In this document: positions 1 through 64,000 of the stretch, piece by piece | Layout of the letters: the number at the start of each line of letters is the position of its first letter | Numbering within the stretch: position 1 is the first letter of the stretch | DNA from: Rhodospirillaceae bacterium | GTDB lineage: Bacteria > Pseudomonadota > Alphaproteobacteria > Azospirillales > Azospirillaceae | NCBI GenBank assembly: GCA_029267445.1 | Contig: JAJUIU010000011.1 | Location: forward strand, 1 to 64,000 | Reading direction: 5' to 3' | DNA: 64,000 nucleotides | Notes under the pieces: model-generated | Told to the model about the DNA's origin: nothing | The model's input: only the letters and a program-made list of their open reading frames with translations | The model's database searches: none | Position numbers and translations under genes: made by a program

Positions 1-182
1 ATGCCGGCCGGCAGGTCGGCAGCGGCCACCAGCACCTTGCGGATGGGCTGGGGCTTCACGGCGATCACGCCATCGCCGGTCTGCGCGGGGGGTGGGGCCG
101 CCGTCATCCAGCGGGTGGCTTGGGCGGTGCCCAGGGCGATCAGGACGGCGGTGCCCAGCAGGGCGATCTTGCGGATGTTCAT
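1..182 (-). CDS. cpaB: Flp pilus assembly protein CpaB (RcpC), N-terminal part, cut by window edge
   Basis: Only the first 60 codons are present; the gene runs off the left edge. The ATG lies just after cpaA in the same direction. The visible protein has a short basic start, one hydrophobic helix (about residues 5-20), a Pro/Ala-rich stretch and then VLVAAADLPAG, which matches the start of the SAF domain typical of CpaB/RcpC. CpaB proteins are inner-membrane-anchored periplasmic parts of the Tad secretion system and help secretin assembly. Its position after cpaA and the Flp pilin is the usual Tad order, so cpaC and the rest of the locus probably continue to the left. Confidence 0.88.
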   Translation of the reverse strand, partial: MNIRKIALLGTAVLIALGTAQATRWMTAAPPPAQTGDGVIAVKPQPIRKVLVAAADLPAG

Positions 183-196
183 GGGCCCGCGCTCCG

Positions 197-664
197 TCAG
201 AGGGTCATGGCCGGAAGCGTGACGGCGAGGCCGCCCGCCGCGATGGCGATGCCATAGGGCTCCCGGTCGTCGGCCGCCGGACCGGCCCCGGGGCCGGTGG
301 CGGCCCGCCGGACGAAACGGCGGCGGATGAGCAGCGCGGTCGCCAGCAGGGCGCCCGTCACCATCATCACGTTGAGGAAGAGGGGAAGGTCGATCGGTGC
401 CACCCAGAGGCCGGCGGCCCCCAGCAGCTTCGCGTCGCCGCCGCCGATCCAGCCGATGGCGAACAGGCCGACGCCGGCCGCGAAGAGCGCGGCACCCGTG
501 GCGAGGTTTCCAACCCAGGGAACGTCGCCAGCCAGGGCGTAGAGGGGAAAGAGGGCCGCCAGCGCGATGCAGATCCGGTTCGGGATCAGATACCTGGCGC
601 CATCGCTCAGGGCGGCCGCGAGGAGGAGTGCTGACGCGATGCCGAGGAACATGACGGGGTCCAT
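197..664 (-). CDS. cpaA: Prepilin peptidase CpaA/TadV (A24 family)
   Basis: A 155-residue multi-helix inner-membrane protein. It carries the two aspartates of type IV prepilin peptidases: Asp21 in SDGARYLIPNR and Asp77 in the GxGD-like motif GGGDAK. The length is normal for the short Tad-type A24 peptidases, which lack the methyltransferase domain of PilD. It should cleave the leader peptides of the two Flp pilins (768-989 and 3664-3843) and of the TadE-like pseudopilins. It sits 103 bases after the Flp pilin, with a hairpin in the gap, and 14 bases before cpaB. The ATG is preceded by AGGTG. Confidence 0.93.
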   Translation of the reverse strand: MDPVMFLGIASALLLAAALSDGARYLIPNRICIALAALFPLYALAGDVPWVGNLATGAALFAAGVGLFAIGWIGGGDAKLLGAAGLWVAPIDLPLFLNVMMVTGALLATALLIRRRFVRRAATGPGAGPAADDREPYGIAIAAGGLAVTLPAMTL

Positions 665-717
665 GGCCGCACCTCAGCGCGAAAGGGAGGAGAAGGAACC
701 CGAGGCGGGGCCGGGCC

Positions 718-751
718 GGGACGCCGCGGGCCGGAGGCCGAACGGCGTCCC
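718..751 (-). terminator. Hairpin between Flp pilin and cpaA
   Basis: Arms 718-726 and 743-751 form a perfect 9-bp stem (GGGACGCCG/CGGCGTCCC) around a 16-base GC-rich loop. It lies 17 bases after the pilin stop in the direction of transcription, and no U tract follows. I read it as an attenuator or mRNA-stabilising hairpin that would let pilin mRNA exceed mRNA of the assembly genes. That role is inference. Confidence 0.45.
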
Positions 752-767
752 TGGGTCCCTGCCGGCA

Positions 768-989
768 TCAGCCCTCTTCGGCCGGGCAGGCCTCGCCGCC
801 TTCGATCGGCTCGCCGGTGGCGGCGCAGCTCAGCGTGTTGGCGACATCGGTGAACAGGTTGCCCAGCGACGTGCCCATGGCCGTCATGGCGATGATGGCG
901 GCGACGGAGATGAGGGCGGCGATCAGACCGTATTCGATGGCCGTGGCCCCAGACTCATTGCGGACGAACCGCCGAACCGTAGCGAACAT
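768..989 (-). CDS. flp: Flp family type IVb pilin
   Basis: A 73-residue pilin precursor. The motif NESGATAIEYGL gives a prepilin cleavage site after Gly14 with Glu at +5 and Tyr at +6, the Flp signature, followed by one hydrophobic helix. The C-terminal part is longer than in minimal Flp pilins and has two cysteines (CAATGEPIEGGEAC), which could form a disulfide. The ATG at 989 was chosen because GGAGGT lies 5 bases upstream and the open frame above it is not pilin-like. A promoter candidate lies 60-90 bases upstream, so the pilin may have its own transcript. It should be processed by CpaA and polymerised by the Tad machinery. Confidence 0.93.
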   Translation of the reverse strand: MFATVRRFVRNESGATAIEYGLIAALISVAAIIAMTAMGTSLGNLFTDVANTLSCAATGEPIEGGEACPAEEG

Positions 990-1049
990 TGGTACCTCCA
1001 GAAGTGGCTTCCGAAAGGGGCACCGGCCCCCTGTCAAGGCGACGCTTTC

Positions 1050-1078
1050 GGTATAGCCCACACGAAAGAGGTAAGCAA
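1050..1078 (-). promoter_or_regulatory. Candidate sigma-70 promoter for Flp pilin
   Basis: On the minus strand TTGCTT (1073-1078) and TATACC (1050-1055) are separated by 17 bases. They sit at the edge of an unusually AT-rich stretch (about 1075-1220) within a GC-rich genome. The predicted start is about 55 bases before the pilin ATG. This comes from pattern matching only. Confidence 0.4.
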
Positions 1079-1243
1079 ATAAAAAATCACTGTCGAATAA
1101 GAGAAACCGCAATCATTTCAAGTGTTTGTATTGTGCTGGCGAAATGCCGATGAAGTAAAAAGAAGTTCATGGTATTGAAGAAGCGATCTGCGACTTCTTT
1201 ATATGGAAAACATTTCGAAATTCGTGCCATCCACGCCCTGGCG

Positions 1244-1263
1244 CCGGTCGCGGACGCGACCGG
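1244..1263 (-). terminator. Hairpin directly after the tadE-like gene
   Basis: CCGGTCGC (1244-1251) and GCGACCGG (1256-1263) form an 8-bp perfect stem with a 4-base loop, starting at the base after the stop codon. There is no U-tract, so it may be a weak terminator or a 3'-end stabiliser that separates the tadG-tadE transcript from the pilin unit. Confidence 0.45.
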
Positions 1264-1671
1264 TCACGGGGTCAGGGGAACCCGGGCGCGGCCTTCGATG
1301 GGCACGCCGCTGATCGGGATCAGCCCAGCCACGGCGTCGAAGCGGCCGGCGATGCGGACCGTCACGAAATCCTGTCCGGAGACGCGGTCCCTTTCGACCC
1401 GCACCGTCACGCCGGCCGGTAGCGGGTTTCCCAGCCGATGGCCCACCACGGCGGTGAGCTGGGCGTCGCTGACGCCGGGCGAGGCGAGCGCAAGGCGGGC
1501 GGAGTCCTCCGCCGCGAACTGGAGCGAGGCGCGCAGCCAGAACAGCCTGCCCAGCTCCACCACGCCGAGCAGCAACACGATCACGATGGGGCCATAGATC
1601 GCGAACTCGATGGCCGCGGCACCCCGCCGGCATCGTCCCAGGCGTTGCAGGAGCGGGCCGAGCATCAGCAT
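1264..1671 (-). CDS. tadE: TadE-like pseudopilin
   Basis: A 135-residue protein with the TadE N-terminus RRGAAAIEFAIYGPIVIVLL: a prepilin-peptidase-type Gly17 with Glu22 at +5, then one hydrophobic helix. The rest is a periplasmic domain of mixed beta character. TadE/TadF are minor pseudopilins needed for Flp fibre assembly and are processed by CpaA. The start ATG overlaps the stop of the upstream TadE-like gene by one base (TGATG), so the two are translationally coupled. A hairpin follows immediately after the stop. Confidence 0.85.
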   Translation of the reverse strand: MLMLGPLLQRLGRCRRGAAAIEFAIYGPIVIVLLLGVVELGRLFWLRASLQFAAEDSARLALASPGVSDAQLTAVVGHRLGNPLPAGVTVRVERDRVSGQDFVTVRIAGRFDAVAGLIPISGVPIEGRARVPLTP

Positions 1672-2111
1672 CAGCGCACCCGGAACTCGGCGGCCCCGCG
1701 CAGGTCCAGGGCACCAGGCAGGCCGGGCCAGGGGAACAGGGGCGTGTAGGGCTGGCTGACGGAGACGCGGATGCGCAGGCTGGGCAGGGCGGTGCCGCAG
1801 GTGGATGTGCAGGCGACGGTGTTTCCGGCTGGGCAGGTGCAGATGCGCTCGACCTCCACCGCCGCCGTGGGCGGGATCGGCGACGCGGCGAGGATCGCCG
1901 TGCGCATGGTGTCCGGATCGGTCGGACGGTTCGCCGCGATGGCGATACCGGCCCTGGCGGCGCTGGTCAGCACGCTGTTCTGGTAGACGGCGAGGCCCAC
2001 GTCGGTCACGCCGATCACCAGGAGCAGCAAAAGGGGCAGCAGGAAGACGGTCTCCACCGCCACCCCGCCGCCCTCGTCCTTCAACAGTCGCCGCGTCCGG
2101 CGTTCGCGCAT
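1671..2111 (-). CDS. TadE/TadF-like pseudopilin with Cys-rich segment
   Basis: A 146-residue protein starting with a basic segment and then GGGVAVETVFLLPLLLLLVIG, which again places Glu at +5 from a possible processing Gly (Gly15), followed by one membrane helix. After about 60 periplasmic residues comes a tight cysteine cluster (CTCPAGNTVACTSTC, four Cys in 15 residues), which is not usual for TadE and suggests disulfides. It is coupled by one base to the next TadE-like gene and lies 22 bases after tadG. It is probably the second minor pilin (TadF role) of this locus. Confidence 0.8.
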   Translation of the reverse strand: MRERRTRRLLKDEGGGVAVETVFLLPLLLLLVIGVTDVGLAVYQNSVLTSAARAGIAIAANRPTDPDTMRTAILAASPIPPTAAVEVERICTCPAGNTVACTSTCGTALPSLRIRVSVSQPYTPLFPWPGLPGALDLRGAAEFRVR

Positions 2112-2133
2112 GATCCCGCCTCCGCCGTCGGCG

Positions 2134-3456
2134 TCAGGAGACCAGGCGGGCGACCCGGGGCGAGATGGTGCGCACCCCGGCGGCGGCGCAGTTGCGGTCG
2201 TCCAGCTGGGCGTTGCCGGTGAAGGTCACGATCCGCGCCACCACCTGGGTGCAGCCGGGCGCGGTGGTGACGTTGCCGCCGGCCCAGCGCACCTCGCGCC
2301 GGGGCATGTAGACGGCACCCGTTATCCGCAGGTCCGATCCGCCGTTGAACCGGCTGGTGCCGTTCGTGGTGGCGATGCGGTCCTGCAGGATGGCGACGCC
2401 CGGATAGGGGTAAAGGCTGCCGGACCGGGTGGGTGCGGCGATGTCCACGTCGGCATTGCCGTTGATGTCCACATTGCCGACGGCCGACCCGCCGGAGCGG
2501 GAGGTGAGCACGATCGTCACCCCGTCGCCGGACGGGGAGCGTTGGCCAACCAGGCTGGCGCCGCCGTTCACCTGGAGATCGCCGCCGACGATGTAGTAGG
2601 TGCCGGGCGCCATGGTCACGGTGGCGCCCGCGTTGATCGTCAGGCTGCCGCAGATCACGCCGTGCGTGGCGGGGCTGATCGTCTGCGTGCCCTGGAGGCG
2701 GGGGTTGTTGGCGAGGCAGGCGCCCGGGTTCGGTGCCGGCAGGCCCGCATAGGGATCGTCCAGCGCCCAGCCGCCGGTCACCGGCGGGCGGTCCAGGTCC
2801 AGATCGGTGTTGGACCCGGTGCTGATGCCGCCCACGGTCCACAGGCTGTCCGCCTTGATGGCGGCGTTGCCGGTCACCCGGATGGCGGACGCGCTGTTGG
2901 AATTGGAGGCGATGATGCAGTTGTCGAGCGACAGGTCCACCGTGCCGCTCGACCCGATGGCGGCGGAGGCGACGCCGTCCAGCGCCAGCACGCAGGCCGT
3001 GGAGTTCGTCTCCACCGCCGCCACGGCGCGGGCCTGGATGGTCATCGGGCCGTCGCGGAACAGGCTGGCGAACAGGGTCGGCTCCCGCCGCGTCACCGTC
3101 ACCTCCACCGTCGGGGTGGCGCCGAAGACGCCGGCGGGGTGCAGGGTGACGGCCACGTCCGTGTTGGGCGTGCCGCCATGGCCATTGCGGCGGGCGTCGG
3201 TGACGGCCGAGGCTTCGATCGCGGCGCGGAGGCCGCCCTTGGCCAGCTCGATGGCGCCCGACAAGGCGGCGGCGTCGGCCGCCGTCTGCGCCTGCCGGCG
3301 CATCATGTACCAGCTTCCGACCTCCACGCCGGCGCCGACCGCGCCGACGGCCATGGGTGCCGTCAGCGCCACCAGCGAGAGGGCGGCCCCCCGCCGGTCG
3401 CGCGCCAGATCGCGCAGCAGGACGGCGATGGTCTTGCGGGCATGCGGCTTGGTCAT
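2134..3456 (-). CDS. tadG: TadG-like Flp pilus-associated protein
   Basis: A 440-residue protein. The N-terminus (DRRGAALSLVALTAPMAVG, then SWYMMRRQAQTAADAAALSGA) matches the TadE/G-like N-terminal domain: a prepilin-like helix followed by an AADAAALAGA-type motif. The remaining 350 residues are rich in Gly, Asn, Thr and Val with short repeats such as VTGNAAIKADS and GNVDINGNADVDIAAP, suggesting a secreted beta-helix or beta-sandwich domain. TadG is usually an anchored surface or periplasmic part of the Tad pilus. It leads an operon with the two TadE-like genes, and a promoter candidate lies 45 bases upstream. Confidence 0.85.
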   Translation of the reverse strand: MTKPHARKTIAVLLRDLARDRRGAALSLVALTAPMAVGAVGAGVEVGSWYMMRRQAQTAADAAALSGAIELAKGGLRAAIEASAVTDARRNGHGGTPNTDVAVTLHPAGVFGATPTVEVTVTRREPTLFASLFRDGPMTIQARAVAAVETNSTACVLALDGVASAAIGSSGTVDLSLDNCIIASNSNSASAIRVTGNAAIKADSLWTVGGISTGSNTDLDLDRPPVTGGWALDDPYAGLPAPNPGACLANNPRLQGTQTISPATHGVICGSLTINAGATVTMAPGTYYIVGGDLQVNGGASLVGQRSPSGDGVTIVLTSRSGGSAVGNVDINGNADVDIAAPTRSGSLYPYPGVAILQDRIATTNGTSRFNGGSDLRITGAVYMPRREVRWAGGNVTTAPGCTQVVARIVTFTGNAQLDDRNCAAAGVRTISPRVARLVS

Positions 3457-3500
3457 CGGATCGCTCCATCCTTCGCGGGGTATCGGCCCCGAACGATCGG

Positions 3501-3530
3501 ATAGTAGCTAACCCATTGGGATCATTGCAA
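3501..3530 (-). promoter_or_regulatory. Candidate promoter for tadG operon
   Basis: TTGCAA (3525-3530) and TACTAT (3501-3506) on the minus strand are 18 bases apart, in a short AT-rich patch. The predicted start is about 40 bases before the tadG ATG. This is pattern matching only. Confidence 0.35.
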
Positions 3531-3663
3531 ATTTTCGAATTTCGAGGTAGTTTGCCCGGAGATTCGAAGCAATACCTGGGCGAACCGCGCTGGACACGGC
3601 CTGGATTCGCGGGCGCGGGCAGCCGGGGCCTTGGGGTGGGCCCGTGGGGTGGAAGTGGGGCGT

Positions 3664-3843
3664 TCAGTCGCCGGCGGTGGCGTCGACCACGGCGGCGCTG
3701 ACGATGTCATACATCGCGTTCAGCGCGTCGCGCAGGAACGGGCCGGCGATGACGAGCACCACCCCGACCAGCACGATGATCAGGCTGTACTCGATCGCGG
3801 TGGTGCCGCTGCGGTCGCGGACGAGGCGGGCGACGAAGTCCAT
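3664..3843 (-). CDS. Small Flp family type IVb pilin (second paralogue)
   Basis: A 59-residue Flp precursor. The site DRSGTTAIEYSLI gives cleavage after Gly13 with Glu at +5 and Tyr at +6, then a hydrophobic helix and a short acidic tail. The start at 3843 has AGGA 8 bases upstream; an ATG six codons earlier is also possible. It differs from the 73-residue pilin at 768-989 by lacking cysteines and having a shorter C-terminus. It is separated from tadG by 207 bases, so it is probably transcribed separately. It could be the major or an alternative pilin subunit. Confidence 0.9.
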   Translation of the reverse strand: MDFVARLVRDRSGTTAIEYSLIIVLVGVVLVIAGPFLRDALNAMYDIVSAAVVDATAGD

Positions 3844-4104
3844 GCGCCGATCCTGACGCATGCGCGCGATTTCGGATATTGCCCAGAAGTACGGGTCCGC
3901 CCGCGCGCGGTTTCCGCGTGGTCGCGCTAAGGGCGGACCCGGCACTCGCCGCCCACTGCCGGGTCCGCTTCGCCGATGCGATCCGAATGGGCCGAAAGGG
4001 GGCGGGCCGGCCCTGGCGGCGCGATGGGATGGCGGCGTTGACGCCGCTGGCTCGCGGCTGTTAGTATTCGCCCGACTTTGCAATCAAAATCCGGAATTCA
4101 GGCG

Positions 4105-4404
4105 ATGGAACTGCTTACGATAGACGATTTCAAGCCATTCGAGGGCCAAGCCTTTAAGATCAAAATCGCGGAGGAAAACTGGCTAGACTTGGTGTTGACC
4201 AGCGTCACCGGGTCAAAGGTGTTCAATTATCCGGGAAAGGCGCGCGATCCGTTTTCCCTGTTCTTCGACGGAACCAAGGATAACTGCTGCCGGCAGGGCA
4301 TTTACCACCTGCGGCATGAGTCCGGCTGGACCACGGACATCTTCCTGGTCCCGATCGCCGCCAACCCGGACGGCACCTTCCGCTATCAGGCCCTGTTCAA
4401 CTGA
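4105..4404 (+). CDS. DUF6916-type small protein
   Basis: A 99-residue soluble protein starting MELLTIDDFKPFEGQAFKI. The pattern DDF..F.GQ.F, later PFSLFFDG, then QGIYHLRHE and FLVPI, matches small proteins annotated as DUF6916, whose role is unknown. They often lie next to tail-collar (MdpB-like) genes, as here. The ATG at 4105 was chosen over one nine codons upstream because the family starts at this point. The local base composition is less GC-rich than around it. A strong hairpin follows and separates it from the convergent acetyltransferase. Confidence 0.75.
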   Translation: MELLTIDDFKPFEGQAFKIKIAEENWLDLVLTSVTGSKVFNYPGKARDPFSLFFDGTKDNCCRQGIYHLRHESGWTTDIFLVPIAANPDGTFRYQALFN

Positions 4405-4414
4405 CGGCGGCGCC

Positions 4415-4439
4415 GGACGGACCGCGCCCCGGTCCGTCC
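4415..4439. terminator. Bidirectional terminator-like hairpin
   Basis: GGACGGACC (4415-4423) and GGTCCGTCC (4431-4439) form a perfect 9-bp stem with a 7-base loop. It lies between the convergent DUF6916 gene (ends 4404) and the acetyltransferase gene (ends 4457), so it could serve both. There is no clear U-tract on either side. Confidence 0.5.
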
Positions 4440-4456
4440 ACGCGCTCCGTCCACGC

Positions 4457-4996
4457 TCAGGGCCGCCAGCGCATCAGCCGGTAGGGGCCGTGTTCCCCCT
4501 CCTCCACGAAGCCCAGCCGGTCGTAAAGGCGCCGGGCCGGGTTGAACACCTCCACATGGATGCTGACGGACCGGCCGGTCATCCGGCCGGCCTCCTGGAT
4601 CCGCCGCAGCAACGCCGTGCCCAGGCCACCGTTGCGGGCGGCGGCCAGCAGCCCGATGTCGACGATCCGGATGTCCTCCGGGTGGCCCCGGTACAGATAC
4701 AGCCGGCCCACCGGCTCCCCCGCCCGTTCCACCACCAGGAAATCGGCGTCGGCGTAGGCCTTCCCGTAGTGCATGCGCTGGGCGTCGAACTGCTGGTCCA
4801 GGAAGGCGACGCGCGTGGCGTCATCCCAATCCAGCAGGTCCTTCAGCTCGTCCCACCGCATCTCCCGGTACAGGCGGCGGAGGAACGGGATGTCGGCCTC
4901 CGTCTCCCGCCGGAACGCGACCGGGAGGGCGGCCAGATCCGGCCCCGGATCCAACGCGGAAGCCGGGGCCGGCGCCTGACGTGGTGCCGCCGTCAC
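4457..4996 (-). CDS. GNAT family N-acetyltransferase
   Basis: A 179-residue GNAT-fold protein. The acetyl-CoA binding motif is visible as RNGGLGTALL (residues 121-130), preceded by the beta-4 strand IVDIGLL and followed by the C-terminal motif NPARRLYDRLGF. The substrate is unknown. The GTG start overlaps the stop of the upstream tail-collar gene (GTGA), so it is the last gene of a four-gene operon with three tail-collar proteins. GNATs in such operons may modify the collar proteins or a ligand, but nothing in the sequence decides this. Confidence 0.85.
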   Translation of the reverse strand: MTAAPRQAPAPASALDPGPDLAALPVAFRRETEADIPFLRRLYREMRWDELKDLLDWDDATRVAFLDQQFDAQRMHYGKAYADADFLVVERAGEPVGRLYLYRGHPEDIRIVDIGLLAAARNGGLGTALLRRIQEAGRMTGRSVSIHVEVFNPARRLYDRLGFVEEGEHGPYRLMRWRP

Positions 4997-5541
4997 GGGA
5001 AGTCGGGGAAGATGCCGTCCGTGCAGATGCAGAACCGCACCGCAAGGAACGGCTGCCGGTTTTCGTGCGCACCGTTGCCGCCGGTGAGGTCGATGCTCGC
5101 CGGGTGCAGGTTCGTGTTGGGACTCCCAGTGGCAAAGGCGTTCTGCGACGTGAACGTGGTGCCGTTGACCACGCCGACAAGGTTGGGCAGAACGGTGGGG
5201 CTTGGCGTGTTCGCCACATTGGCCACGCCGCCAGCCAGCTCACCACCCATGCTGTGCGTATGGCCGGGCATCTGGTTCACGGTCAGCGTGACGGTATTGG
5301 TGCCCGTGGCCTTGTTCTGTCCCAGTTCAGTGACGCTTCCAGTGGCCGTGCCCATGGGGACGGAGGACTGCAGGTTGGGCGTGGCGAAGCTCTGATTCTG
5401 CGTCCCGCCATAGAGGTTGCCGATCAGCGCATAAAGCGCCTGGTACTGACCGACCGGCAACAGCGTGCCGTCGCATGTGGCCCAGTCCTGCGGGGCGAAG
5501 GTGTAGGGAAGGATGCGGATTTCGCCGATAAAGGGATCCAT
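4993..5541 (-). CDS. Tail-collar (MdpB-like) protein, copy 1
   Basis: A 182-residue protein with the phage tail-collar fold. It starts MDPFIGEIRILPYTFAPQ, then DWATCDGTLLPV and ALYALIGNLYGGT, with a metal-site-like His pair in PGHTHS and a C-terminal strand FLAVRFCICTDGIFP. The family includes the microcystin-dependent protein MdpB and short-tail-fibre collar domains, where an HxH motif can bind Zn at the trimer axis. It is the third gene of a tandem triplet, 14 bases after copy 2, with a strong GGAGG ribosome site. There are no other phage genes nearby, so this is a cellular trimeric fibre-like protein of unknown function. Confidence 0.85.
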   Translation of the reverse strand: MDPFIGEIRILPYTFAPQDWATCDGTLLPVGQYQALYALIGNLYGGTQNQSFATPNLQSSVPMGTATGSVTELGQNKATGTNTVTLTVNQMPGHTHSMGGELAGGVANVANTPSPTVLPNLVGVVNGTTFTSQNAFATGSPNTNLHPASIDLTGGNGAHENRQPFLAVRFCICTDGIFPDFP

Positions 5542-5555
5542 GGTGTCGCCTCCGC

Positions 5556-6104
5556 TCAGGGTCGCGTCGGGTAGGTGCCGCTGGTGCAGATGATGAAGTT
5601 CATCGGCAGGGACGGCATGACGTTGGCGTGCGGCTGGGAGCCGCCCTCATTACTGACCGCCTGGGCGTTGAAGCTGAAATCGCGGCCGGCCGCGTTCTCC
5701 TTCATGTACAGGTTGAGTCCGCCGGTGCCGGTGGCCAGCACAACCCCGGTCCCGGGCGTGTTGGTGGTGGCGTCCGCCGTCGTGCCGAGCACATGGTGCT
5801 CGTGCACCGGCAGCTGCGCCTGCGTCAGGGTGACCGTCGTGTCGCCGCCGTTCTGTCCCAGCACGCGGTTGGTGCCGGCCCCACCGTTGTTCGTGGTCGG
5901 CCCCAGGCCCCGATGCACCGGCACACGGTTGCGCAGGTCCGGCAGACGGAAATTCTGCACGCCGTCACCGCCGTAAATCGTGCCGATCAGCGAGTACAGG
6001 GCCATGTTATCGCTGATATTGATCAAGCTACCGTCGCAGAGCGCCCAGTTGGTTGGCACTCTCCCAATCGGCCAGATTTTGATTTCACCAAGGTAGGAAT
6101 CCAT
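5556..6104 (-). CDS. Tail-collar (MdpB-like) protein, copy 2
   Basis: A 182-residue paralogue of its neighbours: GEIKIWPIGRVPTNWALCDG at the start, LYSLIGTIYGGDG, a His-rich loop LPVHEHHVLG at the place of HxH, and the ending MNFIICTSGTYPTRP. The start at 6104 has GGGAG upstream; an open frame extends 27 codons further but lacks family similarity. It differs strongly from copies 1 and 3 in the central variable part, which fits heterotrimers or different binding tips. Confidence 0.85.
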   Translation of the reverse strand: MDSYLGEIKIWPIGRVPTNWALCDGSLINISDNMALYSLIGTIYGGDGVQNFRLPDLRNRVPVHRGLGPTTNNGGAGTNRVLGQNGGDTTVTLTQAQLPVHEHHVLGTTADATTNTPGTGVVLATGTGGLNLYMKENAAGRDFSFNAQAVSNEGGSQPHANVMPSLPMNFIICTSGTYPTRP

Positions 6105-6156
6105 CGTTTCGCTCCCAATCTTGAAGGTGGCGTCGCTTCGCTTGCTGTCCGTCCCT

Positions 6157-6696
6157 TCACCAGGGCCGGCTGGGGTATACGCCATTCAGCGCGATGCAGA
6201 AATTCACCACCAGGAATGGCTGCATGTTGGGGTGCGGCTGGCCTCCGCCCGCATTGTCCATGACCTTGGGATGGAGCGGCGACGTCGTCTGCCCCGGCGC
6301 GGCGTAGATGTTCGTCCCGGTGGCTGGGGCCGCGTAAATGTTGCCGGTGGGATTCCGCTGGCTCGCCGCGCTGGTCGTCGCCATAAGGCCATGGTTGTGG
6401 GTCGGCATCTGCACCTCGGTCAGCACCACGGTTTCCGTCCCGCCCGTCTGTCCCTGGTTGTAGGCCACCCCCGTGGTGTTGGTGCTGGAATTGGTGGCCA
6501 TGCCCACCGGCACCCGACCGCGCATGTCCGGCAGGTTGAAGTTGTTCACGCCGTCGCCGCCGAACGTCCTGCCAAGCAGTGAATACAGCGCCGCGTTCTG
6601 GTTCATCTGCAGCTGCTGACCATCACAGCTCGCCCAGGACTGCGGCGCGAATGGCAGCGAGTACATCCTGACCTCGCCGACAAATGGGTCTGTCAT
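6157..6696 (-). CDS. Tail-collar (MdpB-like) protein, copy 3 (first in operon)
   Basis: A 179-residue collar-fold protein starting MTDPFVGEVRMYSLPFAPQ, with SWASCDGQQL, LYSLLGRTFGGDG, the HxH loop MPTHNHGLMA and the C-terminal strand PFLVVNFCIALNGVYPSRP. The ATG at 6696 follows GGAGG. It leads the four-gene operon collar-collar-collar-GNAT. An inverted repeat (6796-6818) in a short AT-rich region upstream is a candidate control site. Confidence 0.85.
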   Translation of the reverse strand: MTDPFVGEVRMYSLPFAPQSWASCDGQQLQMNQNAALYSLLGRTFGGDGVNNFNLPDMRGRVPVGMATNSSTNTTGVAYNQGQTGGTETVVLTEVQMPTHNHGLMATTSAASQRNPTGNIYAAPATGTNIYAAPGQTTSPLHPKVMDNAGGGQPHPNMQPFLVVNFCIALNGVYPSRPW

Positions 6697-7159
6697 CGTT
6701 TCCTCCGTCCCCCTCAGGCCGACGCGCCACTCGTCGAAGGTGGGCGTCGGCCGGAAGCACACCAGAAAACATGCCTTTCGGAAAGTCCCTTTCGCATATG
6801 ACGACATAAACGTCATATTTCATACGGGATAGTGCAGACGGGGACGGTTCGTCGCGCCAGCGGGACGGCTTCCGGCGGGATCGCTTGTAGAGGCCGCTGC
6901 GGGCACGACGCCGCGGGAGCGCCATCGGTGTCCAGGGCTGTTCCCACCCGCCGGGGGCCTTTCCGCCTGACGGCGCGGGCGCGCCGGGCGGTGCCCAAAG
7001 GCTGCCCCAACACCTGCGTTGCTGGTGACCCGACTTGCGTCAGCGTGGCGCGCGGAGCATAGCGATGATGGCACCCATCCAGGGCCGCGCCGGACGATCC
7101 GGGCTTGAACGAATCCGCAACTGATGGTACGTGAATGCATGGACTTCTGGAGCGAAACC
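6697..7159. other. 463-base gap between collar operon and lasso precursor
   Basis: This gap separates two divergent units. Its left part (about 6770-6835) is AT-rich and holds the dyad described separately. The rest is GC-rich; the open frames in it code for Arg/Ala-rich strings without ribosome sites and are not believable genes. It should contain the promoters of the collar operon (leftward) and of the lasso precursor (rightward), but I cannot place a convincing -35/-10 pair for the latter. Confidence 0.6.
6796..6818. promoter_or_regulatory. 23-base dyad, possible operator
   Basis: ATATGACG (6796-6803) and CGTCATAT (6811-6818) are perfect inverted arms with a 7-base spacer in an AT-rich patch. 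It lies 100 bases before the first collar gene and 340 bases before the lasso precursor. Its size and symmetry fit a dimeric regulator site, but no regulator is identifiable. Confidence 0.4.
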
Positions 7160-7336
7160 ATGCCAAACGACCTGAACCACGAGACCGTTGGTGACATCAA
7201 CGCGGGCGAAGGGGATCGCGATGGCGTGGCGGGCAGGTCTCCTTGGAGCGCGCCGACCCTCACGGTTCATGACATCGCGCGCACCACGGCGGAGAACACG
7301 ACCGGAAATGATGACGGGGTTCCAGACTTGTCGTGA
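7160..7336 (+). CDS. Lasso peptide precursor (paeninodin type)
   Basis: A 58-residue peptide directly before the lasso cyclase. The ATG at 7160 follows GGAG by 7 bases. The leader holds the recognition pattern W-x-x-P-x-L (W29, P32, L34) and then DIARTT. Aligned with paeninodin-type leaders, in which a Thr is the second-last leader residue, cleavage should fall after Thr43. That gives the core AENTTGNDDGVPDLS (residues 44-58, bases 7289-7333). Ala1 would form the macrolactam with Asp8 or Asp9, leaving a tail of 6-7 residues ending in Ser. A C-terminal Ser fits the HPr-kinase-like enzyme encoded nearby. The leader's first 25 residues are acidic and Gly-rich. The gene assignment is strong from context; the exact cut is inferred. 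Confidence 0.85.
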   Translation: MPNDLNHETVGDINAGEGDRDGVAGRSPWSAPTLTVHDIARTTAENTTGNDDGVPDLS

Positions 7337-7375
7337 CCCGATGACGCGTCGCCTCCCGGGTGGTATCGCCGCCTC

Positions 7376-9235
7376 ATGACAGGGTTCGCTGGCGTGCTGC
7401 TTGACGGCCCCATTGTGGGTGGCGATGGATGCGCACTGATTGAGGATGTATCGCGGGCGTTTGAACCCGTGCGCACATTCCGACAGGGTCGGCTTTGGAT
7501 CGGCGTGCGGGCCGGTGGCCGGTTGTTCAGCGACTCTGACGGTGGGCCGGCGATTGCCGTCAACGCCATGTTCGGCGTCTTGGGACAGGGGCTCCACCCC
7601 TCCGGCGCCTCCGAACTGCGGCGGGCCCTGACCCGGGATTGGGCGGGTGCTTTGGCGCGGCTTCGCGATCCGACCGCCCTGGTCTGCAGCCTTCCCGACG
7701 ATGCGGGCGTGTTGCTCTCGGCTGAGCATCTGGGCCAACGGACCGTCTACCACACGCGGATCGGGGGCGCCGTCGCCTTCGCCACCGGCCTTCGCCCCTT
7801 GCTGGCCCTGCCCGGCGTCTCGCGCGACCTGGACGAGGACTGGCTCGCCGCCTTCCTGACGGACCTCGCCCCGGCCCCGGACGCCACCCCCTATGCCGCG
7901 ATCCGCCGGGTTCCACCCGCATCAGCCCTGATCCTCCGGCCCGACGGGTCGCGCACCCTGCACCGCTACTGGGAACCGGACTGGGACCGGCGCCTGCGCC
8001 TTGAGCGCGACGAGGAATACGTGGAACAGGGCCGCGCCCTGCTGGACCAGGCGGTGCGCCGGCACATGCCGGCAGAGGGTCCGATCGTCTCCATGCTCAG
8101 CGGTGGCCTCGATTCGGCCGGTGTGGCGGCGACGGCGGCCCGCATCGCGGCGCCGCACACCGTGCATGCCCTGACCATGGTGCCACCCGATGGCATCCCC
8201 CGCTATCGGCCGCCCGGTCAGTTCGAGGATGAGCGGGAGCATGCGGGCGCCGTCGCCCGCCTTTACCCGAACATGGCGTGGGAGGCCCTGTCCAACCCCG
8301 GCCTTCACCCGATCGACGAGAATCCCCTGCGCCTGTTTCTGCCCCTCGGCATGCCGGCGCGGAACGTGATGAACATCGGCTGGTTCGCCCCCCTGTTCGA
8401 TCGGGCGCGCGCCCTGGGGGCCAAGACCATCCTGTGCGGCAATGTTGGCAACATGACCCTGTCCTGGGACGGGCTGTCCGGCCTCGCCGGGATGGCGGGG
8501 CGGGGAGACTGGCTCCGCCTGTGGCGGGAGGCGTCCGGTCTGGCCGCCAGCCGCAGGGTCTCCCCGATGCGCATCCTCCTGCGTTACGGTGTGGCCGCGC
8601 ATCTTCCGCGCCGGGTCCAGAGCGCCCTCCGGCGGGGCAGCCGTATCCGCAAGGCGACCGACGGGCGGGTCAGCGCCATCCATCCGGATTTCGCCGCCGC
8701 TCACAGCATTCGGCAGCGACTGATGGATGCCGGCCTCGGATATCCGGGGGACAGCGTCACCAGTCGGCGACGCTGGCTCGTCAAGGCGCAAGGGCTACCC
8801 GCACTCACCGATCCGGTGACGGACGTCTTCGGGGTGGAGATGCGGGCCCCGACCGCGGACATCGACCTGCTGGAGTTCTGCTTCGCCGTGCCGGACGAAC
8901 AGTACATCCGCGATGGCCGCACCCGCTGGCTCGCCCGCCGCGTGCTGGCCGACCGGTTGCCGCCGAAGGTCGTGGATGAGACGCGGAAGGGCAAGCAGTG
9001 CCCGGAGTTCCTGCACAGGATGACCCTGCGCCGCGACGCCATCGCCGAGGGGGTGGCGGCGCTGGAGCGGTCGCCCCTGGCCTCCCGCGTGCTTGACGTG
9101 GCACGGATGAAGCGCCTCGTCGCAGACTGGCCGACGGACGCCGCCACCACCTCCTTCGACGACTATGGTGCGGTCCTCAACCGCGGGCTCCACATCGGGC
9201 AGTTCCTGCGCTGGATCGAAGGTGGCAACCAGTAG
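7376..9235 (+). CDS. Lasso cyclase, asparagine-synthetase-like (C protein)
   Basis: A 619-residue ATP-dependent amide ligase of the asparagine synthase B fold. It begins MTGFAGV without the nucleophile Cys2 of true glutamine-hydrolysing enzymes, as in lasso cyclases. The ATP pyrophosphatase motif is SGGLDSAG (residues 242-249). In lasso biosynthesis this enzyme adenylates the side chain of Asp/Glu at core position 7-9 and joins it to the N-terminal amine while the tail is threaded. It starts 39 bases after the precursor stop, so both are probably on one transcript. The gene ends 18 bases before the convergent kinase gene. Confidence 0.93.
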   Translation: MTGFAGVLLDGPIVGGDGCALIEDVSRAFEPVRTFRQGRLWIGVRAGGRLFSDSDGGPAIAVNAMFGVLGQGLHPSGASELRRALTRDWAGALARLRDPTALVCSLPDDAGVLLSAEHLGQRTVYHTRIGGAVAFATGLRPLLALPGVSRDLDEDWLAAFLTDLAPAPDATPYAAIRRVPPASALILRPDGSRTLHRYWEPDWDRRLRLERDEEYVEQGRALLDQAVRRHMPAEGPIVSMLSGGLDSAGVAATAARIAAPHTVHALTMVPPDGIPRYRPPGQFEDEREHAGAVARLYPNMAWEALSNPGLHPIDENPLRLFLPLGMPARNVMNIGWFAPLFDRARALGAKTILCGNVGNMTLSWDGLSGLAGMAGRGDWLRLWREASGLAASRRVSPMRILLRYGVAAHLPRRVQSALRRGSRIRKATDGRVSAIHPDFAAAHSIRQRLMDAGLGYPGDSVTSRRRWLVKAQGLPALTDPVTDVFGVEMRAPTADIDLLEFCFAVPDEQYIRDGRTRWLARRVLADRLPPKVVDETRKGKQCPEFLHRMTLRRDAIAEGVAALERSPLASRVLDVARMKRLVADWPTDAATTSFDDYGAVLNRGLHIGQFLRWIEGGNQ

Positions 9236-9253
9236 GCCCGCGCCGGTCGCCGC

Positions 9254-10159
9254 TCAGGCCATGGCGAGCCCCTCCAGCATGTCCAGCATCTCCGGCAGGT
9301 CGGCGAAATCCGTTGTGCGGACCATCTGCCAGACTGGCACGCGCTGCGCCAGGCCGGCCGCCGCACGGAGCACGCGCAGCCGCCCGTGCAGCGCCTCGGC
9401 CAGATAGACACGGTAGGTCATGGCGTCCAGCACCGCCGCCGCATGGGCCGGCGCACAGCGGGTCAGGGCCGGCCGATGGGCCGCCGGATCGGTCCGCAGA
9501 TGCACGATGGCCGTCAGCGGTCTGGGCATGGGATCGAACGCCGCCGGCATCGGCACATGCCATTTGCCGGCCTTGCGCGCCACCGGCTGGTGCCCCTCCT
9601 GTCCGATCTCCAGCGCCGCGCGGCTCCTGTCCCACAGCCTGACGACGGGGAAGCAGGGCTGCGCCAGGGCGGTGTCCGGATCGATCACCAGCACGTCGTC
9701 GCCCAGCAGCCGGTGGCCCCGCCGCACCAGGGCGGCCGCCGTGGTGGACTTTCCGGCCCCGCTGTGCCCCGCGATGGCCAGCGCCCCGGCCCCGCCCAAG
9801 GTCCCGATGGCGCAGGCATGCAGCGGGATCGCCCCGCGCTGGTGGCAGATCACCCCCAGGCCGGGGCCCAGCAGCCAGCTCTGCACCTCGGCCAGAGCTG
9901 CCCCCGGTGCAGGATCGACGACGACGTTCCGCCCATCGGTGATGGCGATGCGCACGCAGCCCGGCGCGTCGATGACGACAGCACCGTCCGCGCCCACGGC
10001 GACCATGTCGCGCTCCAGCCGCAGGGGGGCCAGCGGGGGCGGCACGGCGCCCAGGCGCAGCCTGATGTCCGGCGGCGTCTCCGGCGCCGGGCAGGGGAAC
10101 AGGTGCGGAAGCGCCATCTCCGCCTCCAGGGTCCAGCCGCTGATGCGGTAATGGTGCAT
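9254..10159 (-). CDS. HPr-kinase-like lasso precursor kinase
   Basis: A 301-residue protein with a P-loop GHSGAGKST (131-139) followed by GHRLLGDDVLVID, the arrangement of the HprK C-terminal kinase domain. HprK-like proteins in lasso clusters (paeninodin, pseudomycoidin) phosphorylate the C-terminal Ser of the precursor, and the precursor here ends in Ser. The N-terminal 100 residues are a beta-rich domain unlike bacterial HprK. There is no PTS system nearby, which argues against true HPr as substrate. The start overlaps the B2 protease stop by one base. It is the last gene of the unit exporter-B1-B2-kinase. Confidence 0.88.
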   Translation of the reverse strand: MHHYRISGWTLEAEMALPHLFPCPAPETPPDIRLRLGAVPPPLAPLRLERDMVAVGADGAVVIDAPGCVRIAITDGRNVVVDPAPGAALAEVQSWLLGPGLGVICHQRGAIPLHACAIGTLGGAGALAIAGHSGAGKSTTAAALVRRGHRLLGDDVLVIDPDTALAQPCFPVVRLWDRSRAALEIGQEGHQPVARKAGKWHVPMPAAFDPMPRPLTAIVHLRTDPAAHRPALTRCAPAHAAAVLDAMTYRVYLAEALHGRLRVLRAAAGLAQRVPVWQMVRTTDFADLPEMLDMLEGLAMA

Positions 10160-10620
10160 CAGTGGGCCCTTGGCGCCGCGTACAGGCAGGCGTTCGGCGT
10201 GAAACCGTCCGCCTCCGCCCCGCCGATCAGGGCCTCGCCCCCCGTCACCAGCCAAGCGTGGGCGGTCATGACCCCGTCATCCAGGGCGACGCCGAACACG
10301 ATGTGCGCGGGGATGCGGCGGCGCGTCAGCATCATCCGCCCGGCCACGCAGCGGACCAGGCAGCTGCTGTGCCAAGGCAGGCGGGCGGCCATGGCGTCCA
10401 CCATGCGTCCCACGCCCCGCGCCCGCGCCAGAATTGGCGCCGACTGGGGATCCGCTCCGGCCAGCGCGGGGCCGGGATCGGGGCTGACCCCGCCGAACAG
10501 GCGGGCGGTGAGGCGGAACGGCAACCGGAACACCAGGAGCCACGCCACGCACAGGGCGAGCGCCGCCTCCAGCCGGAACAGCCGTGCGCGCATGCCGCGC
10601 GGGGCCGCCGCCGGGCTCAC
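10159..10620 (-). CDS. Lasso leader peptidase B2 (transglutaminase-like)
   Basis: A 153-residue protein with the McjB C-terminal fold. The catalytic Cys is probably Cys87 in SSCLVRCVAGRMML, followed by RRRIPAHIVFGV and the His motif TAHAWLV (His121). The third triad member is not obvious. In split-B lasso systems B2 cuts the leader after B1 has bound it. A hydrophobic helix near residues 18-32 may tether it to the membrane. The GTG start overlaps the B1 stop (GTGA), so the two are translated together, as expected for one split enzyme. Confidence 0.9.
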   Translation of the reverse strand: MSPAAAPRGMRARLFRLEAALALCVAWLLVFRLPFRLTARLFGGVSPDPGPALAGADPQSAPILARARGVGRMVDAMAARLPWHSSCLVRCVAGRMMLTRRRIPAHIVFGVALDDGVMTAHAWLVTGGEALIGGAEADGFTPNACLYAAPRAH

Positions 10621-10895
10621 GCCACGACTTTCACCAGCCCTTCGCCGGCCATGCGGTCCAGCAGGCGCAGGACGTCCGCGGTGATCACCTCCAGCGGGGC
10701 GGCATAGGCCTGTTCCAGGGCCGCGCAGAGGTCACCGACCCGCACCTGCCGTTCCAGACGGTTCCAGATGTCGCAGCCGATGGCGTCCAGGGAAAAGTAC
10801 TGCCCGCTCTCAACGTCCATCATGACCAGTTCATCGCCGACCTCGCTGGACAGGCAATGATCCGTCCGGACGAGCACGGTGTCGATCGTCACCAT
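10617..10895 (-). CDS. PqqD-like RiPP recognition protein B1
   Basis: A 92-residue PqqD-fold protein. The pattern MMDVESGQYFSLDAIGCDIWNRLE and a C-terminal helical part (VITADVLRLLDRM) is typical of RRE domains that bind RiPP leader peptides. Here it should bind the W-x-x-P-x-L leader of the precursor and present it to B2. The ATG at 10895 follows AGGGTG. It is coupled by a 4-base overlap to B2. A 157-base gap separates it from the exporter gene. Confidence 0.9.
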   Translation of the reverse strand: MVTIDTVLVRTDHCLSSEVGDELVMMDVESGQYFSLDAIGCDIWNRLERQVRVGDLCAALEQAYAAPLEVITADVLRLLDRMAGEGLVKVVA

Positions 10896-11052
10896 CGTGA
10901 AGCACCCTGGAACGGCCCCGTCGTCCCGTCGCCGCCGACAGGACCACGGCCCATTCTTAGTGGATAAAGCCGTGGCGTGAAAGCGCCAACCCGGTCCGGA
11001 CGGCGCGTTCAACACCACCGGCGCGGGTCGCCCGTCCACCGCGCGTCCCCGC

Positions 11053-12981
11053 CTATCCGGAGGGGAAGGGGCTGACCGGAGCCGCCGGCCGACCCTCCTG
11101 CGCCGGGTCGAGCATGCCGAGCTCGGCGAGACGGGCGCCCGCGGCGCGGCGCACGGCCGGCCAGTCGCCCGCCGCCGCAACCCGCCCCTCCTCCAGCAGG
11201 ATGACATGGTCGGCGTGGCGCACCGTGGCCGGCCGGTGGGCCACCACCAGCACCGTCGCCCGGCCACGCAGCCGATCCAGGGTCGCGGCCACCAGCCCCT
11301 CCGTCTCCTGGTCGAGCGAGGCCGTCGCCTCGTCCAGCACCAGCAGCGACGGGCGGCGCAGCAGTGCCCGGGCCAGCGCCACCCGCTGGCGCTCCCCGCC
11401 CGACAGCGCCATGCCCCGGTCGCCGACGACCGTGTCCAGCCCGCGCGGCAGACGGTCGACGAAGGCGAGCCCCGCCGCCTCCTCCAGGGCCGCGCGCAGC
11501 GCCGCCTCGTCCGCCTCCGGCCGGGCCAGCAGCAGGTTCGCCCGGATCGTGTCGTGGAACAGGAACGGGTCCTGCGGCACCAGCCCGACCCGCCGGCGCC
11601 ACGCCCGGCGCAGCCCGGCCGACAGGGGCACGCCGTCGATCGCGACGGCACCCTCCGTGGGGGACGCAAGCCCCGCGACCAGATCGGCCAGTGTCGATTT
11701 GCCGGCACCCGTCGGCCCGATCAGGGCCGTGACCCGGCCCACGGGAATGACCGCGTCCACCCCGCGCAGGCCCGCGCGCCCATCGGCGAACCGCACCGCC
11801 ACCCCCTCCAGCCGGATCTCACCGACGGGCTCCGGCGCCGCCTCCGCCGGTTCCGGCTCCGCCGCCGCGCGGCAGCGCGCCAGCGCCCGCTCGTAAGCCT
11901 CCAGGGCGGGCAGGGACGCCGTCATCCGCCGCCAGTGCGTCAGGGCGCGCAGCAGGGTCTGGCTCAGCCGCCCGAATGCCAGGATCAGGGCCGCCGCCTC
12001 GGCCAGCGACAGGCCCATGACGGTCACTGCGGCCAGCAGGGCCACGGCCACGGTCACCGCCGCCGCCACCTGCAGCGCCGCCTTCTCCAGCGCCTGCATC
12101 CGAACATGGTCGATCTGGGCCGCGCGCAGGGCCGCGAAGTGCCGCTCCATCAGGCCGGCGCGCGCCCGCTCGGCGCCGAACGCCTTGATCACCCTGAGAC
12201 CGGCGAGATCGTCGGCGAGGTCGGCCATCATCGCGCGCGACGCCTCGCCCTGCCGCCGGCCCAGGGCGAAGGAAAGCCGGCCCAGCCGCCGCGTCGCCAC
12301 AAGGGCGAGGCCGGCCAGCGCCAGCGTCAGCAGCGTCAGCCCCGGTGACAGGACCAGCGCCACCACGAGCATGGTGGGCACCAGCATCAGCGCCACGAGC
12401 AGCGTCATCACCGATTCGAAGACGATACCCATGCGGCCGACCTCGACCGTCATGATCTCCTTCAGGTCCGATCCGCGCAGGCTCTGGAAATCCGGCCAGG
12501 ACATCGCCAGCGCCGCCGCGTGCAGGCGGGACCGCAGGCCGTCCAGCAGCCGTGTGCGCAGGGTCGCCGCGGCCACGCTCCGCCCGGCAAGAAGGGCGGC
12601 GGCCGCCGCGACGATCAGGAGATAGAGGCCGAGGGCTCCCGCCAGCGGGGCCATGCCCACGGGCTCCGCCGCGCCGCCGCCGAGGCCGAGTGCGGAAAGC
12701 AGCGGGATCAGCATCAGAATGCCGATCCCCTCCGCCGCCGTGGCGGCAGCCGTCAGCCCGAGAAGGCCGCCGATCCGGCGCCCCCCGGCTTCGTCCGCGA
12801 TGAGGCGGAGGAAGCGGCGGGCGAGGGCGGCCGGTGTCGCGGGCGGAGCGCCGTCCAGGTGACCGGAATGGGGTGCCAAGGCATCGATCCGCTGCTGACG
12901 GCCCCGGTCATTCCGAGGCGGCGCCGACTGTCGCGCGCATTGTTCCGGATGCGCGGCGCGGGCGCAACGGCCGCCGACCAT
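11053..12981 (-). CDS. ABC transporter, lasso peptide exporter (D protein)
   Basis: A fused membrane plus ATPase half-transporter of about 640 residues. Six helices are followed by an ATPase with Walker A GPTGAGKST (near residue 422), Q-loop VPQDPF, signature LSGGERQ (near 526), Walker B LLVLDE (near 546) and the switch His in VAHR. In lasso clusters such proteins export the mature peptide and often give self-immunity. The start is uncertain: ATG 12981 is given, but the family similarity begins near 12879, where a TTG is possible, and the frame is open to 13008. Its gene is the first of a leftward unit with B1, B2 and kinase. Confidence 0.9.
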   Translation of the reverse strand: MVGGRCARAAHPEQCARQSAPPRNDRGRQQRIDALAPHSGHLDGAPPATPAALARRFLRLIADEAGGRRIGGLLGLTAAATAAEGIGILMLIPLLSALGLGGGAAEPVGMAPLAGALGLYLLIVAAAAALLAGRSVAAATLRTRLLDGLRSRLHAAALAMSWPDFQSLRGSDLKEIMTVEVGRMGIVFESVMTLLVALMLVPTMLVVALVLSPGLTLLTLALAGLALVATRRLGRLSFALGRRQGEASRAMMADLADDLAGLRVIKAFGAERARAGLMERHFAALRAAQIDHVRMQALEKAALQVAAAVTVAVALLAAVTVMGLSLAEAAALILAFGRLSQTLLRALTHWRRMTASLPALEAYERALARCRAAAEPEPAEAAPEPVGEIRLEGVAVRFADGRAGLRGVDAVIPVGRVTALIGPTGAGKSTLADLVAGLASPTEGAVAIDGVPLSAGLRRAWRRRVGLVPQDPFLFHDTIRANLLLARPEADEAALRAALEEAAGLAFVDRLPRGLDTVVGDRGMALSGGERQRVALARALLRRPSLLVLDEATASLDQETEGLVAATLDRLRGRATVLVVAHRPATVRHADHVILLEEGRVAAAGDWPAVRRAAGARLAELGMLDPAQEGRPAAPVSPFPSG

Positions 12982-13093
12982 GGCGCGTGCCGGCACCCTC
13001 CGATTCAACGGCGGCGTCGCGGCGGGATGACGCCGGGCCCCCGACAGCCTATCATCCGCGCGTGTTTCGCCTTCGTCACGGGGTCCGCACGCC

Positions 13094-14299
13094 TTGGATC
13101 GGATACCGCTTCACACCGGTTCCGACCGGCTGCCCCCGCTGCTGCCGCCCGGGCCGGAGGCGTCGCTGCTGCTCGCGGCGGCGCGCTGGCCATGCGGCAC
13201 GGGCGGCGATGCGCCCCCTCCGTCCCGTTCACCCATCGAGCCGGCGGCGCTGGCGGCGGCCCAGCGGCACAGCCTTGTCCCCGCCCTGCACGCATACCTC
13301 GCGGAAGCCGATCCCGACGCTGTGACCGACGCGCTGCGCGAGGCCCGGCGGCGCTGCACCCTCGCCACCCTGCGGCAGCGCGCGGCGCTGCGCCGGCTGC
13401 TGGGCGCCCTGGCCGAGAAGGGTGTCGAGGCGCTTGTGCTGAAGGGGCTGGCTCTTTCCCTCCAGCTGTACGGTGCGGCCGATCTCAGGCCGGCCGTCGA
13501 CATCGACCTGCTCGTCGCTCCGGAGCGGGCCGAACAGGCCGGGCGGGTGCTTGAGGCGCTGGGGTTCCGCCCCGCCAGCCGGATCGACGTGCGGCGGCTG
13601 ACGCGGCTGACCAAGGACGCGATTTATCTCGGCCCGGACGGCGTGGCGGTCGAGCTGCATTGGCGCCCGCTGCGGAACCGGCGACTGCTCGATTGGCGCT
13701 TCGCCGATCTTTGGGCGGAGCGTGAGACCCTGCGCGCGGACGATGCCGAGCTGCACACCTTGCCGCGCGACCGCAACGCCGTGTTCCTGGCCCTGCACGG
13801 CATTCATCACGGCTGGCAGAAGCTGCGCTGGCTGGCCGACATCGCGCTGCTGCTGCGGGGCGAAGGCGCCGTGGAGGGTGCGCTGGACCGGGCCCGGCGC
13901 GACCGGGCCCTGCCGGCGATGCTGCACACCCTGGTACTGGCGCACCGCCTGATCGGACTGCCGCTGTCACCCGACCACGTCGCTGCGTGGCGCGCCTCCC
14001 GCCGGGCGGCGGCGATCGACGCGACCGTCCTGGCCTGGAACGAGCGCAGGGCGGACCGACGGCCCGGACTTGTCCCGCCCTGGCTCGGCGAGCATTGGAT
14101 GGAGCGGCGGGCGCACCTGCTGCTGTGCCCGGACGCCGCCAGCGTGGTGGAGGAACTGGCGATCCTGTTCCGCAGTCCGGCGGACCGGGACGCCTTCCCA
14201 CTGCCCGACCGGCTGGACTGGCTCTATCCCGTGCTGCGTCCGGCGATGCTGCTGGCGCGCGCCGCACGCGGATATCGGGCGCGGCGGGACGACGGCTGA
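13094..14299 (+). CDS. Nucleotidyltransferase family protein, lasso tailoring candidate
   Basis: A 401-residue protein of the 'uncharacterised nucleotidyltransferase' family (NTP_transf_5). The diagnostic pattern is VLKGLALSLQLYG (LKG at 116-118), then LRPAVDIDLLV with the metal-binding Asp136 and Asp138. Related genes accompany the kinase in paeninodin/pseudomycoidin-type clusters and were linked to further modification of the phosphorylated C-terminus. It is transcribed away from the exporter, with about 110 bases between them. The likely start is TTG 13094; later starts are possible. The link to the lasso product rests on position and family precedent. Confidence 0.85.
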   Translation: MDRIPLHTGSDRLPPLLPPGPEASLLLAAARWPCGTGGDAPPPSRSPIEPAALAAAQRHSLVPALHAYLAEADPDAVTDALREARRRCTLATLRQRAALRRLLGALAEKGVEALVLKGLALSLQLYGAADLRPAVDIDLLVAPERAEQAGRVLEALGFRPASRIDVRRLTRLTKDAIYLGPDGVAVELHWRPLRNRRLLDWRFADLWAERETLRADDAELHTLPRDRNAVFLALHGIHHGWQKLRWLADIALLLRGEGAVEGALDRARRDRALPAMLHTLVLAHRLIGLPLSPDHVAAWRASRRAAAIDATVLAWNERRADRRPGLVPPWLGEHWMERRAHLLLCPDAASVVEELAILFRSPADRDAFPLPDRLDWLYPVLRPAMLLARAARGYRARRDDG

Positions 14300-14359
14300 C
14301 CGCTGGGTCCAGCACGATGATCCGCCCGCCGCCCGGAGCGGAACGGCAGTGAACCGATC

Positions 14360-14384
14360 AGGCGTCCAAGCGGCGCTTGCGCCT
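14360..14384 (-). terminator. Hairpin at the end of the wecG-like gene
   Basis: AGGCG/CGCCT and CAAG/CTTG arms form a stem with a 2-base bulge and the 5-base loop CGGCG. It overlaps the stop codon of the leftward gene and follows the convergent nucleotidyltransferase gene by 60 bases. There is no U-tract, so confidence is low. Confidence 0.3.
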
Positions 14385-15183
14385 AACCTTGGAATGGAGG
14401 GCGGCGCAGAAAGCCGACGCTTTCAAGAACCACCAGAACGAGGAAGCGCGGCACCCCGAACAGGTAACGTCGCCAAAGGCGCCGCGGCTCGGAGCAGAGC
14501 CGGAACAGCCATTCCAGAGCGGCCCGCTGCATCCACCGTGGTGCCATCTTCTTAAGACCGGTATGGAAGTCGAACGCCGCGCCGACACCAATCAGGACAG
14601 GCGCGTTCAAGAGCGGGCGCATTTCAGCCATCCAATGCTCCTGCTTGGGGGTGGAGATACCCACCCAGACGATCTCGGCTCCCGATTGGTTGATGGTCCG
14701 CGCGACGTCAGCCTTCTCGATCTCGGTCAGCGGACGGAAGGGGGGGCAGTAGGTGCCCTCTATCCGGATGCCTGGATACCGGGCCCGGATCCGTTCGCTC
14801 AGCAGGTCCGCGACCCCTTCGTCGCCCCCGTATAGAAAGTGCCCGACCTCGCCATGCCGGGTTTCCTGGAGCACCTTCATCATCAGGTCGGGGCCGTAGG
14901 TGCGGTCGAGGTGAAAGCCCCTGCTGCGCCCGATGTAGACGAGCGGCATTCCGTCCGGTGTCACCAAGCCGGCTTCCCCGAAGATGCGCCGAAGGGCCGG
15001 GCTTTTCCGCGCCTCCATGATCCCGTGCATGCTGGTCACCGTGACATAGGTACGGTGGCGCTCCGCGACCCAGCGCAGGATGCGGTCGCAGGAGTCGGAC
15101 AGGGTCGTGGCCGATATCCCGACGCCCAGGACACTGAAGAACTCAAGTCCATCCTCGCTCCTGGCGCGGAAGCGGTGTGGCAT
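14383..15183 (-). CDS. WecG/TagA/CpsF family glycosyltransferase
   Basis: A 266-residue GT26 enzyme. The family marks are VTVTSMHGIMEA, the active-site motif TPDGMP (75-80, Asp77 as general base), YGPDLM, and VWVGISTPKQEHWM followed by GVGAAFDFHTG. These enzymes transfer N-acetylmannosaminuronate, ManNAc or glucose to a polyprenyl-linked sugar early in polysaccharide assembly. The ATG at 15183 has AGGG upstream; one six codons earlier is also possible. It follows the polyprenyl-phosphate sugar transferase (15338-16843), the enzyme that would make its acceptor. Confidence 0.9.
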   Translation of the reverse strand: MPHRFRARSEDGLEFFSVLGVGISATTLSDSCDRILRWVAERHRTYVTVTSMHGIMEARKSPALRRIFGEAGLVTPDGMPLVYIGRSRGFHLDRTYGPDLMMKVLQETRHGEVGHFLYGGDEGVADLLSERIRARYPGIRIEGTYCPPFRPLTEIEKADVARTINQSGAEIVWVGISTPKQEHWMAEMRPLLNAPVLIGVGAAFDFHTGLKKMAPRWMQRAALEWLFRLCSEPRRLWRRYLFGVPRFLVLVVLESVGFLRRPPFQG

Positions 15184-15337
15184 CGGAGACCCTAGCGGCA
15201 TGGATCGGTGAACCTGGCAGTCGACGGTCCGGTGCGAAGGGACAGGCAGGCCATGCCCCTGGACCGGCGCCGCTTGCGGCGGCCGATGGCTTGGATGTCC
15301 ATCGAGCGGGAACGATCGGGTCCCGGCGGGCCGCCCC

Positions 15338-16843
15338 TCACCATGATCCGCGGCCCTTGAGGACCTCGAACGCCGTCCGGGCCAGGATGTGGATGTCCAG
15401 CCACAGCGACCAGTTCCGGACATAGTAGGTGTCCAGCCGCTGCTGGTCGGCCAGGGTGCAAGCGCTGCGCCCCGACACCTGCCAAAGGCCCGTGATCCCC
15501 GGACGCACCTTGCTGCGGACCTGCCGCGTGGCGGGGGCGAGGGCGGCGAGGTGATAATCGGGCAGGGGGCGGGGGCCGACCAGGCTCATATGCCCGGCCA
15601 TCACGTTCAGCAACTGCGGCAGCTCGTCGATGCTGAAGCGGCGCATCAAGTGGCCCACACCCGGCACCAGCCGGGGGTCGTGGCGCAGCTTCATGCCGGC
15701 CTGCCATTCCTCCCGCAGGCTCGTGGAGGCCGCCAGAAGTTCCTCCAGCCGGGCTTCGGCGTCCGGATGCATGGTGCGCAGCTTGATCATCCGGAACGGC
15801 CGCCCGTCCAGCCCATGGCGGACCTGCGTGAAAAAGACCGGCCCGGGCGACAGCGCGACCAGGGCCAGCGCGAACGGCAGGCAGACAAGGAAGGCGAAGG
15901 GCAGGATCGATGTGGTCAGCGCGAGGTCGAGGACCCGCTTCACCAGACGGTTCGCGGGCACCAGCAGGTTCTGCTGGATCTCCAGACCAAGCCGTCCGCC
16001 CACGTCCCGGACACTGGCCCAGAGGCTCTGCGCCTCCTCCAGATCGGTCACCAACACGACGCGGCGGTAAGGCAGGCCCGAATCCCAGGAGAAGCGCTTC
16101 AGCGTCCCTTCCGGCGCCGTGATCAGGGCAAGGTCCACCGCCGGGGCGCCCCGGGTGCCAAGCGTGGGAAGCTCCGCCTCCACGGCGGGAATCCAGCCAA
16201 GATCGGGGGTGCGCCGCAGCGAAGCCACCAGGGCCGCACGCCGGTCCTCGGGCCCCAGCACGGCGATCGGCACCCCCCATGCTCCGGCGCGGATCAGCAG
16301 CCCCCGGGCGACCGCATCCCATCCCGGCACGGCGAAGACGGCGATGACGCCGGCGATCAGCAGGATGCCGCGCGACCATTGTCCGCCCTGGGCGACATGG
16401 TCGAACAGCAACATGCCGCCGAAGCACAGGGCCGTGATCGTCACCCTGTCCCGCAGGCGTTCCACCGGCGTGCGGCCATACCCTGGATAGGCGCCGGTCA
16501 CCAGGAACACGACGGGCAGGAAAAGGACGGCGAGATGAATGCCGAGGAAGGTCTCGGGGTGGATTTCGATGGGGAGCCACGGGACCAGCGCCGCGCGCAG
16601 AAGGATCGCCAGGATCACGACCACCTGCAGCAGCAGCGTGTCGCCGACCAGGAGGATCAGCGCCGACCGAAGTGAACCCCTTCGGCCGGCGTTCCGCAGG
16701 AGAGGGGGGCCTTCCGCCTCGCGCGCATGCCCCCCCAAAGGGCCGGCGCAGTGATCGCTCGCGTCCACGCCGCCGTGGCCCGAGCCGCCCGGCAGGTCCG
16801 GACCCTTGACGTTCGGCCGATCCTCTTCCGCGGATAGAGTCAT
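15338..16843 (-). CDS. Polyprenyl-phosphate sugar-1-phosphate transferase (exopolysaccharide initiation)
   Basis: A 501-residue PHPT enzyme. It has several N-terminal helices, a CoA-binding-like middle domain and a C-terminal Bac_transf domain starting RLVKRVLDLALTTSILPFA, with SPGPVFFTQVRHGLDGRPFRMIKLRTM and the later GLWQVSGRS. It loads the first sugar phosphate on undecaprenyl phosphate at the inner membrane. The start ATG 16843 was chosen because the frame above it is low-complexity and holds a tandem 15-base repeat (16936-16965). It probably forms one operon with the barrel gene upstream and the wecG-like gene downstream. Confidence 0.92.
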   Translation of the reverse strand: MTLSAEEDRPNVKGPDLPGGSGHGGVDASDHCAGPLGGHAREAEGPPLLRNAGRRGSLRSALILLVGDTLLLQVVVILAILLRAALVPWLPIEIHPETFLGIHLAVLFLPVVFLVTGAYPGYGRTPVERLRDRVTITALCFGGMLLFDHVAQGGQWSRGILLIAGVIAVFAVPGWDAVARGLLIRAGAWGVPIAVLGPEDRRAALVASLRRTPDLGWIPAVEAELPTLGTRGAPAVDLALITAPEGTLKRFSWDSGLPYRRVVLVTDLEEAQSLWASVRDVGGRLGLEIQQNLLVPANRLVKRVLDLALTTSILPFAFLVCLPFALALVALSPGPVFFTQVRHGLDGRPFRMIKLRTMHPDAEARLEELLAASTSLREEWQAGMKLRHDPRLVPGVGHLMRRFSIDELPQLLNVMAGHMSLVGPRPLPDYHLAALAPATRQVRSKVRPGITGLWQVSGRSACTLADQQRLDTYYVRNWSLWLDIHILARTAFEVLKGRGSW

Positions 16844-16980
16844 AGTCGCGCGATCACCCGTACCGACATCACCCGAGCCGCCGGCACCCTTGCGGCGCCG
16901 GGGCCATTGCGCTGGCCGTGCGCGCGGTTTGACGGCGTACGGTCGGACTGCGTACGGTCGGGCTGCGGACCGCGCGCCGC

Positions 16981-18378
16981 TCACATGCGCAGGCCGAACC
17001 GGACGAGCACGACCGTCTGGTCGAAAGCCGACGAGGCGATGTTGGAGGTCCGCTCGCGATAGCCGATCTCGCCGCCCACGAAGTACTCCGGCGCCAGCGC
17101 CCAGATGGCGCGCAGGCGGCCCTCGTAGGTCCAGTTGCGCTGCCCGGCGCCATCGAAATCCTCCCGACCGATGCTGCCGGTCGCCGTCAGCACGACGTTC
17201 CGCGCCAGCTCGTGCCGGACGAGGATGTTGGCGGCGGTTCGGACGAGGCCCGACGCGTTCAGCGTCGTCGTCTCCTGCACCGAGCGTTCAAGACTGGGCA
17301 CCACCACCGTCAGGCGGCTCGGCGTCCAATTGAAGGAGGCGCGCAGCGACAAGCCTTCGGGATTCTGGAGGCGCGCGTCCTCATAGTCCTGTTCGAAATA
17401 TCCGACCAGGAAATCGCCGCGGATCAGCTGGCTGATATCGATGCCGATGCCGCCCTCGATCCGGTAGCCGTCGCTGGACCGGTTGAAGCCCTGGTCGTCG
17501 ACCGCATCGTCGTAGTCGCGCCAGTTGGCGCTGGCCGCGGCGATGGCGGCATAGCCGCGCGACACCTCGTAGCCGACCCGGCCGCCGACGCGGAACTCGT
17601 CCCGGTCGCGGTCGTCGTTGTTGATGATCTGCCCATTCGCCGCCTCGACATCGCGGAACACGCGACGGGCGGCACCGGCTTCGGCAGACACCGTCCATAA
17701 TCCGAGCTGCGCCTTGGTCTCGAGATTGCCGGTGACGCTGCGCGACCGGGTCGGCGACTGCCCGCCGACGGCGTCGGGGCTGCCCCTGTCTTCGAACAGC
17801 TGGCTGACGTCCACGGTCGCCCTGGCTTCCCACTCGCGCGTGAAATCGTAGCGCCCGTCGGCCTGGAACGTGGCGTCCAGGTGGTTGTCGTCCGTGTATT
17901 CCCAATAGAAGAACTGGTCGGCCCGTGCGAGCAGGTTCAGCTCATGCACCGGGAAGCGGGAGCGCAGCCGGAACTCCGGGACGACTCGGGTGATGAAGTC
18001 GCCGCGGACGTCGGTGGACGCCGCGAAGACGTTGGTGTTGTAGGACTGCGTCACTTCGATCTGGGGGAACAGCAGGAACTGCCCGATCTCGATCCCCTTC
18101 GGCTGGAACGCCTCGTCGACCCGCTGCGGGTCCCTTTCGCCCGAGCGGTCGGCCGCGGGGTCCGCCTCCTTGACGATGGCGGCACCGCGCTGGTCGTTGG
18201 TGCCGGCGGTTGTCTGGGCCTGGGCCGGGACCGTGAGCAGGGCCAGCGCAGCCGTGGCGCACAGGAGGCCGGTTCTTCCGCCCCCCGCTGATCGGCTGCG
18301 AACCGCATCTTCGGTGACGGGGGCGAAAGAAGCTTGGCCTGAAGGCATCGGCGTCACCGGGTCGTATGAGCTAGCCAT
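16981..18378 (-). CDS. Outer-membrane beta-barrel protein (BBP2-like) of the EPS locus
   Basis: A 465-residue secreted protein. After about 40 residues comes a signal-like segment GLLCATAALALLTVPAQAQ, then a periplasmic part and a long run of alternating amphipathic strands (FPVHELNLLARADQFFYWEY and similar) ending in VVLVRFGLRM with an aromatic near the C-terminus, as expected for a barrel recognised by BAM. Such barrels in polysaccharide loci are thought to guide polymer through the outer membrane or organise the exporter. A promoter candidate (18393-18421) lies just upstream. The long N-terminus before the signal may mean the real start is ATG at residue 11 (MPSGQASF). Confidence 0.82.
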   Translation of the reverse strand: MASSYDPVTPMPSGQASFAPVTEDAVRSRSAGGGRTGLLCATAALALLTVPAQAQTTAGTNDQRGAAIVKEADPAADRSGERDPQRVDEAFQPKGIEIGQFLLFPQIEVTQSYNTNVFAASTDVRGDFITRVVPEFRLRSRFPVHELNLLARADQFFYWEYTDDNHLDATFQADGRYDFTREWEARATVDVSQLFEDRGSPDAVGGQSPTRSRSVTGNLETKAQLGLWTVSAEAGAARRVFRDVEAANGQIINNDDRDRDEFRVGGRVGYEVSRGYAAIAAASANWRDYDDAVDDQGFNRSSDGYRIEGGIGIDISQLIRGDFLVGYFEQDYEDARLQNPEGLSLRASFNWTPSRLTVVVPSLERSVQETTTLNASGLVRTAANILVRHELARNVVLTATGSIGREDFDGAGQRNWTYEGRLRAIWALAPEYFVGGEIGYRERTSNIASSAFDQTVVLVRFGLRM

Positions 18379-18392
18379 TTGTATTACCAACA

Positions 18393-18421
18393 ATGCTAGC
18401 AGCCACCCGTTATTGCTTCAA
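18393..18421 (-). promoter_or_regulatory. Candidate promoter for the beta-barrel/EPS initiation operon
   Basis: TTGAAG (18416-18421) and TAGCAT (18393-18398) on the minus strand have a 17-base spacer. They lie in an AT-rich gap of 210 bases between the beta-barrel gene and the poly-Asn protein gene. The predicted start would be very close to the ATG at 18378, giving a short or leaderless transcript, or the ATG at residue 11 is used. Confidence 0.35.
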
Positions 18422-18588
18422 CTGATTAAGAAAGAGCCAACGAATTCCACGGATCGAAATTTTCTGACGCGGCCGCGCAACTCTCTTGCAAGGCCGCACG
18501 CATGTTTTGCCCGTCAATGGAATCGGGCGGCAATCGCCGGCGGAGGTAAGGCTGTCGCTCCGCGCTGTCCAGTGGGCGGTCTATCCGC

Positions 18589-19665
18589 TCAGGTGGGGCT
18601 GGCGGTGAAGCGGGGGGGCTGTTCGGTCGGGGGCGGGTTGTTGGCCTGCTGATTATTGTTGTTGTTATTATTATTGTTGTTATTGTTGTTGTTGTTACTA
18701 TTGTTGTTCTGCGGATTGCTCGCCTGCTGCGGGTTGTTCCGGGCGAGGATCGCGTTGACCTGCGAGGCGTTCGTCGGATTCGACTGGTTCAGCGACGTCG
18801 ACGTGCTCGCCTGGTTCAAGGTCTGGGTCACCGTCTGCGCCGCCTGCGGGGCAGCCGCCTGGACGGTCGTCGACGTCGCCGCCGAATAGGCGTTCGCCAT
18901 GGCGGAGATGGCCGCCTGCGGTGCAGCATTGTAAACGGCCGGGGTGGAGACGACCTGTGTCACGGCCACCGCGATGCCGGCAGCAGCCGAGGGGGCGGCC
19001 TGCTGGGCGGTGGGCTGGACGATGATCCTGGCCGCCGTGGTCGCGACCGTCATCGTCTGTTGCGGGGCCGCCTGGCTCACCGTCTGCGCCGATACCGCCT
19101 GCACGGCCGACGCGGCAAGCTGCACGGCGGCGGCCGGGGCGATCTGCACGATGCGCTCGGCCGTGGACACGGCCGCGCTCGCAACGCTGGCCACAACGGC
19201 CGGGTTGTTCGTCGCCGTCGCGACCGAGATCGCGGCCGCGGCCACGGAGGCCGCTGCGGTCGGCGCCACCTGCTGCACCGCCGGCGCCACGAAGATGCGG
19301 GCGGCGATGGTCACCACGTCCTGCGTCTGCTGCGGGGCCGATGCCTGCACAGGCGCGTTGCGGACAATCTCCACCGCGGCGCCCGCCACGGTGATGGCCG
19401 CCTGTGGGTTGGTCTGCACCAGCTGCTCCGCCGCCGCGACGACCTGCGCCGCCAGCTGGCCGGCCCGCTGCGGGTTGCCGGCGCTCAGCACATTGATCGC
19501 CTGCTGCACCGAGCTTGCGTTGCCCGACAGCACGGCGGCCCTGAGCGCCGGCGGCAGGGCATTGATGCCAGAGGCCTGCTGCCCCTGCTGTGCGAAGGCG
19601 GGAACCGGCGCCTGCAACGCGGTCGCGGCGAGGAGAACGGCGACGAGGGCACCCACGCGGACCAT
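18589..19665 (-). CDS. Secreted Ala/Gln/Val-rich protein with poly-Asn tract
   Basis: A 358-residue protein with a clear signal peptide (VGALVAVLLAATALQAPVPAFAQQ). The mature part is built from about eight related segments of roughly 25-35 residues with patterns such as QAAPQQTMTVATTAARIIVQPTA and PAVVASVASAAVSTAERIVQ, probably amphipathic helices. Near the C-terminus 18 Asn and one Ser form an uninterrupted tract (18652-18708), followed by QQANNPPPTEQPPRF. I do not recognise a family. Its position between EPS barrel and Wza genes suggests a role in the matrix or export machine. It is divergent from the wza-like gene. Confidence 0.75.
   Translation of the reverse strand: MVRVGALVAVLLAATALQAPVPAFAQQGQQASGINALPPALRAAVLSGNASSVQQAINVLSAGNPQRAGQLAAQVVAAAEQLVQTNPQAAITVAGAAVEIVRNAPVQASAPQQTQDVVTIAARIFVAPAVQQVAPTAAASVAAAAISVATATNNPAVVASVASAAVSTAERIVQIAPAAAVQLAASAVQAVSAQTVSQAAPQQTMTVATTAARIIVQPTAQQAAPSAAAGIAVAVTQVVSTPAVYNAAPQAAISAMANAYSAATSTTVQAAAPQAAQTVTQTLNQASTSTSLNQSNPTNASQVNAILARNNPQQASNPQNNNSNNNNNNNNNNNNNNNQQANNPPPTEQPPRFTASPT
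18652..18708 (-). repeat. Trinucleotide (AAC/AAT) tract coding poly-Asn
   Basis: Nineteen consecutive codons: 18 Asn (AAC and AAT mixed) and one AGT Ser. AT-rich triplet repeats are rare in such a GC-rich genome. The tract could vary in length by slippage without shifting the frame. Confidence 0.9.
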
Positions 19666-19829
19666 GACGGCGCATCCCTGGAAATTCCGATCAGTCGATC
19701 ATGCGCCAATTTCACCGTTCGGACAAGTCCGGTGCCTCGAATTCGTGCGCGGGGTTTCGATCAAAGGGCGAAGCCGGGCTCGGGAACGCGCGCCCGACCA
19801 TGGTCGCGGGTATTTCACAGCCACCCTTG

Positions 19830-19858
19830 TTGCAACCGAAATTGGGCCCTCCTATGTT
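19830..19858 (+). promoter_or_regulatory. Candidate promoter for the wza-like gene
   Basis: TTGCAA (19830-19835) and TATGTT (19853-19858) are 17 bases apart, about 75 bases before the ATG at 19932. The pair lies in the divergent region between the poly-Asn protein gene and the export gene. Pattern matching only. Confidence 0.35.
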
Positions 19859-19931
19859 GACCGGAATGGTCGGGGGTACCGCTTTCGTCGAAGCTTCCTC
19901 CGCGAAACAGGTCCAGCGCGTGGGATCCGGG

Positions 19932-20537
19932 ATGAAGCCCCTTTCGAAACCGCTTCTGTCGAAATCGTTCCTGCCGGTCGCCCTTCTCGCCGCCCTGGCC
20001 GTGCCGCTGGCGGGCTGCGGCCGGACGGTCGGCACCTTCCCGGCCGAGCGCGCGCCGATGACGACGGAATCGATCCAGGGCTATCTGCTGGAGCCCGGCA
20101 ATCGCGTCCGCGTCACCGTCTTCAACGAGCCGAACCTCTCGGGGGACTTCACCCTCGATCCCCAGGGAAACATCTCCATTCCCCTGGTCGGCAACGTCCC
20201 CGCCAGCGGGATCACCGCCAAGGTGCTCGCCCGGCGGATCGAGGACGTGCTGAAGCGCGAGGGGCTGTTGCAGTCCCCCGCCGTGGCGACGGAGGTGCAG
20301 ACCTTCCGGCCCTTCTACGTGCTGGGCGAGGTGCGGCAGCCCGGAGAGTTCCAGTACTCCTCCGGCATGACGGTGCTGAGCGCCGTCGCGCGGGCGGGCG
20401 GCTACGACTACCGCGCCATCGTCGGCGAGGTGGTCCTGGTTCGCGTGGTCGACGGGGTCCAGCGCGAGTACCGCGCCTCGGAGCTGACGCCGATCATCCC
20501 CGGCGACATCGTCCGCGTGCTGGAGCGGCGGTTCTGA
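19932..20537 (+). CDS. Polysaccharide export lipoprotein, Wza-like
   Basis: A 201-residue lipoprotein. The signal ends in the lipobox LAGC with Cys29. The Poly_export domain starts at QGYLLEPGNRVRVTVFNEPNLSGDFTLDPQGNISIP (read in parts), followed by one SLBB-type domain (FYVLGEVRQPGEFQYSSG). It forms the outer-membrane/periplasmic channel for Wzy-dependent polymer. It is shorter than E. coli Wza, having one SLBB domain and no C-terminal outer-membrane helix, so a separate barrel (perhaps 16981-18378) may supply the outer-membrane pore. The ATG 19932 was chosen because the lipoprotein signal begins there. Confidence 0.92.
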   Translation: MKPLSKPLLSKSFLPVALLAALAVPLAGCGRTVGTFPAERAPMTTESIQGYLLEPGNRVRVTVFNEPNLSGDFTLDPQGNISIPLVGNVPASGITAKVLARRIEDVLKREGLLQSPAVATEVQTFRPFYVLGEVRQPGEFQYSSGMTVLSAVARAGGYDYRAIVGEVVLVRVVDGVQREYRASELTPIIPGDIVRVLERRF

Positions 20538-20612
20538 CGCGGGCGCGGCCCCGGGCGCCGGGCGGCGGGTGCCGCCGGCCCGCGATCGACCCTCCGCCGG
20601 ACGGACTTTGAC

Positions 20613-21974
20613 ATGAGCCGCGCGCGCCTTCTCTGCCTCTGCGTCATCGGCCTCCTGCTGTTCGGCTATGCCATCGGCGGGCGCGGCTTCGCCTATCTGG
20701 GCGTGCCGCCGCTGTTCATCGGCGAGATCGCGCTGGGGGCGGCCGTCCTGCTCTTCCTGGTGTCGCCGCAGTTCCGACCCCTGTTCCAGTCGCGGATCGT
20801 CTGGCTGATCGGCGCCCTGATCGTCTGGTGCCTGATTCAGACCCTGCCCTATCTCGGCGAGTTCGGACTGGACGCCCTGCGCGACGCGGTGCTCTACGGC
20901 TATGCGGCCTTCGCCCTGCTGATCGCGGCGTGCCTGACCAGCCCGAAACTGGTGATCGGAGTGGTTCGGACGTATCAGCACGCGGTGGTCATCGCCCTGC
21001 CCATGATGCTTCTGGTGATAGCCCTGACCGGTGATCCCGGCCAATTGGATGCGGCGGATGAGGGGGTTGGGCTTTGGCTCAAGCCGGGCGATATCGGGGT
21101 TCACCTCGCTGGCGCCGCCGCATTCTTCCTGTTGAGATTGCATTCGGACAGGATATTCGGCACCAGGGCGCAACTGGTCTCCATATTCTTCTGGTCAGTA
21201 TGGGTCGTCCTGGCGATCTACGTTGCCGCACACGGCCGCGGAGCCTTGCTGGCAATGATCGCGGCATTCGGCGTTCTCTTCATCATGGGCATCCATAGGC
21301 GTCTGCTGATTACCTTCGCAGGTGGAATAGTACTGGTGCTTTGGGTGATGGTCGCCCTCGATATCAGAATCGACCAGGAAAGGCGGGACATCTCCGCCGC
21401 TCAGATCATCGCGAACACGACCAGCATCATCGACCGGGGTGCGGCCACGCGTGGCGGTATCGATACCGCTGATCTCGGCAACACGATCGAATGGCGCCTG
21501 CGCTGGTGGGGCGACATCATCGATTACACGGTGACGGGCGAGTACTTCTGGACGGGCAAAGGTTTCGGCATCAACCTCGCCGACTCCGACGGCTACCAGA
21601 CCGACCATATCAACAACAGCCTGCGCAGCCCGCACAATGGGCATCTGACCTATCTGGCCCGGGCGGGCGTTCCGGGCTTGTTGCTCTGGACGGCATTACT
21701 TGTCGTGTTCGGCATGTCCCTCGTTCTGAACACGGTTCGCATGAAGAGTCATGGTGCCGATGGATGGGCGCGCTTGAATTTGTGGGTGCTCTGTTACGCC
21801 GTCGCATCGATCGTGAACGGAACATTCGACGTTTATCTTGAGGGCCCGCAGGGTGGGATTTGGTTCTGGTCAATCTTCGGCTTCGGTCTCGCAGTCCTAG
21901 CTCTGGAGAGACAGGCACTCGCCACACATCAACAGCCAGTTTCGCCGCATCTGGAATTCCGGAGCGCGGCATGA
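20613..21974 (+). CDS. O-antigen ligase/polymerase-like protein (Wzy candidate)
   Basis: A 453-residue inner-membrane protein with about ten to twelve helices. The Wzy_C/O-antigen-ligase motif is in the long periplasmic loop: IEWRLRWWGDIIDY, then GKGFGINL and RSPHNGHLTYLARAGVPGL, where the His is conserved. It probably polymerises the repeat unit at the periplasmic face. It follows wza by 75 bases and precedes the flippase by 28. The GC content falls from about 20,940 onwards compared with the surroundings. Confidence 0.85.
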   Translation: MSRARLLCLCVIGLLLFGYAIGGRGFAYLGVPPLFIGEIALGAAVLLFLVSPQFRPLFQSRIVWLIGALIVWCLIQTLPYLGEFGLDALRDAVLYGYAAFALLIAACLTSPKLVIGVVRTYQHAVVIALPMMLLVIALTGDPGQLDAADEGVGLWLKPGDIGVHLAGAAAFFLLRLHSDRIFGTRAQLVSIFFWSVWVVLAIYVAAHGRGALLAMIAAFGVLFIMGIHRRLLITFAGGIVLVLWVMVALDIRIDQERRDISAAQIIANTTSIIDRGAATRGGIDTADLGNTIEWRLRWWGDIIDYTVTGEYFWTGKGFGINLADSDGYQTDHINNSLRSPHNGHLTYLARAGVPGLLLWTALLVVFGMSLVLNTVRMKSHGADGWARLNLWVLCYAVASIVNGTFDVYLEGPQGGIWFWSIFGFGLAVLALERQALATHQQPVSPHLEFRSAA

Positions 21975-22002
21975 TGATTGTAAGCGACATGGGCGCCCGC
22001 AA

Positions 22003-23316
22003 GTGAGCGCCGAACGCTCCAGGTCCTCCCAGGGCCGCCACATCCTGCTGGAACTGGCGGCGACCGGCGTGGGCGAGGGCGGTCTCCGTGTCGCGCAACT
22101 CCTGACCATCGTCCTGGCGGCGCAGGCTCTGGGCGTCGAGGCGTTGGCTCTGGTTGGGATCGCATGGTCACTGACCGCCATCGCTTTGGCGTTTGTACAG
22201 GGCGGGGTCGATCTCGCGGGCATGCGCGCGGTCGCCGCCCTGGACCCCCTGGACCGCCAAAGTCACTCGACCATATCGGCGCTGACGCGCCACAAGCTTT
22301 CCCTGATGCTTCTGAGCGTGCCGTTTCTTTTCGGCGGCCTTCTCCTCACGGGGTATTCCACAGCGGAGGCGATCGCCCAGCTCGCGGCCCAGACGGCGGC
22401 CTCCATCCTGTCGGCCATGGGCTTGACATGGGCCTTCAGGGGATTGAGGCGTCCTGGCGATGTCCTGGCCGTGCGGGCCGTTCAAGCGGTCATAACGTTG
22501 TTGGCTCTCTGGGGCGCGCTGTCCCTGTGGCGGCACCCGCTCAGTATTCCCCTGGCGGAAGCGATCGGGGCCGCGACTGCCCTCGTCATTGGGCGCCTGC
22601 GGCTCGGGCCGGTCACCGACGATGTCGGCTTGCTCAAGAAGCCGTCACAGGATTCGTTGGTTCTTGGCTGCGTCGCGTTGCTCCACACCCTCGGCTGGAT
22701 GATGCCGATTCTGGCGGCGGGGCGCATGAGTACCGCGGAAGTGACGGGCCACATGGCCGCTTGCTTGCGGCTGTTCCTGGGGATCAGCGGTATTCTGCAG
22801 TTGCTTTATCAGGTTCTGTATCCTATCCAGGCTAGGCTTTTCATCATCGACCCAGAAGATGCGAAGAAGGCTACTGTTTCACTTATATTATATTCGGCCG
22901 TCCTGTCGGCGGTATTAACCTCGATATTGTACGTGCTAACGCCGGTATTTATTCCAATTCTACTTGGGCCGGATTTCCCCTTCGCGGTCAATTTGTTTCA
23001 GGATTTTCTGATTTTACTCATTCCAATACTTCTCGCCTCGCCCATCACGTATGGATTGATGGCGCAGGGGCATGCGCACGCCGCCGCCATGCTTGCAATA
23101 TTGATGGCTGTGGGGATGGTGACGGCAAGCATCGTCATGTTCGCCGGGCGATCGCCCTCGGTGCCAGGCCTGTGGCCGCTCCATTTCATCCTATGGGTCC
23201 ATTTCGTCGCCGCCCTTGTCCTGGGATGGAGATACGCAACCATCGACCTGACCGATCCGCGATCGGCACAGCTGCTCGCCCCCTCCAAACTCGCCAAAGT
23301 CCTGGTGCGACGCTGA
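22003..23316 (+). CDS. Polysaccharide flippase (Wzx/MATE-like)
   Basis: A 437-residue integral membrane protein with about twelve predicted helices and few charged residues. The N-terminal segment (LLELAATGVGEGGLRVAQLL) and overall pattern fit the oligosaccharide flippase superfamily, which moves polyprenyl-linked repeat units to the periplasm. No single diagnostic motif is present, so the call leans on topology and position between the polymerase and glycosyltransferase genes. It starts with GTG at 22003. The part around 22,850-23,060 is strikingly AT-rich, as is common for exchanged wzx genes. Confidence 0.78.
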   Translation: MSAERSRSSQGRHILLELAATGVGEGGLRVAQLLTIVLAAQALGVEALALVGIAWSLTAIALAFVQGGVDLAGMRAVAALDPLDRQSHSTISALTRHKLSLMLLSVPFLFGGLLLTGYSTAEAIAQLAAQTAASILSAMGLTWAFRGLRRPGDVLAVRAVQAVITLLALWGALSLWRHPLSIPLAEAIGAATALVIGRLRLGPVTDDVGLLKKPSQDSLVLGCVALLHTLGWMMPILAAGRMSTAEVTGHMAACLRLFLGISGILQLLYQVLYPIQARLFIIDPEDAKKATVSLILYSAVLSAVLTSILYVLTPVFIPILLGPDFPFAVNLFQDFLILLIPILLASPITYGLMAQGHAHAAAMLAILMAVGMVTASIVMFAGRSPSVPGLWPLHFILWVHFVAALVLGWRYATIDLTDPRSAQLLAPSKLAKVLVRR

Positions 23317-23473
23317 CCCAGGATTTGGAAGACCGATTTCCATGCTTGTTCGCGAAACTGTGCCGAAGCACTTCGCCAACGACGCGTCGTTCGGTTACCC
23401 TGTCGAACACACCAGGACGCCGAGCAAGCTTCGTTGACCATTGGTTCCGTTAGCATCAGGCGCGACAGAGAGA

Positions 23474-24295
23474 ATGGCACACCCATCCAGCACGGCCGAT
23501 GTCGGGGGCCAACCCAAGTCTTGCCCCGCGTGTTCCTGGAAAGGTGCGATGCCCCTCAGGCTCGCCGAACCGAGGTTTGTGGGATGTCCCGATTGCGGAT
23601 TGCTACTTCGTGATCCAATGCCGGACGACGGCGCACTGGAGCTTCTCTATCGCAAATCCTGGTCCCAGGCCGACGAGTTCTGCGATGAGACCGGTGCGAC
23701 CAGCGCCGAGATCGCCCAACAGCTGCTGGAAAACCTATTGATTGAGTTGCGACTGGCGGATTTCTCCGGACTAAGGATCATGGATTTCGGAGCCGGCCGG
23801 GGGGCGGTGTCGACAGCGCTTCGGGAAATGAGGGCGACCCCCATCTCCATCGAGCCTTTCGGACATGAGTACCTGCGTGCGAGAGGGCATGAGCCATATC
23901 CCTCCTTGGCCGATTTGCCGCCGGACCTGATGCTCGACGGCATCGTCATGACCGAGGTGATCGAGCATCTCACCGCGCCGGTTCCTGTCCTGGAGGCGCT
24001 GGCGTCGCGCCTGCGACCGGGCGGGTGGATCTTCATGACCACGCCAAATCCCAAGGGCCTCGCCGCGAGATTGCTTGGACCGCGATGGAGCGCGGTGCGG
24101 AATCAGGGCCATGTCGCCATCTACACCCCGAGCGGTCTGGCGGGCGTCCTGGAACGGTCCGGCTTCACCTCCCCGCGCCGCCTGTTCTGGCGGTTCAGGT
24201 ATCCCGGAGTGACGCCTGGGCGAAGAATGATCCACTGGCTGATGCAGAAACTGCGGATCGACGGCGCCCTGCGCATGCTGGCCATCAAGCCATGA
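23474..24295 (+). CDS. Class I SAM-dependent methyltransferase with N-terminal zinc ribbon
   Basis: A 273-residue protein. It begins with a CPAC...CPDCG pair of CxxC motifs that looks like a Zn ribbon, followed by a Methyltransf_23-type domain: IMDFGAGRGAVSTALRE (SAM motif I), ISIEPFG, and VMTEVIEHLTAPVPVLEALASRLRPGGWIFMTTPN. Zn-ribbon methyltransferases of this kind are common in polysaccharide loci, where they methylate sugars or nucleotide sugars. The ATG 23474 has AGAGAG upstream. Its stop overlaps the start of the GT4 gene (ATGA). Confidence 0.88.
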   Translation: MAHPSSTADVGGQPKSCPACSWKGAMPLRLAEPRFVGCPDCGLLLRDPMPDDGALELLYRKSWSQADEFCDETGATSAEIAQQLLENLLIELRLADFSGLRIMDFGAGRGAVSTALREMRATPISIEPFGHEYLRARGHEPYPSLADLPPDLMLDGIVMTEVIEHLTAPVPVLEALASRLRPGGWIFMTTPNPKGLAARLLGPRWSAVRNQGHVAIYTPSGLAGVLERSGFTSPRRLFWRFRYPGVTPGRRMIHWLMQKLRIDGALRMLAIKP

Positions 24296-25494
24296 CGGCC
24301 AGCCCAATGCGGCCGCGTCTCCGCATCCTGCTGGTCCATAACCGTTACATGAACCCTGGCGGGGAGGACGTTGTCCTGGAGGCGGAGCGTGACCTGCTGC
24401 TGCGGTTCGGTCACGCGGTGGACGTCTTCACGCGACAGAACGAGGATATCCGTGGTTTGGCGGGAAATGTGGGCGCCGCTCTGACGGCGGCATACAACCC
24501 GTCAACCAGGGCCGCTTTTGAGAAGTCGATCGCGGATTTCGGACCCGATGTCGTTCACGCGCATAATCTATTCCCTGTCATCAGTCCGTCTATTTACAAC
24601 GCCTGCAATGCAGCGCGCATCCCCGTTGTTCAGACACTTCACAATTACAGGCTTCTGTGTCTCAGCGCCAATCTCTACAGGGATGGGAAGGTCTGTGAGG
24701 CCTGTGTCGGTCAAGTCCCGATCCAGGGCGTCAGGCATCGCTGTTACCGCGGATCGGCCGCCGGTTCCGCCGCCGTCGCCACCGCGTTCCAGGCGAATTG
24801 GTGGATGGGGACCTGGAACAAACGGGTCGATCTGTACATCGCGCCCACCGCGTTCGCGCGGGAGAAGTTCATCGAAGGGGGGCTCAGGCCTGAATCGGTC
24901 AGGGTGAAGCCGCACTTCGTCAACCTCGACCTCGACCATCCTGCCAAGGGGCCGCGCGACCTTGGCGCTCTCTATGTCGGACGGCTCGTCAAGGAGAAGG
25001 GCGTGACGACCCTGCTGGAAGCGTGGCGCGGCCTCACGGTTCCCCTGAGGATCGTCGGCTCCGGGCCGCTGGCCGATGCCGTGCGGGCCGAGGGGAACCC
25101 TTGGGTCGAGTACTGCGGGCAGCTCGACAGACGGGACATTCCCGCGCTGATGCGGAGGTCACGCTTTCTGATCGTTCCGTCCGAATGGTTCGAGACGTTC
25201 GGCCTGGTCATCATCGAAGCGATGTCCGCCGGATTGCCCGTCATCGCCAGCCGCCTCGGCGCGATGGGGGAGCTCGTCAGCCATGAAACGAATGGACTCC
25301 TCTTCACCGCCGGGAACGTCGATGAACTGCGCGCCAGGGTGACCTGGGCATGGGAGAACCCGGAGGCGATGCGAGCCATGGGGGCTGATGGAAGGGCCCG
25401 CGCCGGGCGGCTCTATTCGCCGTCCGCGAACCACGACGCATTGCTGAGCATCTATAGCGAGGCCATGGCCGGCGCGGCGCGCCGGCGCGCTTAG
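24292..25494 (+). CDS. Glycosyltransferase family 4
   Basis: A 400-residue GT-B glycosyltransferase. The N-terminal part has ILLVHNRYMNPGGEDVVLEAE and DVVHAHNLFPVISP. The C-terminal domain has LYVGRLVKEKGVTTLLEAW, RIVGSGPL and the E-x7-E motif in WFETFGLVIIEAMSAGLPVIAS. There is a small Cys-rich insert near residue 125-150 (CEACVG, HRCYRG) seen in some GT4 subfamilies. It adds a sugar to the lipid-linked repeat unit on the cytoplasmic face. It overlaps the methyltransferase by 4 bases and ends in a convergent overlap with the next gene. Confidence 0.92.
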   Translation: MTASPMRPRLRILLVHNRYMNPGGEDVVLEAERDLLLRFGHAVDVFTRQNEDIRGLAGNVGAALTAAYNPSTRAAFEKSIADFGPDVVHAHNLFPVISPSIYNACNAARIPVVQTLHNYRLLCLSANLYRDGKVCEACVGQVPIQGVRHRCYRGSAAGSAAVATAFQANWWMGTWNKRVDLYIAPTAFAREKFIEGGLRPESVRVKPHFVNLDLDHPAKGPRDLGALYVGRLVKEKGVTTLLEAWRGLTVPLRIVGSGPLADAVRAEGNPWVEYCGQLDRRDIPALMRRSRFLIVPSEWFETFGLVIIEAMSAGLPVIASRLGAMGELVSHETNGLLFTAGNVDELRARVTWAWENPEAMRAMGADGRARAGRLYSPSANHDALLSIYSEAMAGAARRRA

Positions 25495-26237
25495 TTCGGG
25501 CCGGGTCGAACCTGCGGCTGCCCGTGCATCCGGACATGCCGCTCCATCTCGAGACCCGTCAGCTCCGCCAGCGCCCCGGCCACCAAGGCGGCCGTTTCAG
25601 GCTGGGCGCCCAGCTCCATCACCGGGCCGGGCCGGATCACCCAGGTCTGCCGGATCTGGCGGCGCAGCAGCGCCTCCATCTCCGCATCCATGTACGGGCG
25701 CAGACGCAGCGCCAGGGTCAACCTGTCGACCATGATCACCGGCTCGAACGAGCCCGTCAGGAAGGACATGCGCAGGGCGGCGACGGCGCCCGCCATGTCG
25801 CCCCGCCGCTCCCGCAGCCAAGCGAGGCGCAGCCAGGCGCCGGGGTTGCCCGGCGCCAGGGCGAGGCCGTCCACCGTCGCCCGTTCCGCCGCCTCATAGA
25901 GGGGGGCGGCACCGTCGACCGGTGTGCGCACCGCCGCCCGCAGCAGCAGGAAGCCCCGATCGAGCTCCAGCTCGCCCGAAGCGCTCCAGCGGCCGGCGGC
26001 GGCCAGTGCCGCCTCGGCCGCCCGGATCCGCTCCACCGGAACCTCCACCCCGCTGTACAGATCCCACAGGACCGACCGGGACGGCAGCGCCAGCGCCGCG
26101 GCGATGACGCGGGGTGCCGCCAGCCCCAGCAGGACCAGCCCGATCACGCCCGCCACGAGCGCCGCCGCGCGGTGGGATGGGCGGTGGCCGGGCCGCCCGC
26201 GCGCGTCAGCTGCCGTAATAGTCGCGGTAGCGTCCAT
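25491..26237 (-). CDS. Membrane-anchored TPR-like protein of the EPS locus
   Basis: A 248-residue protein with one N-terminal membrane helix (AALVAGVIGLVLLGLAAPRVIAA, in two parts) and a periplasmic region rich in Ala and Arg helices. The segments LYEAAERATVDGLALAPGNPGAWLRLAWLRERRGDMAGAV (read in parts) resemble a TPR pair. Similar proteins occur beside wzc-like genes in alphaproteobacteria, without known function. Its first 32 bases overlap the end of the wzc-like gene, so it is translationally coupled and probably works with it. Confidence 0.72.
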   Translation of the reverse strand: MDATATITAADARGRPGHRPSHRAAALVAGVIGLVLLGLAAPRVIAAALALPSRSVLWDLYSGVEVPVERIRAAEAALAAAGRWSASGELELDRGFLLLRAAVRTPVDGAAPLYEAAERATVDGLALAPGNPGAWLRLAWLRERRGDMAGAVAALRMSFLTGSFEPVIMVDRLTLALRLRPYMDAEMEALLRRQIRQTWVIRPGPVMELGAQPETAALVAGALAELTGLEMERHVRMHGQPQVRPGPN

Positions 26238-28494
26238 AATACTGACCGTAGTCGCCGTAGCCGTAGCCCACGTGCTTGGACTGGTTCACCTGCGACAGCA
26301 CGATGCCATAGGGCACGACGCCCGCCTGCCGCAGCAGCTTCAGCCCGTTGCGCACCGCGTCGCGGGGCGTGGCGTTCCACCGGATCAGATAGATCACGCG
26401 GTGCGCCAGCCGGGCCAGGATGCGGGAATCGGCGACCGCCAGGACCGGTGGGGAGTCGATCACGATCCGCGTGTAGCGCTTGCGCAGATCCAGCAGCAGC
26501 GCCTCGAACTGCGGCGCCTGGATCAGGTCGGTGATGTTGCCGCTCCGGCCGGCGGGCAGCAGGTCGACGGACCCGGCCGCCTGCCGCTGCACGGCCTGAT
26601 CGAAGGTGACCGACCCCTCCAGCACGTTGGCGAGGCCGACCTCGGCCTCGTCGCGGCCCAGTGCGGCATGGATGCGCGGCCTGTGCAGGTCGGCGTCGAT
26701 CAGCAGGACCTTCTCCTCCACCTTCGACGTCATCACGGCGAGGCAGAGGGAAACGAAGGTCTTGCCCTCCTTCGGGACGGAGGACGTCACCACCGTCACG
26801 TGGGCGATGCCGGGCGGGACGCCCAGTTCCAGCGCCGTGCGCAGGTTGCGCACCCCGTCGGCCAGGGCCGAACGTGGCCGCTGCATCAGCTCCTCCACGG
26901 GGCGGTCGACTTTGCCCCGGTGCAGCGGCACAAGCGCGATGGTCGGCAGCCCCGTCAACTCCTCCACCTCGTCGGAGGAGCGCAGCGCGTTGTCCAGCCT
27001 GTCGATGATGAAGACCAGCACGATCCCAAACAGGGCGGACAGCACGAGCGCCACCGCCACGACGGCTTGCGAGCGCGGGTACGAGGCCGCCACCGGCACC
27101 TCGGCGGGGGATACGATGCGGGCGTTGGCGCGCTGGGCGCGCTCCATCTCCGCTTCCCGCTTGAACCGTGTCAGCAGGGACTCATACAGGCTCTTGGTCG
27201 CCTCGGCCTGCCGCTCCAGCTCGCGCAGGCGGACCTCTGCCGCGCCGGCGGCCGTGGTCTCCTGCCGCAGCGACTCCAGTTCCGATACCAGCGACCGCAC
27301 GCCTGCGGCGGCGACATCCACCTCGTTGGCGAGCGACGCCGCGATCTTCTCGATCTCGCCCGCGATGTTGCGCTGGAGGTCCTCCAGGTCGGCCCGCAGC
27401 CCGACGATGCGGGGATGGCGGTCGCCATAAACCTTCTGCGCCTCCGACACCTCGCGCGACTTCAACGCCTCCTGCTCGCGCAGGCGCTGGATCAGCGGGG
27501 ACTGCAGCACGTCGCTGGCCGTCTCCACGCTGCCCCGGGTGCGCGACAGCGACCGGACCTGGGCGAGCCGCGCCTGCTTCTGCGACAGGTCGGCGCGGGC
27601 CAGCACGAGACGGGAGTTCAGTTCCGAAAGCTGCTGGTCACTGATGGTGGCCCGGCGCTCGTCGCTGCGGCGCAGATTGTAGGTGGCGCGGAACGTCTCC
27701 ACCGCGTTCTCCGCGACGACCACATCCTGGCGCAGCCCTTCCAACCGGTCGCCCAGCCAGTTGGTCACGCGGCGGGCGTCCTCGAAGCTGGCCTCCAGCC
27801 GGTCAAGCACATAGGCCTCGGCCACGGCGTTGGCGATCCGCGCCGCCTTCTCCCGGTCCTCCGACACGAATCGGATGGAGATGACGTGCGACCGCCGTTG
27901 CGGCAGGACGGTCAGGCGGCCCGTGAAGGCCCTGATGATCCGGGCTTCTCGGACGTCCTCGCGGGCCGCGGTGCTCAGATCCGCCGCACCGCCGTCGGCC
28001 GGGCGCAGCAAGGTGCCGATCCAGCGCATCGGGTTGAGCGAGGCGATGATGGTGTCGACCGCGCGTGCCTCGCGGAGCTCGGCGTTGAATTCGGGGTCCT
28101 GGTCCAGATTAAGCTTCTCGATCACCCGGCGCGCCAGCAGGGTGGAGGAGATCAGTTCCGCCTCCGTCTGCACGACCGCGTCCGTCAGCCGCTGGCGCCC
28201 GACCACGAGGTTGCGGTCGGTGAGCAGGTCGTTCGTCTCGGGCGCTTCGATGACCAGCACCGCCTCGGCCGTGAAGCGGGGTGTGATCTGCTTGACCAGC
28301 AGCAAGGTCGGCGCGACCACGAGCAGGATGCAGGCCAGGATGATGAACTTGCCCCGCCACAGGACTCGGCTGGCCCAGCGGACCGTCTGCCGGAAATCGG
28401 CCGCCCAGTCGCTACCCTCCACCGGCTGCGCCCGGTCCGGCCCGCCCAGCCGCAGTTCCTCGACGGTGGGGGCTCCGCTCTCGTGCCGGTCCAT
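26206..28494 (-). CDS. Wzc-like polysaccharide co-polymerase and tyrosine autokinase
   Basis: A 762-residue fusion. It has a Wzz domain with first helix about 49-68, a long coiled-coil periplasmic region (240-450), a second helix about 475-497 and a BY-kinase with Walker A SSVPKEGKT (571-579), Walker A' LLIDADL (597-603) and Walker B VIDSPP (678-683). The C-terminus carries eight Tyr between 744 and 760, the autophosphorylation cluster. Such proteins set chain length and gate export through phosphorylation cycles. No cognate low-molecular-weight Tyr phosphatase is in the window; the phosphatase at 30201-31004 is of another family. Confidence 0.94.
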   Translation of the reverse strand: MDRHESGAPTVEELRLGGPDRAQPVEGSDWAADFRQTVRWASRVLWRGKFIILACILLVVAPTLLLVKQITPRFTAEAVLVIEAPETNDLLTDRNLVVGRQRLTDAVVQTEAELISSTLLARRVIEKLNLDQDPEFNAELREARAVDTIIASLNPMRWIGTLLRPADGGAADLSTAAREDVREARIIRAFTGRLTVLPQRRSHVISIRFVSEDREKAARIANAVAEAYVLDRLEASFEDARRVTNWLGDRLEGLRQDVVVAENAVETFRATYNLRRSDERRATISDQQLSELNSRLVLARADLSQKQARLAQVRSLSRTRGSVETASDVLQSPLIQRLREQEALKSREVSEAQKVYGDRHPRIVGLRADLEDLQRNIAGEIEKIAASLANEVDVAAAGVRSLVSELESLRQETTAAGAAEVRLRELERQAEATKSLYESLLTRFKREAEMERAQRANARIVSPAEVPVAASYPRSQAVVAVALVLSALFGIVLVFIIDRLDNALRSSDEVEELTGLPTIALVPLHRGKVDRPVEELMQRPRSALADGVRNLRTALELGVPPGIAHVTVVTSSVPKEGKTFVSLCLAVMTSKVEEKVLLIDADLHRPRIHAALGRDEAEVGLANVLEGSVTFDQAVQRQAAGSVDLLPAGRSGNITDLIQAPQFEALLLDLRKRYTRIVIDSPPVLAVADSRILARLAHRVIYLIRWNATPRDAVRNGLKLLRQAGVVPYGIVLSQVNQSKHVGYGYGDYGQYYGRYRDYYGS

Positions 28495-28783
28495 CAGCGG
28501 TCAGCGCCCGCGCGGCGGGGACCAGAGCCCTGTCCGGCCGCGACCAAGCCGTACCCATGTCGACGGATCACCCAGACCTCCCGCTCAACCTTGCAGGCGC
28601 CGGTTCCCGTCGGGCGCCGCGCGCGAGGTAATTTGGCCTGGATTCAACCATTCAGGCAATAGCGGCGCGTCGGACGGGGTAGCCCTCGCGCGACCGTTTT
28701 CTGTCCCAGCGACTTAGTTCGGTGGATCATGGCCGCCGTCTGCGGTATCCCGGAAGCGCGATCTCCATCGGGGACACGGGCGC

Positions 28784-30241
28784 GTGGGCGGCGGCTTCCT
28801 CTTCGACAATTCATTCGTGTTCAGGCTGCTGCTGCTGCTCGTGGCCCTTGCCCCGCTTCCGCTCGGCGGCCAGCGCCCGCTCGCCTGGACGCTGCTGGCC
28901 CTGGCGGTGGGTCTGCTGCTGGTCGCCTGGGCCGTCGGCGTGCAGAGGGGGGCCGCGCGGGCGGCCGTGCCGTTGCGCCGTCTTGCGCTTCCGCTCGTCC
29001 TGGTCGCGGTGGCCCTCGCCTGGGCCGTCGCCCAGACGCTCGCCGCGTTGCCCCCGGACATCCACCACCCGCTCTGGGAGGAGGCGGCGCGCACCCTGGA
29101 CCGGCCGGTCGTCGGCATCGTCTCGGTGGACCCGGCGCTGACCTGGACGGCGGTGCTGCGCCTCCTCTGCTATGGCGGCGTCTTCTGGCTCGCGGTGCAG
29201 CTCGGCCGGGACCGGGCGCGCGCGCGCTCGGCCGTGCTGGTCTGCGCGCTGGCCGCCGCCGCCTACGCCGTCTATGGCCTCGCCGCCCATTTCTCCGGGG
29301 CCGAACGCATCCTGTGGATGGAGAAGTGGGCCTATCTCGACAGCCTCACCGCGACGTTCGTGAACCGGAACACGTTCGGGGCCTATGCCGGGCTGGGGCT
29401 GCTCTGCTGCCTTGCCCTGTTCCTGCAGGCCGCCCGGCCGCTGCAGTCCAGCCGGCCCCTGCGCCCGCGCGACTTCGTCGACACGCTGGTGGTGCGGGCC
29501 CTGCCGTTCCTGGTGCTGGCGGCGATCCTGGGCACGGCCCTTCTGCTGTCCCAGTCGCGCGGGGCGCTTCTGGCGACGGGCGTCGGAGTCGTCGTCCTGA
29601 TCCTGGCCGCGACGGCGGGTCGCATCCTGAACTGGCGCGCAGCGCTCCTGTTCCTGGCGTTCGCGGCGCCGCTCGCACTGTTGCTGGTCGGCACCAGCGG
29701 CGAGGGCACGGTCCAGCGCCTGGCGGAGACGGCGGGACAGGTGGGGGAGGAGGCGCGACTCCAGCTCTATCGCCAAGCCGTCGTCGCGGCGGGCGACGCG
29801 CCCTGGACCGGCCACGGCTTCGGCGCCTTCTTCCCGGCCTTCCGCATGTACCGCGATGTCGGGCTGCCCTTCGACCATGCCTGGGATTTCGCCCACAACA
29901 CGCATCTGGAAATGGTGGTCGACCTCGGCCTGCCGGCGGCGCTGTCGCTTTATGCGGCGTTCCTGACGATCGTCGTCCAATGCGCGCGCGGCTTGGTCCA
30001 GCGGCGGCGCGACCAGATCCACCCGGCCCTGGCGCTCGCCTGTGCGGCCCTGCTCGGCGTGCATGGGGCGGTGGATTTCAGTGCGCAGATCCCGGCCGTG
30101 GCGATCACCTTCGCCCTGCTGCTCGGTGTCGGTTTCGCCCAGTCCTGGCGCAGTTCTCCCCGTTTGGAGGAGGAGCCGGAGGATGGTGCCAGGGCGGCGG
30201 TCAGCGACGCGCCTGCAGGAACCGCCGCTCCTCCCCGTTGA
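28784..30241 (+). CDS. Second O-antigen ligase family membrane protein
   Basis: A 485-residue inner-membrane protein with about twelve helices. It has the family signature in the periplasmic loop: EARLQLYRQAVVAAGDAPWTGHGFGAFFPAF, then WDFAHNTHLEMVVDLGLP (both read in parts). It differs clearly from the first such protein (20613-21974) and is longer in its central loop. In polysaccharide loci with two, one may polymerise and the other ligate the chain to a carrier. It starts with GTG at 28784. Its last 41 bases overlap the end of the convergent phosphatase gene. Confidence 0.85.
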   Translation: MGGGFLFDNSFVFRLLLLLVALAPLPLGGQRPLAWTLLALAVGLLLVAWAVGVQRGAARAAVPLRRLALPLVLVAVALAWAVAQTLAALPPDIHHPLWEEAARTLDRPVVGIVSVDPALTWTAVLRLLCYGGVFWLAVQLGRDRARARSAVLVCALAAAAYAVYGLAAHFSGAERILWMEKWAYLDSLTATFVNRNTFGAYAGLGLLCCLALFLQAARPLQSSRPLRPRDFVDTLVVRALPFLVLAAILGTALLLSQSRGALLATGVGVVVLILAATAGRILNWRAALLFLAFAAPLALLLVGTSGEGTVQRLAETAGQVGEEARLQLYRQAVVAAGDAPWTGHGFGAFFPAFRMYRDVGLPFDHAWDFAHNTHLEMVVDLGLPAALSLYAAFLTIVVQCARGLVQRRRDQIHPALALACAALLGVHGAVDFSAQIPAVAITFALLLGVGFAQSWRSSPRLEEEPEDGARAAVSDAPAGTAAPPR

Positions 30242-31004
30242 GCACAAGGGCCGTCAGCACGCCGCTGGCGTAGGCGCCCGTGTCGACGGCGATCCGGTTC
30301 TCCAGCAGTTCGGGCGCGTCGACCACGGTGTGGCCGTGCACGATCACCTTCTCGTGCCGGCGACGGTCGGTCAGGAACGGATCGCGCATCCACAGCAGGT
30401 CGTCCGCGACCTGGGCGTCCAGCGGCCGCCCCGGCCGGATGCCCGCATGCACGAAGGCGTAGTCGCCGACGACGACATACAGGTTCAGCGCCCGCAGGAA
30501 ATCCAGATGCGCGGGTGGCAGGGCCTTCTTCAGGGCGTCGCGCCAGCCCATGCAGCGGGCCGGGATCACGGTCCCCGGCGCGCCCAGGGCGCCATAGCTG
30601 CCCAGCGTTTCCAGCCCGCCGAAGCGCAGCCAGCCCATGGCGGCCACCGGGTCCTCCAGGAAGTCGAGCATGGCCGCCTCGTGGTTCCCCATGAGGAAGT
30701 GCGTCTCGAACCCCGGCAGGGGGCGACCGATCAGCCGGTCCAGCACGCCGCGGCTGTCCGGCCCCCGGTCGACATAGTCGCCCAGGAAGACGACCACCCG
30801 CCGCGCGGGTTCCAGCCGCTCGGCGTCGGCCCTGATGGCGTCGAGAAGGTCGTCCAGCAGCCTAAGTTCCCCGTGGATGTCGCCGATGGCGTAGACCACC
30901 GTCCCCGGCGGCACTTTAGGCGGCCCCGACGGCGGCGCGGGGCCGCGGACCGACCGCCGCACGCGGTCGGCCAGAACATCGAAGGCTTGGATCAGCGTCC
31001 GCAT
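30201..31004 (-). CDS. PPP-family Ser/Thr protein phosphatase
   Basis: A 267-residue metallophosphoesterase. All metal and phosphate motifs are present: GDIHGE, GDYVDRG, MGNHE, and later the HAG and VHGHT motifs. This resembles bacterial PrpA/PrpE-type phosphatases and the symmetrical ApaH relatives; phosphoprotein or dinucleotide substrates are both possible. It lies between an EPS polymerase gene (convergent, 41-base overlap) and fliG (same strand, 145 bases upstream). A role in reversing kinase signals for EPS or motility is only a guess from position. Confidence 0.9.
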   Translation of the reverse strand: MRTLIQAFDVLADRVRRSVRGPAPPSGPPKVPPGTVVYAIGDIHGELRLLDDLLDAIRADAERLEPARRVVVFLGDYVDRGPDSRGVLDRLIGRPLPGFETHFLMGNHEAAMLDFLEDPVAAMGWLRFGGLETLGSYGALGAPGTVIPARCMGWRDALKKALPPAHLDFLRALNLYVVVGDYAFVHAGIRPGRPLDAQVADDLLWMRDPFLTDRRRHEKVIVHGHTVVDAPELLENRIAVDTGAYASGVLTALVLNGEERRFLQARR

Positions 31005-31149
31005 CGCGCCGCCTGGATAAAGGGATCGGAACCACCGTTCCGGGGGACCGGACAGGGGTCATGAAACCCAAGATAGGGAATGCCGCGCCCGCGCGCATCC
31101 CTTCGCGGCGGAGCGGGCGTCCGGTGCGGGGCGCACCCTGACGGAAGGG

Positions 31150-32172
31150 TCAGTAGACCAGCTCGTCCTCGCCCTTGCCGGTCGAGATGACGATCTCGCC
31201 GCGCGCGGCCATGTCCTTGGCGAGCTGCACCATGTACATCTGCGCCTCGTCCACGTCCTTCAGCCGGACCGGGCCCAGCGACGCCATGTCCTCGCGCATG
31301 ATCTTGGCCGCGCGCTCCGACATGTTGGTGAAGAACAGGTCCTTCAGCGTCTCCGAAGCGCCCTTCAACGCGATGGTCAGCTTCTGCTTGTCCACGCTGC
31401 GCAGCATGGTCTGGATGCCCGACGGGTCGAGCTTCCCCAGATCCTCGAAGGTGAACATCAGGGCGCGGATGCGCTCCGCGCTGTCGCGGTTGCGCTCCTC
31501 CAGGGCCGCGATGAACCGCGCCTCGGTGTTGCGGTCCAGGCTGTTGAAGATCTCCGCCATCATCTCGTGCGCGTCGCGGCGGTTGGTGCGGGCGAGGTTA
31601 GACATGAACTCCGTGCGCAGCGTGCGCTCGATGTCGTCCAGAACCTCCTTCTGCACGGATTCCATGCGCAGGATGCGCATGATGACCTCCATCGCGAAGC
31701 TCTCCGGCAGCAGGGCCAGCACGCGTGAGGAGTGGTCCGGCTTGATCTTGGACAGCACGACCGCGACGGTCTGCGGGTATTCGTTCTTCAGGTAGTTGGC
31801 CAGGACCTGCTCGTTCACGTTGGCGAGCTTGTCCCACATGGTGCGGCCGGCGGGACCACGGATATCCTCCATGATCGCGTCGACCTTGTCGTTGGGCAGA
31901 ACCTTCTTCAGCAGGCGTTCGGTGCTGTCGAAGGTGCCGACCAGCGAGCCGGTGCTGCTGATCTGCTCCGCGAACTCGACGAAAAGCCGCTCGACGATGC
32001 TGGAACTGACCGAGCCCAGGTTGGCCATGGTCTGCGACAGTTCCTTGATCTCGTCGTCGCCCATCAGGGAGAAGAGCTTGCTGGCGATCTCGTCGCCCAG
32101 CGAGAGCATCAGGATGGCGGCCTTTTCGGGGCCGGTAAGGCCGCGATAATCCTCGCGTACGCGGATCGCCAT
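31150..32172 (-). CDS. fliG: Flagellar motor switch protein FliG
   Basis: A 340-residue FliG. It shows [20 protein letters not shown] at the start, the middle-domain EHPQ-type segment here [14 protein letters not shown], and the C-terminal [25 protein letters not shown] (read in parts) with the charged torque helix. FliG links the MS ring to the switch complex and contacts MotA. In most bacteria it sits in a large flagellar operon, but here its neighbours are a phosphatase and the cytochrome oxidase operon. It may therefore be a second, separately regulated copy. The upstream gap contains an ACCCAT/ATGGGT dyad (about 32188-32203). Confidence 0.93.
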
Positions 32173-32278
32173 GGTCGCTTACCCCCGGGTTCATGGACCC
32201 ATAAGAATGGGTGCCACGAATCAAGATATGGTGGCTCTACCCATAATGACAAAATCCATGATGTTTTGAAGCGCTTTC

Positions 32279-33205
32279 TCAGCCAATGGATCGGGGTAGT
32301 CGCGGTGGGCCGTTCTTTGTCTCCCGAAGGCCCTGCAGCCACAGGCCGAGCAGACCCAGTCCGGCCCCCAGATAGGCGAAGCCGGCCGGGATCCACATGA
32401 TCAGGCCGGCCAAGGCCTGATCCTCGAGCTGGCTCATGCCCCATGGCGCGCCGCGCCCGGCATAGACGGCGTAGAGCGGAACGGGAGACAGCGCGATCAG
32501 CGCACCCAGCAGGCCGCTGTGGATCAGGGTCACGAGCGAGGCGAGGGCGATCGCCACGGGCGCCATCGGGTCCGCCCTGGCCGGGTGCAGCACCGCCCAC
32601 CAGAAGGCGAAGCCCGCGATCAGGAAGCTGGCGTGTTCCGCCGCGTGGATCAGGTCGTTCTCCACGGCCGCGTTGAAGGCGGCCGGCGCGTGCCAGCCCC
32701 AGAGGACGAGGGCGTTCACCGCCAGGGCGGGCACCGGGCGCACCAGCCAGCCGCAGGCGGCGCGCAGCGGCTTCCAGCGCAGCAGGCCCGCCGCCGGCCC
32801 CCGCCAGCGCCGGGGCAGGCCCGCCGTCAGCGCGGCCAGCGGCCGACCCAGCAGCAGCAGTGGCGGGGCCAGCACCAACAGCGCCATATGCTGGGCCATG
32901 TGCGCGGCGAACAGGGTCCCCCCCAGCGCGTCCAACGGCCAGACCAGGGACAGGACAAGAGTCGCCATGCCGGCCGCGAAGCAGCCCGCCCGCCACACCG
33001 GGATGCCGCGACCGGTCCCGGCGCGCCCCCACAGCCGGGCGAGGCCCCGGCCATACAGCCACCAGACCAGCCCCAGCGGCACCAGCACCCAGGGGTCGAG
33101 CGTCCAGGCGAAGGGCAGCTCGTTCGGTCCGATCCAGGCGCCGGAATGGGCCACCGCCGGTGTCGGCGCCAGCATGGCCGCCGGCACCGCCAGCCGCCTC
33201 AGCAT
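32279..33205 (-). CDS. ctaG: Cytochrome c oxidase assembly protein, caa3-type CtaG
   Basis: A 308-residue membrane protein with about seven to eight helices. The caa3_CtaG family pattern is visible: AHMAQHMALLVLAPPLLLLGRP, VLWGWHAPAAFNAA and the His-rich turns, which may handle copper. It is needed to assemble caa3-type oxidases. The N-terminus looks like a signal segment ending in AVAHS. The ATG at 33205 overlaps the stop of the small membrane protein by 7 bases. It is the last gene of the oxidase operon. Confidence 0.9.
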   Translation of the reverse strand: MLRRLAVPAAMLAPTPAVAHSGAWIGPNELPFAWTLDPWVLVPLGLVWWLYGRGLARLWGRAGTGRGIPVWRAGCFAAGMATLVLSLVWPLDALGGTLFAAHMAQHMALLVLAPPLLLLGRPLAALTAGLPRRWRGPAAGLLRWKPLRAACGWLVRPVPALAVNALVLWGWHAPAAFNAAVENDLIHAAEHASFLIAGFAFWWAVLHPARADPMAPVAIALASLVTLIHSGLLGALIALSPVPLYAVYAGRGAPWGMSQLEDQALAGLIMWIPAGFAYLGAGLGLLGLWLQGLRETKNGPPRLPRSIG

Positions 33206-33591
33206 TCCGGCACCAGCAGGGCCGGCAGCCCGACATAGAGGGTGGCCAGGATGTGCAGCCCCGCCTGCAGCAGTCCGGCCAGCGCCATGAACCGGCGCCG
33301 CGCCAGTCGGGCGAGTTCCGGGTCGGCCGAATGCACATGGTCGTCGGTGTCCCTGACCGGCGCGAAGCGGGACCATGCGAGCCCCGCCAGCCAGACCATG
33401 ATGGCCAGCGTCACCAGGGTGGCGATCACGACCGTGGCCGGCACGATGCCGAAGCCGAACAGCGTCAGGCCGACGAACCCCTTCGTGCAGGCCACCGAGT
33501 TCAGCACGTAGACGAACAGGAAGTAGACGCTCCACACGATGGGGGCGAGCACGATGCTGATCGGGTTGTCGGCGGCGAGCGGATTGGCCAT
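33199..33591 (-). CDS. Small membrane protein of the cytochrome oxidase operon
   Basis: A 130-residue protein with three predicted helices (about 10-34, 45-70 and 100-127) and a polar loop with three His (DTDDHVHSADPEL). It is placed where a small subunit (subunit IV-like) or assembly factor is usually encoded, directly after the subunit I/III gene. I do not recognise a named family. It overlaps ctaG by 7 bases and follows ctaD by 9. Confidence 0.7.
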   Translation of the reverse strand: MANPLAADNPISIVLAPIVWSVYFLFVYVLNSVACTKGFVGLTLFGFGIVPATVVIATLVTLAIMVWLAGLAWSRFAPVRDTDDHVHSADPELARLARRRFMALAGLLQAGLHILATLYVGLPALLVPEC

Positions 33592-33600
33592 CGCGCCCTC

Positions 33601-36126
33601 CTAGGCGAGGTCCGGGTAGAAGACGATGACGGCGAGGCTGAACAGCATCTGCGCCACCGACCACTGCCACCACAGGCCGGTGTTCCGCGCAGCGTGGGAC
33701 CAGCGGTAGCGCGGAGGGTCGACCCAGGCCTTCACCAGGGTGAACGCCGCCATGACCGCCCCGATGCCGAGATGGACGAGCGGGAACAGCACCATCATCC
33801 AGACCAGTGCCGTGTAGGCGTGCCGCTTGGGGTCGAGACCGCTGTCCCACAGCAGTGCCAGCGACATCCATCCGCCCGCGATCCCCAGCGCCAGCATGGC
33901 CGCCAGCAGCAGCGCGATCAGGTGGCGGCGACGGTGCCTGTCAGCGTTGCCGAGGAAGGCGGCGGGCAGGGAGGAGGCGAGGATGAGTGCGGCCGTCACC
34001 AGGGCGAGGCCGCCGTCCAGCGTCGCCTCGATCCCCGCCGGCGGCCAGCTTTCGGAGACGGTCCAGATGAACAGATAGGCGAAGACGAGGCCGCCATAGG
34101 CCGTGGAGTCCATCACCACCAGCAGCACCATCGCCCACCAGGCGTGGCTGCGCGGCCCGACGGAGTATGTCGGCACCCGCACGCCCAGGCCGATGTCCCG
34201 GGCCTCGTCGGGCGATCGCACCTCCGACCGCCACATCCAGATCAGGATGAAGGCCAGCCCGACCAGACCGGCGGCCAGCGATGTCCAGTACAGCTTGAAG
34301 ATCGCCACCCCGAAACAGACGGTCGTGGCGACGGCGGCAAGCAGCGGCAGCCAAGTCGGCTTCGGCAGCACCAGGATCTGCTCCGGCCGCGCGTCCACCG
34401 TGCCGGTCCGCAGGGTCTCGCGGTCGCCGTGGGGGCTGTCCGGCATGTAGAAACGGCCACGGTCGATCTTCTCCGGCAGCGTGGGGTCGTCCCAGATCGG
34501 GTAGTGGCCGGTGATCTCCGGAATGCTGCGGAACCCCGTGTCGGGGCTGGGCAGGGCCGTCGCCCATTCCAGTGTGCCGGCGTTCCACGGGTTGCGCTTC
34601 GCCTTCGGGCCCCGGAACCAGCTCCAGCACAGGTCGGTGAAGAACACCACGATGCCGACCGCCAGCATGGCGGCGCCCAGGCTGGCGATCAGGTTCAGCT
34701 CGTTCCAGCCCATCTCCGCCGGGTAGTCGTAGACGCGGCGGGGCATGCCCTTCAGCCCCAGGATGTGCATGGGGAAGAAGGTGACGTTGAAGCCGATGAA
34801 GGTCAGCCAGAAGCCCCAGCGTCCCAGCGTCTCGTTCGGCATCCGCCCGCTCGCCAGCGGCAGGTAGTAGACCAGGGCCGCGAACAGCGGGAACACCATG
34901 CCGCCGATCAGCACGTAATGCAGGTGCGCCACGACGAAGTAGCTGTCGTGCGCCTGCCAGTCGAAGGGTACTGCGGCGACCATCACCCCGGTCAGCCCAC
35001 CCGCCACGAAGATGAACAGGAACCCCAGGACATAGAGGAACGGCACCTTCAGGATCGGCCGTCCGGTCCAGATCGTGGCGATCCAGCAGAAGACCTGGAT
35101 GCCGCTCGGGATCGCCACGGCCATGCTGGCGGCGCTGAAGAAGCTCAGGGACAGGTGCGGCAGGCCGGTCGTGAACATGTGGTGGACCCACAGCCCGAAG
35201 CTGAGGAAGCCCGTCGCGACCGCCGCCAGCACCACCCAGGTGTAGCCCACCAGCGGGCGCTGGACGAAGGTGGGCAGGATCGTGCTGACCAGCCCCGCCG
35301 CCGGCAGGAAGATGATGTAGACCTCCGGATGGCCGAAGAACCAGAACAGGTGCTGCCACAGGATCGGGTCGCCGCCGCGCGCCGCGTCGAAGAAGGGCCA
35401 GTCCACCGCCCGCTCGATCTCCATCAGGATGTCGCCCAGGATCAGCGGCGGGAAGGCGAACCCGATCATCAGGGCGGTGACCAGCACGTACCAGGAGTAG
35501 ATCGGCAGCCGGTCCAGCGACATGCCGACCGCCCGCGTCTTCATGATGCCGACCACCACCTCCACCACCTGGGCGATGGCGGAGATCTCGATGAAGCCGA
35601 TGCCCAGCAGCCAGAAATCGTTGTTGATGCCCGGCGAGTACTCGGTGCTGAGCGGCGGATAGAGGAACCAGCCGCTGTCGGGTGCCACCCAGAAGAAGAT
35701 GCTGGAATACGCCATCAGCCCGCCGAACAGGTAGCACCAGAACCCGTAGGCGGAGACGCGGGGGAAGGGCAGGTCGCGCGCCCCCAGCTGCAGCGGCATC
35801 AGCCAGACGCTGCTCGCCTCCATGATCGGCACGGCGAACAGGAACATCATCGTCGTGCCGTGCAGGGTGAAGACCTGGTTATACTGTTCCGCCGTCAGCA
35901 GGGTTCCGCCCGGCTGCGCCAGATGCCAGCGGATCATCAGGGCCAGGATGCCGCCCAGGACCAGGAACATCAGACCCGTGCCGACATAAAGCACGCCGAT
36001 GAAGGTGTTGTTCACCTCCGTCAGCTGACGCCAGCCCTTCGGCTGCGCCCACACCGACGCCAGCTTCGGCGGGGACGGCGGCGGCGGGGGTGGCTCGTAG
36101 GCCCGCGCCTCCTCGACGCTGGTCAT
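33601..36126 (-). CDS. ctaD: Cytochrome c oxidase subunit I fused to subunit III
   Basis: An 841-residue fusion. Subunit I (about 1-560) has the haem a His89 (FTLHGTT), CuB His266 with Glu268 and the cross-linked Tyr270 in GHPEVY, CuB His315/316 (HH), and haem ligands His401/His403 (VAHLHY). The Glu in HPEVY and Lys360 fit an A1-type, proton-pumping enzyme. After residue 620 a subunit III-like part with about six helices follows (HAWWAMVLLVVMDSTAYGG). Fused I-III is known from caa3 oxidases. The start overlaps the stop of subunit II (ATGA). Confidence 0.95.
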   Translation of the reverse strand: MTSVEEARAYEPPPPPPSPPKLASVWAQPKGWRQLTEVNNTFIGVLYVGTGLMFLVLGGILALMIRWHLAQPGGTLLTAEQYNQVFTLHGTTMMFLFAVPIMEASSVWLMPLQLGARDLPFPRVSAYGFWCYLFGGLMAYSSIFFWVAPDSGWFLYPPLSTEYSPGINNDFWLLGIGFIEISAIAQVVEVVVGIMKTRAVGMSLDRLPIYSWYVLVTALMIGFAFPPLILGDILMEIERAVDWPFFDAARGGDPILWQHLFWFFGHPEVYIIFLPAAGLVSTILPTFVQRPLVGYTWVVLAAVATGFLSFGLWVHHMFTTGLPHLSLSFFSAASMAVAIPSGIQVFCWIATIWTGRPILKVPFLYVLGFLFIFVAGGLTGVMVAAVPFDWQAHDSYFVVAHLHYVLIGGMVFPLFAALVYYLPLASGRMPNETLGRWGFWLTFIGFNVTFFPMHILGLKGMPRRVYDYPAEMGWNELNLIASLGAAMLAVGIVVFFTDLCWSWFRGPKAKRNPWNAGTLEWATALPSPDTGFRSIPEITGHYPIWDDPTLPEKIDRGRFYMPDSPHGDRETLRTGTVDARPEQILVLPKPTWLPLLAAVATTVCFGVAIFKLYWTSLAAGLVGLAFILIWMWRSEVRSPDEARDIGLGVRVPTYSVGPRSHAWWAMVLLVVMDSTAYGGLVFAYLFIWTVSESWPPAGIEATLDGGLALVTAALILASSLPAAFLGNADRHRRRHLIALLLAAMLALGIAGGWMSLALLWDSGLDPKRHAYTALVWMMVLFPLVHLGIGAVMAAFTLVKAWVDPPRYRWSHAARNTGLWWQWSVAQMLFSLAVIVFYPDLA

Positions 36127-37139
36127 TTCAGGCTCTCCAGGTAGCGGGCCAGCGCGGTCAGGGTTTCGCCGTCCAAGGTGCTGTAGGACGGCATGCGCGC
36201 ACCGGACTTGATGTCCTGCACCCCGGCGATCCAGGCGGCCAGGGGGCCGACCCCGTTGGGCAGCACCCCGGCCCCGATCGACAGGCGGGAGCCGACATGG
36301 GTCAAGTCGGGCCCGAGCTGCCCCACCGCCGCATAGGGTCCTTCCGCCAACCCCCGGATCACATGGCAGGTGCCGCAGCCGGCTTCCAGGAAGGCGGTGC
36401 GGCCGCGCACGAGCTGTTCATCGGCCGGATCGGGCGGTTCGGGCACCGCCTGCTGCCGGGCGATCCAGCCGTCGAACTCGGCCGGGTCCAGCGCCACCAC
36501 GAACAGCGCCATCCAGGCGTGCTGCTCGCCGCAGAATTCGGCGCACTGGCCACGCAGGATGGCGGGTTCCGACGCGATCAGGGTGATCCGGTTCATCCGG
36601 CCGGGGATCAGGTCCATCTTCCCATGCAGGGCCGGGACCCAGAAGCTGTGGATCACGTCGCGCGTGGTGACCGTCACCTCCACCGGCCGGCCGACGGGGA
36701 TGCGCAGCTCGTTGGCCGTCACCAGCGGGCCGCCCGGCAGGTCGGGATAGACCACCTCCCACCAGAACATGTTGCCGACCACGGTGACCCGCAGCGGCTC
36801 CTCAGGGTGCGTGCGGAAATCGACGGCGTTGCCCACCATCGCCGTCGCCACGGTCAGGACCAGCAGGGTGACGCCGGGGAACACCAACCCACCCCACAGG
36901 ATGAACCGGATGGGCGGCACCCCCTTGGTCCGGTCCGGCAGCAGCACCCCGTACGCCGCCAGCGCCATGGTGCCGATGAAGATGACGGCGGCGCCCGCGA
37001 ACAGGATCCAGGAGAAATCGGCGATGGTCGCGGCGGCCGGACCGCGCGGGTCCAGCGCCGACTGCGTGCCGCCGCAACCCGCCAGCCCGCCGACCAGCCC
37101 GCCCTTCACCAGGACGGCGCCAAGGGCCCGTGTCCTCAT
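36123..37139 (-). CDS. ctaC: Cytochrome c oxidase subunit II fused to cytochrome c (caa3 type)
   Basis: A 338-residue protein. It has a lipobox LAGC (Cys22), two membrane helices, and a CuA domain with His164 and the CAEFCGEQHAWM cluster (Cys199, Cys203, His207, Met210). A C-terminal cytochrome c domain follows, with CGTCH (255-259) and a likely Met316 ligand in ARMPSYS. The fused haem domain defines a caa3-type oxidase and receives electrons from a soluble or membrane cytochrome c, perhaps the one encoded just upstream. The 4-base overlap with ctaD gives tight coupling. Confidence 0.94.
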   Translation of the reverse strand: MRTRALGAVLVKGGLVGGLAGCGGTQSALDPRGPAAATIADFSWILFAGAAVIFIGTMALAAYGVLLPDRTKGVPPIRFILWGGLVFPGVTLLVLTVATAMVGNAVDFRTHPEEPLRVTVVGNMFWWEVVYPDLPGGPLVTANELRIPVGRPVEVTVTTRDVIHSFWVPALHGKMDLIPGRMNRITLIASEPAILRGQCAEFCGEQHAWMALFVVALDPAEFDGWIARQQAVPEPPDPADEQLVRGRTAFLEAGCGTCHVIRGLAEGPYAAVGQLGPDLTHVGSRLSIGAGVLPNGVGPLAAWIAGVQDIKSGARMPSYSTLDGETLTALARYLESLK

Positions 37140-37147
37140 TCGGGCCC

Positions 37148-37561
37148 TCACTTCGGGATGTCCCGCAGGGTGTAGAGATATGCGGCGACGTGCGCCGCCT
37201 CGGCCGTGGTGATGCCGGTGTCCGGCATGGCGCTGCGCGGGTCGATCTCCTGTGGGCCGGATATCCACCGGACAAGGTTGCCCGGATCGTTCGGCAGCCG
37301 CCCGGCGACATAGCCCCTGAGCGCCATGCCGTGCAGCGGCGGGCCCACGGTGCCGTGCGCGTTCGGGATGCCGGGAATGGTGTGGCAGCCGCCGCAGCCA
37401 TGGGTGTTGGCCGTCAGGATGGCCTTGCCCCGGGCCGCCTCTCCGCCGGCGACCTCCCGATTGCCCTGGACCGCGTTCCCGTCGCCGCAGGCGGCCAGGG
37501 CCACGCACCCGGACAGGCCCAGTACGGCCGTCGCGGCGATGCGGAGAGGGCCGCGTCCCAT
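37148..37561 (-). CDS. Small c-type cytochrome lipoprotein
   Basis: A 137-residue protein with two possible lipoboxes (LSGC, Cys19; LAAC, Cys25), one haem site CGGCH and a likely Met ligand in SAMPDTGI. The middle section (GTVGPPLHGMALRGYVAGRLPN) is typical of class I cytochromes of oxidase operons. It would be anchored on the outside of the inner membrane and feed the CuA/cytochrome c of ctaC. A GTG directly precedes the chosen ATG. It is the first gene of the oxidase operon and is 8 bases from ctaC. Confidence 0.9.
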   Translation of the reverse strand: MGRGPLRIAATAVLGLSGCVALAACGDGNAVQGNREVAGGEAARGKAILTANTHGCGGCHTIPGIPNAHGTVGPPLHGMALRGYVAGRLPNDPGNLVRWISGPQEIDPRSAMPDTGITTAEAAHVAAYLYTLRDIPK

Positions 37562-37693
37562 CACCCGTCCCCTCCCGTCTCAGATGCGCATCCGACAGTT
37601 CAACGCGGCAGCGACGGTTCGGTTCAGGCCCACGCTGTGACCTTCGGCCCGCCCGGGCGTTGAACATGGGGAAAAGGACAAGGGGAGGACCGG

Positions 37694-37906
37694 ATGCGCG
37701 CCTTCATCTTCTCACTCGTCGCCTTCGTCGGCCTCGCGGTCGGGGCGTGGTTCGTTCTGGAAGGCTTCTTCGCCAGGGACGCCGACCAGGTCTACATCCT
37801 GCCCAGCGCCAGGATCGGCGAGGACGGCACGGTGGAAAGCCGCGACTTCTCCGGACGCCGGGCCGACGAACCACTGGTCGAGGATCAGCGGGCCGCCGCC
37901 GAGTAA
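37694..37906 (+). CDS. Small single-pass membrane protein
   Basis: A 70-residue protein with one N-terminal helix (FIFSLVAFVGLAVGAWFVL) and a polar C-terminus rich in Asp, Glu and Arg. The ATG is preceded by a strong GGGGAGG, which supports translation. It is divergent from the cytochrome oxidase operon and converges on the formate dehydrogenase gamma gene. The family is not recognised. It could be a small subunit or assembly factor for either neighbour. Confidence 0.7.
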   Translation: MRAFIFSLVAFVGLAVGAWFVLEGFFARDADQVYILPSARIGEDGTVESRDFSGRRADEPLVEDQRAAAE

Positions 37907-37972
37907 GCGGCGACGCGAGAAGGGCGGCCAGTCGGCCGCCCTTCCCCGTTCCGCCCGCAGGCAGGCGCCGGC

Positions 37973-39055
37973 CTACTCGGCGCTGACGCCGTGCCCGTGG
38001 GTGCTGCCATGCCGGGGCAGCTCGCGCTTGTGCGCCTCGTACCAGCCCCGGTGGTGCTCGATGGCCCAGTTCTCGTCCACCTCGCCCTTGCCCATGGCCT
38101 CGAAGGCGCCCTCCATGCCGACCGTGCCGATGTAGATGTGAGCCAGGATGCCCGCGATCATCAGCGCGCCCAGGACGGCGTGGACGATGTGCAGGATCTG
38201 CATCCCGCCGATCCCCGTGACGTAGAACGGCACCATCAGCAGATAGCCGGTGACCGCGAGCGCCAGCCCGCCCAGCACCACCGACCAGAACACGCCCTTC
38301 TGCCCCGCGTTGAACCGCCCGGTTTCCGACAGCGGGTGTGTGGACCCGCCCTTGAACATGCCGCCCATGTTCCTGATCCAGTCGATGTCGGCCTTGCCGG
38401 GGATGTTGTCCCGGATCCACAGGACGATCATCAGCAGGATGCCCAGCACGAACGGCACGCTGGAGAAGTTGTGGATGTATTTCGCCGTCTCGGCCGTCGC
38501 CGTGAAGGCGGAATGCCCGATCAGCGGGATCAGCAGCGGGCGCCCGAAGGTGACGATCAGGCCCGTGATCGCCAGCGCCAGGAAGGCCAGCGCCGTCATC
38601 CAGTGGGTGAAGCGCTCCAGCCCGTTGAAGCGGGGCACCGTCCGGCCCGCGCGGCCATGCTCGATCCGGATGCGGCCCCGGATGACGAAGAACAGCAGCA
38701 GGGCCGCCGCCATGCCGACGATGGCGATGGCCGCGACCCACTTCTCGATCCGGGTCCGGAAGTAGCGCCAGTCGCGCCCCTCCGGCTGCACCAGTGTGGC
38801 CAGCGCCGGATCGGGGATCGTGATCCGGCCGACCAGCTTTGACTCGTCCATGTAGAGGATCACGTCATCCGCCGTCCGGGGCGAGTTCGGGCCCGGAATC
38901 TGGGTCAGGCCCGGCGGCACCTGCTCCTTCGGGATGACGCCCGCACCCGGCGGAGGAGAGCCTTCCTGCGCGGCGACGGGACCGGCCAGCAACAACGCGG
39001 CGAGGGCGAGGACGAGCAGCGGCACGGCCGCCCATCGGATCGGAAGCGTCTTCAT
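37973..39055 (-). CDS. fdhC: Formate dehydrogenase gamma subunit (cytochrome b556)
   Basis: A 360-residue protein with a cleavable signal, a periplasmic segment, and a four-helix cytochrome b domain (RFNGLERFTHWMTALAFL, later QILHIVHAVLGALMIAGILAHIYIG, read in parts) with His residues placed to bind two haems. The family is FdoI/FdnI-like with a larger N-terminus, as in alphaproteobacterial FdhG. It passes electrons from the iron-sulfur subunit to quinone. It is the last gene of the fdh operon. The ATG 39055 follows GGAGGACAGGA. Confidence 0.93.
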   Translation of the reverse strand: MKTLPIRWAAVPLLVLALAALLLAGPVAAQEGSPPPGAGVIPKEQVPPGLTQIPGPNSPRTADDVILYMDESKLVGRITIPDPALATLVQPEGRDWRYFRTRIEKWVAAIAIVGMAAALLLFFVIRGRIRIEHGRAGRTVPRFNGLERFTHWMTALAFLALAITGLIVTFGRPLLIPLIGHSAFTATAETAKYIHNFSSVPFVLGILLMIVLWIRDNIPGKADIDWIRNMGGMFKGGSTHPLSETGRFNAGQKGVFWSVVLGGLALAVTGYLLMVPFYVTGIGGMQILHIVHAVLGALMIAGILAHIYIGTVGMEGAFEAMGKGEVDENWAIEHHRGWYEAHKRELPRHGSTHGHGVSAE

Positions 39056-39077
39056 TCCTGTCCTCCCTGGGCGTCCG

Positions 39078-39713
39078 TCAGACGTTGTCGAGGCCGCTCC
39101 GGCCCGGCGAGAAGGCGTTGCCGGGCTGGTCGGCGGCATAGGCCGTGGACCAGCCCCAGGCGCCGGACCCGTAGCCCCGGCGCAGCACCCGCTCCTTGTA
39201 GATGGCTTCCAGCACCTCGCCGTCGCCGGCCATGAGGGACCGGGTGGAGCACATCTCCGAACAGAGCGGCAGCTTGCCCTCGGCCAGCCGGTTGGAGCCG
39301 TACTTCTGGTACTCGACGGGGGAGAAATCCTCCTCCGGCCCGGCGGTGCAGAAGGTGCACTTGTCCATCTTGCCCCGCCCGCCGAAGTTGGTCGTCTGCG
39401 GGTACTGCGGGGCGCCGAACGGGCAGGCGTAGAAGCAGTAGCCGCAGCCGATGCACAGATCCTTGCTGTGCAGCACCACCCCGTCGGCCGTCTGGTAGAA
39501 GCAGTCGACGGGGCAGACGGCGGCGCAGGGCGCGTCCGTGCAGTGCATGCAGGACATGCTGATCGACCGTTCGCCGGCCTGACCGTCCTGCAGCGTGATC
39601 ACCCTGCGGCGCTGCATCCCCCAGGGCACCTCGTGCTCGTTCTTGCAGGCGGTGACGCAGGCGTTGCATTCGATGCAGCGCTCGGCGTCGCAAAGGAACT
39701 TCATCCTGGCCAT
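39078..39713 (-). CDS. fdhB: Formate dehydrogenase iron-sulfur beta subunit
   Basis: A 211-residue ferredoxin-type protein with four cysteine clusters for [4Fe-4S] centres: CIECNACVTACK, CMHCTDAPCAAVCPVDC, CIGCGYCFYACP and CTFCT with later Cys. It links the catalytic alpha subunit to the cytochrome b subunit. It lacks the C-terminal membrane helix of E. coli FdnH. It lies 14 bases after fdhA and 22 bases before the gamma gene. Confidence 0.94.
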   Translation of the reverse strand: MARMKFLCDAERCIECNACVTACKNEHEVPWGMQRRRVITLQDGQAGERSISMSCMHCTDAPCAAVCPVDCFYQTADGVVLHSKDLCIGCGYCFYACPFGAPQYPQTTNFGGRGKMDKCTFCTAGPEEDFSPVEYQKYGSNRLAEGKLPLCSEMCSTRSLMAGDGEVLEAIYKERVLRRGYGSGAWGWSTAYAADQPGNAFSPGRSGLDNV

Positions 39714-39727
39714 GGTCTAAGCCTCCC

Positions 39728-42652
39728 TCACGCCCGCTCGACGCGGCAGAGCGTGACCTTTGTTTCCTGCATGGCGGTGACCGGGTCGTAGCCGTAGGTC
39801 GTCACACCGTTGCACGGCTCGCCCAGCACGATCGGGTCGGTGCCCTCAGGATAGAGGGCGCGCTGGTTCTGCCCCTGCCAGTGGCCGGAGAAGTGGAACG
39901 GCATGAACACAACGCCACGGGCGACCCGGGGTGTGACCAGCGCCTTCACCTTCGCCTTGCCGCCCTCCGGCCCGTAGACCCAGATGTCGGCCCCTTCGCG
40001 GATGCCGAGCTCGTCCGCATCCTCCACGTTCACCTCGGCGAACATGGTCTGCTGCAGTTCGGCCAGCCAGCGGTTGGACCGGGTCTCCTCGCCCCCACCC
40101 TCGTACTCGACCAGCCGGCCGGAGGTGAGGATCAACGGGAACTCGGCCTTGATGTCCCGTTCCAGGGCGGCCATCTGCACCGACCTGTTCAGATAGGGCA
40201 TGCGGAAATCGCGCCGGTCCTCGATAGCCGGGAATTCCTGCACAAGCTGCGGGCGCGGGGAGTAGACCGGCTCGCGGTGGACCGGCACCGGATCCGGCAG
40301 GTTCCAGGCCACCGCGCGGGCCTTGGCGTTGCCGTAGGGCAGGCAGCCATGCTTCATGGCCACGCGGATGATTCCCATCGACAGGTCGGTCGCCCAGCTG
40401 ACGTCGTCGATCTTCTCGCCGCCGATCAGCTCGATCACCCGCAGTTCCTCGGGTGTCAGGTCGGCGTCCCAGCCCAGCTTCCGCAGCACCGCCATGGTGA
40501 ATTCCGGATAGCCGTCCTCGATCTCCGAGCCTTTGGAGTAGCTGGCCTCCGCCAGCAGGTTCACCCCATCCCGGTCGATCCCGAAACGGGCGCGGAAGGT
40601 GCCCCCACCCTCCATGACATGCTTGGAGGTGTCGTACAGCACCGGGCTGCCGGGGTGCCGCAGCTCCGGATGGCCCCAGCACGGCCAGGGCAGGCCGTAA
40701 TACTCGCCCTTCAGCGGGCCCGTGGTGGCCTGCATGGTGATCTTGTCGAAATCCGCCTGATGCTTGGCGTGCAGCTTCAGGCGCTCGGGCGACTGGCCGG
40801 TGTAGCCGGTGGACAGGCAACCCCGGTTGATCTCCCGCAGCAGATCCTCCGGCGACGGGCGCGTGCCCTCCACCGTGGTGTGCTTGAACAGCTCCGGCGC
40901 GAATCCGAGCTTGTGGGCCAGAAGGTAGATCGCCGTGTAGTCGTCCTTGGACTCGAACAGCGGATCGATCACCCGCTCACCCCACTGCAGCGACCGGTTG
41001 GACGCCGCGCGCGACCCTTCGGTCTCGTACTGCGGGCAGATCGGCAGGATGTAGGTACCGTCCGTCCGGCCCTCGATGGTGGCGAAGCTGGTCGGGTGCG
41101 GGTCGGCCACCACCAGAAGGCGGAGCTTGCGCGCCCCCTCCAGCACGTCCGGCATCCGGGTCACGGTGTTGCCGCCGTGGCCGAACACGACCATGCCCTT
41201 GATCAGGTCGGGCTGCTCCAGGTCCTTCGGATCCATGGTGACCCCGTCGAACCAGCGGGTCGTCGGGATGCCCTTGGCCTCCATCAGCTTCTTCCTGTCG
41301 TCCCGCGACATGCCCTCCGGACCGAAGCGGGACAGCAGATACTCGTAATCCACGTCCCAGACGCGGGCCCAGTGGCGCCAGGCCCCCTCCGCCAGCCCGT
41401 AGTATGAGGGGAGGCTGGTGACATCCAGGCCCATGTCCGTGGCGCCCTGCACGTTGCAGTGGCCGCGATAGATGTTGGCCCCGCCGCCCGGCACCCCGAT
41501 GTTGCCGAGCGCCAGCTGAAGGATGGAGTAGGCGCGGACGTTGGCCGTGCCGACCGTCTTCTGGGTGGTGCCCATGCACCAGATCAGCGTGCTCGGCCTG
41601 TTGGTCGCCATCATCTCGGCCACGCGGCGGAGCTGGTCGCCGGGCGCGCCGGTGACCGCCTCCACCACGTCCGGCGTCCACTTGGCGACCTCCTTGCGAA
41701 TCTCGTCCATGCCGTAGACGCGGGCCTCGATGTAGGGCTTGTCCTCCCAGCCGTTCTCGAAGATGTGCCAGAGGATGCCCCAGATCAGCGGGATGTCCGT
41801 GCCGGGACGGATGCGGACGAAGTCTGTGGCGTGCGCCGCCGTCCGGGTGAAGCGCGGATCGACCACGATGAAGGGGGCGCGCTGCCGCTCCTTCGCCCGC
41901 AGCATGTGCTGCATGGCCACCGGGTGGGCCTCGGCGGGGTTGCCGCCGATGATCAGCAGGCAGCGCGAGTTCTGGATGTCGTTGTAGCTGTTCGTCATCG
42001 CGCCGTAGCCCCAGGTGTTCGCGACACCGGCCACGGTGGTCGAGTGGCAGATGCGCGCCTGGTGGTCGACGTTGTTCGTGCCCCAGAAGGCCGCGAACTT
42101 GCGGAACAGATACGACGCCTCGTTGGAGAACTTGGCCGATCCCAGCAGATAGACGCTGTCCGGCCCCGACTCCCGGCGTATGGCCAGCATCTCGTTGCCG
42201 ATCTCGTCGATCGCCTGGTCCCAGGAGATCCGCTGCCATTTCCCGCCGACCAGCTTCAGAGGGTACTTGACCCGGCGCTCGCCCTGGCTCTGTTCGCGGA
42301 CCGAAGCGCCCTTGGCGCAGTGGGTGCCCTGGTTGATCGGGCTTTCCCAGCCCGGCTCCTGGCCGACCCAGACACCGTCCTGCACCTCGGCGATGACGCA
42401 GCAGCCGACGGAACAGTGGTTGCAGAAGTTCTTGCGCAGGACGATGTCGCCGGTCTGGCCCGCACCCTTCGCCATGGCGTCGGCCTTGCGCACCAACCCG
42501 GCCGGTGTGGCGGCCAGGGCCGCGATGCCGCCGGCGGCGAGGCCGGAATTGCGCAGGAAGGACCGGCGGTTCAGGCCGGCCGGAATGACATCGCCCAAGG
42601 CCTCGCCAAGGCTGCGGCGGGCGGGTGTGGCGGCGTTTCGCTTGGTCAACAT
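39728..42652 (-). CDS. fdhA: Formate dehydrogenase catalytic alpha subunit (Cys-type, TAT-exported)
   Basis: A 974-residue molybdo/tungsto-bis-pterin enzyme. The twin-arginine leader is NRRSFLRNSGLAAGG (Arg29-Arg30). The [4Fe-4S] site is CNHCSVGC with Cys112 (THCAKG). The active-site residue is Cys202 followed by His203 in QARICHSTTVAG, the place of selenocysteine in E. coli FdnG. No in-frame TGA is needed. The C-terminal Molydop-binding domain carries GVVFMPFHFSGHWQ. It is exported folded, so it acts at the periplasmic side with fdhB and the gamma subunit, giving a respiratory formate dehydrogenase. Confidence 0.95.
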   Translation of the reverse strand: MLTKRNAATPARRSLGEALGDVIPAGLNRRSFLRNSGLAAGGIAALAATPAGLVRKADAMAKGAGQTGDIVLRKNFCNHCSVGCCVIAEVQDGVWVGQEPGWESPINQGTHCAKGASVREQSQGERRVKYPLKLVGGKWQRISWDQAIDEIGNEMLAIRRESGPDSVYLLGSAKFSNEASYLFRKFAAFWGTNNVDHQARICHSTTVAGVANTWGYGAMTNSYNDIQNSRCLLIIGGNPAEAHPVAMQHMLRAKERQRAPFIVVDPRFTRTAAHATDFVRIRPGTDIPLIWGILWHIFENGWEDKPYIEARVYGMDEIRKEVAKWTPDVVEAVTGAPGDQLRRVAEMMATNRPSTLIWCMGTTQKTVGTANVRAYSILQLALGNIGVPGGGANIYRGHCNVQGATDMGLDVTSLPSYYGLAEGAWRHWARVWDVDYEYLLSRFGPEGMSRDDRKKLMEAKGIPTTRWFDGVTMDPKDLEQPDLIKGMVVFGHGGNTVTRMPDVLEGARKLRLLVVADPHPTSFATIEGRTDGTYILPICPQYETEGSRAASNRSLQWGERVIDPLFESKDDYTAIYLLAHKLGFAPELFKHTTVEGTRPSPEDLLREINRGCLSTGYTGQSPERLKLHAKHQADFDKITMQATTGPLKGEYYGLPWPCWGHPELRHPGSPVLYDTSKHVMEGGGTFRARFGIDRDGVNLLAEASYSKGSEIEDGYPEFTMAVLRKLGWDADLTPEELRVIELIGGEKIDDVSWATDLSMGIIRVAMKHGCLPYGNAKARAVAWNLPDPVPVHREPVYSPRPQLVQEFPAIEDRRDFRMPYLNRSVQMAALERDIKAEFPLILTSGRLVEYEGGGEETRSNRWLAELQQTMFAEVNVEDADELGIREGADIWVYGPEGGKAKVKALVTPRVARGVVFMPFHFSGHWQGQNQRALYPEGTDPIVLGEPCNGVTTYGYDPVTAMQETKVTLCRVERA

Positions 42653-42692
42653 GGGCGCACCCCGATGATGGCGGAAAGGGCCGAACCCGGCC

Positions 42693-42929
42693 TCACAGGC
42701 GGTTCAGGTAGTAGTAGCGCTTGATGTGGTCGGTCTCCCGGTAGCGGGCCTTGATCTGCTCCGACGGGCTTTCGGCCGCCTCCGCACTGGTGACCGCCAG
42801 TGGCACCGACGCGGCCGCCCCCACCCCCGCGAGGGCGGCCCCCTTCAGAAGGGCGCGCCGGTTCGGCGACTGGTCCGCCCCGGTGTCGCCGGCGCCGGCC
42901 TTGATGATCTTGTCCGTCTTTCCGCTCAT
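42693..42929 (-). CDS. Formate dehydrogenase region TAT-leader protein
   Basis: A 78-residue protein with a central twin-arginine signal NRRALLKGAALAGVGAAAS and a short mature part (SEQIKARYRETDHIKRYYYLNRL, read in parts). This matches the small 'formate dehydrogenase region TAT target' family that precedes fdhA in many proteobacteria. Its function is unknown. It could be a small subunit or help export and maturation. The start at 42929 was chosen because the family begins with MSxK; a longer frame runs to 42962. Confidence 0.85.
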   Translation of the reverse strand: MSGKTDKIIKAGAGDTGADQSPNRRALLKGAALAGVGAAASVPLAVTSAEAAESPSEQIKARYRETDHIKRYYYLNRL

Positions 42930-42972
42930 ATCCGTGGTCTCCCCACACGTACGCGTCGCCACGCCCGGCTTC

Positions 42973-43590
42973 TCAGGCCGGGGTCAGGGCGAACGCTTCG
43001 GTTTCGATATCGATGAAGGCCTGGCCGAGCGCCCCCACGGGGCGGTACAGCCGGGCCGAGGGCGCCCGGGACAGGTCCCGGAAGAACTGGCCCGCCCAGG
43101 GCCGGATGTGCCGGCTGAACAGGGCGGCCTGCAGCGTCTCGTCCGTTGCTCCGCCGCCAAGCTCGCCCGTGATCAGGCCGGCCATCATGTCGAACAGGCT
43201 GGCGATATGGTCCTCGGGCTCCGGCACGCCGGGTGCCCGGGTGATGCCCAGATCGCGCATGTCGGCCCGTAGCCGGGCCAGCGGCCGGTCGAACAGGAAT
43301 CCGCTGATGTAGAAGGAGGCGTAGGGGACGACTTCGCCCCGCGTCACCCCGATGAACAGGTCCTGGAACTCGTGCACGGCCGTCTCCGGCGTCGACCGGC
43401 CGGCCTCCGCCGCCAGATCGCCCAGGGCCGCGCCGAATGGCGTCCCGTCGCCGGACAGACCGGCGAGGCCCTCCAGCAGCTCACCGTCCGGGGGCCGCGC
43501 CAGCAGGCGCGCGATCAAGGTGTAGGCCCGCGCCCGCAGAAGTTCAGTCTCGTCCGCGATACGCTCCGCGCTCTCCACCCTGCTGGCCAC
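42973..43590 (-). CDS. TorD/DmsD-family molybdoenzyme chaperone
   Basis: A 205-residue all-helical protein with the TorD-family pattern: RARAYTLIARLLARPPD at the start, the diagnostic FQDLFIGVTRGEVVPYASFYISGF (read in parts), and EPEDHIASLFDMMAGLI (the ExxDH motif). Such chaperones bind the TAT leader of the catalytic subunit until the cofactor is inserted. It leads the fdh operon, and fdhA has exactly such a leader. Confidence 0.92.
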   Translation of the reverse strand: MASRVESAERIADETELLRARAYTLIARLLARPPDGELLEGLAGLSGDGTPFGAALGDLAAEAGRSTPETAVHEFQDLFIGVTRGEVVPYASFYISGFLFDRPLARLRADMRDLGITRAPGVPEPEDHIASLFDMMAGLITGELGGGATDETLQAALFSRHIRPWAGQFFRDLSRAPSARLYRPVGALGQAFIDIETEAFALTPA

Positions 43591-43799
43591 CGTGCCCGTT
43601 CCTCCCTGCCGGGGACGGGTTTCCCCGGCATGGTGGTCAACATGGCCTCAACGGCTTTGTTACGCGCGCGGGGGCGGAAAGTTCTGGCGGAAAAGGGGGC
43701 GGCAGGGGCGCATTGGACGGCGGCGGCAACGTTTCCCCGCACCCCGCTGTTGCATCGATAAACGGCGTCCCCTCGACGCCGAAACGGGGAAACACGACG

Positions 43800-44402
43800 A
43801 TGCGTCTTCGAACCGGAGCCTCCAGCCTGGCGCTCGCGGCGCTGCTGCTCGCCGCACCCGCCCTGGCCCAGCAGGACCAAACCCAGACGATGCCGCCCCA
43901 GGCGACGACTCCGCAGGTCAGTCCGGAGAACGCCGCCGATCCGGAAACCTATTCCGGCCGGCAGCCGGGACCCGGGCAGCCCATCCCGGGCGAGGCCGGC
44001 ACCCCGCCCGCCGGGCGTGGCACCCCCGGTACGCCGGACGAAGCGATCACCGCGAAGGAGAACCTCGAGGGCCGCAGCACCATGACGCGGGAGCCGCAGA
44101 CCGCGATCCCGCAGAAGGAGGCGCCGGGCGAGGAGGGCACCCGGCGCGGCCTGCGCGACCAGAATGTCAGGGACACCCAGCTGGGCCAGCCCTCACAGCA
44201 GGGCACCCGCTCGCCGGAGGTGCAGGGGGCCGGCGCGTCGGACAATCTGTTCCAGGCGCTCGCGGCCGTGCGGAACGCGCCGCCGAACCTTGAGGGCACA
44301 CCGGTCCCGCGTCCGAACGACTACGCCAGCGAGCCCGAGGTGGACTGGGAACAGTCGGACAGCCCGAACCCGTCCGAACAGACCAGCCGCGAGGTTCAGT
44401 AG
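43800..44402 (+). CDS. Secreted Pro/Gln/Glu-rich protein of unknown function
   Basis: A 200-residue protein with a strong signal peptide (ASSLALAALLLAAPALAQQ). The mature part is rich in Pro, Gln, Thr, Glu and Gly, with almost no hydrophobic core, and is probably disordered. Short sections such as GEEGTRRGLRDQNVRDTQ look charged. No family is recognised. It is divergent from the fdh operon and convergent with the next small gene, 4 bases away. Confidence 0.7.
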   Translation: MRLRTGASSLALAALLLAAPALAQQDQTQTMPPQATTPQVSPENAADPETYSGRQPGPGQPIPGEAGTPPAGRGTPGTPDEAITAKENLEGRSTMTREPQTAIPQKEAPGEEGTRRGLRDQNVRDTQLGQPSQQGTRSPEVQGAGASDNLFQALAAVRNAPPNLEGTPVPRPNDYASEPEVDWEQSDSPNPSEQTSREVQ

Positions 44403-44406
44403 GCCG

Positions 44407-44766
44407 CTACTCCGCGAACTGGCTCGCCAGCGCCTCGGTGTCCAGTTCGCGGCCCTGCTGCTCCACCTCCTCCAGCTCCTGCTGGAAGACGCGCAGGATG
44501 CGGGCCACGAAGTCGGCGTGCCAGCGCTGGCGCTCCGCCATGGCGGCGGCGTCCGGCCTGTAGGCGTCGATCGTCGCCGCCGTCACCGGCTGGCCGTCGG
44601 CCAGCAGCCGCTCCACCGTGTCCAGCCGCTCGCGCGTGACCGCCAGCTCCTGGGCGACGGCCATGGCGACAGCCATGACCCGTTCCGTCTGCGCGTCGGC
44701 CAGGAACCAGGGGCGTTTGCCTTTGGCCTTGGCCCCGGCCGCGCGCCGGATGTCGATCCCGTCCAT
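44407..44766 (-). CDS. Small helical protein of unknown function
   Basis: A 119-residue soluble protein that looks almost fully helical, with a heptad-like stretch (ERVMAVAMAVAQELAVTRERLDTVERLLADG, read in parts) and a second helix FVARILRVFQQELEEVEQQ. No signal or membrane segment is visible. The ATG 44766 has GAGAGG upstream. It lies 16 bases after the methyltransferase gene in the same direction, so the two are probably co-transcribed. I do not recognise the family. Confidence 0.72.
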   Translation of the reverse strand: MDGIDIRRAAGAKAKGKRPWFLADAQTERVMAVAMAVAQELAVTRERLDTVERLLADGQPVTAATIDAYRPDAAAMAERQRWHADFVARILRVFQQELEEVEQQGRELDTEALASQFAE

Positions 44767-44782
44767 CACCCTCTCCCGTCTC

Positions 44783-45997
44783 TCAGTTCTTCCAGGCGCC
44801 GAAGGCGTACCAGGCGGCGGCCCGGCCATGGTCCTCAGTCGCCCCGGTGGGCGAGGCGGGGTTGCGCGCCTCGTCATCCACCTTCGCGCGGACGTAACCG
44901 TCGAACATCCGGTCGGGACGGAAGCCCGCATCCTCCATCAGGCCCCGCACGTCGATGCCGTGCATGGCGCTCCAGAATGGCTCGTTGTTGTAGTAGGCGT
45001 CCCAGTCGCGCAGCATCTGCTCGACCAGCGGCATGCGCTCGTCGTACTGCGGCTGTTCCACATGTAGCGTCAGCCCGCCCGGAGCCAGCAGGCGGTGGAT
45101 CTCCTCGAAGATGCGCCGCATGGCGGTACCCGACGTCTCGTGCCAGAACATGGTGGTCTGGACCCAGTCGAAGCTGGCGTCGGGGAATTCGGCCGGGTCC
45201 AGCCTTTCGGCGTTGGCCTGCACGAACACGATGTTCTCCACGCCCAGCGCCTTCGCCCTGGCGTGTCCATAGCGCAGCATGGGTGCGGCCGTGTCGACCG
45301 CGACCACGACCGCGTCCGGAAAGGCCTGCGCCAGCGGCACCGCGTTGTGCCCGAGACCGCAGCCGAGGTCGAGGATGCGCCGGGGGCTGAACTCCGGGAA
45401 GGTGGTCCGCACGAAGTCGGCCACGGCGCGCCCGCCGCCGTCCGACATCGGCCCCAACGCACCGCCCGTGGTCACGAACAGTCCGCTGTCATAGTTCGCC
45501 GCCGCCGACACGTCGTCCGGCACCAGCTCCGTATGGTAGCTGCCGGGCATGCAGTGGTGATCCACCTTGGCGAGGTACGAGGGCAGTTCCAGCGACGGGT
45601 CGAGGCGCAGTGTCCCGGCATTGTCGTTCAGCGCCTGGGCCCGCGCGTTCAGGGCGTCGATCTGGCGCAGCACCATGGAACGCCCGGCTTGCTGGCGCAT
45701 CTCCATGGCGTTGCGCCGGAGTGCGGACCATTCCTGGAAGAACGGGTCGTCCAGCATCGCCCGGCGCACCTCGTGCCGGTCGCGGAAGTCGCGCCCCGCC
45801 ACGGCCCGGAAGGCCGGCCTCACCCGCGCCTCGTAGACCACCCGGTTGCCCGGCGAGAGGTACGTGGCGAGATGCCGGTTCAGGTTGGCCAGGAAGTTGT
45901 ACCGGGCGATCTCGTCGTGGCTCGGCTCCGGAAACATCGCATGCCGGCCTACCCGGTCCCAGCTCGGCGGTGTCGGCGGTGCGTTGCGCGCGCTCAT
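44783..45997 (-). CDS. Class I SAM-dependent methyltransferase with N-terminal helical extension
   Basis: A 404-residue protein. Residues 1-170 are a helical domain without a clear relative (SHDEIARYNFLANLNRHLATYL). A Rossmann methyltransferase follows: ILDLGCGLGHNAVPLAQAF (motif I), VVAVDTAAPMLRYG, NIVFVQANAERL and LLAPGGLTLHVEQP. The substrate is unknown; the extension suggests a specialised one. The ATG 45997 follows GGGGAG. It is divergent from the membrane protein at 46205, and the shared gap holds an FNR/FixK-type box about 105 bases upstream of this gene. Confidence 0.82.
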   Translation of the reverse strand: MSARNAPPTPPSWDRVGRHAMFPEPSHDEIARYNFLANLNRHLATYLSPGNRVVYEARVRPAFRAVAGRDFRDRHEVRRAMLDDPFFQEWSALRRNAMEMRQQAGRSMVLRQIDALNARAQALNDNAGTLRLDPSLELPSYLAKVDHHCMPGSYHTELVPDDVSAAANYDSGLFVTTGGALGPMSDGGGRAVADFVRTTFPEFSPRRILDLGCGLGHNAVPLAQAFPDAVVVAVDTAAPMLRYGHARAKALGVENIVFVQANAERLDPAEFPDASFDWVQTTMFWHETSGTAMRRIFEEIHRLLAPGGLTLHVEQPQYDERMPLVEQMLRDWDAYYNNEPFWSAMHGIDVRGLMEDAGFRPDRMFDGYVRAKVDDEARNPASPTGATEDHGRAAAWYAFGAWKN

Positions 45998-46100
45998 GGT
46001 ACTCCCCCGTCTGCCTCCAGTCGTTCCGCCGATCATGCGGGGCGGGGCGGCGGCCGGGTATGATTTGCGTCAATTCGATACCCAAGTTGTCCGGACAAAT

Positions 46101-46114
46101 TTGACCTGGATCAA
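46101..46114. promoter_or_regulatory. FNR/FixK-type binding box
   Basis: TTGACCTGGATCAA matches the CRP/FNR-family consensus TTGAT-N4-ATCAA at nine of ten fixed positions. It lies between two divergent genes, about 90 bases from the ATG of the membrane protein and 105 from the methyltransferase. That suggests oxygen-dependent control of one or both. Confidence 0.6.
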
Positions 46115-46204
46115 GGAAGGCCCCCTGTCGCCCCGGCACAGTCGGCGGACCGGTCGCGCGCCGAACGGTTCGCGTCCGAACGAAAAAGAAGCTGGAGGCC
46201 GGGC

Positions 46205-46876
46205 ATGACGTTCGGGGAGCACGAGATCCTGAAATGGCTGCACATCGTCGCCATGGCCTATTGGCTGGGCGGCGAATGGGGCGTGTTCAACGCCTCGCGG
46301 CAGGTCGTGAACCCGGCGCTGACCCTGGACGAGCGGCGGCGGCATATGGAGACGGCCTACCGGATCGACATCCTGCCCCGCACCGGCATCGTGCTGCTGC
46401 TGCCGCTGGGCCTCCACATGGGCTACAACCTGGGCACCCAGCCCCTGGGCGGGCCGTGGCTCGCCGGGATGTGGGTGTTCGTGGCCGGCTGGCTGATCCT
46501 GACCTGGACGGCCTTCGCCAAGCGGGGCACCGACCTCGGCCTCACCCTGACGAAGATCGACGAGTCGATTCGCTACGTCGTCATTCCGGCCTTGCTCATC
46601 ACCGGCATCGGCTCCCTGATCTGGCACGCCCCGTTCGACCAGGGCTGGTACGCCACCAAGGCGGCCCTGTTCGCCGGATTGCTGATCATCGGACTCCTGC
46701 TCCGCTACATCATGCGCGACTGGGTCATGCTGTTCCGCCGGATCGCGGCCGAAGGCTCCACACCGGAGGTCGAAGGGCAACTCTCCCGCGCCTTGGCCTT
46801 CGGCATGAAGCTCGCCTATGTCTACTGGGCGGGCATCATCACCATGGCGTTCCTCGGGGTCGCCAAACCGTTCTGA
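46205..46876 (+). CDS. Six-helix inner-membrane protein, possibly haem- or metal-related
   Basis: A 223-residue protein with six predicted helices (about 8-30, 59-77, 84-104, 121-140, 150-170, 197-220). The first helix holds His13 in KWLHIVAMAYWLGGEWGVF and the second His71 in GLHMGY. Intramembrane His of this kind are seen in CopD-like and cytochrome-b-like proteins, but I cannot assign the family. The FNR/FixK-type box upstream hints at low-oxygen expression. GGAG lies 13 bases before the ATG. Confidence 0.75.
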   Translation: MTFGEHEILKWLHIVAMAYWLGGEWGVFNASRQVVNPALTLDERRRHMETAYRIDILPRTGIVLLLPLGLHMGYNLGTQPLGGPWLAGMWVFVAGWLILTWTAFAKRGTDLGLTLTKIDESIRYVVIPALLITGIGSLIWHAPFDQGWYATKAALFAGLLIIGLLLRYIMRDWVMLFRRIAAEGSTPEVEGQLSRALAFGMKLAYVYWAGIITMAFLGVAKPF

Positions 46877-47462
46877 CGAAGGCCCTTCCGTGTCGGCGGT
46901 GCCGGCGCCACGCCGGATCGCGACCGTCGTCATTTTTGCCACAAACCGCCCGCCTAGAATCGGTATGCGGCGTCCCGCCCCTTGATCATCGGGGTCGATG
47001 ACACCGTATCCTCTTTAAGGTCACAGCGTGCGGGTCGTGATTCGTTAACGAACCGCCCGCAGGCTGGGACCGAACAGAGCGCGGAGGTTCGTCCGATGCC
47101 CGATCCGGAGGCCGCCTCACGGCCCGCGATCAGCATGCCGGACCCCCGGTCCCCAGGCGGGGCCCGTGGTCCGAGACGAAACCGCCAGCGTCCGCCGGTC
47201 CGCCGGACGGTCGCTGGGTTCTCCCGCACAACCTGCTCCGATGCCGCCCCGGCGCCCCGCGCGCCGGCCGCGTCGCCGTCCATCCCAGAATTCCGCGGCG
47301 AGAAGAACCTCGCGGGCCGTTTGCTCGTTTCCTTCTTCAGATGCAGACGGCCCGACACGCCCGCCGCACGCCACCGCCCCGCAACACCGTCAGGTCCGGA
47401 CGCAGGATCGCGGCCCATGACCGCCGCGCAGCCGTCCCGGATTCATGAGAGGGAGAACGCCG
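46877..47462. other. 586-base gap before prkA
   Basis: No believable gene: frames open on both strands here are Arg/Pro-rich strings without ribosome sites. It holds a perfect 12-base palindrome TTCGTTAACGAA (47041-47052), flanked by TGCGGG (47029-47034) and CCCGCA (47056-47061), so a stem-loop or operator is possible. The promoter of the prkA operon should be in this gap, but I cannot place it. Confidence 0.6.
47041..47052. promoter_or_regulatory. Perfect 12-base palindrome upstream of prkA
   Basis: TTCGTTAACGAA, with an outer TGCGGG/CCCGCA pair. It lies 410 bases before the prkA start in the AT-richest part of the gap. It may be an operator or the head of a hairpin. No regulator is suggested by the sequence. 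Confidence 0.35.
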
Positions 47463-49409
47463 ATGTCTCCGGCCCATGACATTTTCAGCAGCTTCGCCCA
47501 GACCTACGAGTCGCGCCGCGAGATGGAGATGTCCCTGCTGGACTATCTCGACGGATGCCGCGACGACCCGATGATGTACGCCGGCGCGCCCGAGCGCATC
47601 CTCGCCGCCATCGGCGAGCCCGAAGTGATCGACACCGCGCGCGACAGCCGGCTGGCGCGCATCTTCATGAACCGCACCATCAAGGTCTACCCGTCCTTCT
47701 CCGAGTTCTTCGGGATGGAGGAGACGATCGAGCGGATCGTCGGCTTCTTCCGCCACGCCGCCCAGGGGCTGGAGGAGCGCAAGCAGATCCTCTACCTGCT
47801 GGGCCCCGTCGGCGGCGGCAAATCCTCGCTCGCCGAGCGCCTCAAGGCGCTGATGGAGGATCAGCCGATCTATGTGCTGAAGGCCGGCGACCAGCTCAGC
47901 CCCGTCTTCGAAAGCCCGCTCGGCCTGTTCGATCCGGCGGCCATGGGTTCGACGCTGGAGGAGCGCTACGGCATTCCCCGCCGCCGCCTGTCCGGCCTGC
48001 TCAGCCCCTGGGCGATGAAGCGGCTGGACGAGTTCGACGGCGACATCCGGCGCTTCAAGGTGGTCAAGCTGCGTCCCTCGCGCCTGCGCCAGATCGCCAT
48101 CGCCAAGACCGAACCGGGCGACGAGAACAACCAGGACATCTCCTCCCTCGTCGGGAAGGTGGACATCCGCAAGCTGGAGCTGTTCCCCCAAAACGATCCG
48201 GACGCCTACAGCTTCTCCGGCGGCCTGAACCGCGCGAACCAGGGCATCCTGGAGTTCGTCGAGATGTTCAAGGCGCCGATCAAGATGCTGCACCCGCTGC
48301 TCACCGCGACGCAGGAGGGCAATTACATCGGCACGGAGAACATCGGCGCGCTGCCCTTCCAGGGCATCATCATGGCCCACTCCAACGAGGCCGAGTGGCA
48401 GACCTTCAAGAACAACAAGAACAACGAGGCCTTCATCGACCGCATCTGCGTGATCAAGGTCCCGTACTGCCTGCGGGTGACGGAGGAGGAGCAGATCTAC
48501 GGCAAGCTGATCCGGGGTTCGGAGCTGTCGCAGGCCCCCTGCGCGCCCGGCACGCTGGAGATGCTGGCCCGGTTCGCCGTGCTGTCGCGCCTGAAGGAGC
48601 ACGGCAACTCCAACCTCTATTCCAAGATGCGGGTCTATGACGGCGAAAGCCTGAAGGAGACGGACCCCAAGGCGCAGACCCGGCAGGAGTACAAGGACGC
48701 GGCCGGCGTGGACGAGGGGATGAACGGCATCTCCACCCGGTTCGCCTTCAAGGTCCTGGCCTCCACCTACAACTACGACAACACCGAGGTCGCGGCCGAC
48801 CCCGTGCACCTGATGTACATCCTGGAGCAGGCGATCCGGCGGGAGCAGTTCCCCGACGAGACGGAGAAGAAGTACATCGAGTTCATCAAGGCCGAACTCG
48901 CGCCCCGCTACGCGGAGTTCATCGGCAACGAGATCCAGAAGGCGTATCTGGAATCCTACCACGACTACGGCCAGAACCTGTTCGACCGCTATGTCGACTA
49001 CGCCGACGCCTGGATCGAGGATCAGGACTTCAAGGACCCGGACACGGGCCAGCTCCTGAACCGCGACCTGTTGAACCAGGAGCTGAGCAAGGTCGAGAAG
49101 CCGGCCGGGATCGCCAACCCGAAGGACTTCCGCAACGAGGTGGTCAAGTTCGCCCTGCGCATGCGGGCGGCCAACAGCGGGCGGAACCCCGACTGGACCA
49201 GCTACGAGAAAATCCGCGACGTGATCGAGCGGCGGATGTTCAGCCAAGTGGAGGAGCTGTTGCCCGTCATCAGCTTCGGCTCGAAGAAGGACAGCGACAC
49301 CGAGAAGAAGCATGGCGCCTTCGTCGAGCGCATGGTCGCCCGCGGCTACACCGAGCGGCAGGTCCGCCGGCTGGTCGAGTGGTACATGCGCGTGAAGCAG
49401 GCGGGCTGA
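47463..49409 (+). CDS. prkA: Serine protein kinase PrkA
   Basis: A 648-residue AAA+-type protein. It has the PrkA start SSFAQTYESRREMEMSLLDYL, Walker A GPVGGGKSS (114-122), Walker B-like region FVEMFKAPIKMLHPLL and the C-terminal kinase-like part. PrkA is needed for survival in starvation, and in gammaproteobacteria the operon is under nitrogen and RpoS control. In some species it acts as an AAA protease rather than a kinase. The ATG at 47463 follows GGGAG. The next gene, yeaH-like, follows after 31 bases. Confidence 0.95.
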   Translation: MSPAHDIFSSFAQTYESRREMEMSLLDYLDGCRDDPMMYAGAPERILAAIGEPEVIDTARDSRLARIFMNRTIKVYPSFSEFFGMEETIERIVGFFRHAAQGLEERKQILYLLGPVGGGKSSLAERLKALMEDQPIYVLKAGDQLSPVFESPLGLFDPAAMGSTLEERYGIPRRRLSGLLSPWAMKRLDEFDGDIRRFKVVKLRPSRLRQIAIAKTEPGDENNQDISSLVGKVDIRKLELFPQNDPDAYSFSGGLNRANQGILEFVEMFKAPIKMLHPLLTATQEGNYIGTENIGALPFQGIIMAHSNEAEWQTFKNNKNNEAFIDRICVIKVPYCLRVTEEEQIYGKLIRGSELSQAPCAPGTLEMLARFAVLSRLKEHGNSNLYSKMRVYDGESLKETDPKAQTRQEYKDAAGVDEGMNGISTRFAFKVLASTYNYDNTEVAADPVHLMYILEQAIRREQFPDETEKKYIEFIKAELAPRYAEFIGNEIQKAYLESYHDYGQNLFDRYVDYADAWIEDQDFKDPDTGQLLNRDLLNQELSKVEKPAGIANPKDFRNEVVKFALRMRAANSGRNPDWTSYEKIRDVIERRMFSQVEELLPVISFGSKKDSDTEKKHGAFVERMVARGYTERQVRRLVEWYMRVKQAG

Positions 49410-49440
49410 GGCGGGGCAACGGAGCGGAACGGAGACCGAT

Positions 49441-50757
49441 TTGTTCACAATCATCGACCGCCGCCTCAACCCGAAGGGCAAAAGCCTGGCCAACCGCCAG
49501 CGCTTCCTGCGCCGGGCGAAGGAGCAGGTCATGCGGGCGGTCCGGGACCAGGCCTCCAAGCGCCGCATCAGCGACATCGACGCCGGCGGGGAGATCGGCA
49601 TCCCCACCGGCGGGGTGTCTGAGCCGACGCTGCACCGGTCCATGACCGGCGGCATCCGCGACGTGGTGGCCCCCGGCAACAAGGAGTTCATCGAGGGCGA
49701 CCTGATCCCCCGTCCGCCCCAGGGCGGGGGCGGGCGCGGGTCGGAGGGCAGCCCCGACGGGGACGGCACGGACGAGTTCCGCTTCGCCCTGACCCGCGAG
49801 GAGTTCATCGACCTGTTCCTGGAGGACCTGGAACTCCCCGACCTTGCCAAGCGGAAGCTCGCCACCACGGAAAGCGTGTCGTGGAGCCGGGCCGGCTATT
49901 CGGTCGCGGGGTCGCCGACGAACCTCAACCTCGTGCGCACCATGCGCAACAGCCTCGCCCGCCGGATCGCGTTGAACCGCCCCAAGGCGGACGCGATCCT
50001 GGCGCTGCGGGAGGAGATCGACCGGCTGGAGCGCAAGGGCGGGGAGGCGGAGCGGCTGGCGGAGCTGCGGGCCGAGTTGGAGAGGCTGCTGCGCAAGAGC
50101 CAGCGCATCCCCTACATCGACCCGATCGACGTCCGCTACAACCGCTTCGAGGCCACGCCCAAGCCGGTGGCCCAAGCGGTGATGTTCTGCCTGATGGACG
50201 TCTCCGGCTCCATGACGGAGCACATGAAGGACCTCGCCAAGCGGTTCTACATGCTGCTCTACCTGTTCCTGACCCGACGCTACAAGCATGTCGACCTCGT
50301 CTTCATCCGGCACACCCACCGGGCGCAGGAGGTGGATGAGGACACCTTCTTCTACAGCCCCGAGACGGGCGGCACGGTGGTTTCCACGGCCCTGGAGGAG
50401 ATGCGGCGGGTGATCCAGGAGCGCTATCCGCCGGACGAATGGAACATCTACGCCGCCCAGGCCTCGGACGGGGACAACACCAGCAGCGACAACGCCCGCA
50501 CGGCCAGCCTGCTGACCCAGGAGATCCTGCCAGCCTGCCAGTACTACGCCTACATCGAGGTGGGTGGGGACCCCGAGCTGTCGCCGGCCGCCCTTCACAT
50601 GGGGGCGCGGGAGACCGACCTGTGGCGGACTTACCGGCAGCTCCTGGGCGACGGCGTGCCGCTGGCCATGAAGCAGGTGCGCCACCGGCGCGAGATCTAT
50701 CCCGTCTTCCGCGAGCTGTTCGCCAAGGACCAGCAGACCCAGGGGGCCAGCGCATGA
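49441..50757 (+). CDS. yeaH: YeaH/YhbH family protein (DUF444)
   Basis: A 438-residue protein. The N-terminal half is charged and coiled (IDRLERKGGEAERLAELRAEL). The C-terminal half has a von Willebrand A-like domain with the MIDAS motif DVSGSM (Asp253, Ser255, Ser257). It is the constant middle partner of PrkA and SpoVR; VWA proteins beside AAA+ proteins often act as substrate adaptors. It starts with TTG at 49441, with GGAG 9 bases upstream, and its stop overlaps spoVR (ATGA). Confidence 0.94.
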   Translation: MFTIIDRRLNPKGKSLANRQRFLRRAKEQVMRAVRDQASKRRISDIDAGGEIGIPTGGVSEPTLHRSMTGGIRDVVAPGNKEFIEGDLIPRPPQGGGGRGSEGSPDGDGTDEFRFALTREEFIDLFLEDLELPDLAKRKLATTESVSWSRAGYSVAGSPTNLNLVRTMRNSLARRIALNRPKADAILALREEIDRLERKGGEAERLAELRAELERLLRKSQRIPYIDPIDVRYNRFEATPKPVAQAVMFCLMDVSGSMTEHMKDLAKRFYMLLYLFLTRRYKHVDLVFIRHTHRAQEVDEDTFFYSPETGGTVVSTALEEMRRVIQERYPPDEWNIYAAQASDGDNTSSDNARTASLLTQEILPACQYYAYIEVGGDPELSPAALHMGARETDLWRTYRQLLGDGVPLAMKQVRHRREIYPVFRELFAKDQQTQGASA

Positions 50758-52307
50758 CCGTCGCCACGATCGACACGTCACGCCCCCTGTGGGAGGGGGC
50801 GGACTGGGACTACGACAAGGTCCGCCGCGCCTACGACGCCATCGAGGTGGTGGCGACCCGCGACCTCGGCCTCGACACCTACGCCAACCAGATCGAGGTG
50901 ATCACGGCGGAGCAGATGCTGGACGCCTATTCCAGCATCGGCATGCCGCTGCTCTACAAGCACTGGTCCTTCGGCAAGCATTTCGCCCGGGACGAGGTGC
51001 TGTACCGCCGGGGTCTGCGCGGGCTGGCCTACGAGATCGTCATCAACTCCAATCCCTGCATCAGCTACATCATGGAAGAGAACACCATGACGATGCAGGC
51101 GCTCGTCATGGCGCACGCCGCCTTCGGCCATAACCACTTCTTCAAGAACAACTACCTGTTCCGGCAGTGGACCGACGCCGACGGCATCCTGGACTATCTG
51201 GATTTCGCCAAGGGCTACGTCGCCCAGTGCGAGGAGCGCCACGGCCTCGCGGCGGTGGAGCGCGTGCTGGACGCGGCCCACGCCCTGATGTCCCACGGCG
51301 TGCACCGCTATCCGCGCCGCCGCCCCCTCGACCTCCGGATGGAGGAGAAGCGGGAGAAGGAGCGGCGGGAGCACCAGGAGCGGATGTTCAACGACCTCTG
51401 GCGGACGGTCCCGACCAAGGGCGGCGCGCACAACGGCCTGTCGGACCGCGACCGGCGGCGCGCCGTGCTCGGCCTGCCTGAGGAGAACATCCTCTATTTC
51501 CTGGAGAAGCGGGCGCCACGCCTGCACGCCTGGCAGCGGGAGCTGCTGCGCATCGTCCGGCATCTGGCCCAGTACTTCTATCCCCAGCGCCAGACCAAGG
51601 TGATGAACGAGGGCTGCGCCACCTATTGCCACTACCGGATCATGGAGCGGCTGCACAGCGACGGGCTTATGACCGACGGCGCGTGGCTGGAGTTCCTGCA
51701 CTCCCACACCAACGTCGTCTTCCAGCCGGAATTCGACGACCCGCGCTACGGCGGCCTGAACCCCTACGCGCTGGGCTACGCCATGATGCAGGACATCGCC
51801 CGCATCTGCGAGCGGCCGACGCAGGAGGATCGTGCGTGGTTCCCCGACATCGCCGGCAAGGGCGACAGCATGGCGGTGATCCGCGACGCCTGGGCCAACT
51901 TCCGGGACGAGAGCTTCATCCTGCAGTATCTGAGCCCGAACCTGATCCGGCGCTTCAAGCTGTTCCATGTGCGCGACGACGCGCGGGAGCCGGCGCTGAC
52001 CGTCCAGCGCATCCATGACGAGCGCGGCTACCGCGAGATCCGTCAGACGCTGGCCCGCCAGTACGACATCGCCTGGGCGGAATCCGACATCCAGATCACC
52101 GACGTCGACCTTACCGGTGACCGCAAGCTGGTGCTGGAGCACCGGGCCATGAACCAGATCGTGCTGGACGAGGACGACACCCGGTCCGTCCTCCAGCACC
52201 TCGCCGACCTCTGGGGCTACGAGGTCAGCCTTGAGGAGGTGGACGCCGCCACCGGCGCCCGCCTGAAGAAGCACACGGTCGGCCCCCGGATGATCCTGGG
52301 GGCCTGA
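50754..52307 (+). CDS. SpoVR family protein
   Basis: A 517-residue SpoVR-like protein with the family motifs YKHWSFGKHF, VINSNPCISYIMEENTM, FGHNHFFKNNYLF and KVMNEGCATYCHYRIM. The many conserved His, Cys and Glu suggest a metal centre, which is not proven. In B. subtilis SpoVR is needed for the spore cortex, but in proteobacteria it belongs to this prkA-yeaH-spoVR stress module. It overlaps yeaH by four bases and ends the operon. Confidence 0.95.
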   Translation: MTVATIDTSRPLWEGADWDYDKVRRAYDAIEVVATRDLGLDTYANQIEVITAEQMLDAYSSIGMPLLYKHWSFGKHFARDEVLYRRGLRGLAYEIVINSNPCISYIMEENTMTMQALVMAHAAFGHNHFFKNNYLFRQWTDADGILDYLDFAKGYVAQCEERHGLAAVERVLDAAHALMSHGVHRYPRRRPLDLRMEEKREKERREHQERMFNDLWRTVPTKGGAHNGLSDRDRRRAVLGLPEENILYFLEKRAPRLHAWQRELLRIVRHLAQYFYPQRQTKVMNEGCATYCHYRIMERLHSDGLMTDGAWLEFLHSHTNVVFQPEFDDPRYGGLNPYALGYAMMQDIARICERPTQEDRAWFPDIAGKGDSMAVIRDAWANFRDESFILQYLSPNLIRRFKLFHVRDDAREPALTVQRIHDERGYREIRQTLARQYDIAWAESDIQITDVDLTGDRKLVLEHRAMNQIVLDEDDTRSVLQHLADLWGYEVSLEEVDAATGARLKKHTVGPRMILGA

Positions 52308-52338
52308 CGCGGCGGTCGGCGGCAGCGGGTGGAGCGGC

Positions 52339-53097
52339 TCAGCCCTTCGCCGCCGACTTCATCAGGAACGCCTGGAACGCTGCGATCGCTTCGGGGGAGC
52401 GCAGCAGCTCGCCGAACAGCGCGCCCTCCTTGTCCATCACCGCGCGCACCTCGTCGCGGTTGGCGCGCATCAGCGCCTTGGTCTGGCGCAGGGCGTTGCG
52501 CGGCTTGGCGGCCAGCGCCATGGCGAGCGCCTGGGATTCCGCCACCAGCCGGTCGGCCGGCACCACCGCGTTGACGAGGCCGGCCGCCGCCGCCCGCTCC
52601 GGCTCGATCGGGCGACCCAGCATCAGCATCTCCGCCGCCCGCTGGTGGCCCAGCACCTTGGGCAGCAGCAGGCTGCTCGCCGCCTCCGGCACCAGCCCCA
52701 GATCGATGAAGGGCAGGTGCAGCTTGGTGTGCGGCGTGACCAGCACGAAGTCGCAGTGCAGCAGCATGGTGGTGCCGATACCGACGGCCGGGCCGTCCAC
52801 GGCGGCGACGATGGGGGCGCCGCATTTCAGGATGGCGCGCAGGAAGCGGAACACCGCGCTGTCGGGCCCGGTCGGCGGGTTCACCAGGAAGTCCTTCACG
52901 TCGTTGCCGCCGCTGAAGAACCCGCCGGAACCCTGGATCACCACGGCCCCCACATCCAGGGAGGCGTCCGCCTGCTCCAGCGCCTCCGCCATCGTGGAGT
53001 ACATGGCGGCAGTCAGCGCGTTGCGCTTGTCCGGCCGGTTCATGGTGACGGTGCGCACACCGCCCTCGTCATGGACCAGGATGTGGTCGGTGCTCAT
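52339..53097 (-). CDS. Enoyl-CoA hydratase/isomerase family protein (crotonase)
   Basis: A 252-residue crotonase-fold enzyme. The oxyanion-hole segments are GSGGFFSGGNDVKDF and VAAVDGPAVGIG. At the first catalytic position Glu is replaced (LPFIDLGL), while the second acidic site is kept in LVPEAASSLLLP. This pattern is seen in enoyl-CoA isomerase-like and other non-hydratase crotonases. It acts on an acyl-CoA of unknown identity. It is on the minus strand, next to a DUF1329 gene of the same direction but separated by a REP-type repeat. Confidence 0.9.
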   Translation of the reverse strand: MSTDHILVHDEGGVRTVTMNRPDKRNALTAAMYSTMAEALEQADASLDVGAVVIQGSGGFFSGGNDVKDFLVNPPTGPDSAVFRFLRAILKCGAPIVAAVDGPAVGIGTTMLLHCDFVLVTPHTKLHLPFIDLGLVPEAASSLLLPKVLGHQRAAEMLMLGRPIEPERAAAAGLVNAVVPADRLVAESQALAMALAAKPRNALRQTKALMRANRDEVRAVMDKEGALFGELLRSPEAIAAFQAFLMKSAAKG

Positions 53098-53187
53098 CGC
53101 TGGCGCTCTCCCCGATGCGTCTGTTCGTTGCCCGCAGAAGGCCGCATCGACGGAAGGGCGTCAAGGGTGCCCGTGGCCGCCTCCGCA

Positions 53188-53297
53188 GCCTCGCCCTTCG
53201 ACAAGCTCAGGGTGAGGCTGCGTGGGTGGGGTGAGACATGGTGACTTATCGGGAACCCGCCGATTGGCCTCACCCTGAGCTTGTCGAAGGGCGAGGC
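53188..53297. repeat. REP-like element, two perfect 31-base inverted arms
   Basis: Arms 53188-53218 and 53267-53297 are exact reverse complements, with a 48-base spacer. Each contains CGACAAGCTCAGGG or its complement. The same motif recurs at 56382-56413. It lies between a crotonase gene and a DUF1329 gene, where it can form a long hairpin in either strand's RNA. Confidence 0.9.
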
Positions 53298-53323
53298 CAA
53301 TCAGGGCCGACCGGAAGGATACC

Positions 53324-54673
53324 CTACCGCACCCCCGCCCGGCGCAGGCTATCGGGCGAGAAGTCGGAGGCGGTCAGGTTCACGCCGAACTTGTACATCG
53401 GCTCCTGGTTGTCCAGGCCCAAGGTGGTGTACCGGCCGGACTGCAGGTCGTAGATCGTCTCCAGCGTCACCCATAGGGCGGGCACGTCGTAGTAATTGAT
53501 CGAGTGCGCCTCCGACACCCGCCACAGCTGGTCGCGGTTGTCGTACTGGTCCGCGACCATGATCTGCCAGCTGTCCTCGTCGATATAGAAGGTCCGGCGC
53601 TTGTAGATGTGGCTGGTGCCCGGCTTCAGCCGCCCGTCCACCACCCAGACCCGGTGCAGCTCGTAGCGGGCATGGTCCTGGTTGATGTGCCGCGCCTTGA
53701 TGATGTCCGCGTACTGCAGGTCGCTGCTGTGCAGCTTGTAGGAGTTGTACGGCACGTACATCTCCTTCTTGCCGACCAGGGTCCAGTCGTAGCGGTCGGG
53801 CGACCCGTTGAACATGTCGAGCTGGTCCGACGTGCGCAGCCCGTCCGCCGCCGTGCCCGGATTGTCGTAGGCGACGTTGGGCGCGCGGCGCACCCGGCGC
53901 TGGCCGGGATTGTAGGTCCAGGCGCTGCGCGGCTCGGCGATCTGGTTGATGGTCTCATGCACCAGTAGGATCTCGCCCGCCAGCCGCGCCGGGGCCACCA
54001 CCTCCTGCAGGAAGTATGTGGAGGTGTTGCCGGCCGGACCCTCCGGGCTGTTGTAGAGGAACTTCGCCTTCTCCTCGATCATGATCAGGGTGAAGTCGCC
54101 GTTCGCCTGCGGGTTCGCCTGTCCGACCCGCCGCTCCACGTCCAGCCCACGCCAGCGCAGCAGGTGGTTCCATACCGCCTCCACGCCGGACTGCGGGATG
54201 GGGAAGGGGATGCCGGCCTTGGCGTTCAGCACGCCGTTGCCCCCTTCGGCCAGTTTGGCCCCGCTGGCGTTGGCGATGGTCGCGTCATAGATGCGCTGCG
54301 GGGCCGAGGCACTGCGCCGGGTTGGATAGACGTTCATCTTGAACGTGTCCGGATACTGCCGGAACAGGGCCTTGTGCCCCTCCGTCAGCTTGTCCGCGTA
54401 CTGGTCCATGTTCTGGGCCGTGATGGTGAACAGGACCTTGTCGTCGGCGAACGGGTCGGGATGGTGCGTGCCCGGCTGGTATCCGGCCGGCGGCTGGGTG
54501 ATGCCGCCGGTCCATTCCGGGATGGTGCCGTCCTTGTTGCCGGCCTTCTCGGCGCCGAAGGGCGTCAGCGACCGGCCGAGGTCGGCGGCGGATTGCGCGG
54601 CAGCACCCGCCAGGGGTGCCGCGCACAGCGCTGCGATGACGCCGCCCAGGCGGGCGGCCTTCAGGAACTGCAT
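53324..54673 (-). CDS. DUF1329 family exported protein
   Basis: A 449-residue protein with a signal peptide (ARLGGVIAALCAAPLAGAAAQ) and the DUF1329 pattern: LTPFGAEKAGNKDGTIPEWTGG (read in parts), FYIDEDSWQIMVADQYD and LWRVSEAHSINYYDVPA. The fold is LolA-like, and genes are usually near RND exporters and DUF1302 proteins, suggesting a periplasmic lipid or steroid carrier. No such partner is in the window. The ATG 54673 follows GGGAGGAC. Confidence 0.9.
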   Translation of the reverse strand: MQFLKAARLGGVIAALCAAPLAGAAAQSAADLGRSLTPFGAEKAGNKDGTIPEWTGGITQPPAGYQPGTHHPDPFADDKVLFTITAQNMDQYADKLTEGHKALFRQYPDTFKMNVYPTRRSASAPQRIYDATIANASGAKLAEGGNGVLNAKAGIPFPIPQSGVEAVWNHLLRWRGLDVERRVGQANPQANGDFTLIMIEEKAKFLYNSPEGPAGNTSTYFLQEVVAPARLAGEILLVHETINQIAEPRSAWTYNPGQRRVRRAPNVAYDNPGTAADGLRTSDQLDMFNGSPDRYDWTLVGKKEMYVPYNSYKLHSSDLQYADIIKARHINQDHARYELHRVWVVDGRLKPGTSHIYKRRTFYIDEDSWQIMVADQYDNRDQLWRVSEAHSINYYDVPALWVTLETIYDLQSGRYTTLGLDNQEPMYKFGVNLTASDFSPDSLRRAGVR

Positions 54674-54761
54674 CGGGGTGTCCTCCCTGTCGGCGGCTCT
54701 TGCGGCCGCGTTCACCGCCCAAGTGTGTGTCAACCGGGGCGGTCGCCACAAGCCCTGCCGA

Positions 54762-54938
54762 TCAGGGCTTGGGCTGGCGCTGGTGGCCCTGGCCCTGCTC
54801 GCGGGGGTTCTGCGGCGTTCCCGCGAGGTCGTTCGGGCTTTCGGGATGGGCACCGCCGCCGCTGTCGCTGCCCTTGGGCCGTCCGCCCTGCTCGGCGTTC
54901 TTCAGCTGGTTCTTCAGTGAATGGTCCTTCTTGGACAT
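54762..54938 (-). CDS. Small hydrophilic protein
   Basis: A 58-residue protein rich in Lys, Gln, Gly, Pro and Asn, starting MSKKDHSLKNQLKNAEQGG. It has no hydrophobic core and is probably disordered. The start has GGAGCGAGG upstream, which supports translation. It is divergent from the similar small protein at 55036 and may be stress-related, but the sequence gives no function. Confidence 0.6.
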   Translation of the reverse strand: MSKKDHSLKNQLKNAEQGGRPKGSDSGGGAHPESPNDLAGTPQNPREQGQGHQRQPKP

Positions 54939-55035
54939 GGCCTCGCTCCGGTTCCGGTCCGAGGTGAACCGGCCGGGGCGGGAGCGGTTCCACGCGCCGC
55001 CTGTTGGGGTGGGGTTGCCACGAGGAGGACCAGCC

Positions 55036-55236
55036 ATGACGGACGAGAAGCCCGGCGCCGGCGGCGCCATGAACCGGCCCCAGCACCCTGATGCCCCCAC
55101 CGGCGGTAAGCGCAAGCCCGCCGAAGGAGACGTGCCGGAGGGACCGGTCGGCGACGCCGCGCTCAACGAGGAGGCGGAGAAGAACGAGGAGGGCATCGAC
55201 CGGTCGAAGACGCCCGGCCGCACCTTCGACGTCTAG
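55036..55236 (+). CDS. Small acidic hydrophilic protein
   Basis: A 66-residue protein of low complexity, rich in Glu, Asp, Pro, Gly and Lys ([20 protein letters not shown]). No domain is recognised. The GGAGG ribosome site and its position 8 bases before the flavoprotein gene support it being a real gene in one transcript. It may be a stress-type disordered protein like its divergent neighbour. Confidence 0.65.
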
Positions 55237-55244
55237 GCGCATCC

Positions 55245-56147
55245 GTGTCCGACGACCTCGATGCCCTCGTCATCGGCGGCGGCCCGGCCGGGCTGACCGC
55301 CGCCATCTACCTCGCCCGTTACCGCTGGCGCTTCGTCGTGGTGGACGCCGGGCATTCGCGCTGCGCCTGGATTCCCACCAGCCACAACCATCCCGGATTT
55401 CCCGACGGGATCGACGGCCAGGTGCTGGTGGAGCGAATGCGCGAACAGGCGGAGCGCTACGGCGCGCGCATCGTCAAGGGCGAGGTGGAGGGGCTGGCGC
55501 GCGATGACGGTCGGTTCGTCGCGACCGCCGCCGACGGGACGGAGCGGCGGGCCCGTTTCGTGCTGCTGGCCACCGGCGTGATCGACCTGGAGCCGGGCCT
55601 GCCCGACCTCTACGACAGCGTCCGCAACGGGCTGGTCCGCTACTGCCCGATCTGCGACGGCTTCGAGGTGCGGGGGGAGCGGGTGGCCGTCATCGGCCAT
55701 GGCGAGCACGGCGTGCGCGAGGCGGAGTTCATCCGCGACTACGCCGACGACCTCACCCTGCTGACGCTTGGCGAGCCGCTGGCCGACAATCACCGGCGCC
55801 GGCTGGCGGAGCGCGGCATCGGTAACGAGGAGCGCCGGGTCGAGCGGGTGGAAGTGGTGGCGGATCGGCTGGAGGCGTTCCGTATGGCGGGCGGGGACGT
55901 GCTCGCCTTCGACACGGTCTATTCCGCCCTCGGCACGGCGCCGCGCAGCGACCTCGCCCGGCGGATCGGCGCCGACATGGCGGAGGATGGCCGGGTCTGC
56001 GTCGACCCGCACCAGGAAACGTCGGTGCCGAACCTGTTCGCGGCGGGCGACGTGGTGCCCGGCCTGAACCAGATCACCATCGCCCAGGCCCAGGCCGCCG
56101 TCGCCGCCACCGCCATCCACAACCGTCTGCGCAAGGAGAGGCGGTGA
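55245..56147 (+). CDS. Thioredoxin-reductase-like flavoprotein
   Basis: A 300-residue FAD protein with [10 protein letters not shown] (11-20) and the redox-active pair CPIC (Cys134, Cys137) at the place of CATC in TrxB. The FAD C-terminal motif is [24 protein letters not shown] (read in parts). The NADPH domain start is altered to GHGEHG and the usual HRR motif is absent, so NADH or another donor is possible. It starts with GTG 8 bases after the small acidic protein. No thioredoxin gene is nearby. Confidence 0.88.
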
Positions 56148-56496
56148 AGGGGGCCGTGACGGCGGCGAAGAACCGTCACCCCTCACCCGGCTCCCTCCGG
56201 TCGCCACCCTCTCCCTCAAGGGGAGAGGGGGCACTCGGCACCGGCTTTGTTCACATCCAGCCGCTATGCCGGCGAAAAGGCTGCGGCGCCGGTAAACCCT
56301 CTCCCCCAGCGGGAGAGGGTGGTGAGCGCCAGCGAACCGGGTGAGGGGGGCTGCTCTCATGTCTTCTCCGCCATCCCTTCGTCCCTCACCCTGAGCTTGT
56401 CGAAGGGCTGAGGGACGACCCACGCACCCGCCTTCTTCCCTCGTCCCTCGACAGGCTCGGGATGAGGGGAGAAGGGTGCGACGATGCGTATGCCGG
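56148..56496. repeat. 349-base gap filled with REP-like palindromes
   Basis: Two elements. The first (about 56179-56347) has outer arms beginning CCCTCACCCGG and ending CCGGGTGAGGG, and two inner hairpins built from CCCTCTCCC/GGGAGAGGG. The second (about 56382-56467) has CCCTCACCCTGAGCTTGTCG near its start and a diverged inverted copy at 56438-56467; its motif is the one at 53188-53297. No gene is seen. The gap separates the convergent flavoprotein and PEP synthase genes. Confidence 0.8.
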
Positions 56497-58914
56497 CTAT
56501 TCCGCCGCGTTCCGCGCCCCCAGTTCGCGTTCGATCTCCAGGATCGCGGGGATCGTGCGCAGGACGCTGTCGGGCGTCAGGCTGATGCTTTCGATCCCGT
56601 GCCGCACCAGGAACTTGGCGATGTCCGGATAGTCGCTGGGCGCCTGCCCGCAGATGCCGATGTGACGCCGGTTCCGCCGCGCCCCCTCCACCGCGAGGCG
56701 CAGCATCTCCAGCACCGCCGGGTCGTGCTCGTCGAAGCTGGGGGCCACCAGCGGGCTGTCGCGGTCCACGCCGAGGGTGAGCTGCGTCAGGTCGTTGGAG
56801 CCGATGGAGAACCCGTCGAACAGCTTCGCGAACCCGTCGATCTGGATGACGTTGCTGGGGATCTCGCACATGACGTAGACCTCGAGCCCGTCCTCCCCGC
56901 GCTTCAGCCCATGCCGCGCCATGACGGCCAGCACCGCCTCCGCCTCCTTCAGGGTGCGGCAGAAGGGGACCATCAGCTTCAGGTTCTTCAGGCCCATGTC
57001 GTTGCGCACGCGGGCCAGCGCAAGGCACTCCAGCGCGAAGCCGTCGGCATAGGCCGGGTGGGCGTAGCGCGAGGCGCCGCGGAACCCGATCATCGGGTTC
57101 TCCTCGTCCGGCTCGAACCCGCGTCCGCCGACCAGGGCCGCGTACTCGTTGGACTTGAAGTCCGACAGCCGGATGATGACCGGGCGCGGGTGGAAGGCGG
57201 CGGCGATGGTGCCCACCCCCTCCGACAGCTTCTGCACGAAGTAGTCGGTGCCGCTGGCGTAGCCGCGCGTGATCTCCGCGATGCGGGCCCGGTCGGCGGG
57301 ATCGGACACCCGTTCCGGATGGACCAGCGCCATCGGGTGGACCTTGATGCTCTCGCTGACGATGAACTCCATGCGGGCGAGGCCGACGCCGTCCACCGGC
57401 AGGAAGCTGGTCTGGAACGCCAGCTCCGGGTTGCCCAGGTTCACCATCACATGGGTCTTCGGCTTGCCCATGCGCGACAGGTCGGTACGCACGATCTCGA
57501 AGGGCAGGGAGCCCTGATAGACCTTGCCGATGTCGCCCTCCGCACAGGAGATGGTCACCTCCTGCCCGTCCTTCAGACCCTCCGTGGCGCCCTCGGCCCC
57601 CACCACGGCGGCGATGCCCAGTTCGCGGCTGACGATGGCGGCGTGGCAGGTGCGCCCGCCCCGGTTCGTCACGATGGCGGCAGCCTTCTTCATCACCGGC
57701 TCCCAGTCCGGCGTGGTGGTGTCGGCGACCAGCACCTCGCCCGGCTGGAACTTCGGCAGTTTGCGGGCCGACTTCACCACCCGCACCCTGCCGGTGGAGA
57801 TCTTGGTCCCGACGGCCCGGCCGGTGACCAGCACGGGGCCCTTGCCGCGCAGCTCGTAGGATTCCAGAACGGCACCCTGCTTTTGGCTGGCCACCGTCTC
57901 GGGCCGGGCCTGGACGATGTAGAGCTGGCCGTCCACGCCATCCAGCGCCCACTCCATATCCATGGGCATCGCGTGGCCGCGCCGACGGGTGTAGTGGTCC
58001 TCGATCTTGATGGCGTAGTCGGCCAGGACCAGCACCTGTTCGTCGGTCAGGCAGAAGCGGCGGCGGTCCTCCTCCGGCGTGGGCAGGTTGATCACCGGCT
58101 CGCGCGTGCGGCCCTGGGCATAGACCATGCGCATCTGCTTCTCGCCCATCACCCGGCGCAGCACCGCGCGGTGGCCTTGGCGGAAGGTCGGCTTGTGGAC
58201 ATAGAACTCGTCCACATCCACGGCCCCTTGCACGACGTTCTCGCCCAGGCCCCAGGCGCCGGTGATGAACACCGCGTCCTCGAAGCCCGTCTCCGTGTCG
58301 ATGGAGAACATGACGCCGGCGGCGGCGAGGTCGGAGCGCACCATCTTCTGGACGCAGACGCTGAGCGCCACCTTGAAATGGTCGAAACCCTTGTCGATGC
58401 GGTAGCTGATCGCCCGGTCGGTGAACAGCGACGCATTGCAGCGCTTCACCGCGTCGATCAGCATCTCCTCTCCGTGGATGTTCAGGTAGGTGTCGTGCTG
58501 GCCGGCGAAGCTGGCGTTCGGCAGGTCCTCCGCCGTGGCGCTGGAGCGGACGGCGACCGACAGCTCGTCGCCGTATTCCGCCTTCATGGCGCGATAGGCT
58601 TCCAGGATCTGGGCGCGGGTCGCGTCGGTCAGCCCGGCGGCGTAGACCAGTTCGCGGGCCCGCCGGCCCACCTTGGCCAGGGCCGCCGTGTCGTTCTTGT
58701 CCAAGCCGTCCAGGAGCCGGTGCAACTCGTCCCAGGCGCCGGCGGCGGTCAGCGCGTCGCGGTAGCCGTCGGCGACCACGGCGAACCCGTTCGCCTGCCG
58801 CACGCCCAGCGGCGTCAGTTCGCGGTACATCTCGCCCAGACTGGCGTTCTTGCCGCCGACCAGCGGCACATCGTCAATGGTCAGGTCCTTGAACCAGCGG
58901 ATGTAGTCGGTCAT
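56497..58914 (-). CDS. ppsA: Phosphoenolpyruvate synthase
   Basis: An 805-residue enzyme. The N-terminal ATP-grasp part starts FKDLTIDDVPLVGGKNASLGEM. The swivelling domain carries the phospho-His motif GGRTCHAAIVSREL (His424). The PEP-binding barrel shows GSNDLTQLTLGVDRD and a late Cys in GICGQAPSDYP. The length fits PpsA rather than PPDK. It makes PEP from pyruvate for gluconeogenesis. The ATG 58914 has AGGAA upstream. The divergent gap holds an FNR/FixK-like box. The gene ends in a REP-rich gap. Confidence 0.95.
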   Translation of the reverse strand: MTDYIRWFKDLTIDDVPLVGGKNASLGEMYRELTPLGVRQANGFAVVADGYRDALTAAGAWDELHRLLDGLDKNDTAALAKVGRRARELVYAAGLTDATRAQILEAYRAMKAEYGDELSVAVRSSATAEDLPNASFAGQHDTYLNIHGEEMLIDAVKRCNASLFTDRAISYRIDKGFDHFKVALSVCVQKMVRSDLAAAGVMFSIDTETGFEDAVFITGAWGLGENVVQGAVDVDEFYVHKPTFRQGHRAVLRRVMGEKQMRMVYAQGRTREPVINLPTPEEDRRRFCLTDEQVLVLADYAIKIEDHYTRRRGHAMPMDMEWALDGVDGQLYIVQARPETVASQKQGAVLESYELRGKGPVLVTGRAVGTKISTGRVRVVKSARKLPKFQPGEVLVADTTTPDWEPVMKKAAAIVTNRGGRTCHAAIVSRELGIAAVVGAEGATEGLKDGQEVTISCAEGDIGKVYQGSLPFEIVRTDLSRMGKPKTHVMVNLGNPELAFQTSFLPVDGVGLARMEFIVSESIKVHPMALVHPERVSDPADRARIAEITRGYASGTDYFVQKLSEGVGTIAAAFHPRPVIIRLSDFKSNEYAALVGGRGFEPDEENPMIGFRGASRYAHPAYADGFALECLALARVRNDMGLKNLKLMVPFCRTLKEAEAVLAVMARHGLKRGEDGLEVYVMCEIPSNVIQIDGFAKLFDGFSIGSNDLTQLTLGVDRDSPLVAPSFDEHDPAVLEMLRLAVEGARRNRRHIGICGQAPSDYPDIAKFLVRHGIESISLTPDSVLRTIPAILEIERELGARNAAE

Positions 58915-59025
58915 CGGGCGTTCCTCGGCGGTCCGTGTGGGGGGCCCGCCCGGGTCTTGCGCCCGGCTGGCGGGGCCCGGCTTGCGGGATTGCCCGCAGA
59001 GTGGCCGCACCGGACCTGCGGCGCC

Positions 59026-59039
59026 TTGACCCAGGTCAA
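59026..59039. promoter_or_regulatory. FNR/FixK-like palindromic box
   Basis: TTGACCCAGGTCAA is a perfect dyad of the form TTGAC-N4-GTCAA. It lies 111 bases from the ppsA start and 145 from the surface-antigen gene. It differs from the FNR consensus at the same position in each half, which some FixK/Dnr-type regulators tolerate. Confidence 0.5.
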
Positions 59040-59184
59040 GCATCCGCCCTGCGGACGGGCGGTGGCGCTCGCGGCGGGCGGGGATGGGGCGAAAATGGGG
59101 GCGGCGGTCGGCCTTGCATCCGCCATTTTCCCTTGGCAAACAGGCGTTCTGGACAATCGCGCGGCCGGGGAGCCTGGAACGATC

Positions 59185-59616
59185 ATGCGTGGCGGAAAGC
59201 TGTCGGGTTTCGCGGCCAAGAGCCTGATGCTGGGGGGCCTTATGCTGGGGCTGGCCGCCTGCGCCACCCGCCCAGTGCCCCCGCCTCCACCGCCGGCCCC
59301 GCCGCCGGAGCCCACGACCATCACCATGGCCCCGTCGGACAACGCGGCGCTTGAGGGCGCCTTGCGGCAGGTGACGTCCCGCCCGGTCGACGAGGTGGTG
59401 GGCTGGGGCAACCCCGACACGGGCAAGCGTGGCGCGGTGAAGATCCTGCGCGATGGCTACGACCAGCAGAACCGCCCCTGCCGGGAGTTCCACTCGGTCG
59501 TGGTGCAGGGCAAGCTGTTCCAGCACGCCACCGGCTTCATCTGTCGCCAGGGCGACGGCGCCTGGGCGGTCGCCGATCTGCGCGAATACCCGATCTTCCG
59601 CGCCGCGGGCACCTGA
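59185..59616 (+). CDS. Surface antigen-like lipoprotein (RT0821/Lpp0805 type)
   Basis: A 143-residue lipoprotein with lipobox LAAC (Cys26), a Pro-rich linker of about 20 residues and a conserved C-terminal domain: VGWGNPDTGKRGAVKIL, then CREFHSVVVQGKLFQHATGFICRQGDGAW (read in parts) with two conserved Cys that may pair. This fits the 17-kDa surface-antigen-like lipoproteins of alphaproteobacteria. It lies just ahead of the serine-hydrolase-like gene (3-base gap), so the two are co-transcribed. Confidence 0.85.
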   Translation: MRGGKLSGFAAKSLMLGGLMLGLAACATRPVPPPPPPAPPPEPTTITMAPSDNAALEGALRQVTSRPVDEVVGWGNPDTGKRGAVKILRDGYDQQNRPCREFHSVVVQGKLFQHATGFICRQGDGAWAVADLREYPIFRAAGT

Positions 59617-59619
59617 TCC

Positions 59620-60942
59620 ATGCGCGGGCGCCTCGTCAGCACGGCCGCCATCGCCGCCCTGATGCTCGGGGCGGGCGGGGCGCTGTGGTGGGCGCTCGCA
59701 GGCAAGGAGCCGTCGCTGGAGGTGCCGGAGGCGACGTCCGTCCCGGCGGACGCCCCCGCTGACCTCCAGGGGCGGCAGGCCGCCACCGTGATCGTGCCGC
59801 CCGCCCCGCCGCCGGTGGCCACGGTGGAGGTCGCCGGGGGGGAGGGCACGGTCATGCCCGTCGCCACGCCGGAGACTCGCACCCTGGCGGAGGAGACGGT
59901 GCGCGATGTCGTCGCCTTCGCGGAAGCGACGCGGAGTGCCGCCCTGCTCGTCTGGCAGGGCGGCGCCCTCCAGATCGAGCATTACGCCGACGGTACGCGC
60001 CCGTTCGACCGCGTCGACGGCGCCGGCCTGCAGGCCGGACTGATGGTGCTGCTGACGGGCCAGGCGATCCGCGACGGGTTCATCCCCGACCTGGAAACGC
60101 CGGTCTCCACCTGGCTGCCGGAATGGGCCGACGATCCGCGCGGCCGCATCGCCATGCGCGATCTGGTCCAGGGCACCAGCGGGCTGGACGCCCCGCCCGC
60201 CCCGCCCGCCGGCCCCGTCGCCGAGTGGACCCTTTCGGCCACCCTCGGGGCCGCGCCCGGCACGCGCTACGCGCCCGCGACCATCGATCTCCAGGTGCTC
60301 GCCCTGGTGCTGTCCCGCGCCACCGGCCAGCCGGTCGCCGATTATCTCTCGACCGCCCTCTGGCAGCCCTTGGGCGCGCGGGCGGCGGAGCTGACGCTCG
60401 ACAGGCCAGGCGGGGACCCGCTGACCTACTGCTGTGTCGCCGCCACGCCGCGCGACTGGTTGCGTCTGGGCCTTCTCCTGGCGGAGGGTGGGGCGGTGGA
60501 GGGGCGGCAGGTGGTGCCGACCGCCTGGGTGGATGCGATGACCAAGCCCACCCTGTTCTCCCGCCACCACGGCCTGTGGACGCATCTCGTCTGGCCGGTG
60601 GAGGCGGAGATGCCCTTCGCCGCCCGCGAGCGGTTCGTCGAGGCGGACACGCTGTTCCTGGCCGGTCTCGGCGGCCAGCGGCTCTATGTCTCGCGGGGGG
60701 CGGAGCTTGTCATCCTCCGGCTCGGCGCCGTGCTGGACGACTGGGACGAGTCGCGGCTGCCGAACATGGTCGCGCGCGGCATCCAGATGCCGGCCCGGCC
60801 GGAACGCCGGGTGCCGACGGGCCAGGGGGTGGAGTTGCCGCCCATCACCAAGCCGCCGCCGATCCCCAGCGTGGAGGCGGTTCCTCTGGAACCCGCCGTC
60901 GGTGGGCGACAGCCGTCGACGCCGGCGCCCGGCAAACCGTGA
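59620..60942 (+). CDS. Beta-lactamase-fold protein lacking the SxxK motif (probable pseudoenzyme)
   Basis: A 440-residue protein with an N-terminal helix (about 8-27), a Pro-rich linker and a class C beta-lactamase/serine hydrolase domain. Overall family features remain: LVQGTSGLD, PGTRYAPATIDLQVLALVLSRATGQP (read in parts), LWQPLG and TPRDWLRLGLLLAEGG. But where Ser-x-x-Lys is expected the sequence reads GAGLQAG (134-140), and the YxN position is also changed. It probably binds but does not cleave. It is co-transcribed with the surface-antigen lipoprotein. Confidence 0.85.
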   Translation: MRGRLVSTAAIAALMLGAGGALWWALAGKEPSLEVPEATSVPADAPADLQGRQAATVIVPPAPPPVATVEVAGGEGTVMPVATPETRTLAEETVRDVVAFAEATRSAALLVWQGGALQIEHYADGTRPFDRVDGAGLQAGLMVLLTGQAIRDGFIPDLETPVSTWLPEWADDPRGRIAMRDLVQGTSGLDAPPAPPAGPVAEWTLSATLGAAPGTRYAPATIDLQVLALVLSRATGQPVADYLSTALWQPLGARAAELTLDRPGGDPLTYCCVAATPRDWLRLGLLLAEGGAVEGRQVVPTAWVDAMTKPTLFSRHHGLWTHLVWPVEAEMPFAARERFVEADTLFLAGLGGQRLYVSRGAELVILRLGAVLDDWDESRLPNMVARGIQMPARPERRVPTGQGVELPPITKPPPIPSVEAVPLEPAVGGRQPSTPAPGKP

Positions 60943-60966
60943 GCGGGCACTCCTGATGGCTGCGGA

Positions 60967-61824
60967 TCAGACGTCGGCGGTGGCGAACGCGTTCAGGCCA
61001 ACGGAGAGGCCGGCGGCGATCCGCTCGGCCGCCTGGGAAAGCTGGGGCAGGTAGCTGGCCACGATCTCCTTCGGCGTCACGGCCGAGGCGATGTAGCGCA
61101 TGGTCAGATATCCCACCGGCCCGTCCGCCCCCTGGATCGGCACGGCCACCGACGCCTCCCGGTTCGGCGGGGCGTGGTGCAGGCAGTACCCGTCGTTGCG
61201 GACGCGATCCAGCAGCGCCTCGAAGTCCGCCCGGTTGCGCAGCGCCTGATCGGGCCGCGTCCCCGTCCGGGCCAGCACGTCCAGGATGGCCCGGCGCTGG
61301 GCCTGGGACATGAAGGCGAGGTGCAGCCGGCCCGCCGCCGACTGGGTCAGGTGCAGGCGCGTGCCGGGCGGCAGCCGCTCCAGCGCCAGCGGGCTGTCGC
61401 GGTCGGTGTTCTCCCGCACGACCAGCGTCATGCCGGACGCGGTGCCGACCGCGACGGGGTACAGCACCCGGCGGCCCAGCGCGTCCAGTTCCGGCTTGGC
61501 GATCTCGCGCACCCAGCTCTCGTCACCGAAGCCGTCCGACAGGGCGCGGACCAGGATCGTCGCCCGGTAGCGCTCGTCGGCGCCGTCGCGGACGATGTAG
61601 CCGCCGTCGCAGAGTGTCTCCAGGATGCGATGGGCCGTGGTGCGGGGCAGGCGGGTGGCGCGGGCGATCTCTGTCACCGTAACGCCGTCGCGGGTGTTGA
61701 GAACCATCAGGCATTCAAGCCCGCGCAACAGCGCCCTGATCGGCCGGAGCGACGCGCGGGCGAATGCCGCTTGGCTGCTCTGACCGGCGTCCTGGGCCTG
61801 CGGCTTGTCACGACTGCCGTCCAT
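60967..61824 (-). CDS. IclR family transcriptional regulator
   Basis: A 285-residue regulator. The winged helix-turn-helix is at about 33-90 (LMVLNTRDGVTVTEIARATRLPRTTAHRILETL, read in parts), followed by the IclR effector domain with NRADFEALLDRVRNDGYCLHHA. Targets are often aromatic or carboxylic acid catabolism genes, but none is adjacent, so its target is unknown. The ATG is at 61824. An AAAGCGTC/GACGCTTT dyad lies 70-100 bases upstream and could be its own operator. Confidence 0.9.
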   Translation of the reverse strand: MDGSRDKPQAQDAGQSSQAAFARASLRPIRALLRGLECLMVLNTRDGVTVTEIARATRLPRTTAHRILETLCDGGYIVRDGADERYRATILVRALSDGFGDESWVREIAKPELDALGRRVLYPVAVGTASGMTLVVRENTDRDSPLALERLPPGTRLHLTQSAAGRLHLAFMSQAQRRAILDVLARTGTRPDQALRNRADFEALLDRVRNDGYCLHHAPPNREASVAVPIQGADGPVGYLTMRYIASAVTPKEIVASYLPQLSQAAERIAAGLSVGLNAFATADV

Positions 61825-61892
61825 TGGCGTCTTAACCCTATAGCTCTTAGGGATATTGCGGCAGCCGAACGAACTTGTCCAGTGTTCGCACG

Positions 61893-61922
61893 AAAGCGTC
61901 TGTCAACACTAGCTGACGCTTT
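61893..61922. promoter_or_regulatory. Inverted repeat upstream of the IclR gene
   Basis: AAAGCGTC (61893-61900) and GACGCTTT (61915-61922) are perfect 8-base arms with a 14-base centre that includes TTGACA on the minus strand. It may be an autoregulatory operator or the terminator of pyrE, which ends 18 bases away. The T run is short, so I favour an operator. Confidence 0.4.
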
Positions 61923-61940
61923 TATAAGAACTTGCTTGTG

Positions 61941-62615
61941 TTAAGCCTGTGTCTTCGGCGCGTGGGCTGCGGACCAGTCTTCCGGGGCGTGAAGGAAACG
62001 TTCGACTTCCGCCATCGTGCCTTCGGTGAAGCTTCCGCTCGCCTTCGCCGCCGCGAGTACATCCCACCATGTGCACAGCGCGTGCAGCTTCACGCCCAGG
62101 CCCGCCATGGTCTCCCGTGACTTCGGGAAGATGCCGTAATGGAAGACCACGAAGGCGTGCTCGACCACGGCACCCGCCTGCCGCACGGCGTTGACGAAGT
62201 TCACCTTGCTGCCGGCGTCCGTGGTCAGGTCCTCCACCAGAAGGACCCGGCCGCCTTCCCGCAGGTCGCCCTCGATCTGGGCGTTGCGGCCGAAGCCCTT
62301 CGGCTTCTTGCGGACGTACAGCATCGGCAGGTCCAGCGCCTCCGCCAGGAAGGCGGCATAGGGGATGCCCGCCGTCTCCCCGCCCGCGACATAATCGAAG
62401 CACTCGTAGCCGGCGTCGCGCAGCAGCATGTCCTTGGCCGCCTGCACGATGAAGCGGCGGGCGCGGGGGAAGCTGATGATCTTGCGGCAGTCGATGTAGA
62501 CCGGGCTCGCCCGTCCCGAGGTCAGGATGAACGGGTCGTCCGCGTTGAAATGCACGGCCTTGATCTCCAGCAGGATCTTGGCGGTCTCGGCGGCGGCGGT
62601 CTTGGCGTCGATCAT
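61941..62615 (-). CDS. pyrE: Orotate phosphoribosyltransferase
   Basis: A 224-residue type I PRTase. The PRPP-binding loop is [14 protein letters not shown] (124-137), and the orotate/PRPP motif [17 protein letters not shown] is near the start, with the catalytic Lys cluster [10 protein letters not shown]. It converts orotate and PRPP to OMP in pyrimidine synthesis. The start at 62615 was chosen; the frame is open to 62738 only because it runs through a REP element, where a translated repeat peptide appears. pyrC follows upstream. Confidence 0.94.
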
Positions 62616-62643
62616 CGGTGCGGACCTATCTTGGCCCCCGTCG

Positions 62644-62728
62644 CCGTCATTCCCGCGAAAGCGGGAACCCATGGATGGCCGGCCGGGGTGCTTGGGACTC
62701 TGGGTCCCCGCTTTCGCGGGGATGACGG
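62644..62728. repeat. REP-like inverted repeat between pyrE and pyrC
   Basis: Arms 62644-62671 and 62701-62728 are inverted copies with two mismatches. Each contains CCCGCGAAAGCGG or its complement, which is itself a small hairpin. This is a third REP type in the window, unrelated to the CGACAAGCTCAGGG type. Confidence 0.85.
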
Positions 62729-62751
62729 AAAAAAGCAAGCGGCAATCGCCC

Positions 62752-63807
62752 TCAGTCCACCACCCGCCAGTCCAGCCGCTCGCCGGAGCGGAAGGGGAGG
62801 ACGGCGTCCTTGCCGTCCACGTCCAGCACGTCCGGCACGATGTGGCCCGACCGCTCCAGCGTGATCCGGTCCTCGTTCGGCGGAAGACGGTAGAAGGCGG
62901 GGCCGTTCAGGCTGGCGAAGGCCTCGAGATTGGCCAGCGCCCCCTCCTCGTCGAACACCTGGGCGTAGAGTTCGATGGCGGAGGGTGCCGTGAAGATGCC
63001 GGCACAGCCGCAGGCCGTCTCCTTCGCACCGATGGGGTGCGGGGCCGAATCGGTGCCCAGGAAGAACCAGGGCTCGCCCGACGTGGCGGCGCGGCGCAGG
63101 GCCAGCCGGTGCTTCTCCCGCTTGGCGATGGGCAGGCAGTAGAGATGCGGGCGGATGCCGCCGGCGAAGATGCTGGACCGGTTGATCATCAGATGGTGCG
63201 CCGTGATGGTGCAGCCGATCCGCCCGGATGGCCCGTTCTGGCGGACGAACACCACGGCCTCCTCCGTGGTGGCGTGCTCCAGCACCACGCGCAGCTCCGG
63301 GAAGTTGCGCAGCAGCGGCGTCAGCACCCGGTCGATGAACACCGCCTCCCGGTCGAAGATGTCCACGTCCTGGTCGGTGACCTCCCCATGGATCAGCAGG
63401 GGCATGCCGATCGCCTGCATCCGCTCAAGCACCGGATGCACATGGGCGATGCTGGTGACCCCGTGGGCGGAGTTGGTGGTGGCGTGCTGCGGGTAGAGCT
63501 TCACCGCCGTGAACAGGCCCGCCCGGAACCCGCGCTCCAGGTCGTCCGGGTCCGTGTGGTCCGTCAGGTACGCGGTCATCAGAGGGCGGAAGCCGCTGCC
63601 CGCCGGCAGGTTCTCCACGATCTCGCGCCGGTAGGTTTCCGCCCGCGCCATGTCGGTCACCGGCGGCACCAGGTTCGGCATGACGATGGCGCGCCCCATC
63701 TGCCGCGCGCTGAACGGCAGCACCGCCTTCAGCATGGCGCCGGTGCGCAGGTGCAGGTGCCAGTCGTCCGGCCGGCGGAGGGTGAGGCGCAGGGGCTGGT
63801 CGGTCAT
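62752..63807 (-). CDS. pyrC: Dihydroorotase
   Basis: A 351-residue class II dihydroorotase. The metal ligands are His17 and His19 (DWHLHLR), the carboxylated Lys103 (AVKLYP), His140 (LIHGEV), His178 (LEHATT) and Asp253 (GTDSAPH). It cyclises N-carbamoyl-aspartate to dihydroorotate. It precedes pyrE in the same direction, with 136 bases between them filled by a REP element. Confidence 0.95.
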
Positions 63808-64000
63808 GGCTCGCGGCCTTCGGATCGTGTCCCCGATTCCTAGGCCGATCCCGGCCGCCGCTCAACCCCCGCCCGTCGGGGCGCGGCGGGCGACGGCCAT
63901 GCCCGTCCTGGGACGGCAAGACCCTACGCTGGGTGTGCCATGTGGCTGCGTGACGACACCTTCGGACAATCCTCCGTTGGGCCTTTCCGGCGTAAGCGTC

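Follow-up and report, generated by a model that had tools for sequence, protein, structure and literature searches.

A predicted kinase-type lasso peptide with a very short tail, its group of related alphaproteobacterial precursors, and the linkage to phage tail collar genes

The window analysed here, a stretch of 64,000 nucleotides from a bacterium of the Azospirillaceae, holds a small open reading frame, A, with the cyclase gene C downstream of it. The genes K, B2, B1 and an ABC transporter run convergently to C and are followed by N on the plus strand (Table 1). As judged by sequence, this is a complete A-C-K-B2-B1-D-N lasso set, i.e., the gene set of pseudomycoidin, whose nucleotidyltransferase-family gene has its counterpart, at the family level, in the NTP_transf_5 gene of the window. 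The genes of a class II lasso pathway, B1 (RRE), B2 (peptidase) and C (cyclase), are all present, and A combines the class II features of an RRE-docking leader, a Thr at -2 and an Asp/Glu at core position 7-9.

Table 1. Features of the lasso peptide locus; positions are those of the window.
Feature	Position	Strand	Basis and remarks
DUF6916, GNAT and three tandem Phage Tail Collar genes	4078-6816		divergent, directly upstream of A
Lasso precursor gene A	7160..7336	+	58 aa, MPNDLNHETVGDINAGEGDRDGVAGRSPWSAPTLTVHDIARTTAENTTGNDDGVPDLS; sequence, motif uniqueness, homologous precursors next to related cyclase genes
Leader RRE-docking motif W29-S-A-P32-T-L34, counterpart of YxxPxL	7244..7261	+	W29 and P32 invariant
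Thr43 (favoured -2) and Ala44 (favoured -1)	7286..7291	+	predicted cut after 7291; Thr at L+9 in three nearest relatives
Favoured core, ENTTGNDDGVPDLS, 14 aa	7292..7333	+	alignment with L031, L032, L121; alternative core start 7289 (Ala44)
Asp52, favoured ring-closing residue, position 8 of favoured core	7313..7315	+	aligns with D of D-G-V/F in three nearest relatives
Ser58, C-terminal Ser, predicted kinase target	7331..7333	+	terminal Ser in relatives; adjacent kinase
Lasso cyclase C (asparagine synthase family)	7376..9235	+	PF00733 E 1.4e-26; NF033535 lass_lactam_cya E 7.7e-46, below cut-off
HPr-kinase-like precursor kinase K	9254..10159	-	PF07475 at cut-off, E 4.4e-8
Leader peptidase B2	10159..10620	-	NF033537 lasso_biosyn_B2 81.9 bits vs cut-off 33; PF13471
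RRE protein B1 (PqqD family)	10617..10895	-	PF05402 E 1.6e-18; NF033536 lasso PqqD E 4.7e-16, below cut-off
ABC transporter D, probable exporter, start uncertain	11053..12858	-	PF00005 and PF00664
NTP_transf_5 protein N, PsmN-like candidate for adding groups to phosphoserine	13094..14299	+	PF14907 E 1.5e-49

A GGAG sequence precedes the ATG at 7160, which opens a reading frame of 58 codons, and the 45 bases at its end (7289-7333, plus strand) encode AENTTGNDDGVPDLS. The leader carries W29-x-x-P32-x-L34 and D38-I39-x-x-T42-T43; its Trp29 and Pro32 recur in 21/21 aligned precursors, and the docking role of the corresponding YxxPxL motif has been described (PMC10368454). The combined pattern of W-x-x-P-x-L leader, Thr, acid and terminal Ser is matched at one place in the 64 kb window and in 0/60 Markov-random windows. 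By these sequence features the ORF is a real lasso precursor gene, encoded with the W-x-x-P-x-L leader as the original prediction had stated. A DNA-pattern search of the bacterium's own genome for further precursors was uninformative, since a control reading matched as often.

The putative kinase K keeps the His, GxxGxGKST and Asp-Asp motifs, and in a profile comparison with solved structures its best matches were HPr kinases; the catalytic motif of this HPr-like type matters in BsfK (PMC10368454). An HPr-kinase-like gene with an intact motif thus stands beside a precursor with a C-terminal Ser, the combination that marks a kinase-type lasso. The cyclase is 57-60% identical to those of its three nearest relatives (loci L031, L032 and L121), and its N-terminal domain (7376-7760) is shortened and divergent compared with theirs, having lost a segment that they keep. 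Such shortening would fit a cluster that has decayed or is silent and yields little or no product, as would the silence of the related bsf cluster in several hosts (PMC10368454), but all genes of the window cluster are open and both the kinase motif and the SGGLDS motif of the cyclase are retained, and we consider decay or silence very unlikely. Few of the examined loci have an N-type (NTP_transf_5) gene close to the lasso genes; its presence here agrees with the further tailoring that had been suggested, as in pseudomycoidin. Directly past the cluster, at 14383-16984, lie sugar transferase genes of the WecG/TagA and Bac_transf types (exopolysaccharide type).

To place the precursor among its relatives, the cyclase was used as a query against all 82 genomes available for the family (Azospirillaceae) and 289 genomes of the class. 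Fifty-eight loci were taken with their flanks, and ORFs that carry the leader motif and lie close to biosynthetic genes were listed, giving 55 candidate precursors from Azospirillaceae and other Alphaproteobacteria; the last residue was not used as a filter, and the final 55 were picked by hand, so some bias is possible. Kinase K as a single query found no related loci, and a search with an alignment of four cyclases returned one close relative, in Azospirillum oleiclasticum, on the same contig as genome G024. In the cyclase tree, the window groups with L031, L032 and L121 with a support of 100/100. For comparison, the sequences of known lassos (n=53) were taken from PMC12427821 and scored by the same rule as the set of 55.

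The original prediction placed the cut after Thr43, giving a 15-residue core with an N-terminal Ala. Counted from the Leu of W-x-x-P-x-L, A has Thr at both L+8 and L+9, so the leader alignment alone is ambiguous. Within the set, 32 precursors have Thr solely at L+9 and 15 solely at L+8; the window precursor and one other have it in both places. This spacing mostly follows the clades of the cyclase tree, and the 15 precursors with L+8 only sit in clades other than that of the window, the three nearest relatives all having Thr at L+9 only. With the predicted cut marked by a slash, the window reads L-TVHDIARTTA/ENTTGNDDGV, L121 reads L-SDYDIAGNTA/ITNCGSGSDGV with T-A at the same place as the window, L031 reads L-TEYDIVASTE/ITNCGSGSDGV and L032 reads L-TEYDIASSTE/GTNCGNGSDGF. 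In this gapless leader alignment, Thr43 matches the common Thr and Gly49 the common Gly5. A cut after Ala44, with Thr43 at -2 and a core starting from Glu45, is therefore favoured, and we think it likely. The alignment of homologous precursors that had been put forward as a check bore out the lasso precursor pattern and the terminal Ser, and it favours a cut one residue downstream, by which the core would have 14 residues with the two Asp at positions 7 and 8, instead of 15 residues with Asp at 8 and 9. The calculated [M+H]+ of the macrolactam is 1415.592 for the core from Glu45 (1495.558 with phosphate, 1657.611 with phosphate and hexose) and 1486.629 for the core from Ala44 (1566.596 and 1728.648 with the same additions).

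A cut after Thr43 would use Thr42, which is able to serve as -2, and would release AENTTGNDDGVPDLS with a nine-residue ring on Asp52 or an eight-residue ring on Asp51, the tail GVPDLS and a phosphate on the last Ser. Ala1 and Asp9 would then repeat the arrangement of paeninodin and pseudomycoidin, Asn3, Asp9 and Gly10 would align with the nearest relatives, and the 15 precursors from other clades show Thr at L+8 only. This reading would, however, need a one-residue leader deletion against the gapless alignment and the L+9 Thr of all three nearest relatives, and we hold it as a minority possibility. Under the favoured cut after Ala44, the ring would be one residue shorter than in L031, L032 and L121 (Asp9) and would begin with Glu. 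Glu1 is absent among the 53 known lasso peptides compared, which begin with G, S, A, C, L or W in the comparison table. The first core residue in our set is far more varied (G, N, A, V, I, L, K, T, M, S and P), and this variety leaves room for Glu1; in metanodin, the first residue is Asn (PMC12670498).

The adjacent acids that had been predicted in the core, Asp51 and Asp52, are encoded. When Thr(-2) sets the register, 42/55 precursors are predicted to carry an acid at position 8, and Asp52 is in our judgement very likely to be the ring acceptor under either cut. The three nearest relatives combine a predicted nine-residue ring with two Cys residues (position 4 and position 13 or 15), which could join ring and tail by a disulfide, a class III-like trait among proteobacterial lassos of the kinase type. 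The window core lacks both of these Cys residues.

At the other end of the core, the last residue in the set of 55 is Ser in 52 precursors and Thr, Gly and Ile in one each, Ser accounting for 11% at the remaining positions of the tail; the binomial probability of this enrichment (3e-46) ignores kinship and means 'far from chance' only. The near-constant terminal Ser makes the assignment of Ser58 as the kinase target well supported, and the claim of a terminal Ser with tailoring holds to this extent, Ser58 being present with kinase K next door. According to PMC9266682, the C-terminal Ser is the target of PadeK, ThcoK, SyanK and PsmK, PsmK (poly)phosphorylates it and PsmN installs hexoses on the phosphate. 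By analogy, Ser58 is very probably phosphorylated. BsfK phosphorylates a ring Ser and not the C-terminus (PMC10368454), so the presence of a kinase alone does not fix the phosphate site, and A also has Thr47 and Thr48 as alternative hydroxyls. Lasso loci without a local kinase were expected to lack the terminal Ser; this was not upheld, as their precursors also end in Ser. In G114, G242 and G339, there are 9-10 kinase homologues elsewhere in the genome, so the local-kinase test is not clean. Up to 14 HPr-kinase-like homologues were counted in one genome (G175 and G339), many of them away from the lasso loci taken.

The tail after Asp52, GVPDLS, has six residues, ends in Ser and has no aromatic plug, as had been claimed; it contains none of F/W/Y/H/R/K/M, and Leu57 is its largest side chain. 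The comparison shows that this is no peculiarity of the peptide. Predicted tails in the set of 55 range from 5 to 16 residues with a median of 8, whereas known lassos (n=53) have a median of 10 and a minimum of 6 (Mann-Whitney p 4e-7, kinship ignored, the lengths in the set being predictions). No F/W/Y is found in the predicted tail of 33/55 precursors, compared with 8/53 known lassos. Many tails in the set are predicted to have 5-8 residues, and most tails of the set lack F/W/Y; the short, plug-free tail therefore characterises the whole group, at the level of predicted cores. Three known lassos, huascopeptin, achromosin and chaxapeptin, are moreover just as small, with 13-15 residues in all and 6-7 in the tail (PMC12427821).

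With only V, P, D, L and S below the ring besides Gly, a phosphate or an N-added group could be the largest stopper. The idea that a phosphate or sugar on Ser58 holds the thread is a reasonable one, and it may now cover the whole precursor group. The tail may instead be too short and smooth to hold, in which case the product would be a lariat (branched-cyclic) with no stable thread, and phosphate and sugar would serve export, immunity or recognition; the six residues without F/W/Y, the five-residue tails predicted in some relatives (e.g., ATTVS and GNIAS) and the unthreading of caulosegnin I, which has an eight-residue ring, by heat (PMC13352647) are consistent with such a product. The known lassos with tails of 6-7 residues weigh against it, and we regard a lariat as unlikely. 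As far as we know, the products of lasso B and C enzymes are threaded, which also counts against the lariat.

Taken together, we consider it on balance probable that the product of this locus is a class II lasso peptide of the kinase type that is cut after Ala44, closed on Asp52 and phosphorylated on Ser58. B1 would bind the W-x-x-P-x-L leader and present A to kinase K, which would phosphorylate Ser58 on the linear precursor. B2 would then cleave after Ala44, and C would activate Asp52 and link it to the amine of Glu45, giving an eight-residue ring (ENTTGNDD) and a six-residue tail. N may add a sugar or nucleotide to the phosphate, and D would export the product. If the tail threads, the phosphoserine at residue 14, with or without a group added by N, would be the bulkiest group below the ring. 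We infer this order of steps from paeninodin, whose kinase takes the precursor and not the threaded peptide as its substrate (PMC9266682), and from bsf, in which B1 speeds both kinase and peptidase (PMC10368454).

Kinase-type lassos are already known, and the window peptide is, as its sequence reads, one with a very short tail and a member of a group. Pseudomycoidin (psmABCDK plus N, Bacillus pseudomycoides) shares the HPr-like kinase, the nucleotidyltransferase-family protein, the C-terminal Ser and the absence of Cys; its core, AGPGKRLVDQVFEDEDEQGALHHS, differs in having Ala1, Asp9 and a tail of 15 residues that includes F and HH, and the long acidic tail (14-15 residues) of this type is not found in the window peptide. 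Paeninodin (PadeK) and the ThcoK and SyanK systems, the last of proteobacterial origin, likewise have split B1/B2 proteins and a kinase that acts on the C-terminal Ser of the linear precursor, but the tail of paeninodin has 14 residues with F and HY. The bsf cluster of Bradymonas sediminis also consists of A, B1, B2, C, D, K and N genes, with a B1 that assists kinase and peptidase; it differs in Ile(-2), a 21-residue core, a phosphate on ring Ser3 and a C-terminal Asp. Huascopeptin and achromosin are of similar size (13-14 residues, six-residue tails), but they have aromatics in or ending the tail and are listed without kinase tailoring. Metanodin resembles the present set in its unusual first ring residue, its Asn1 being frequent in the set, and differs from the window in belonging to another cluster type without a kinase (PMC12670498). 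One odd core has thus become a group of 55 precursors with short predicted tails, a near-constant terminal Ser and a free first residue, which makes two questions testable: what holds so short a thread and what the phosphate is for.

A handle on the biological function of kinase-type lassos may be provided by the collar/GNAT/DUF6916 block directly upstream of A. Its three collar genes are the only ones in the 4.23 Mb genome. Collar genes lie within the flank taken at 24/36 family lasso loci, several of the rest being on short contigs; given 255 collar genes in 82 genomes, most of them 4-8 Mb in size, the expected number in 36 such flanks is well below one. Three other families also have this block next to lasso genes (L124, L132 and L137), and at L146 and L147 it adjoins cyclases that are more divergent and come with K, B1 and B2. 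In G017 and G070, the collar trio and the cyclase are on different contigs, and in one genus the block occurs without lasso genes (L153, L155, L157 and L158). The gene order around the block differs among loci, which argues for a functional tie over mere inheritance. Among the papers searched, none mentions a lasso peptide together with a tail collar, and we found no report tying lasso peptide clusters to this block.

The three collar proteins fall into three orthologous groups, with best cross-locus hits keeping their position in 34/35, 35/35 and 35/35 cases, as expected if the trio forms a hetero-oligomer. That they present or recognise the peptide is a guess. In its broadest form, the proposal would be that a wide alphaproteobacterial group of very small lassos (5-8-residue tails) uses a (glyco)phospho-Ser, and not a side chain, as the lower stopper, with the three collar proteins presenting, delivering or recognising the phosphopeptide; we rate this as improbable. 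The collar protein profile matches the T4 short tail fibre, and an AlphaFold model of collar protein 1 is confident in its N-terminal third only (mean pLDDT 69.7). On the minus strand at 197-3456, the window also contains Tad/Flp pilus genes (prepilin peptidase, TadE/G-like).

Follow-up and report, generated by a model that had tools for sequence, protein, structure and literature searches.

The window, by which we mean the whole 64,000-nucleotide stretch of DNA analyzed here, carries an EPS locus in which the gene for an Asn-rich protein, referred to below as NRP, is flanked by a gene for a BBP2_2 β-barrel and a gene for a short OPX protein. This is the placement given in the original prediction, which had described the gene as lying between barrel and Wza-like genes. 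The features of the locus and of the NRP gene that are used below are the following:

15338–16984 (−), exopolysaccharide initiating sugar transferase, WbaP-like (Pfam/NCBIfam)
16981–18393 (−), BBP2_2 outer-membrane β-barrel (E = 7.8e-93), of a subtype confined to NRP-positive genomes in the 82-genome set
18589–19665 (−), NRP, 358 aa plus stop (ORF list, homologs)
19588–19665 (−), probable Sec signal peptide of NRP, residues 1–26 (judged by eye; residues 1–31 have low confidence in the AlphaFold model)
18736–19569 (−), predicted all-helical solenoid core of NRP, residues 33–310, built of helix pairs that each take up about 24 residues, with a tandem duplication of 90 residues (AlphaFold, self-similarity, one-unit variants)
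18652–18708 (−), Asn tract of NRP, residues 320–338, within a polar linker (11 AAC, 7 AAT, and 1 AGT codons; linker comparison)
18592–18609 (−), C-terminal peptide FTASPT of NRP, whose SP[ST] is kept at the extreme end of relatives
19932–20537 (+), short OPX protein, Wza-like (Poly_export and SLBB; lipobox LAGC by eye; subtype distribution)
20613–21974 (+), candidate polymerase, Wzy_C/O-antigen ligase-like (Pfam)
22003–23316 (+), Wzx-like flippase, Polysacc_synt (Pfam)
26206–28494 (−), Wzz/Wzc-like co-polymerase with a tyrosine-kinase-type ATPase domain (domain searches)
30201–31004 (−), calcineurin-like metallophosphoesterase (domain search)

The locus also holds a WecG-like gene. The OPX reading frame is open from 19701 on the plus strand, a frame of 278 aa, and its likely start at 19932 gives a protein of 201 aa. 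Poly_export and SLBB are its sole domain matches, so that it has the size and the lack of a C-terminal membrane-spanning domain that define a short OPX protein (at most 280 aa, the cut-off given in the part of PMC9601211 on which we draw). With the barrel gene adjacent to NRP and the OPX gene nearby, the locus has the neighboring barrel expected of a composite translocon; an AlphaFold model built from two sequences, which was to be compared with the 18 strands of such a barrel, had a mean pLDDT of 37. A relative of the metallophosphoesterase is found within 10 kb of 21 of the 27 NRP copies in the family and lies 10.5 kb away in the window, where an ORF just past it (31150–32172) was named FliG-like by eye. 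A further gene (25491–26237) encodes a 248 aa protein with weak, below-cut-off TPR matches; the end of the co-polymerase gene runs into its start, and relatives of this protein occur in 11 of the 27 family loci. Beside the EPS locus, positions 7376–13008 hold genes of the Asn_synthase, HPr-kinase-like, transglutaminase-like, PqqD, and ABC transporter types, which together we take to resemble lasso-peptide clusters; in the Thalassobaculum locus, too, a gene annotated as lasso peptide biosynthesis B2 lies close to genes for PqqD, ABC transporter, and nucleotidyltransferase proteins.

The ORF at 18589–19665 (−), originally read as the gene of a secreted protein, is real and encodes 358 aa, beginning with a probable Sec-like signal peptide, judged by eye to be MVRVGALVAVLLAATALQAPVPAFA and followed by QQ. 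No lipobox or membrane anchor is apparent by eye, and the genome carries a single copy of NRP. The protein matched no family in Pfam or NCBIfam, and hence no known carbohydrate-binding domain; no PDB sequence matched the family profile A4, built from 20 of the 27 family copies, at E 0.1; and no description of NRP was found in the open-licence literature. Over residues 37–310 (274 aa), the core consists of 30% Ala, 13% Val, and 12% Gln, with only 1 Asp, 3 Glu, and 7 Arg. The dN/dS of the core was 0.09 to 0.30 in the ten closest pairs, indicating that the gene is under purifying selection.

The AlphaFold model built from the window protein and one relative predicted an all-helical core at residues 33–310. 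In this model, 194 of the 358 residues reached a pLDDT of at least 90, while most of the two tails (residues 1–31 and 312–358) fell below 50. Helices in the second half of the core are paired, at about 24 residues per pair. When the core was compared with itself in 23 of the 27 family copies (omitting the one-unit G061, G062, and G030 and the divergent G051), similarity peaked at offsets of 90, 48, 24, and 138 residues, in keeping with the Ala/Val/Gln repeats originally proposed. Versions of NRP with one 90-residue unit are found in G061, G062, G030, G121, G244, and G396. We considered whether the type of co-polymerase sets the number of units and rejected this: G061, G062, G030, and G121, all one-unit, have no close co-polymerase, yet G244 and G396, also one-unit, do have it, and the two-unit G012 and G076 are without it. 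TPR repeats are 34 residues long, and neither the window protein nor 20 core members gave a Pfam TPR match, the repeat offsets here being 24 and 90; weak Pfam matches in single family members look like chance. Among the matches listed, structure searches with VIA-align returned only generic helical repeats (ARM, HEAT, and TPR solenoids, designed and natural), the best being a designed protein with a Z score of 14.2 and an rmsd of 8.4, and Foldseek gave no match at E 0.001 or better. We therefore dropped any named fold for NRP, whose core is predicted to be a nearly uncharged α-solenoid.

The Asn tract comprises 19 codons (11 AAC, 7 AAT, and 1 AGT), the longest pure Asn run being 15. As Asn accounts for only 1.8% of codons in 15 neighboring ORFs and the GC content of the window is 68.9%, a run of this kind would hardly arise by chance, and its AT-richness follows from the Asn codons being AAY. 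The tract had been described as a triplet microsatellite. The 19 AAC/AAT/AGT codons are indeed at 18652–18708, but the codons are mixed and Tandem Repeats Finder (TRF) scored the tract higher at a period of 15 bases (score 93, 88% matches) than at a period of 3 (score 57), with matches of 84 to 88% overall, so that it is better called an interrupted array than a pure triplet repeat. A search for related loci with the Asn pattern returned at least one relative. Across the 27 copies in 25 family genomes, the segment after the core is 30 to 70 aa long and mostly polar and of low complexity, and its main residue is Asn in the window and G025, Thr in G069, G072, and G018, Gln in G049, and a mixture in other copies. 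Given this substitution, we rejected an Asn-specific function, and a special role for Asn is not supported; the run looks like an interchangeable flexible linker. Of the five species pairs that are closest, one showed the proposed variation in length (G031 and G032, with linkers of 48 and 51 aa at 96% core identity); in the other four pairs, lengths are equal (50/50 three times and 34/34) although residues have changed. The records of A. oryzae COC8 and KACC 14407, the one pair from a single species, do not differ and are probably of the same type strain.

Beyond the variable linker, the very end of the protein is conserved. In 32 relatives (the 27 family copies plus G116, G121, G244, G396, and G457), counted back from the C-terminus, position −4 is Ala, Gly, Ser, Thr, or Val in all 32, position −3 is Ser in 31, position −2 is Pro in 29, and position −1 is Ser or Thr in 28, giving a tail that often reads [FL]T[AG]SP[ST]-COOH; departures from SP are seen in G033, G012, and G051. 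That the tail is kept past a tether that is not suggests, from sequence comparison, a docking peptide. We considered a general sorting tag instead and dropped it, because the pattern is nearly confined to NRP relatives. In the own genome, the DNA pattern for F-T-[AG]-x-SP-x-stop had two matches, one in NRP and one ending in TGG in place of the stop, and among 1,673 ORFs from 38 sources, [AGSTV]SP[ST] stood at the end of 28, namely 27 rows of NRP relatives (26 distinct genes, as L059 duplicates the window) and one spurious-looking ORF of the window.

To place NRP among exporters, we compared its distribution with those of the OPX protein and the barrel. NRP is present in 25 of the 82 family genomes, as 27 copies, where absences, here and below, hold among the candidates scored per genome (at most 28 for NRP in the family, at most 6 for NRP in the class and phylum samples, and at most 7 for OPX in the class sample); an order-level search returned the same 82 genomes. 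A close barrel subtype (at least 39% identity and at least 325 bits, all others reaching at most 193 bits) occurs in 24 of the 82 and a close OPX subtype (at least 231 bits in full copies, others at most 155) also in 24, these thresholds having been set by eye in wide score gaps after the scores were seen. The two sets of 24 are the same genomes and all are NRP-positive; the other family genomes have a distant barrel type (about 25–34% identity) or none. In 200,000 within-genus shuffles of NRP, none reached 24 and the maximum was 18. Among 385 genomes sampled across the class, NRP is present in 8, and these are the same 8 that carry OPX of at least 58% identity (at least 222 bits, the next being 155); the NRP and OPX samples, whose negative genomes are listed in part, were taken as the same 385 from their equal size and matching handles; these 8 span five families, and 3 of them are also in the 82-genome set. 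Searches for a close co-polymerase (at least 51%) were positive in 24 of 30 genomes with NRP and in 0 of 2 genomes without it. NRP is thus associated with one exporter subtype, a conclusion we hold with high confidence.

The genes are also physically linked. Of 30 full copies of the OPX subtype, 29 share a contig with NRP, at a median distance of 369 bp and at less than 1 kb in 20 of the 29, distances being taken between matched stretches rather than gene ends and the count omitting the NRP copies that lack the OPX subtype (G076 and the second copy in G032). In G051, a partial OPX gene lies beside NRP and the full copy is on another contig, and in G012, G244, and G396 the two genes are 15 to 24 kb apart. 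Gene order and strand vary among loci. The same neighbors surround a gene annotated as hypothetical protein in Thalassobaculum sp. OXR-137, A. oryzae KACC 14407, and Azospirillum sp. TSH100, and these three named NRP loci sit on plasmids. The expectation that homologs would accompany EPS genes was confirmed for 26 of the 27 family copies, among them the second G032 copy, which has no close OPX gene within 10 kb. The exception is the orphan copy of G076 (L041:9330–10382), beside MeaB, FIST, and acyl-CoA dehydrogenase genes; this genome, a single contig, has neither the OPX nor the barrel subtype. In G244 (L076:8156–9922), a FecR domain precedes the NRP module in one 588 aa ORF ending in FQASPT.

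A phylum sample of 398 genomes gave matches only in the own genome and in G500, from another class, whose NRP-like protein starts similarly (LNALPPALRAAMQSGD) and ends in FSGSPT, with a core that has diverged and a linker of Gln in between; there (L088:93–4418), sugar transferase, NRP-like, barrel, and OPX genes stand in a row on one strand. As the OPX protein of G500 is of a distant kind (42%), tail-bearing partners may extend past the close OPX subtype. Three other OPX/barrel sets (G000, G009, and G061) contained no NRP-like ORF by similarity or tail, the ORFs of such sets having been picked by a rough heuristic that missed the OPX gene of L083, and NRP is therefore apparently not general to OPX/barrel export.

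From its predicted fold and its co-inheritance, we consider NRP most likely to act as a scaffold or guide. We propose, at a probability of about 0.48, that NRP is an accessory of one clade of composite OPX/β-barrel exporters, acting as a periplasmic solenoid scaffold with a tethered docking peptide. In this model, NRP would be exported by Sec, its core would fold as a nearly uncharged α-solenoid, and a polar low-complexity linker of 30 to 70 aa, here made of Asn, would tether the conserved C-terminal peptide. The solenoid would be placed in the periplasm under the outer membrane, where the short OPX protein has no membrane-spanning part of its own; the peptide would dock on the OPX protein, the barrel, or the co-polymerase, and the docked solenoid would organize the exporter or guide the polymer to the barrel. 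Several observations count against this model: the orphan copy of G076, the second G032 copy, the OPX/barrel sets that seem to manage without NRP, the generic nature of the structure matches, and, should it prove a relative, the dispensable Sphingomonas gene prmB taken up below. In a bolder version, which we put forward tentatively and lean against, NRP would be the third core subunit of an OPX/β-barrel exporter class of its own. Its solenoid would hang on a disordered leash, and its SP[ST] peptide would serve specifically for docking or gating; the peptide is retained in G500, where the solenoid has diverged past most of the profile, while the linker is rewritten species by species. The composite OPX/β-barrel route was reportedly described in 2022. 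If the model is right, a co-inherited solenoid with a tethered conserved tail is a candidate for the missing part that joins a short OPX protein to its barrel and co-polymerase.

The gene had originally been taken for an uncharacterized matrix or export component; it is uncharacterized, its product is probably exported, and it is tied to EPS export, but a special role for Asn is not supported. A matrix protein released from the cell to bind or cross-link the EPS of the locus, its low-complexity linkers giving flexibility, is in our view doubtful. The probable Sec signal without lipobox or membrane anchor (by eye) would suit it, as would the linkage to polymer loci, the polar linkers and repeats, which fit surface proteins, and the G244 relative fused behind a FecR domain. 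However, NRP tracks the OPX and barrel subtype while other surrounding genes vary, a pairing that favors export over a matrix role; moreover, no Pfam or NCBIfam domain, and so no known carbohydrate-binding one, was matched, and no route across the outer membrane was identified for NRP. A regulator of the exporter, which plugs or gates it with the tail or reports polymer flow to the co-polymerase, would explain both the subtype-specific pairing and a tail kept after an unconserved tether; we consider it unlikely, since there is no clean match between the co-polymerase subtype and the number of units (one or two), and the binding site of the tail is putative.

We give very little credence to the Asn tract being a length-variable contingency tract that tunes NRP between strains. 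It is a triplet array, low-complexity runs recur at the same place in relatives, and one close species pair differs in length in frame, but the array is interrupted, linkers are equally long in four of the five closest pairs, Asn can be swapped for Thr or Gln, and the two A. oryzae records, though probably of the same strain, are identical. Least probable to us is a dispensable hitch-hiker, whose link to the exporter would reflect common ancestry and transfer, even with three named loci on plasmids and an orphan copy in G076. A parallel for dispensability comes from the promonan cluster of Sphingomonas LM7, where, in the portion of PMC11340318 considered here, the hypothetical gene prmB appears in the gene list flanked by the initiating transferase and the barrel, and its deletion left EPS unaffected; the NRP-like gene of G500 occupies the corresponding place, and the two are compared here by position. 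Against dispensability stand the purifying selection on the core, a linkage that survives rearrangement of gene order, and the NRP–OPX pairing across five families.

Among known systems, the locus most resembles in its gene content the composite translocons EpsY/EpsX and WzaX/S/B with their barrels (PMC9601211, PMC9603273). As far as the relevant parts of these papers go, short OPX proteins do not themselves include the part that spans the membrane, and a separate barrel is proposed as their partner; the short OPX protein, the adjacent barrel gene, and the Wzz/Wzc-type co-polymerase are shared with the present locus. The difference is the extra co-inherited solenoid, as the same parts mention no such partner for EpsY/EpsX or WzaX/S/B. 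With ARM, HEAT, and TPR solenoids at large, NRP shares its general helical-repeat architecture, the matches being generic only. A functional parallel is offered by synthase-dependent export, in which, according to the portions of PMC9734138 and PMC9384988 used here, a TPR solenoid beside the barrel binds the polymer and partner enzymes. Like AlgK and the TPR scaffolds of PgaA, PelB, and BcsC, NRP is a probably exported helical-repeat protein that goes with a polysaccharide-exporting barrel, as its linkage and subtype co-occurrence indicate. AlgK, however, is a lipoprotein (PMC9734138, in the part cited), whereas NRP shows no lipobox by eye, and NRP differs from these scaffolds in being without a TPR match and nearly chargeless, in its 24-residue repeats, in belonging to an OPX pathway, and in carrying a long polar linker that ends in a conserved C-terminal peptide.
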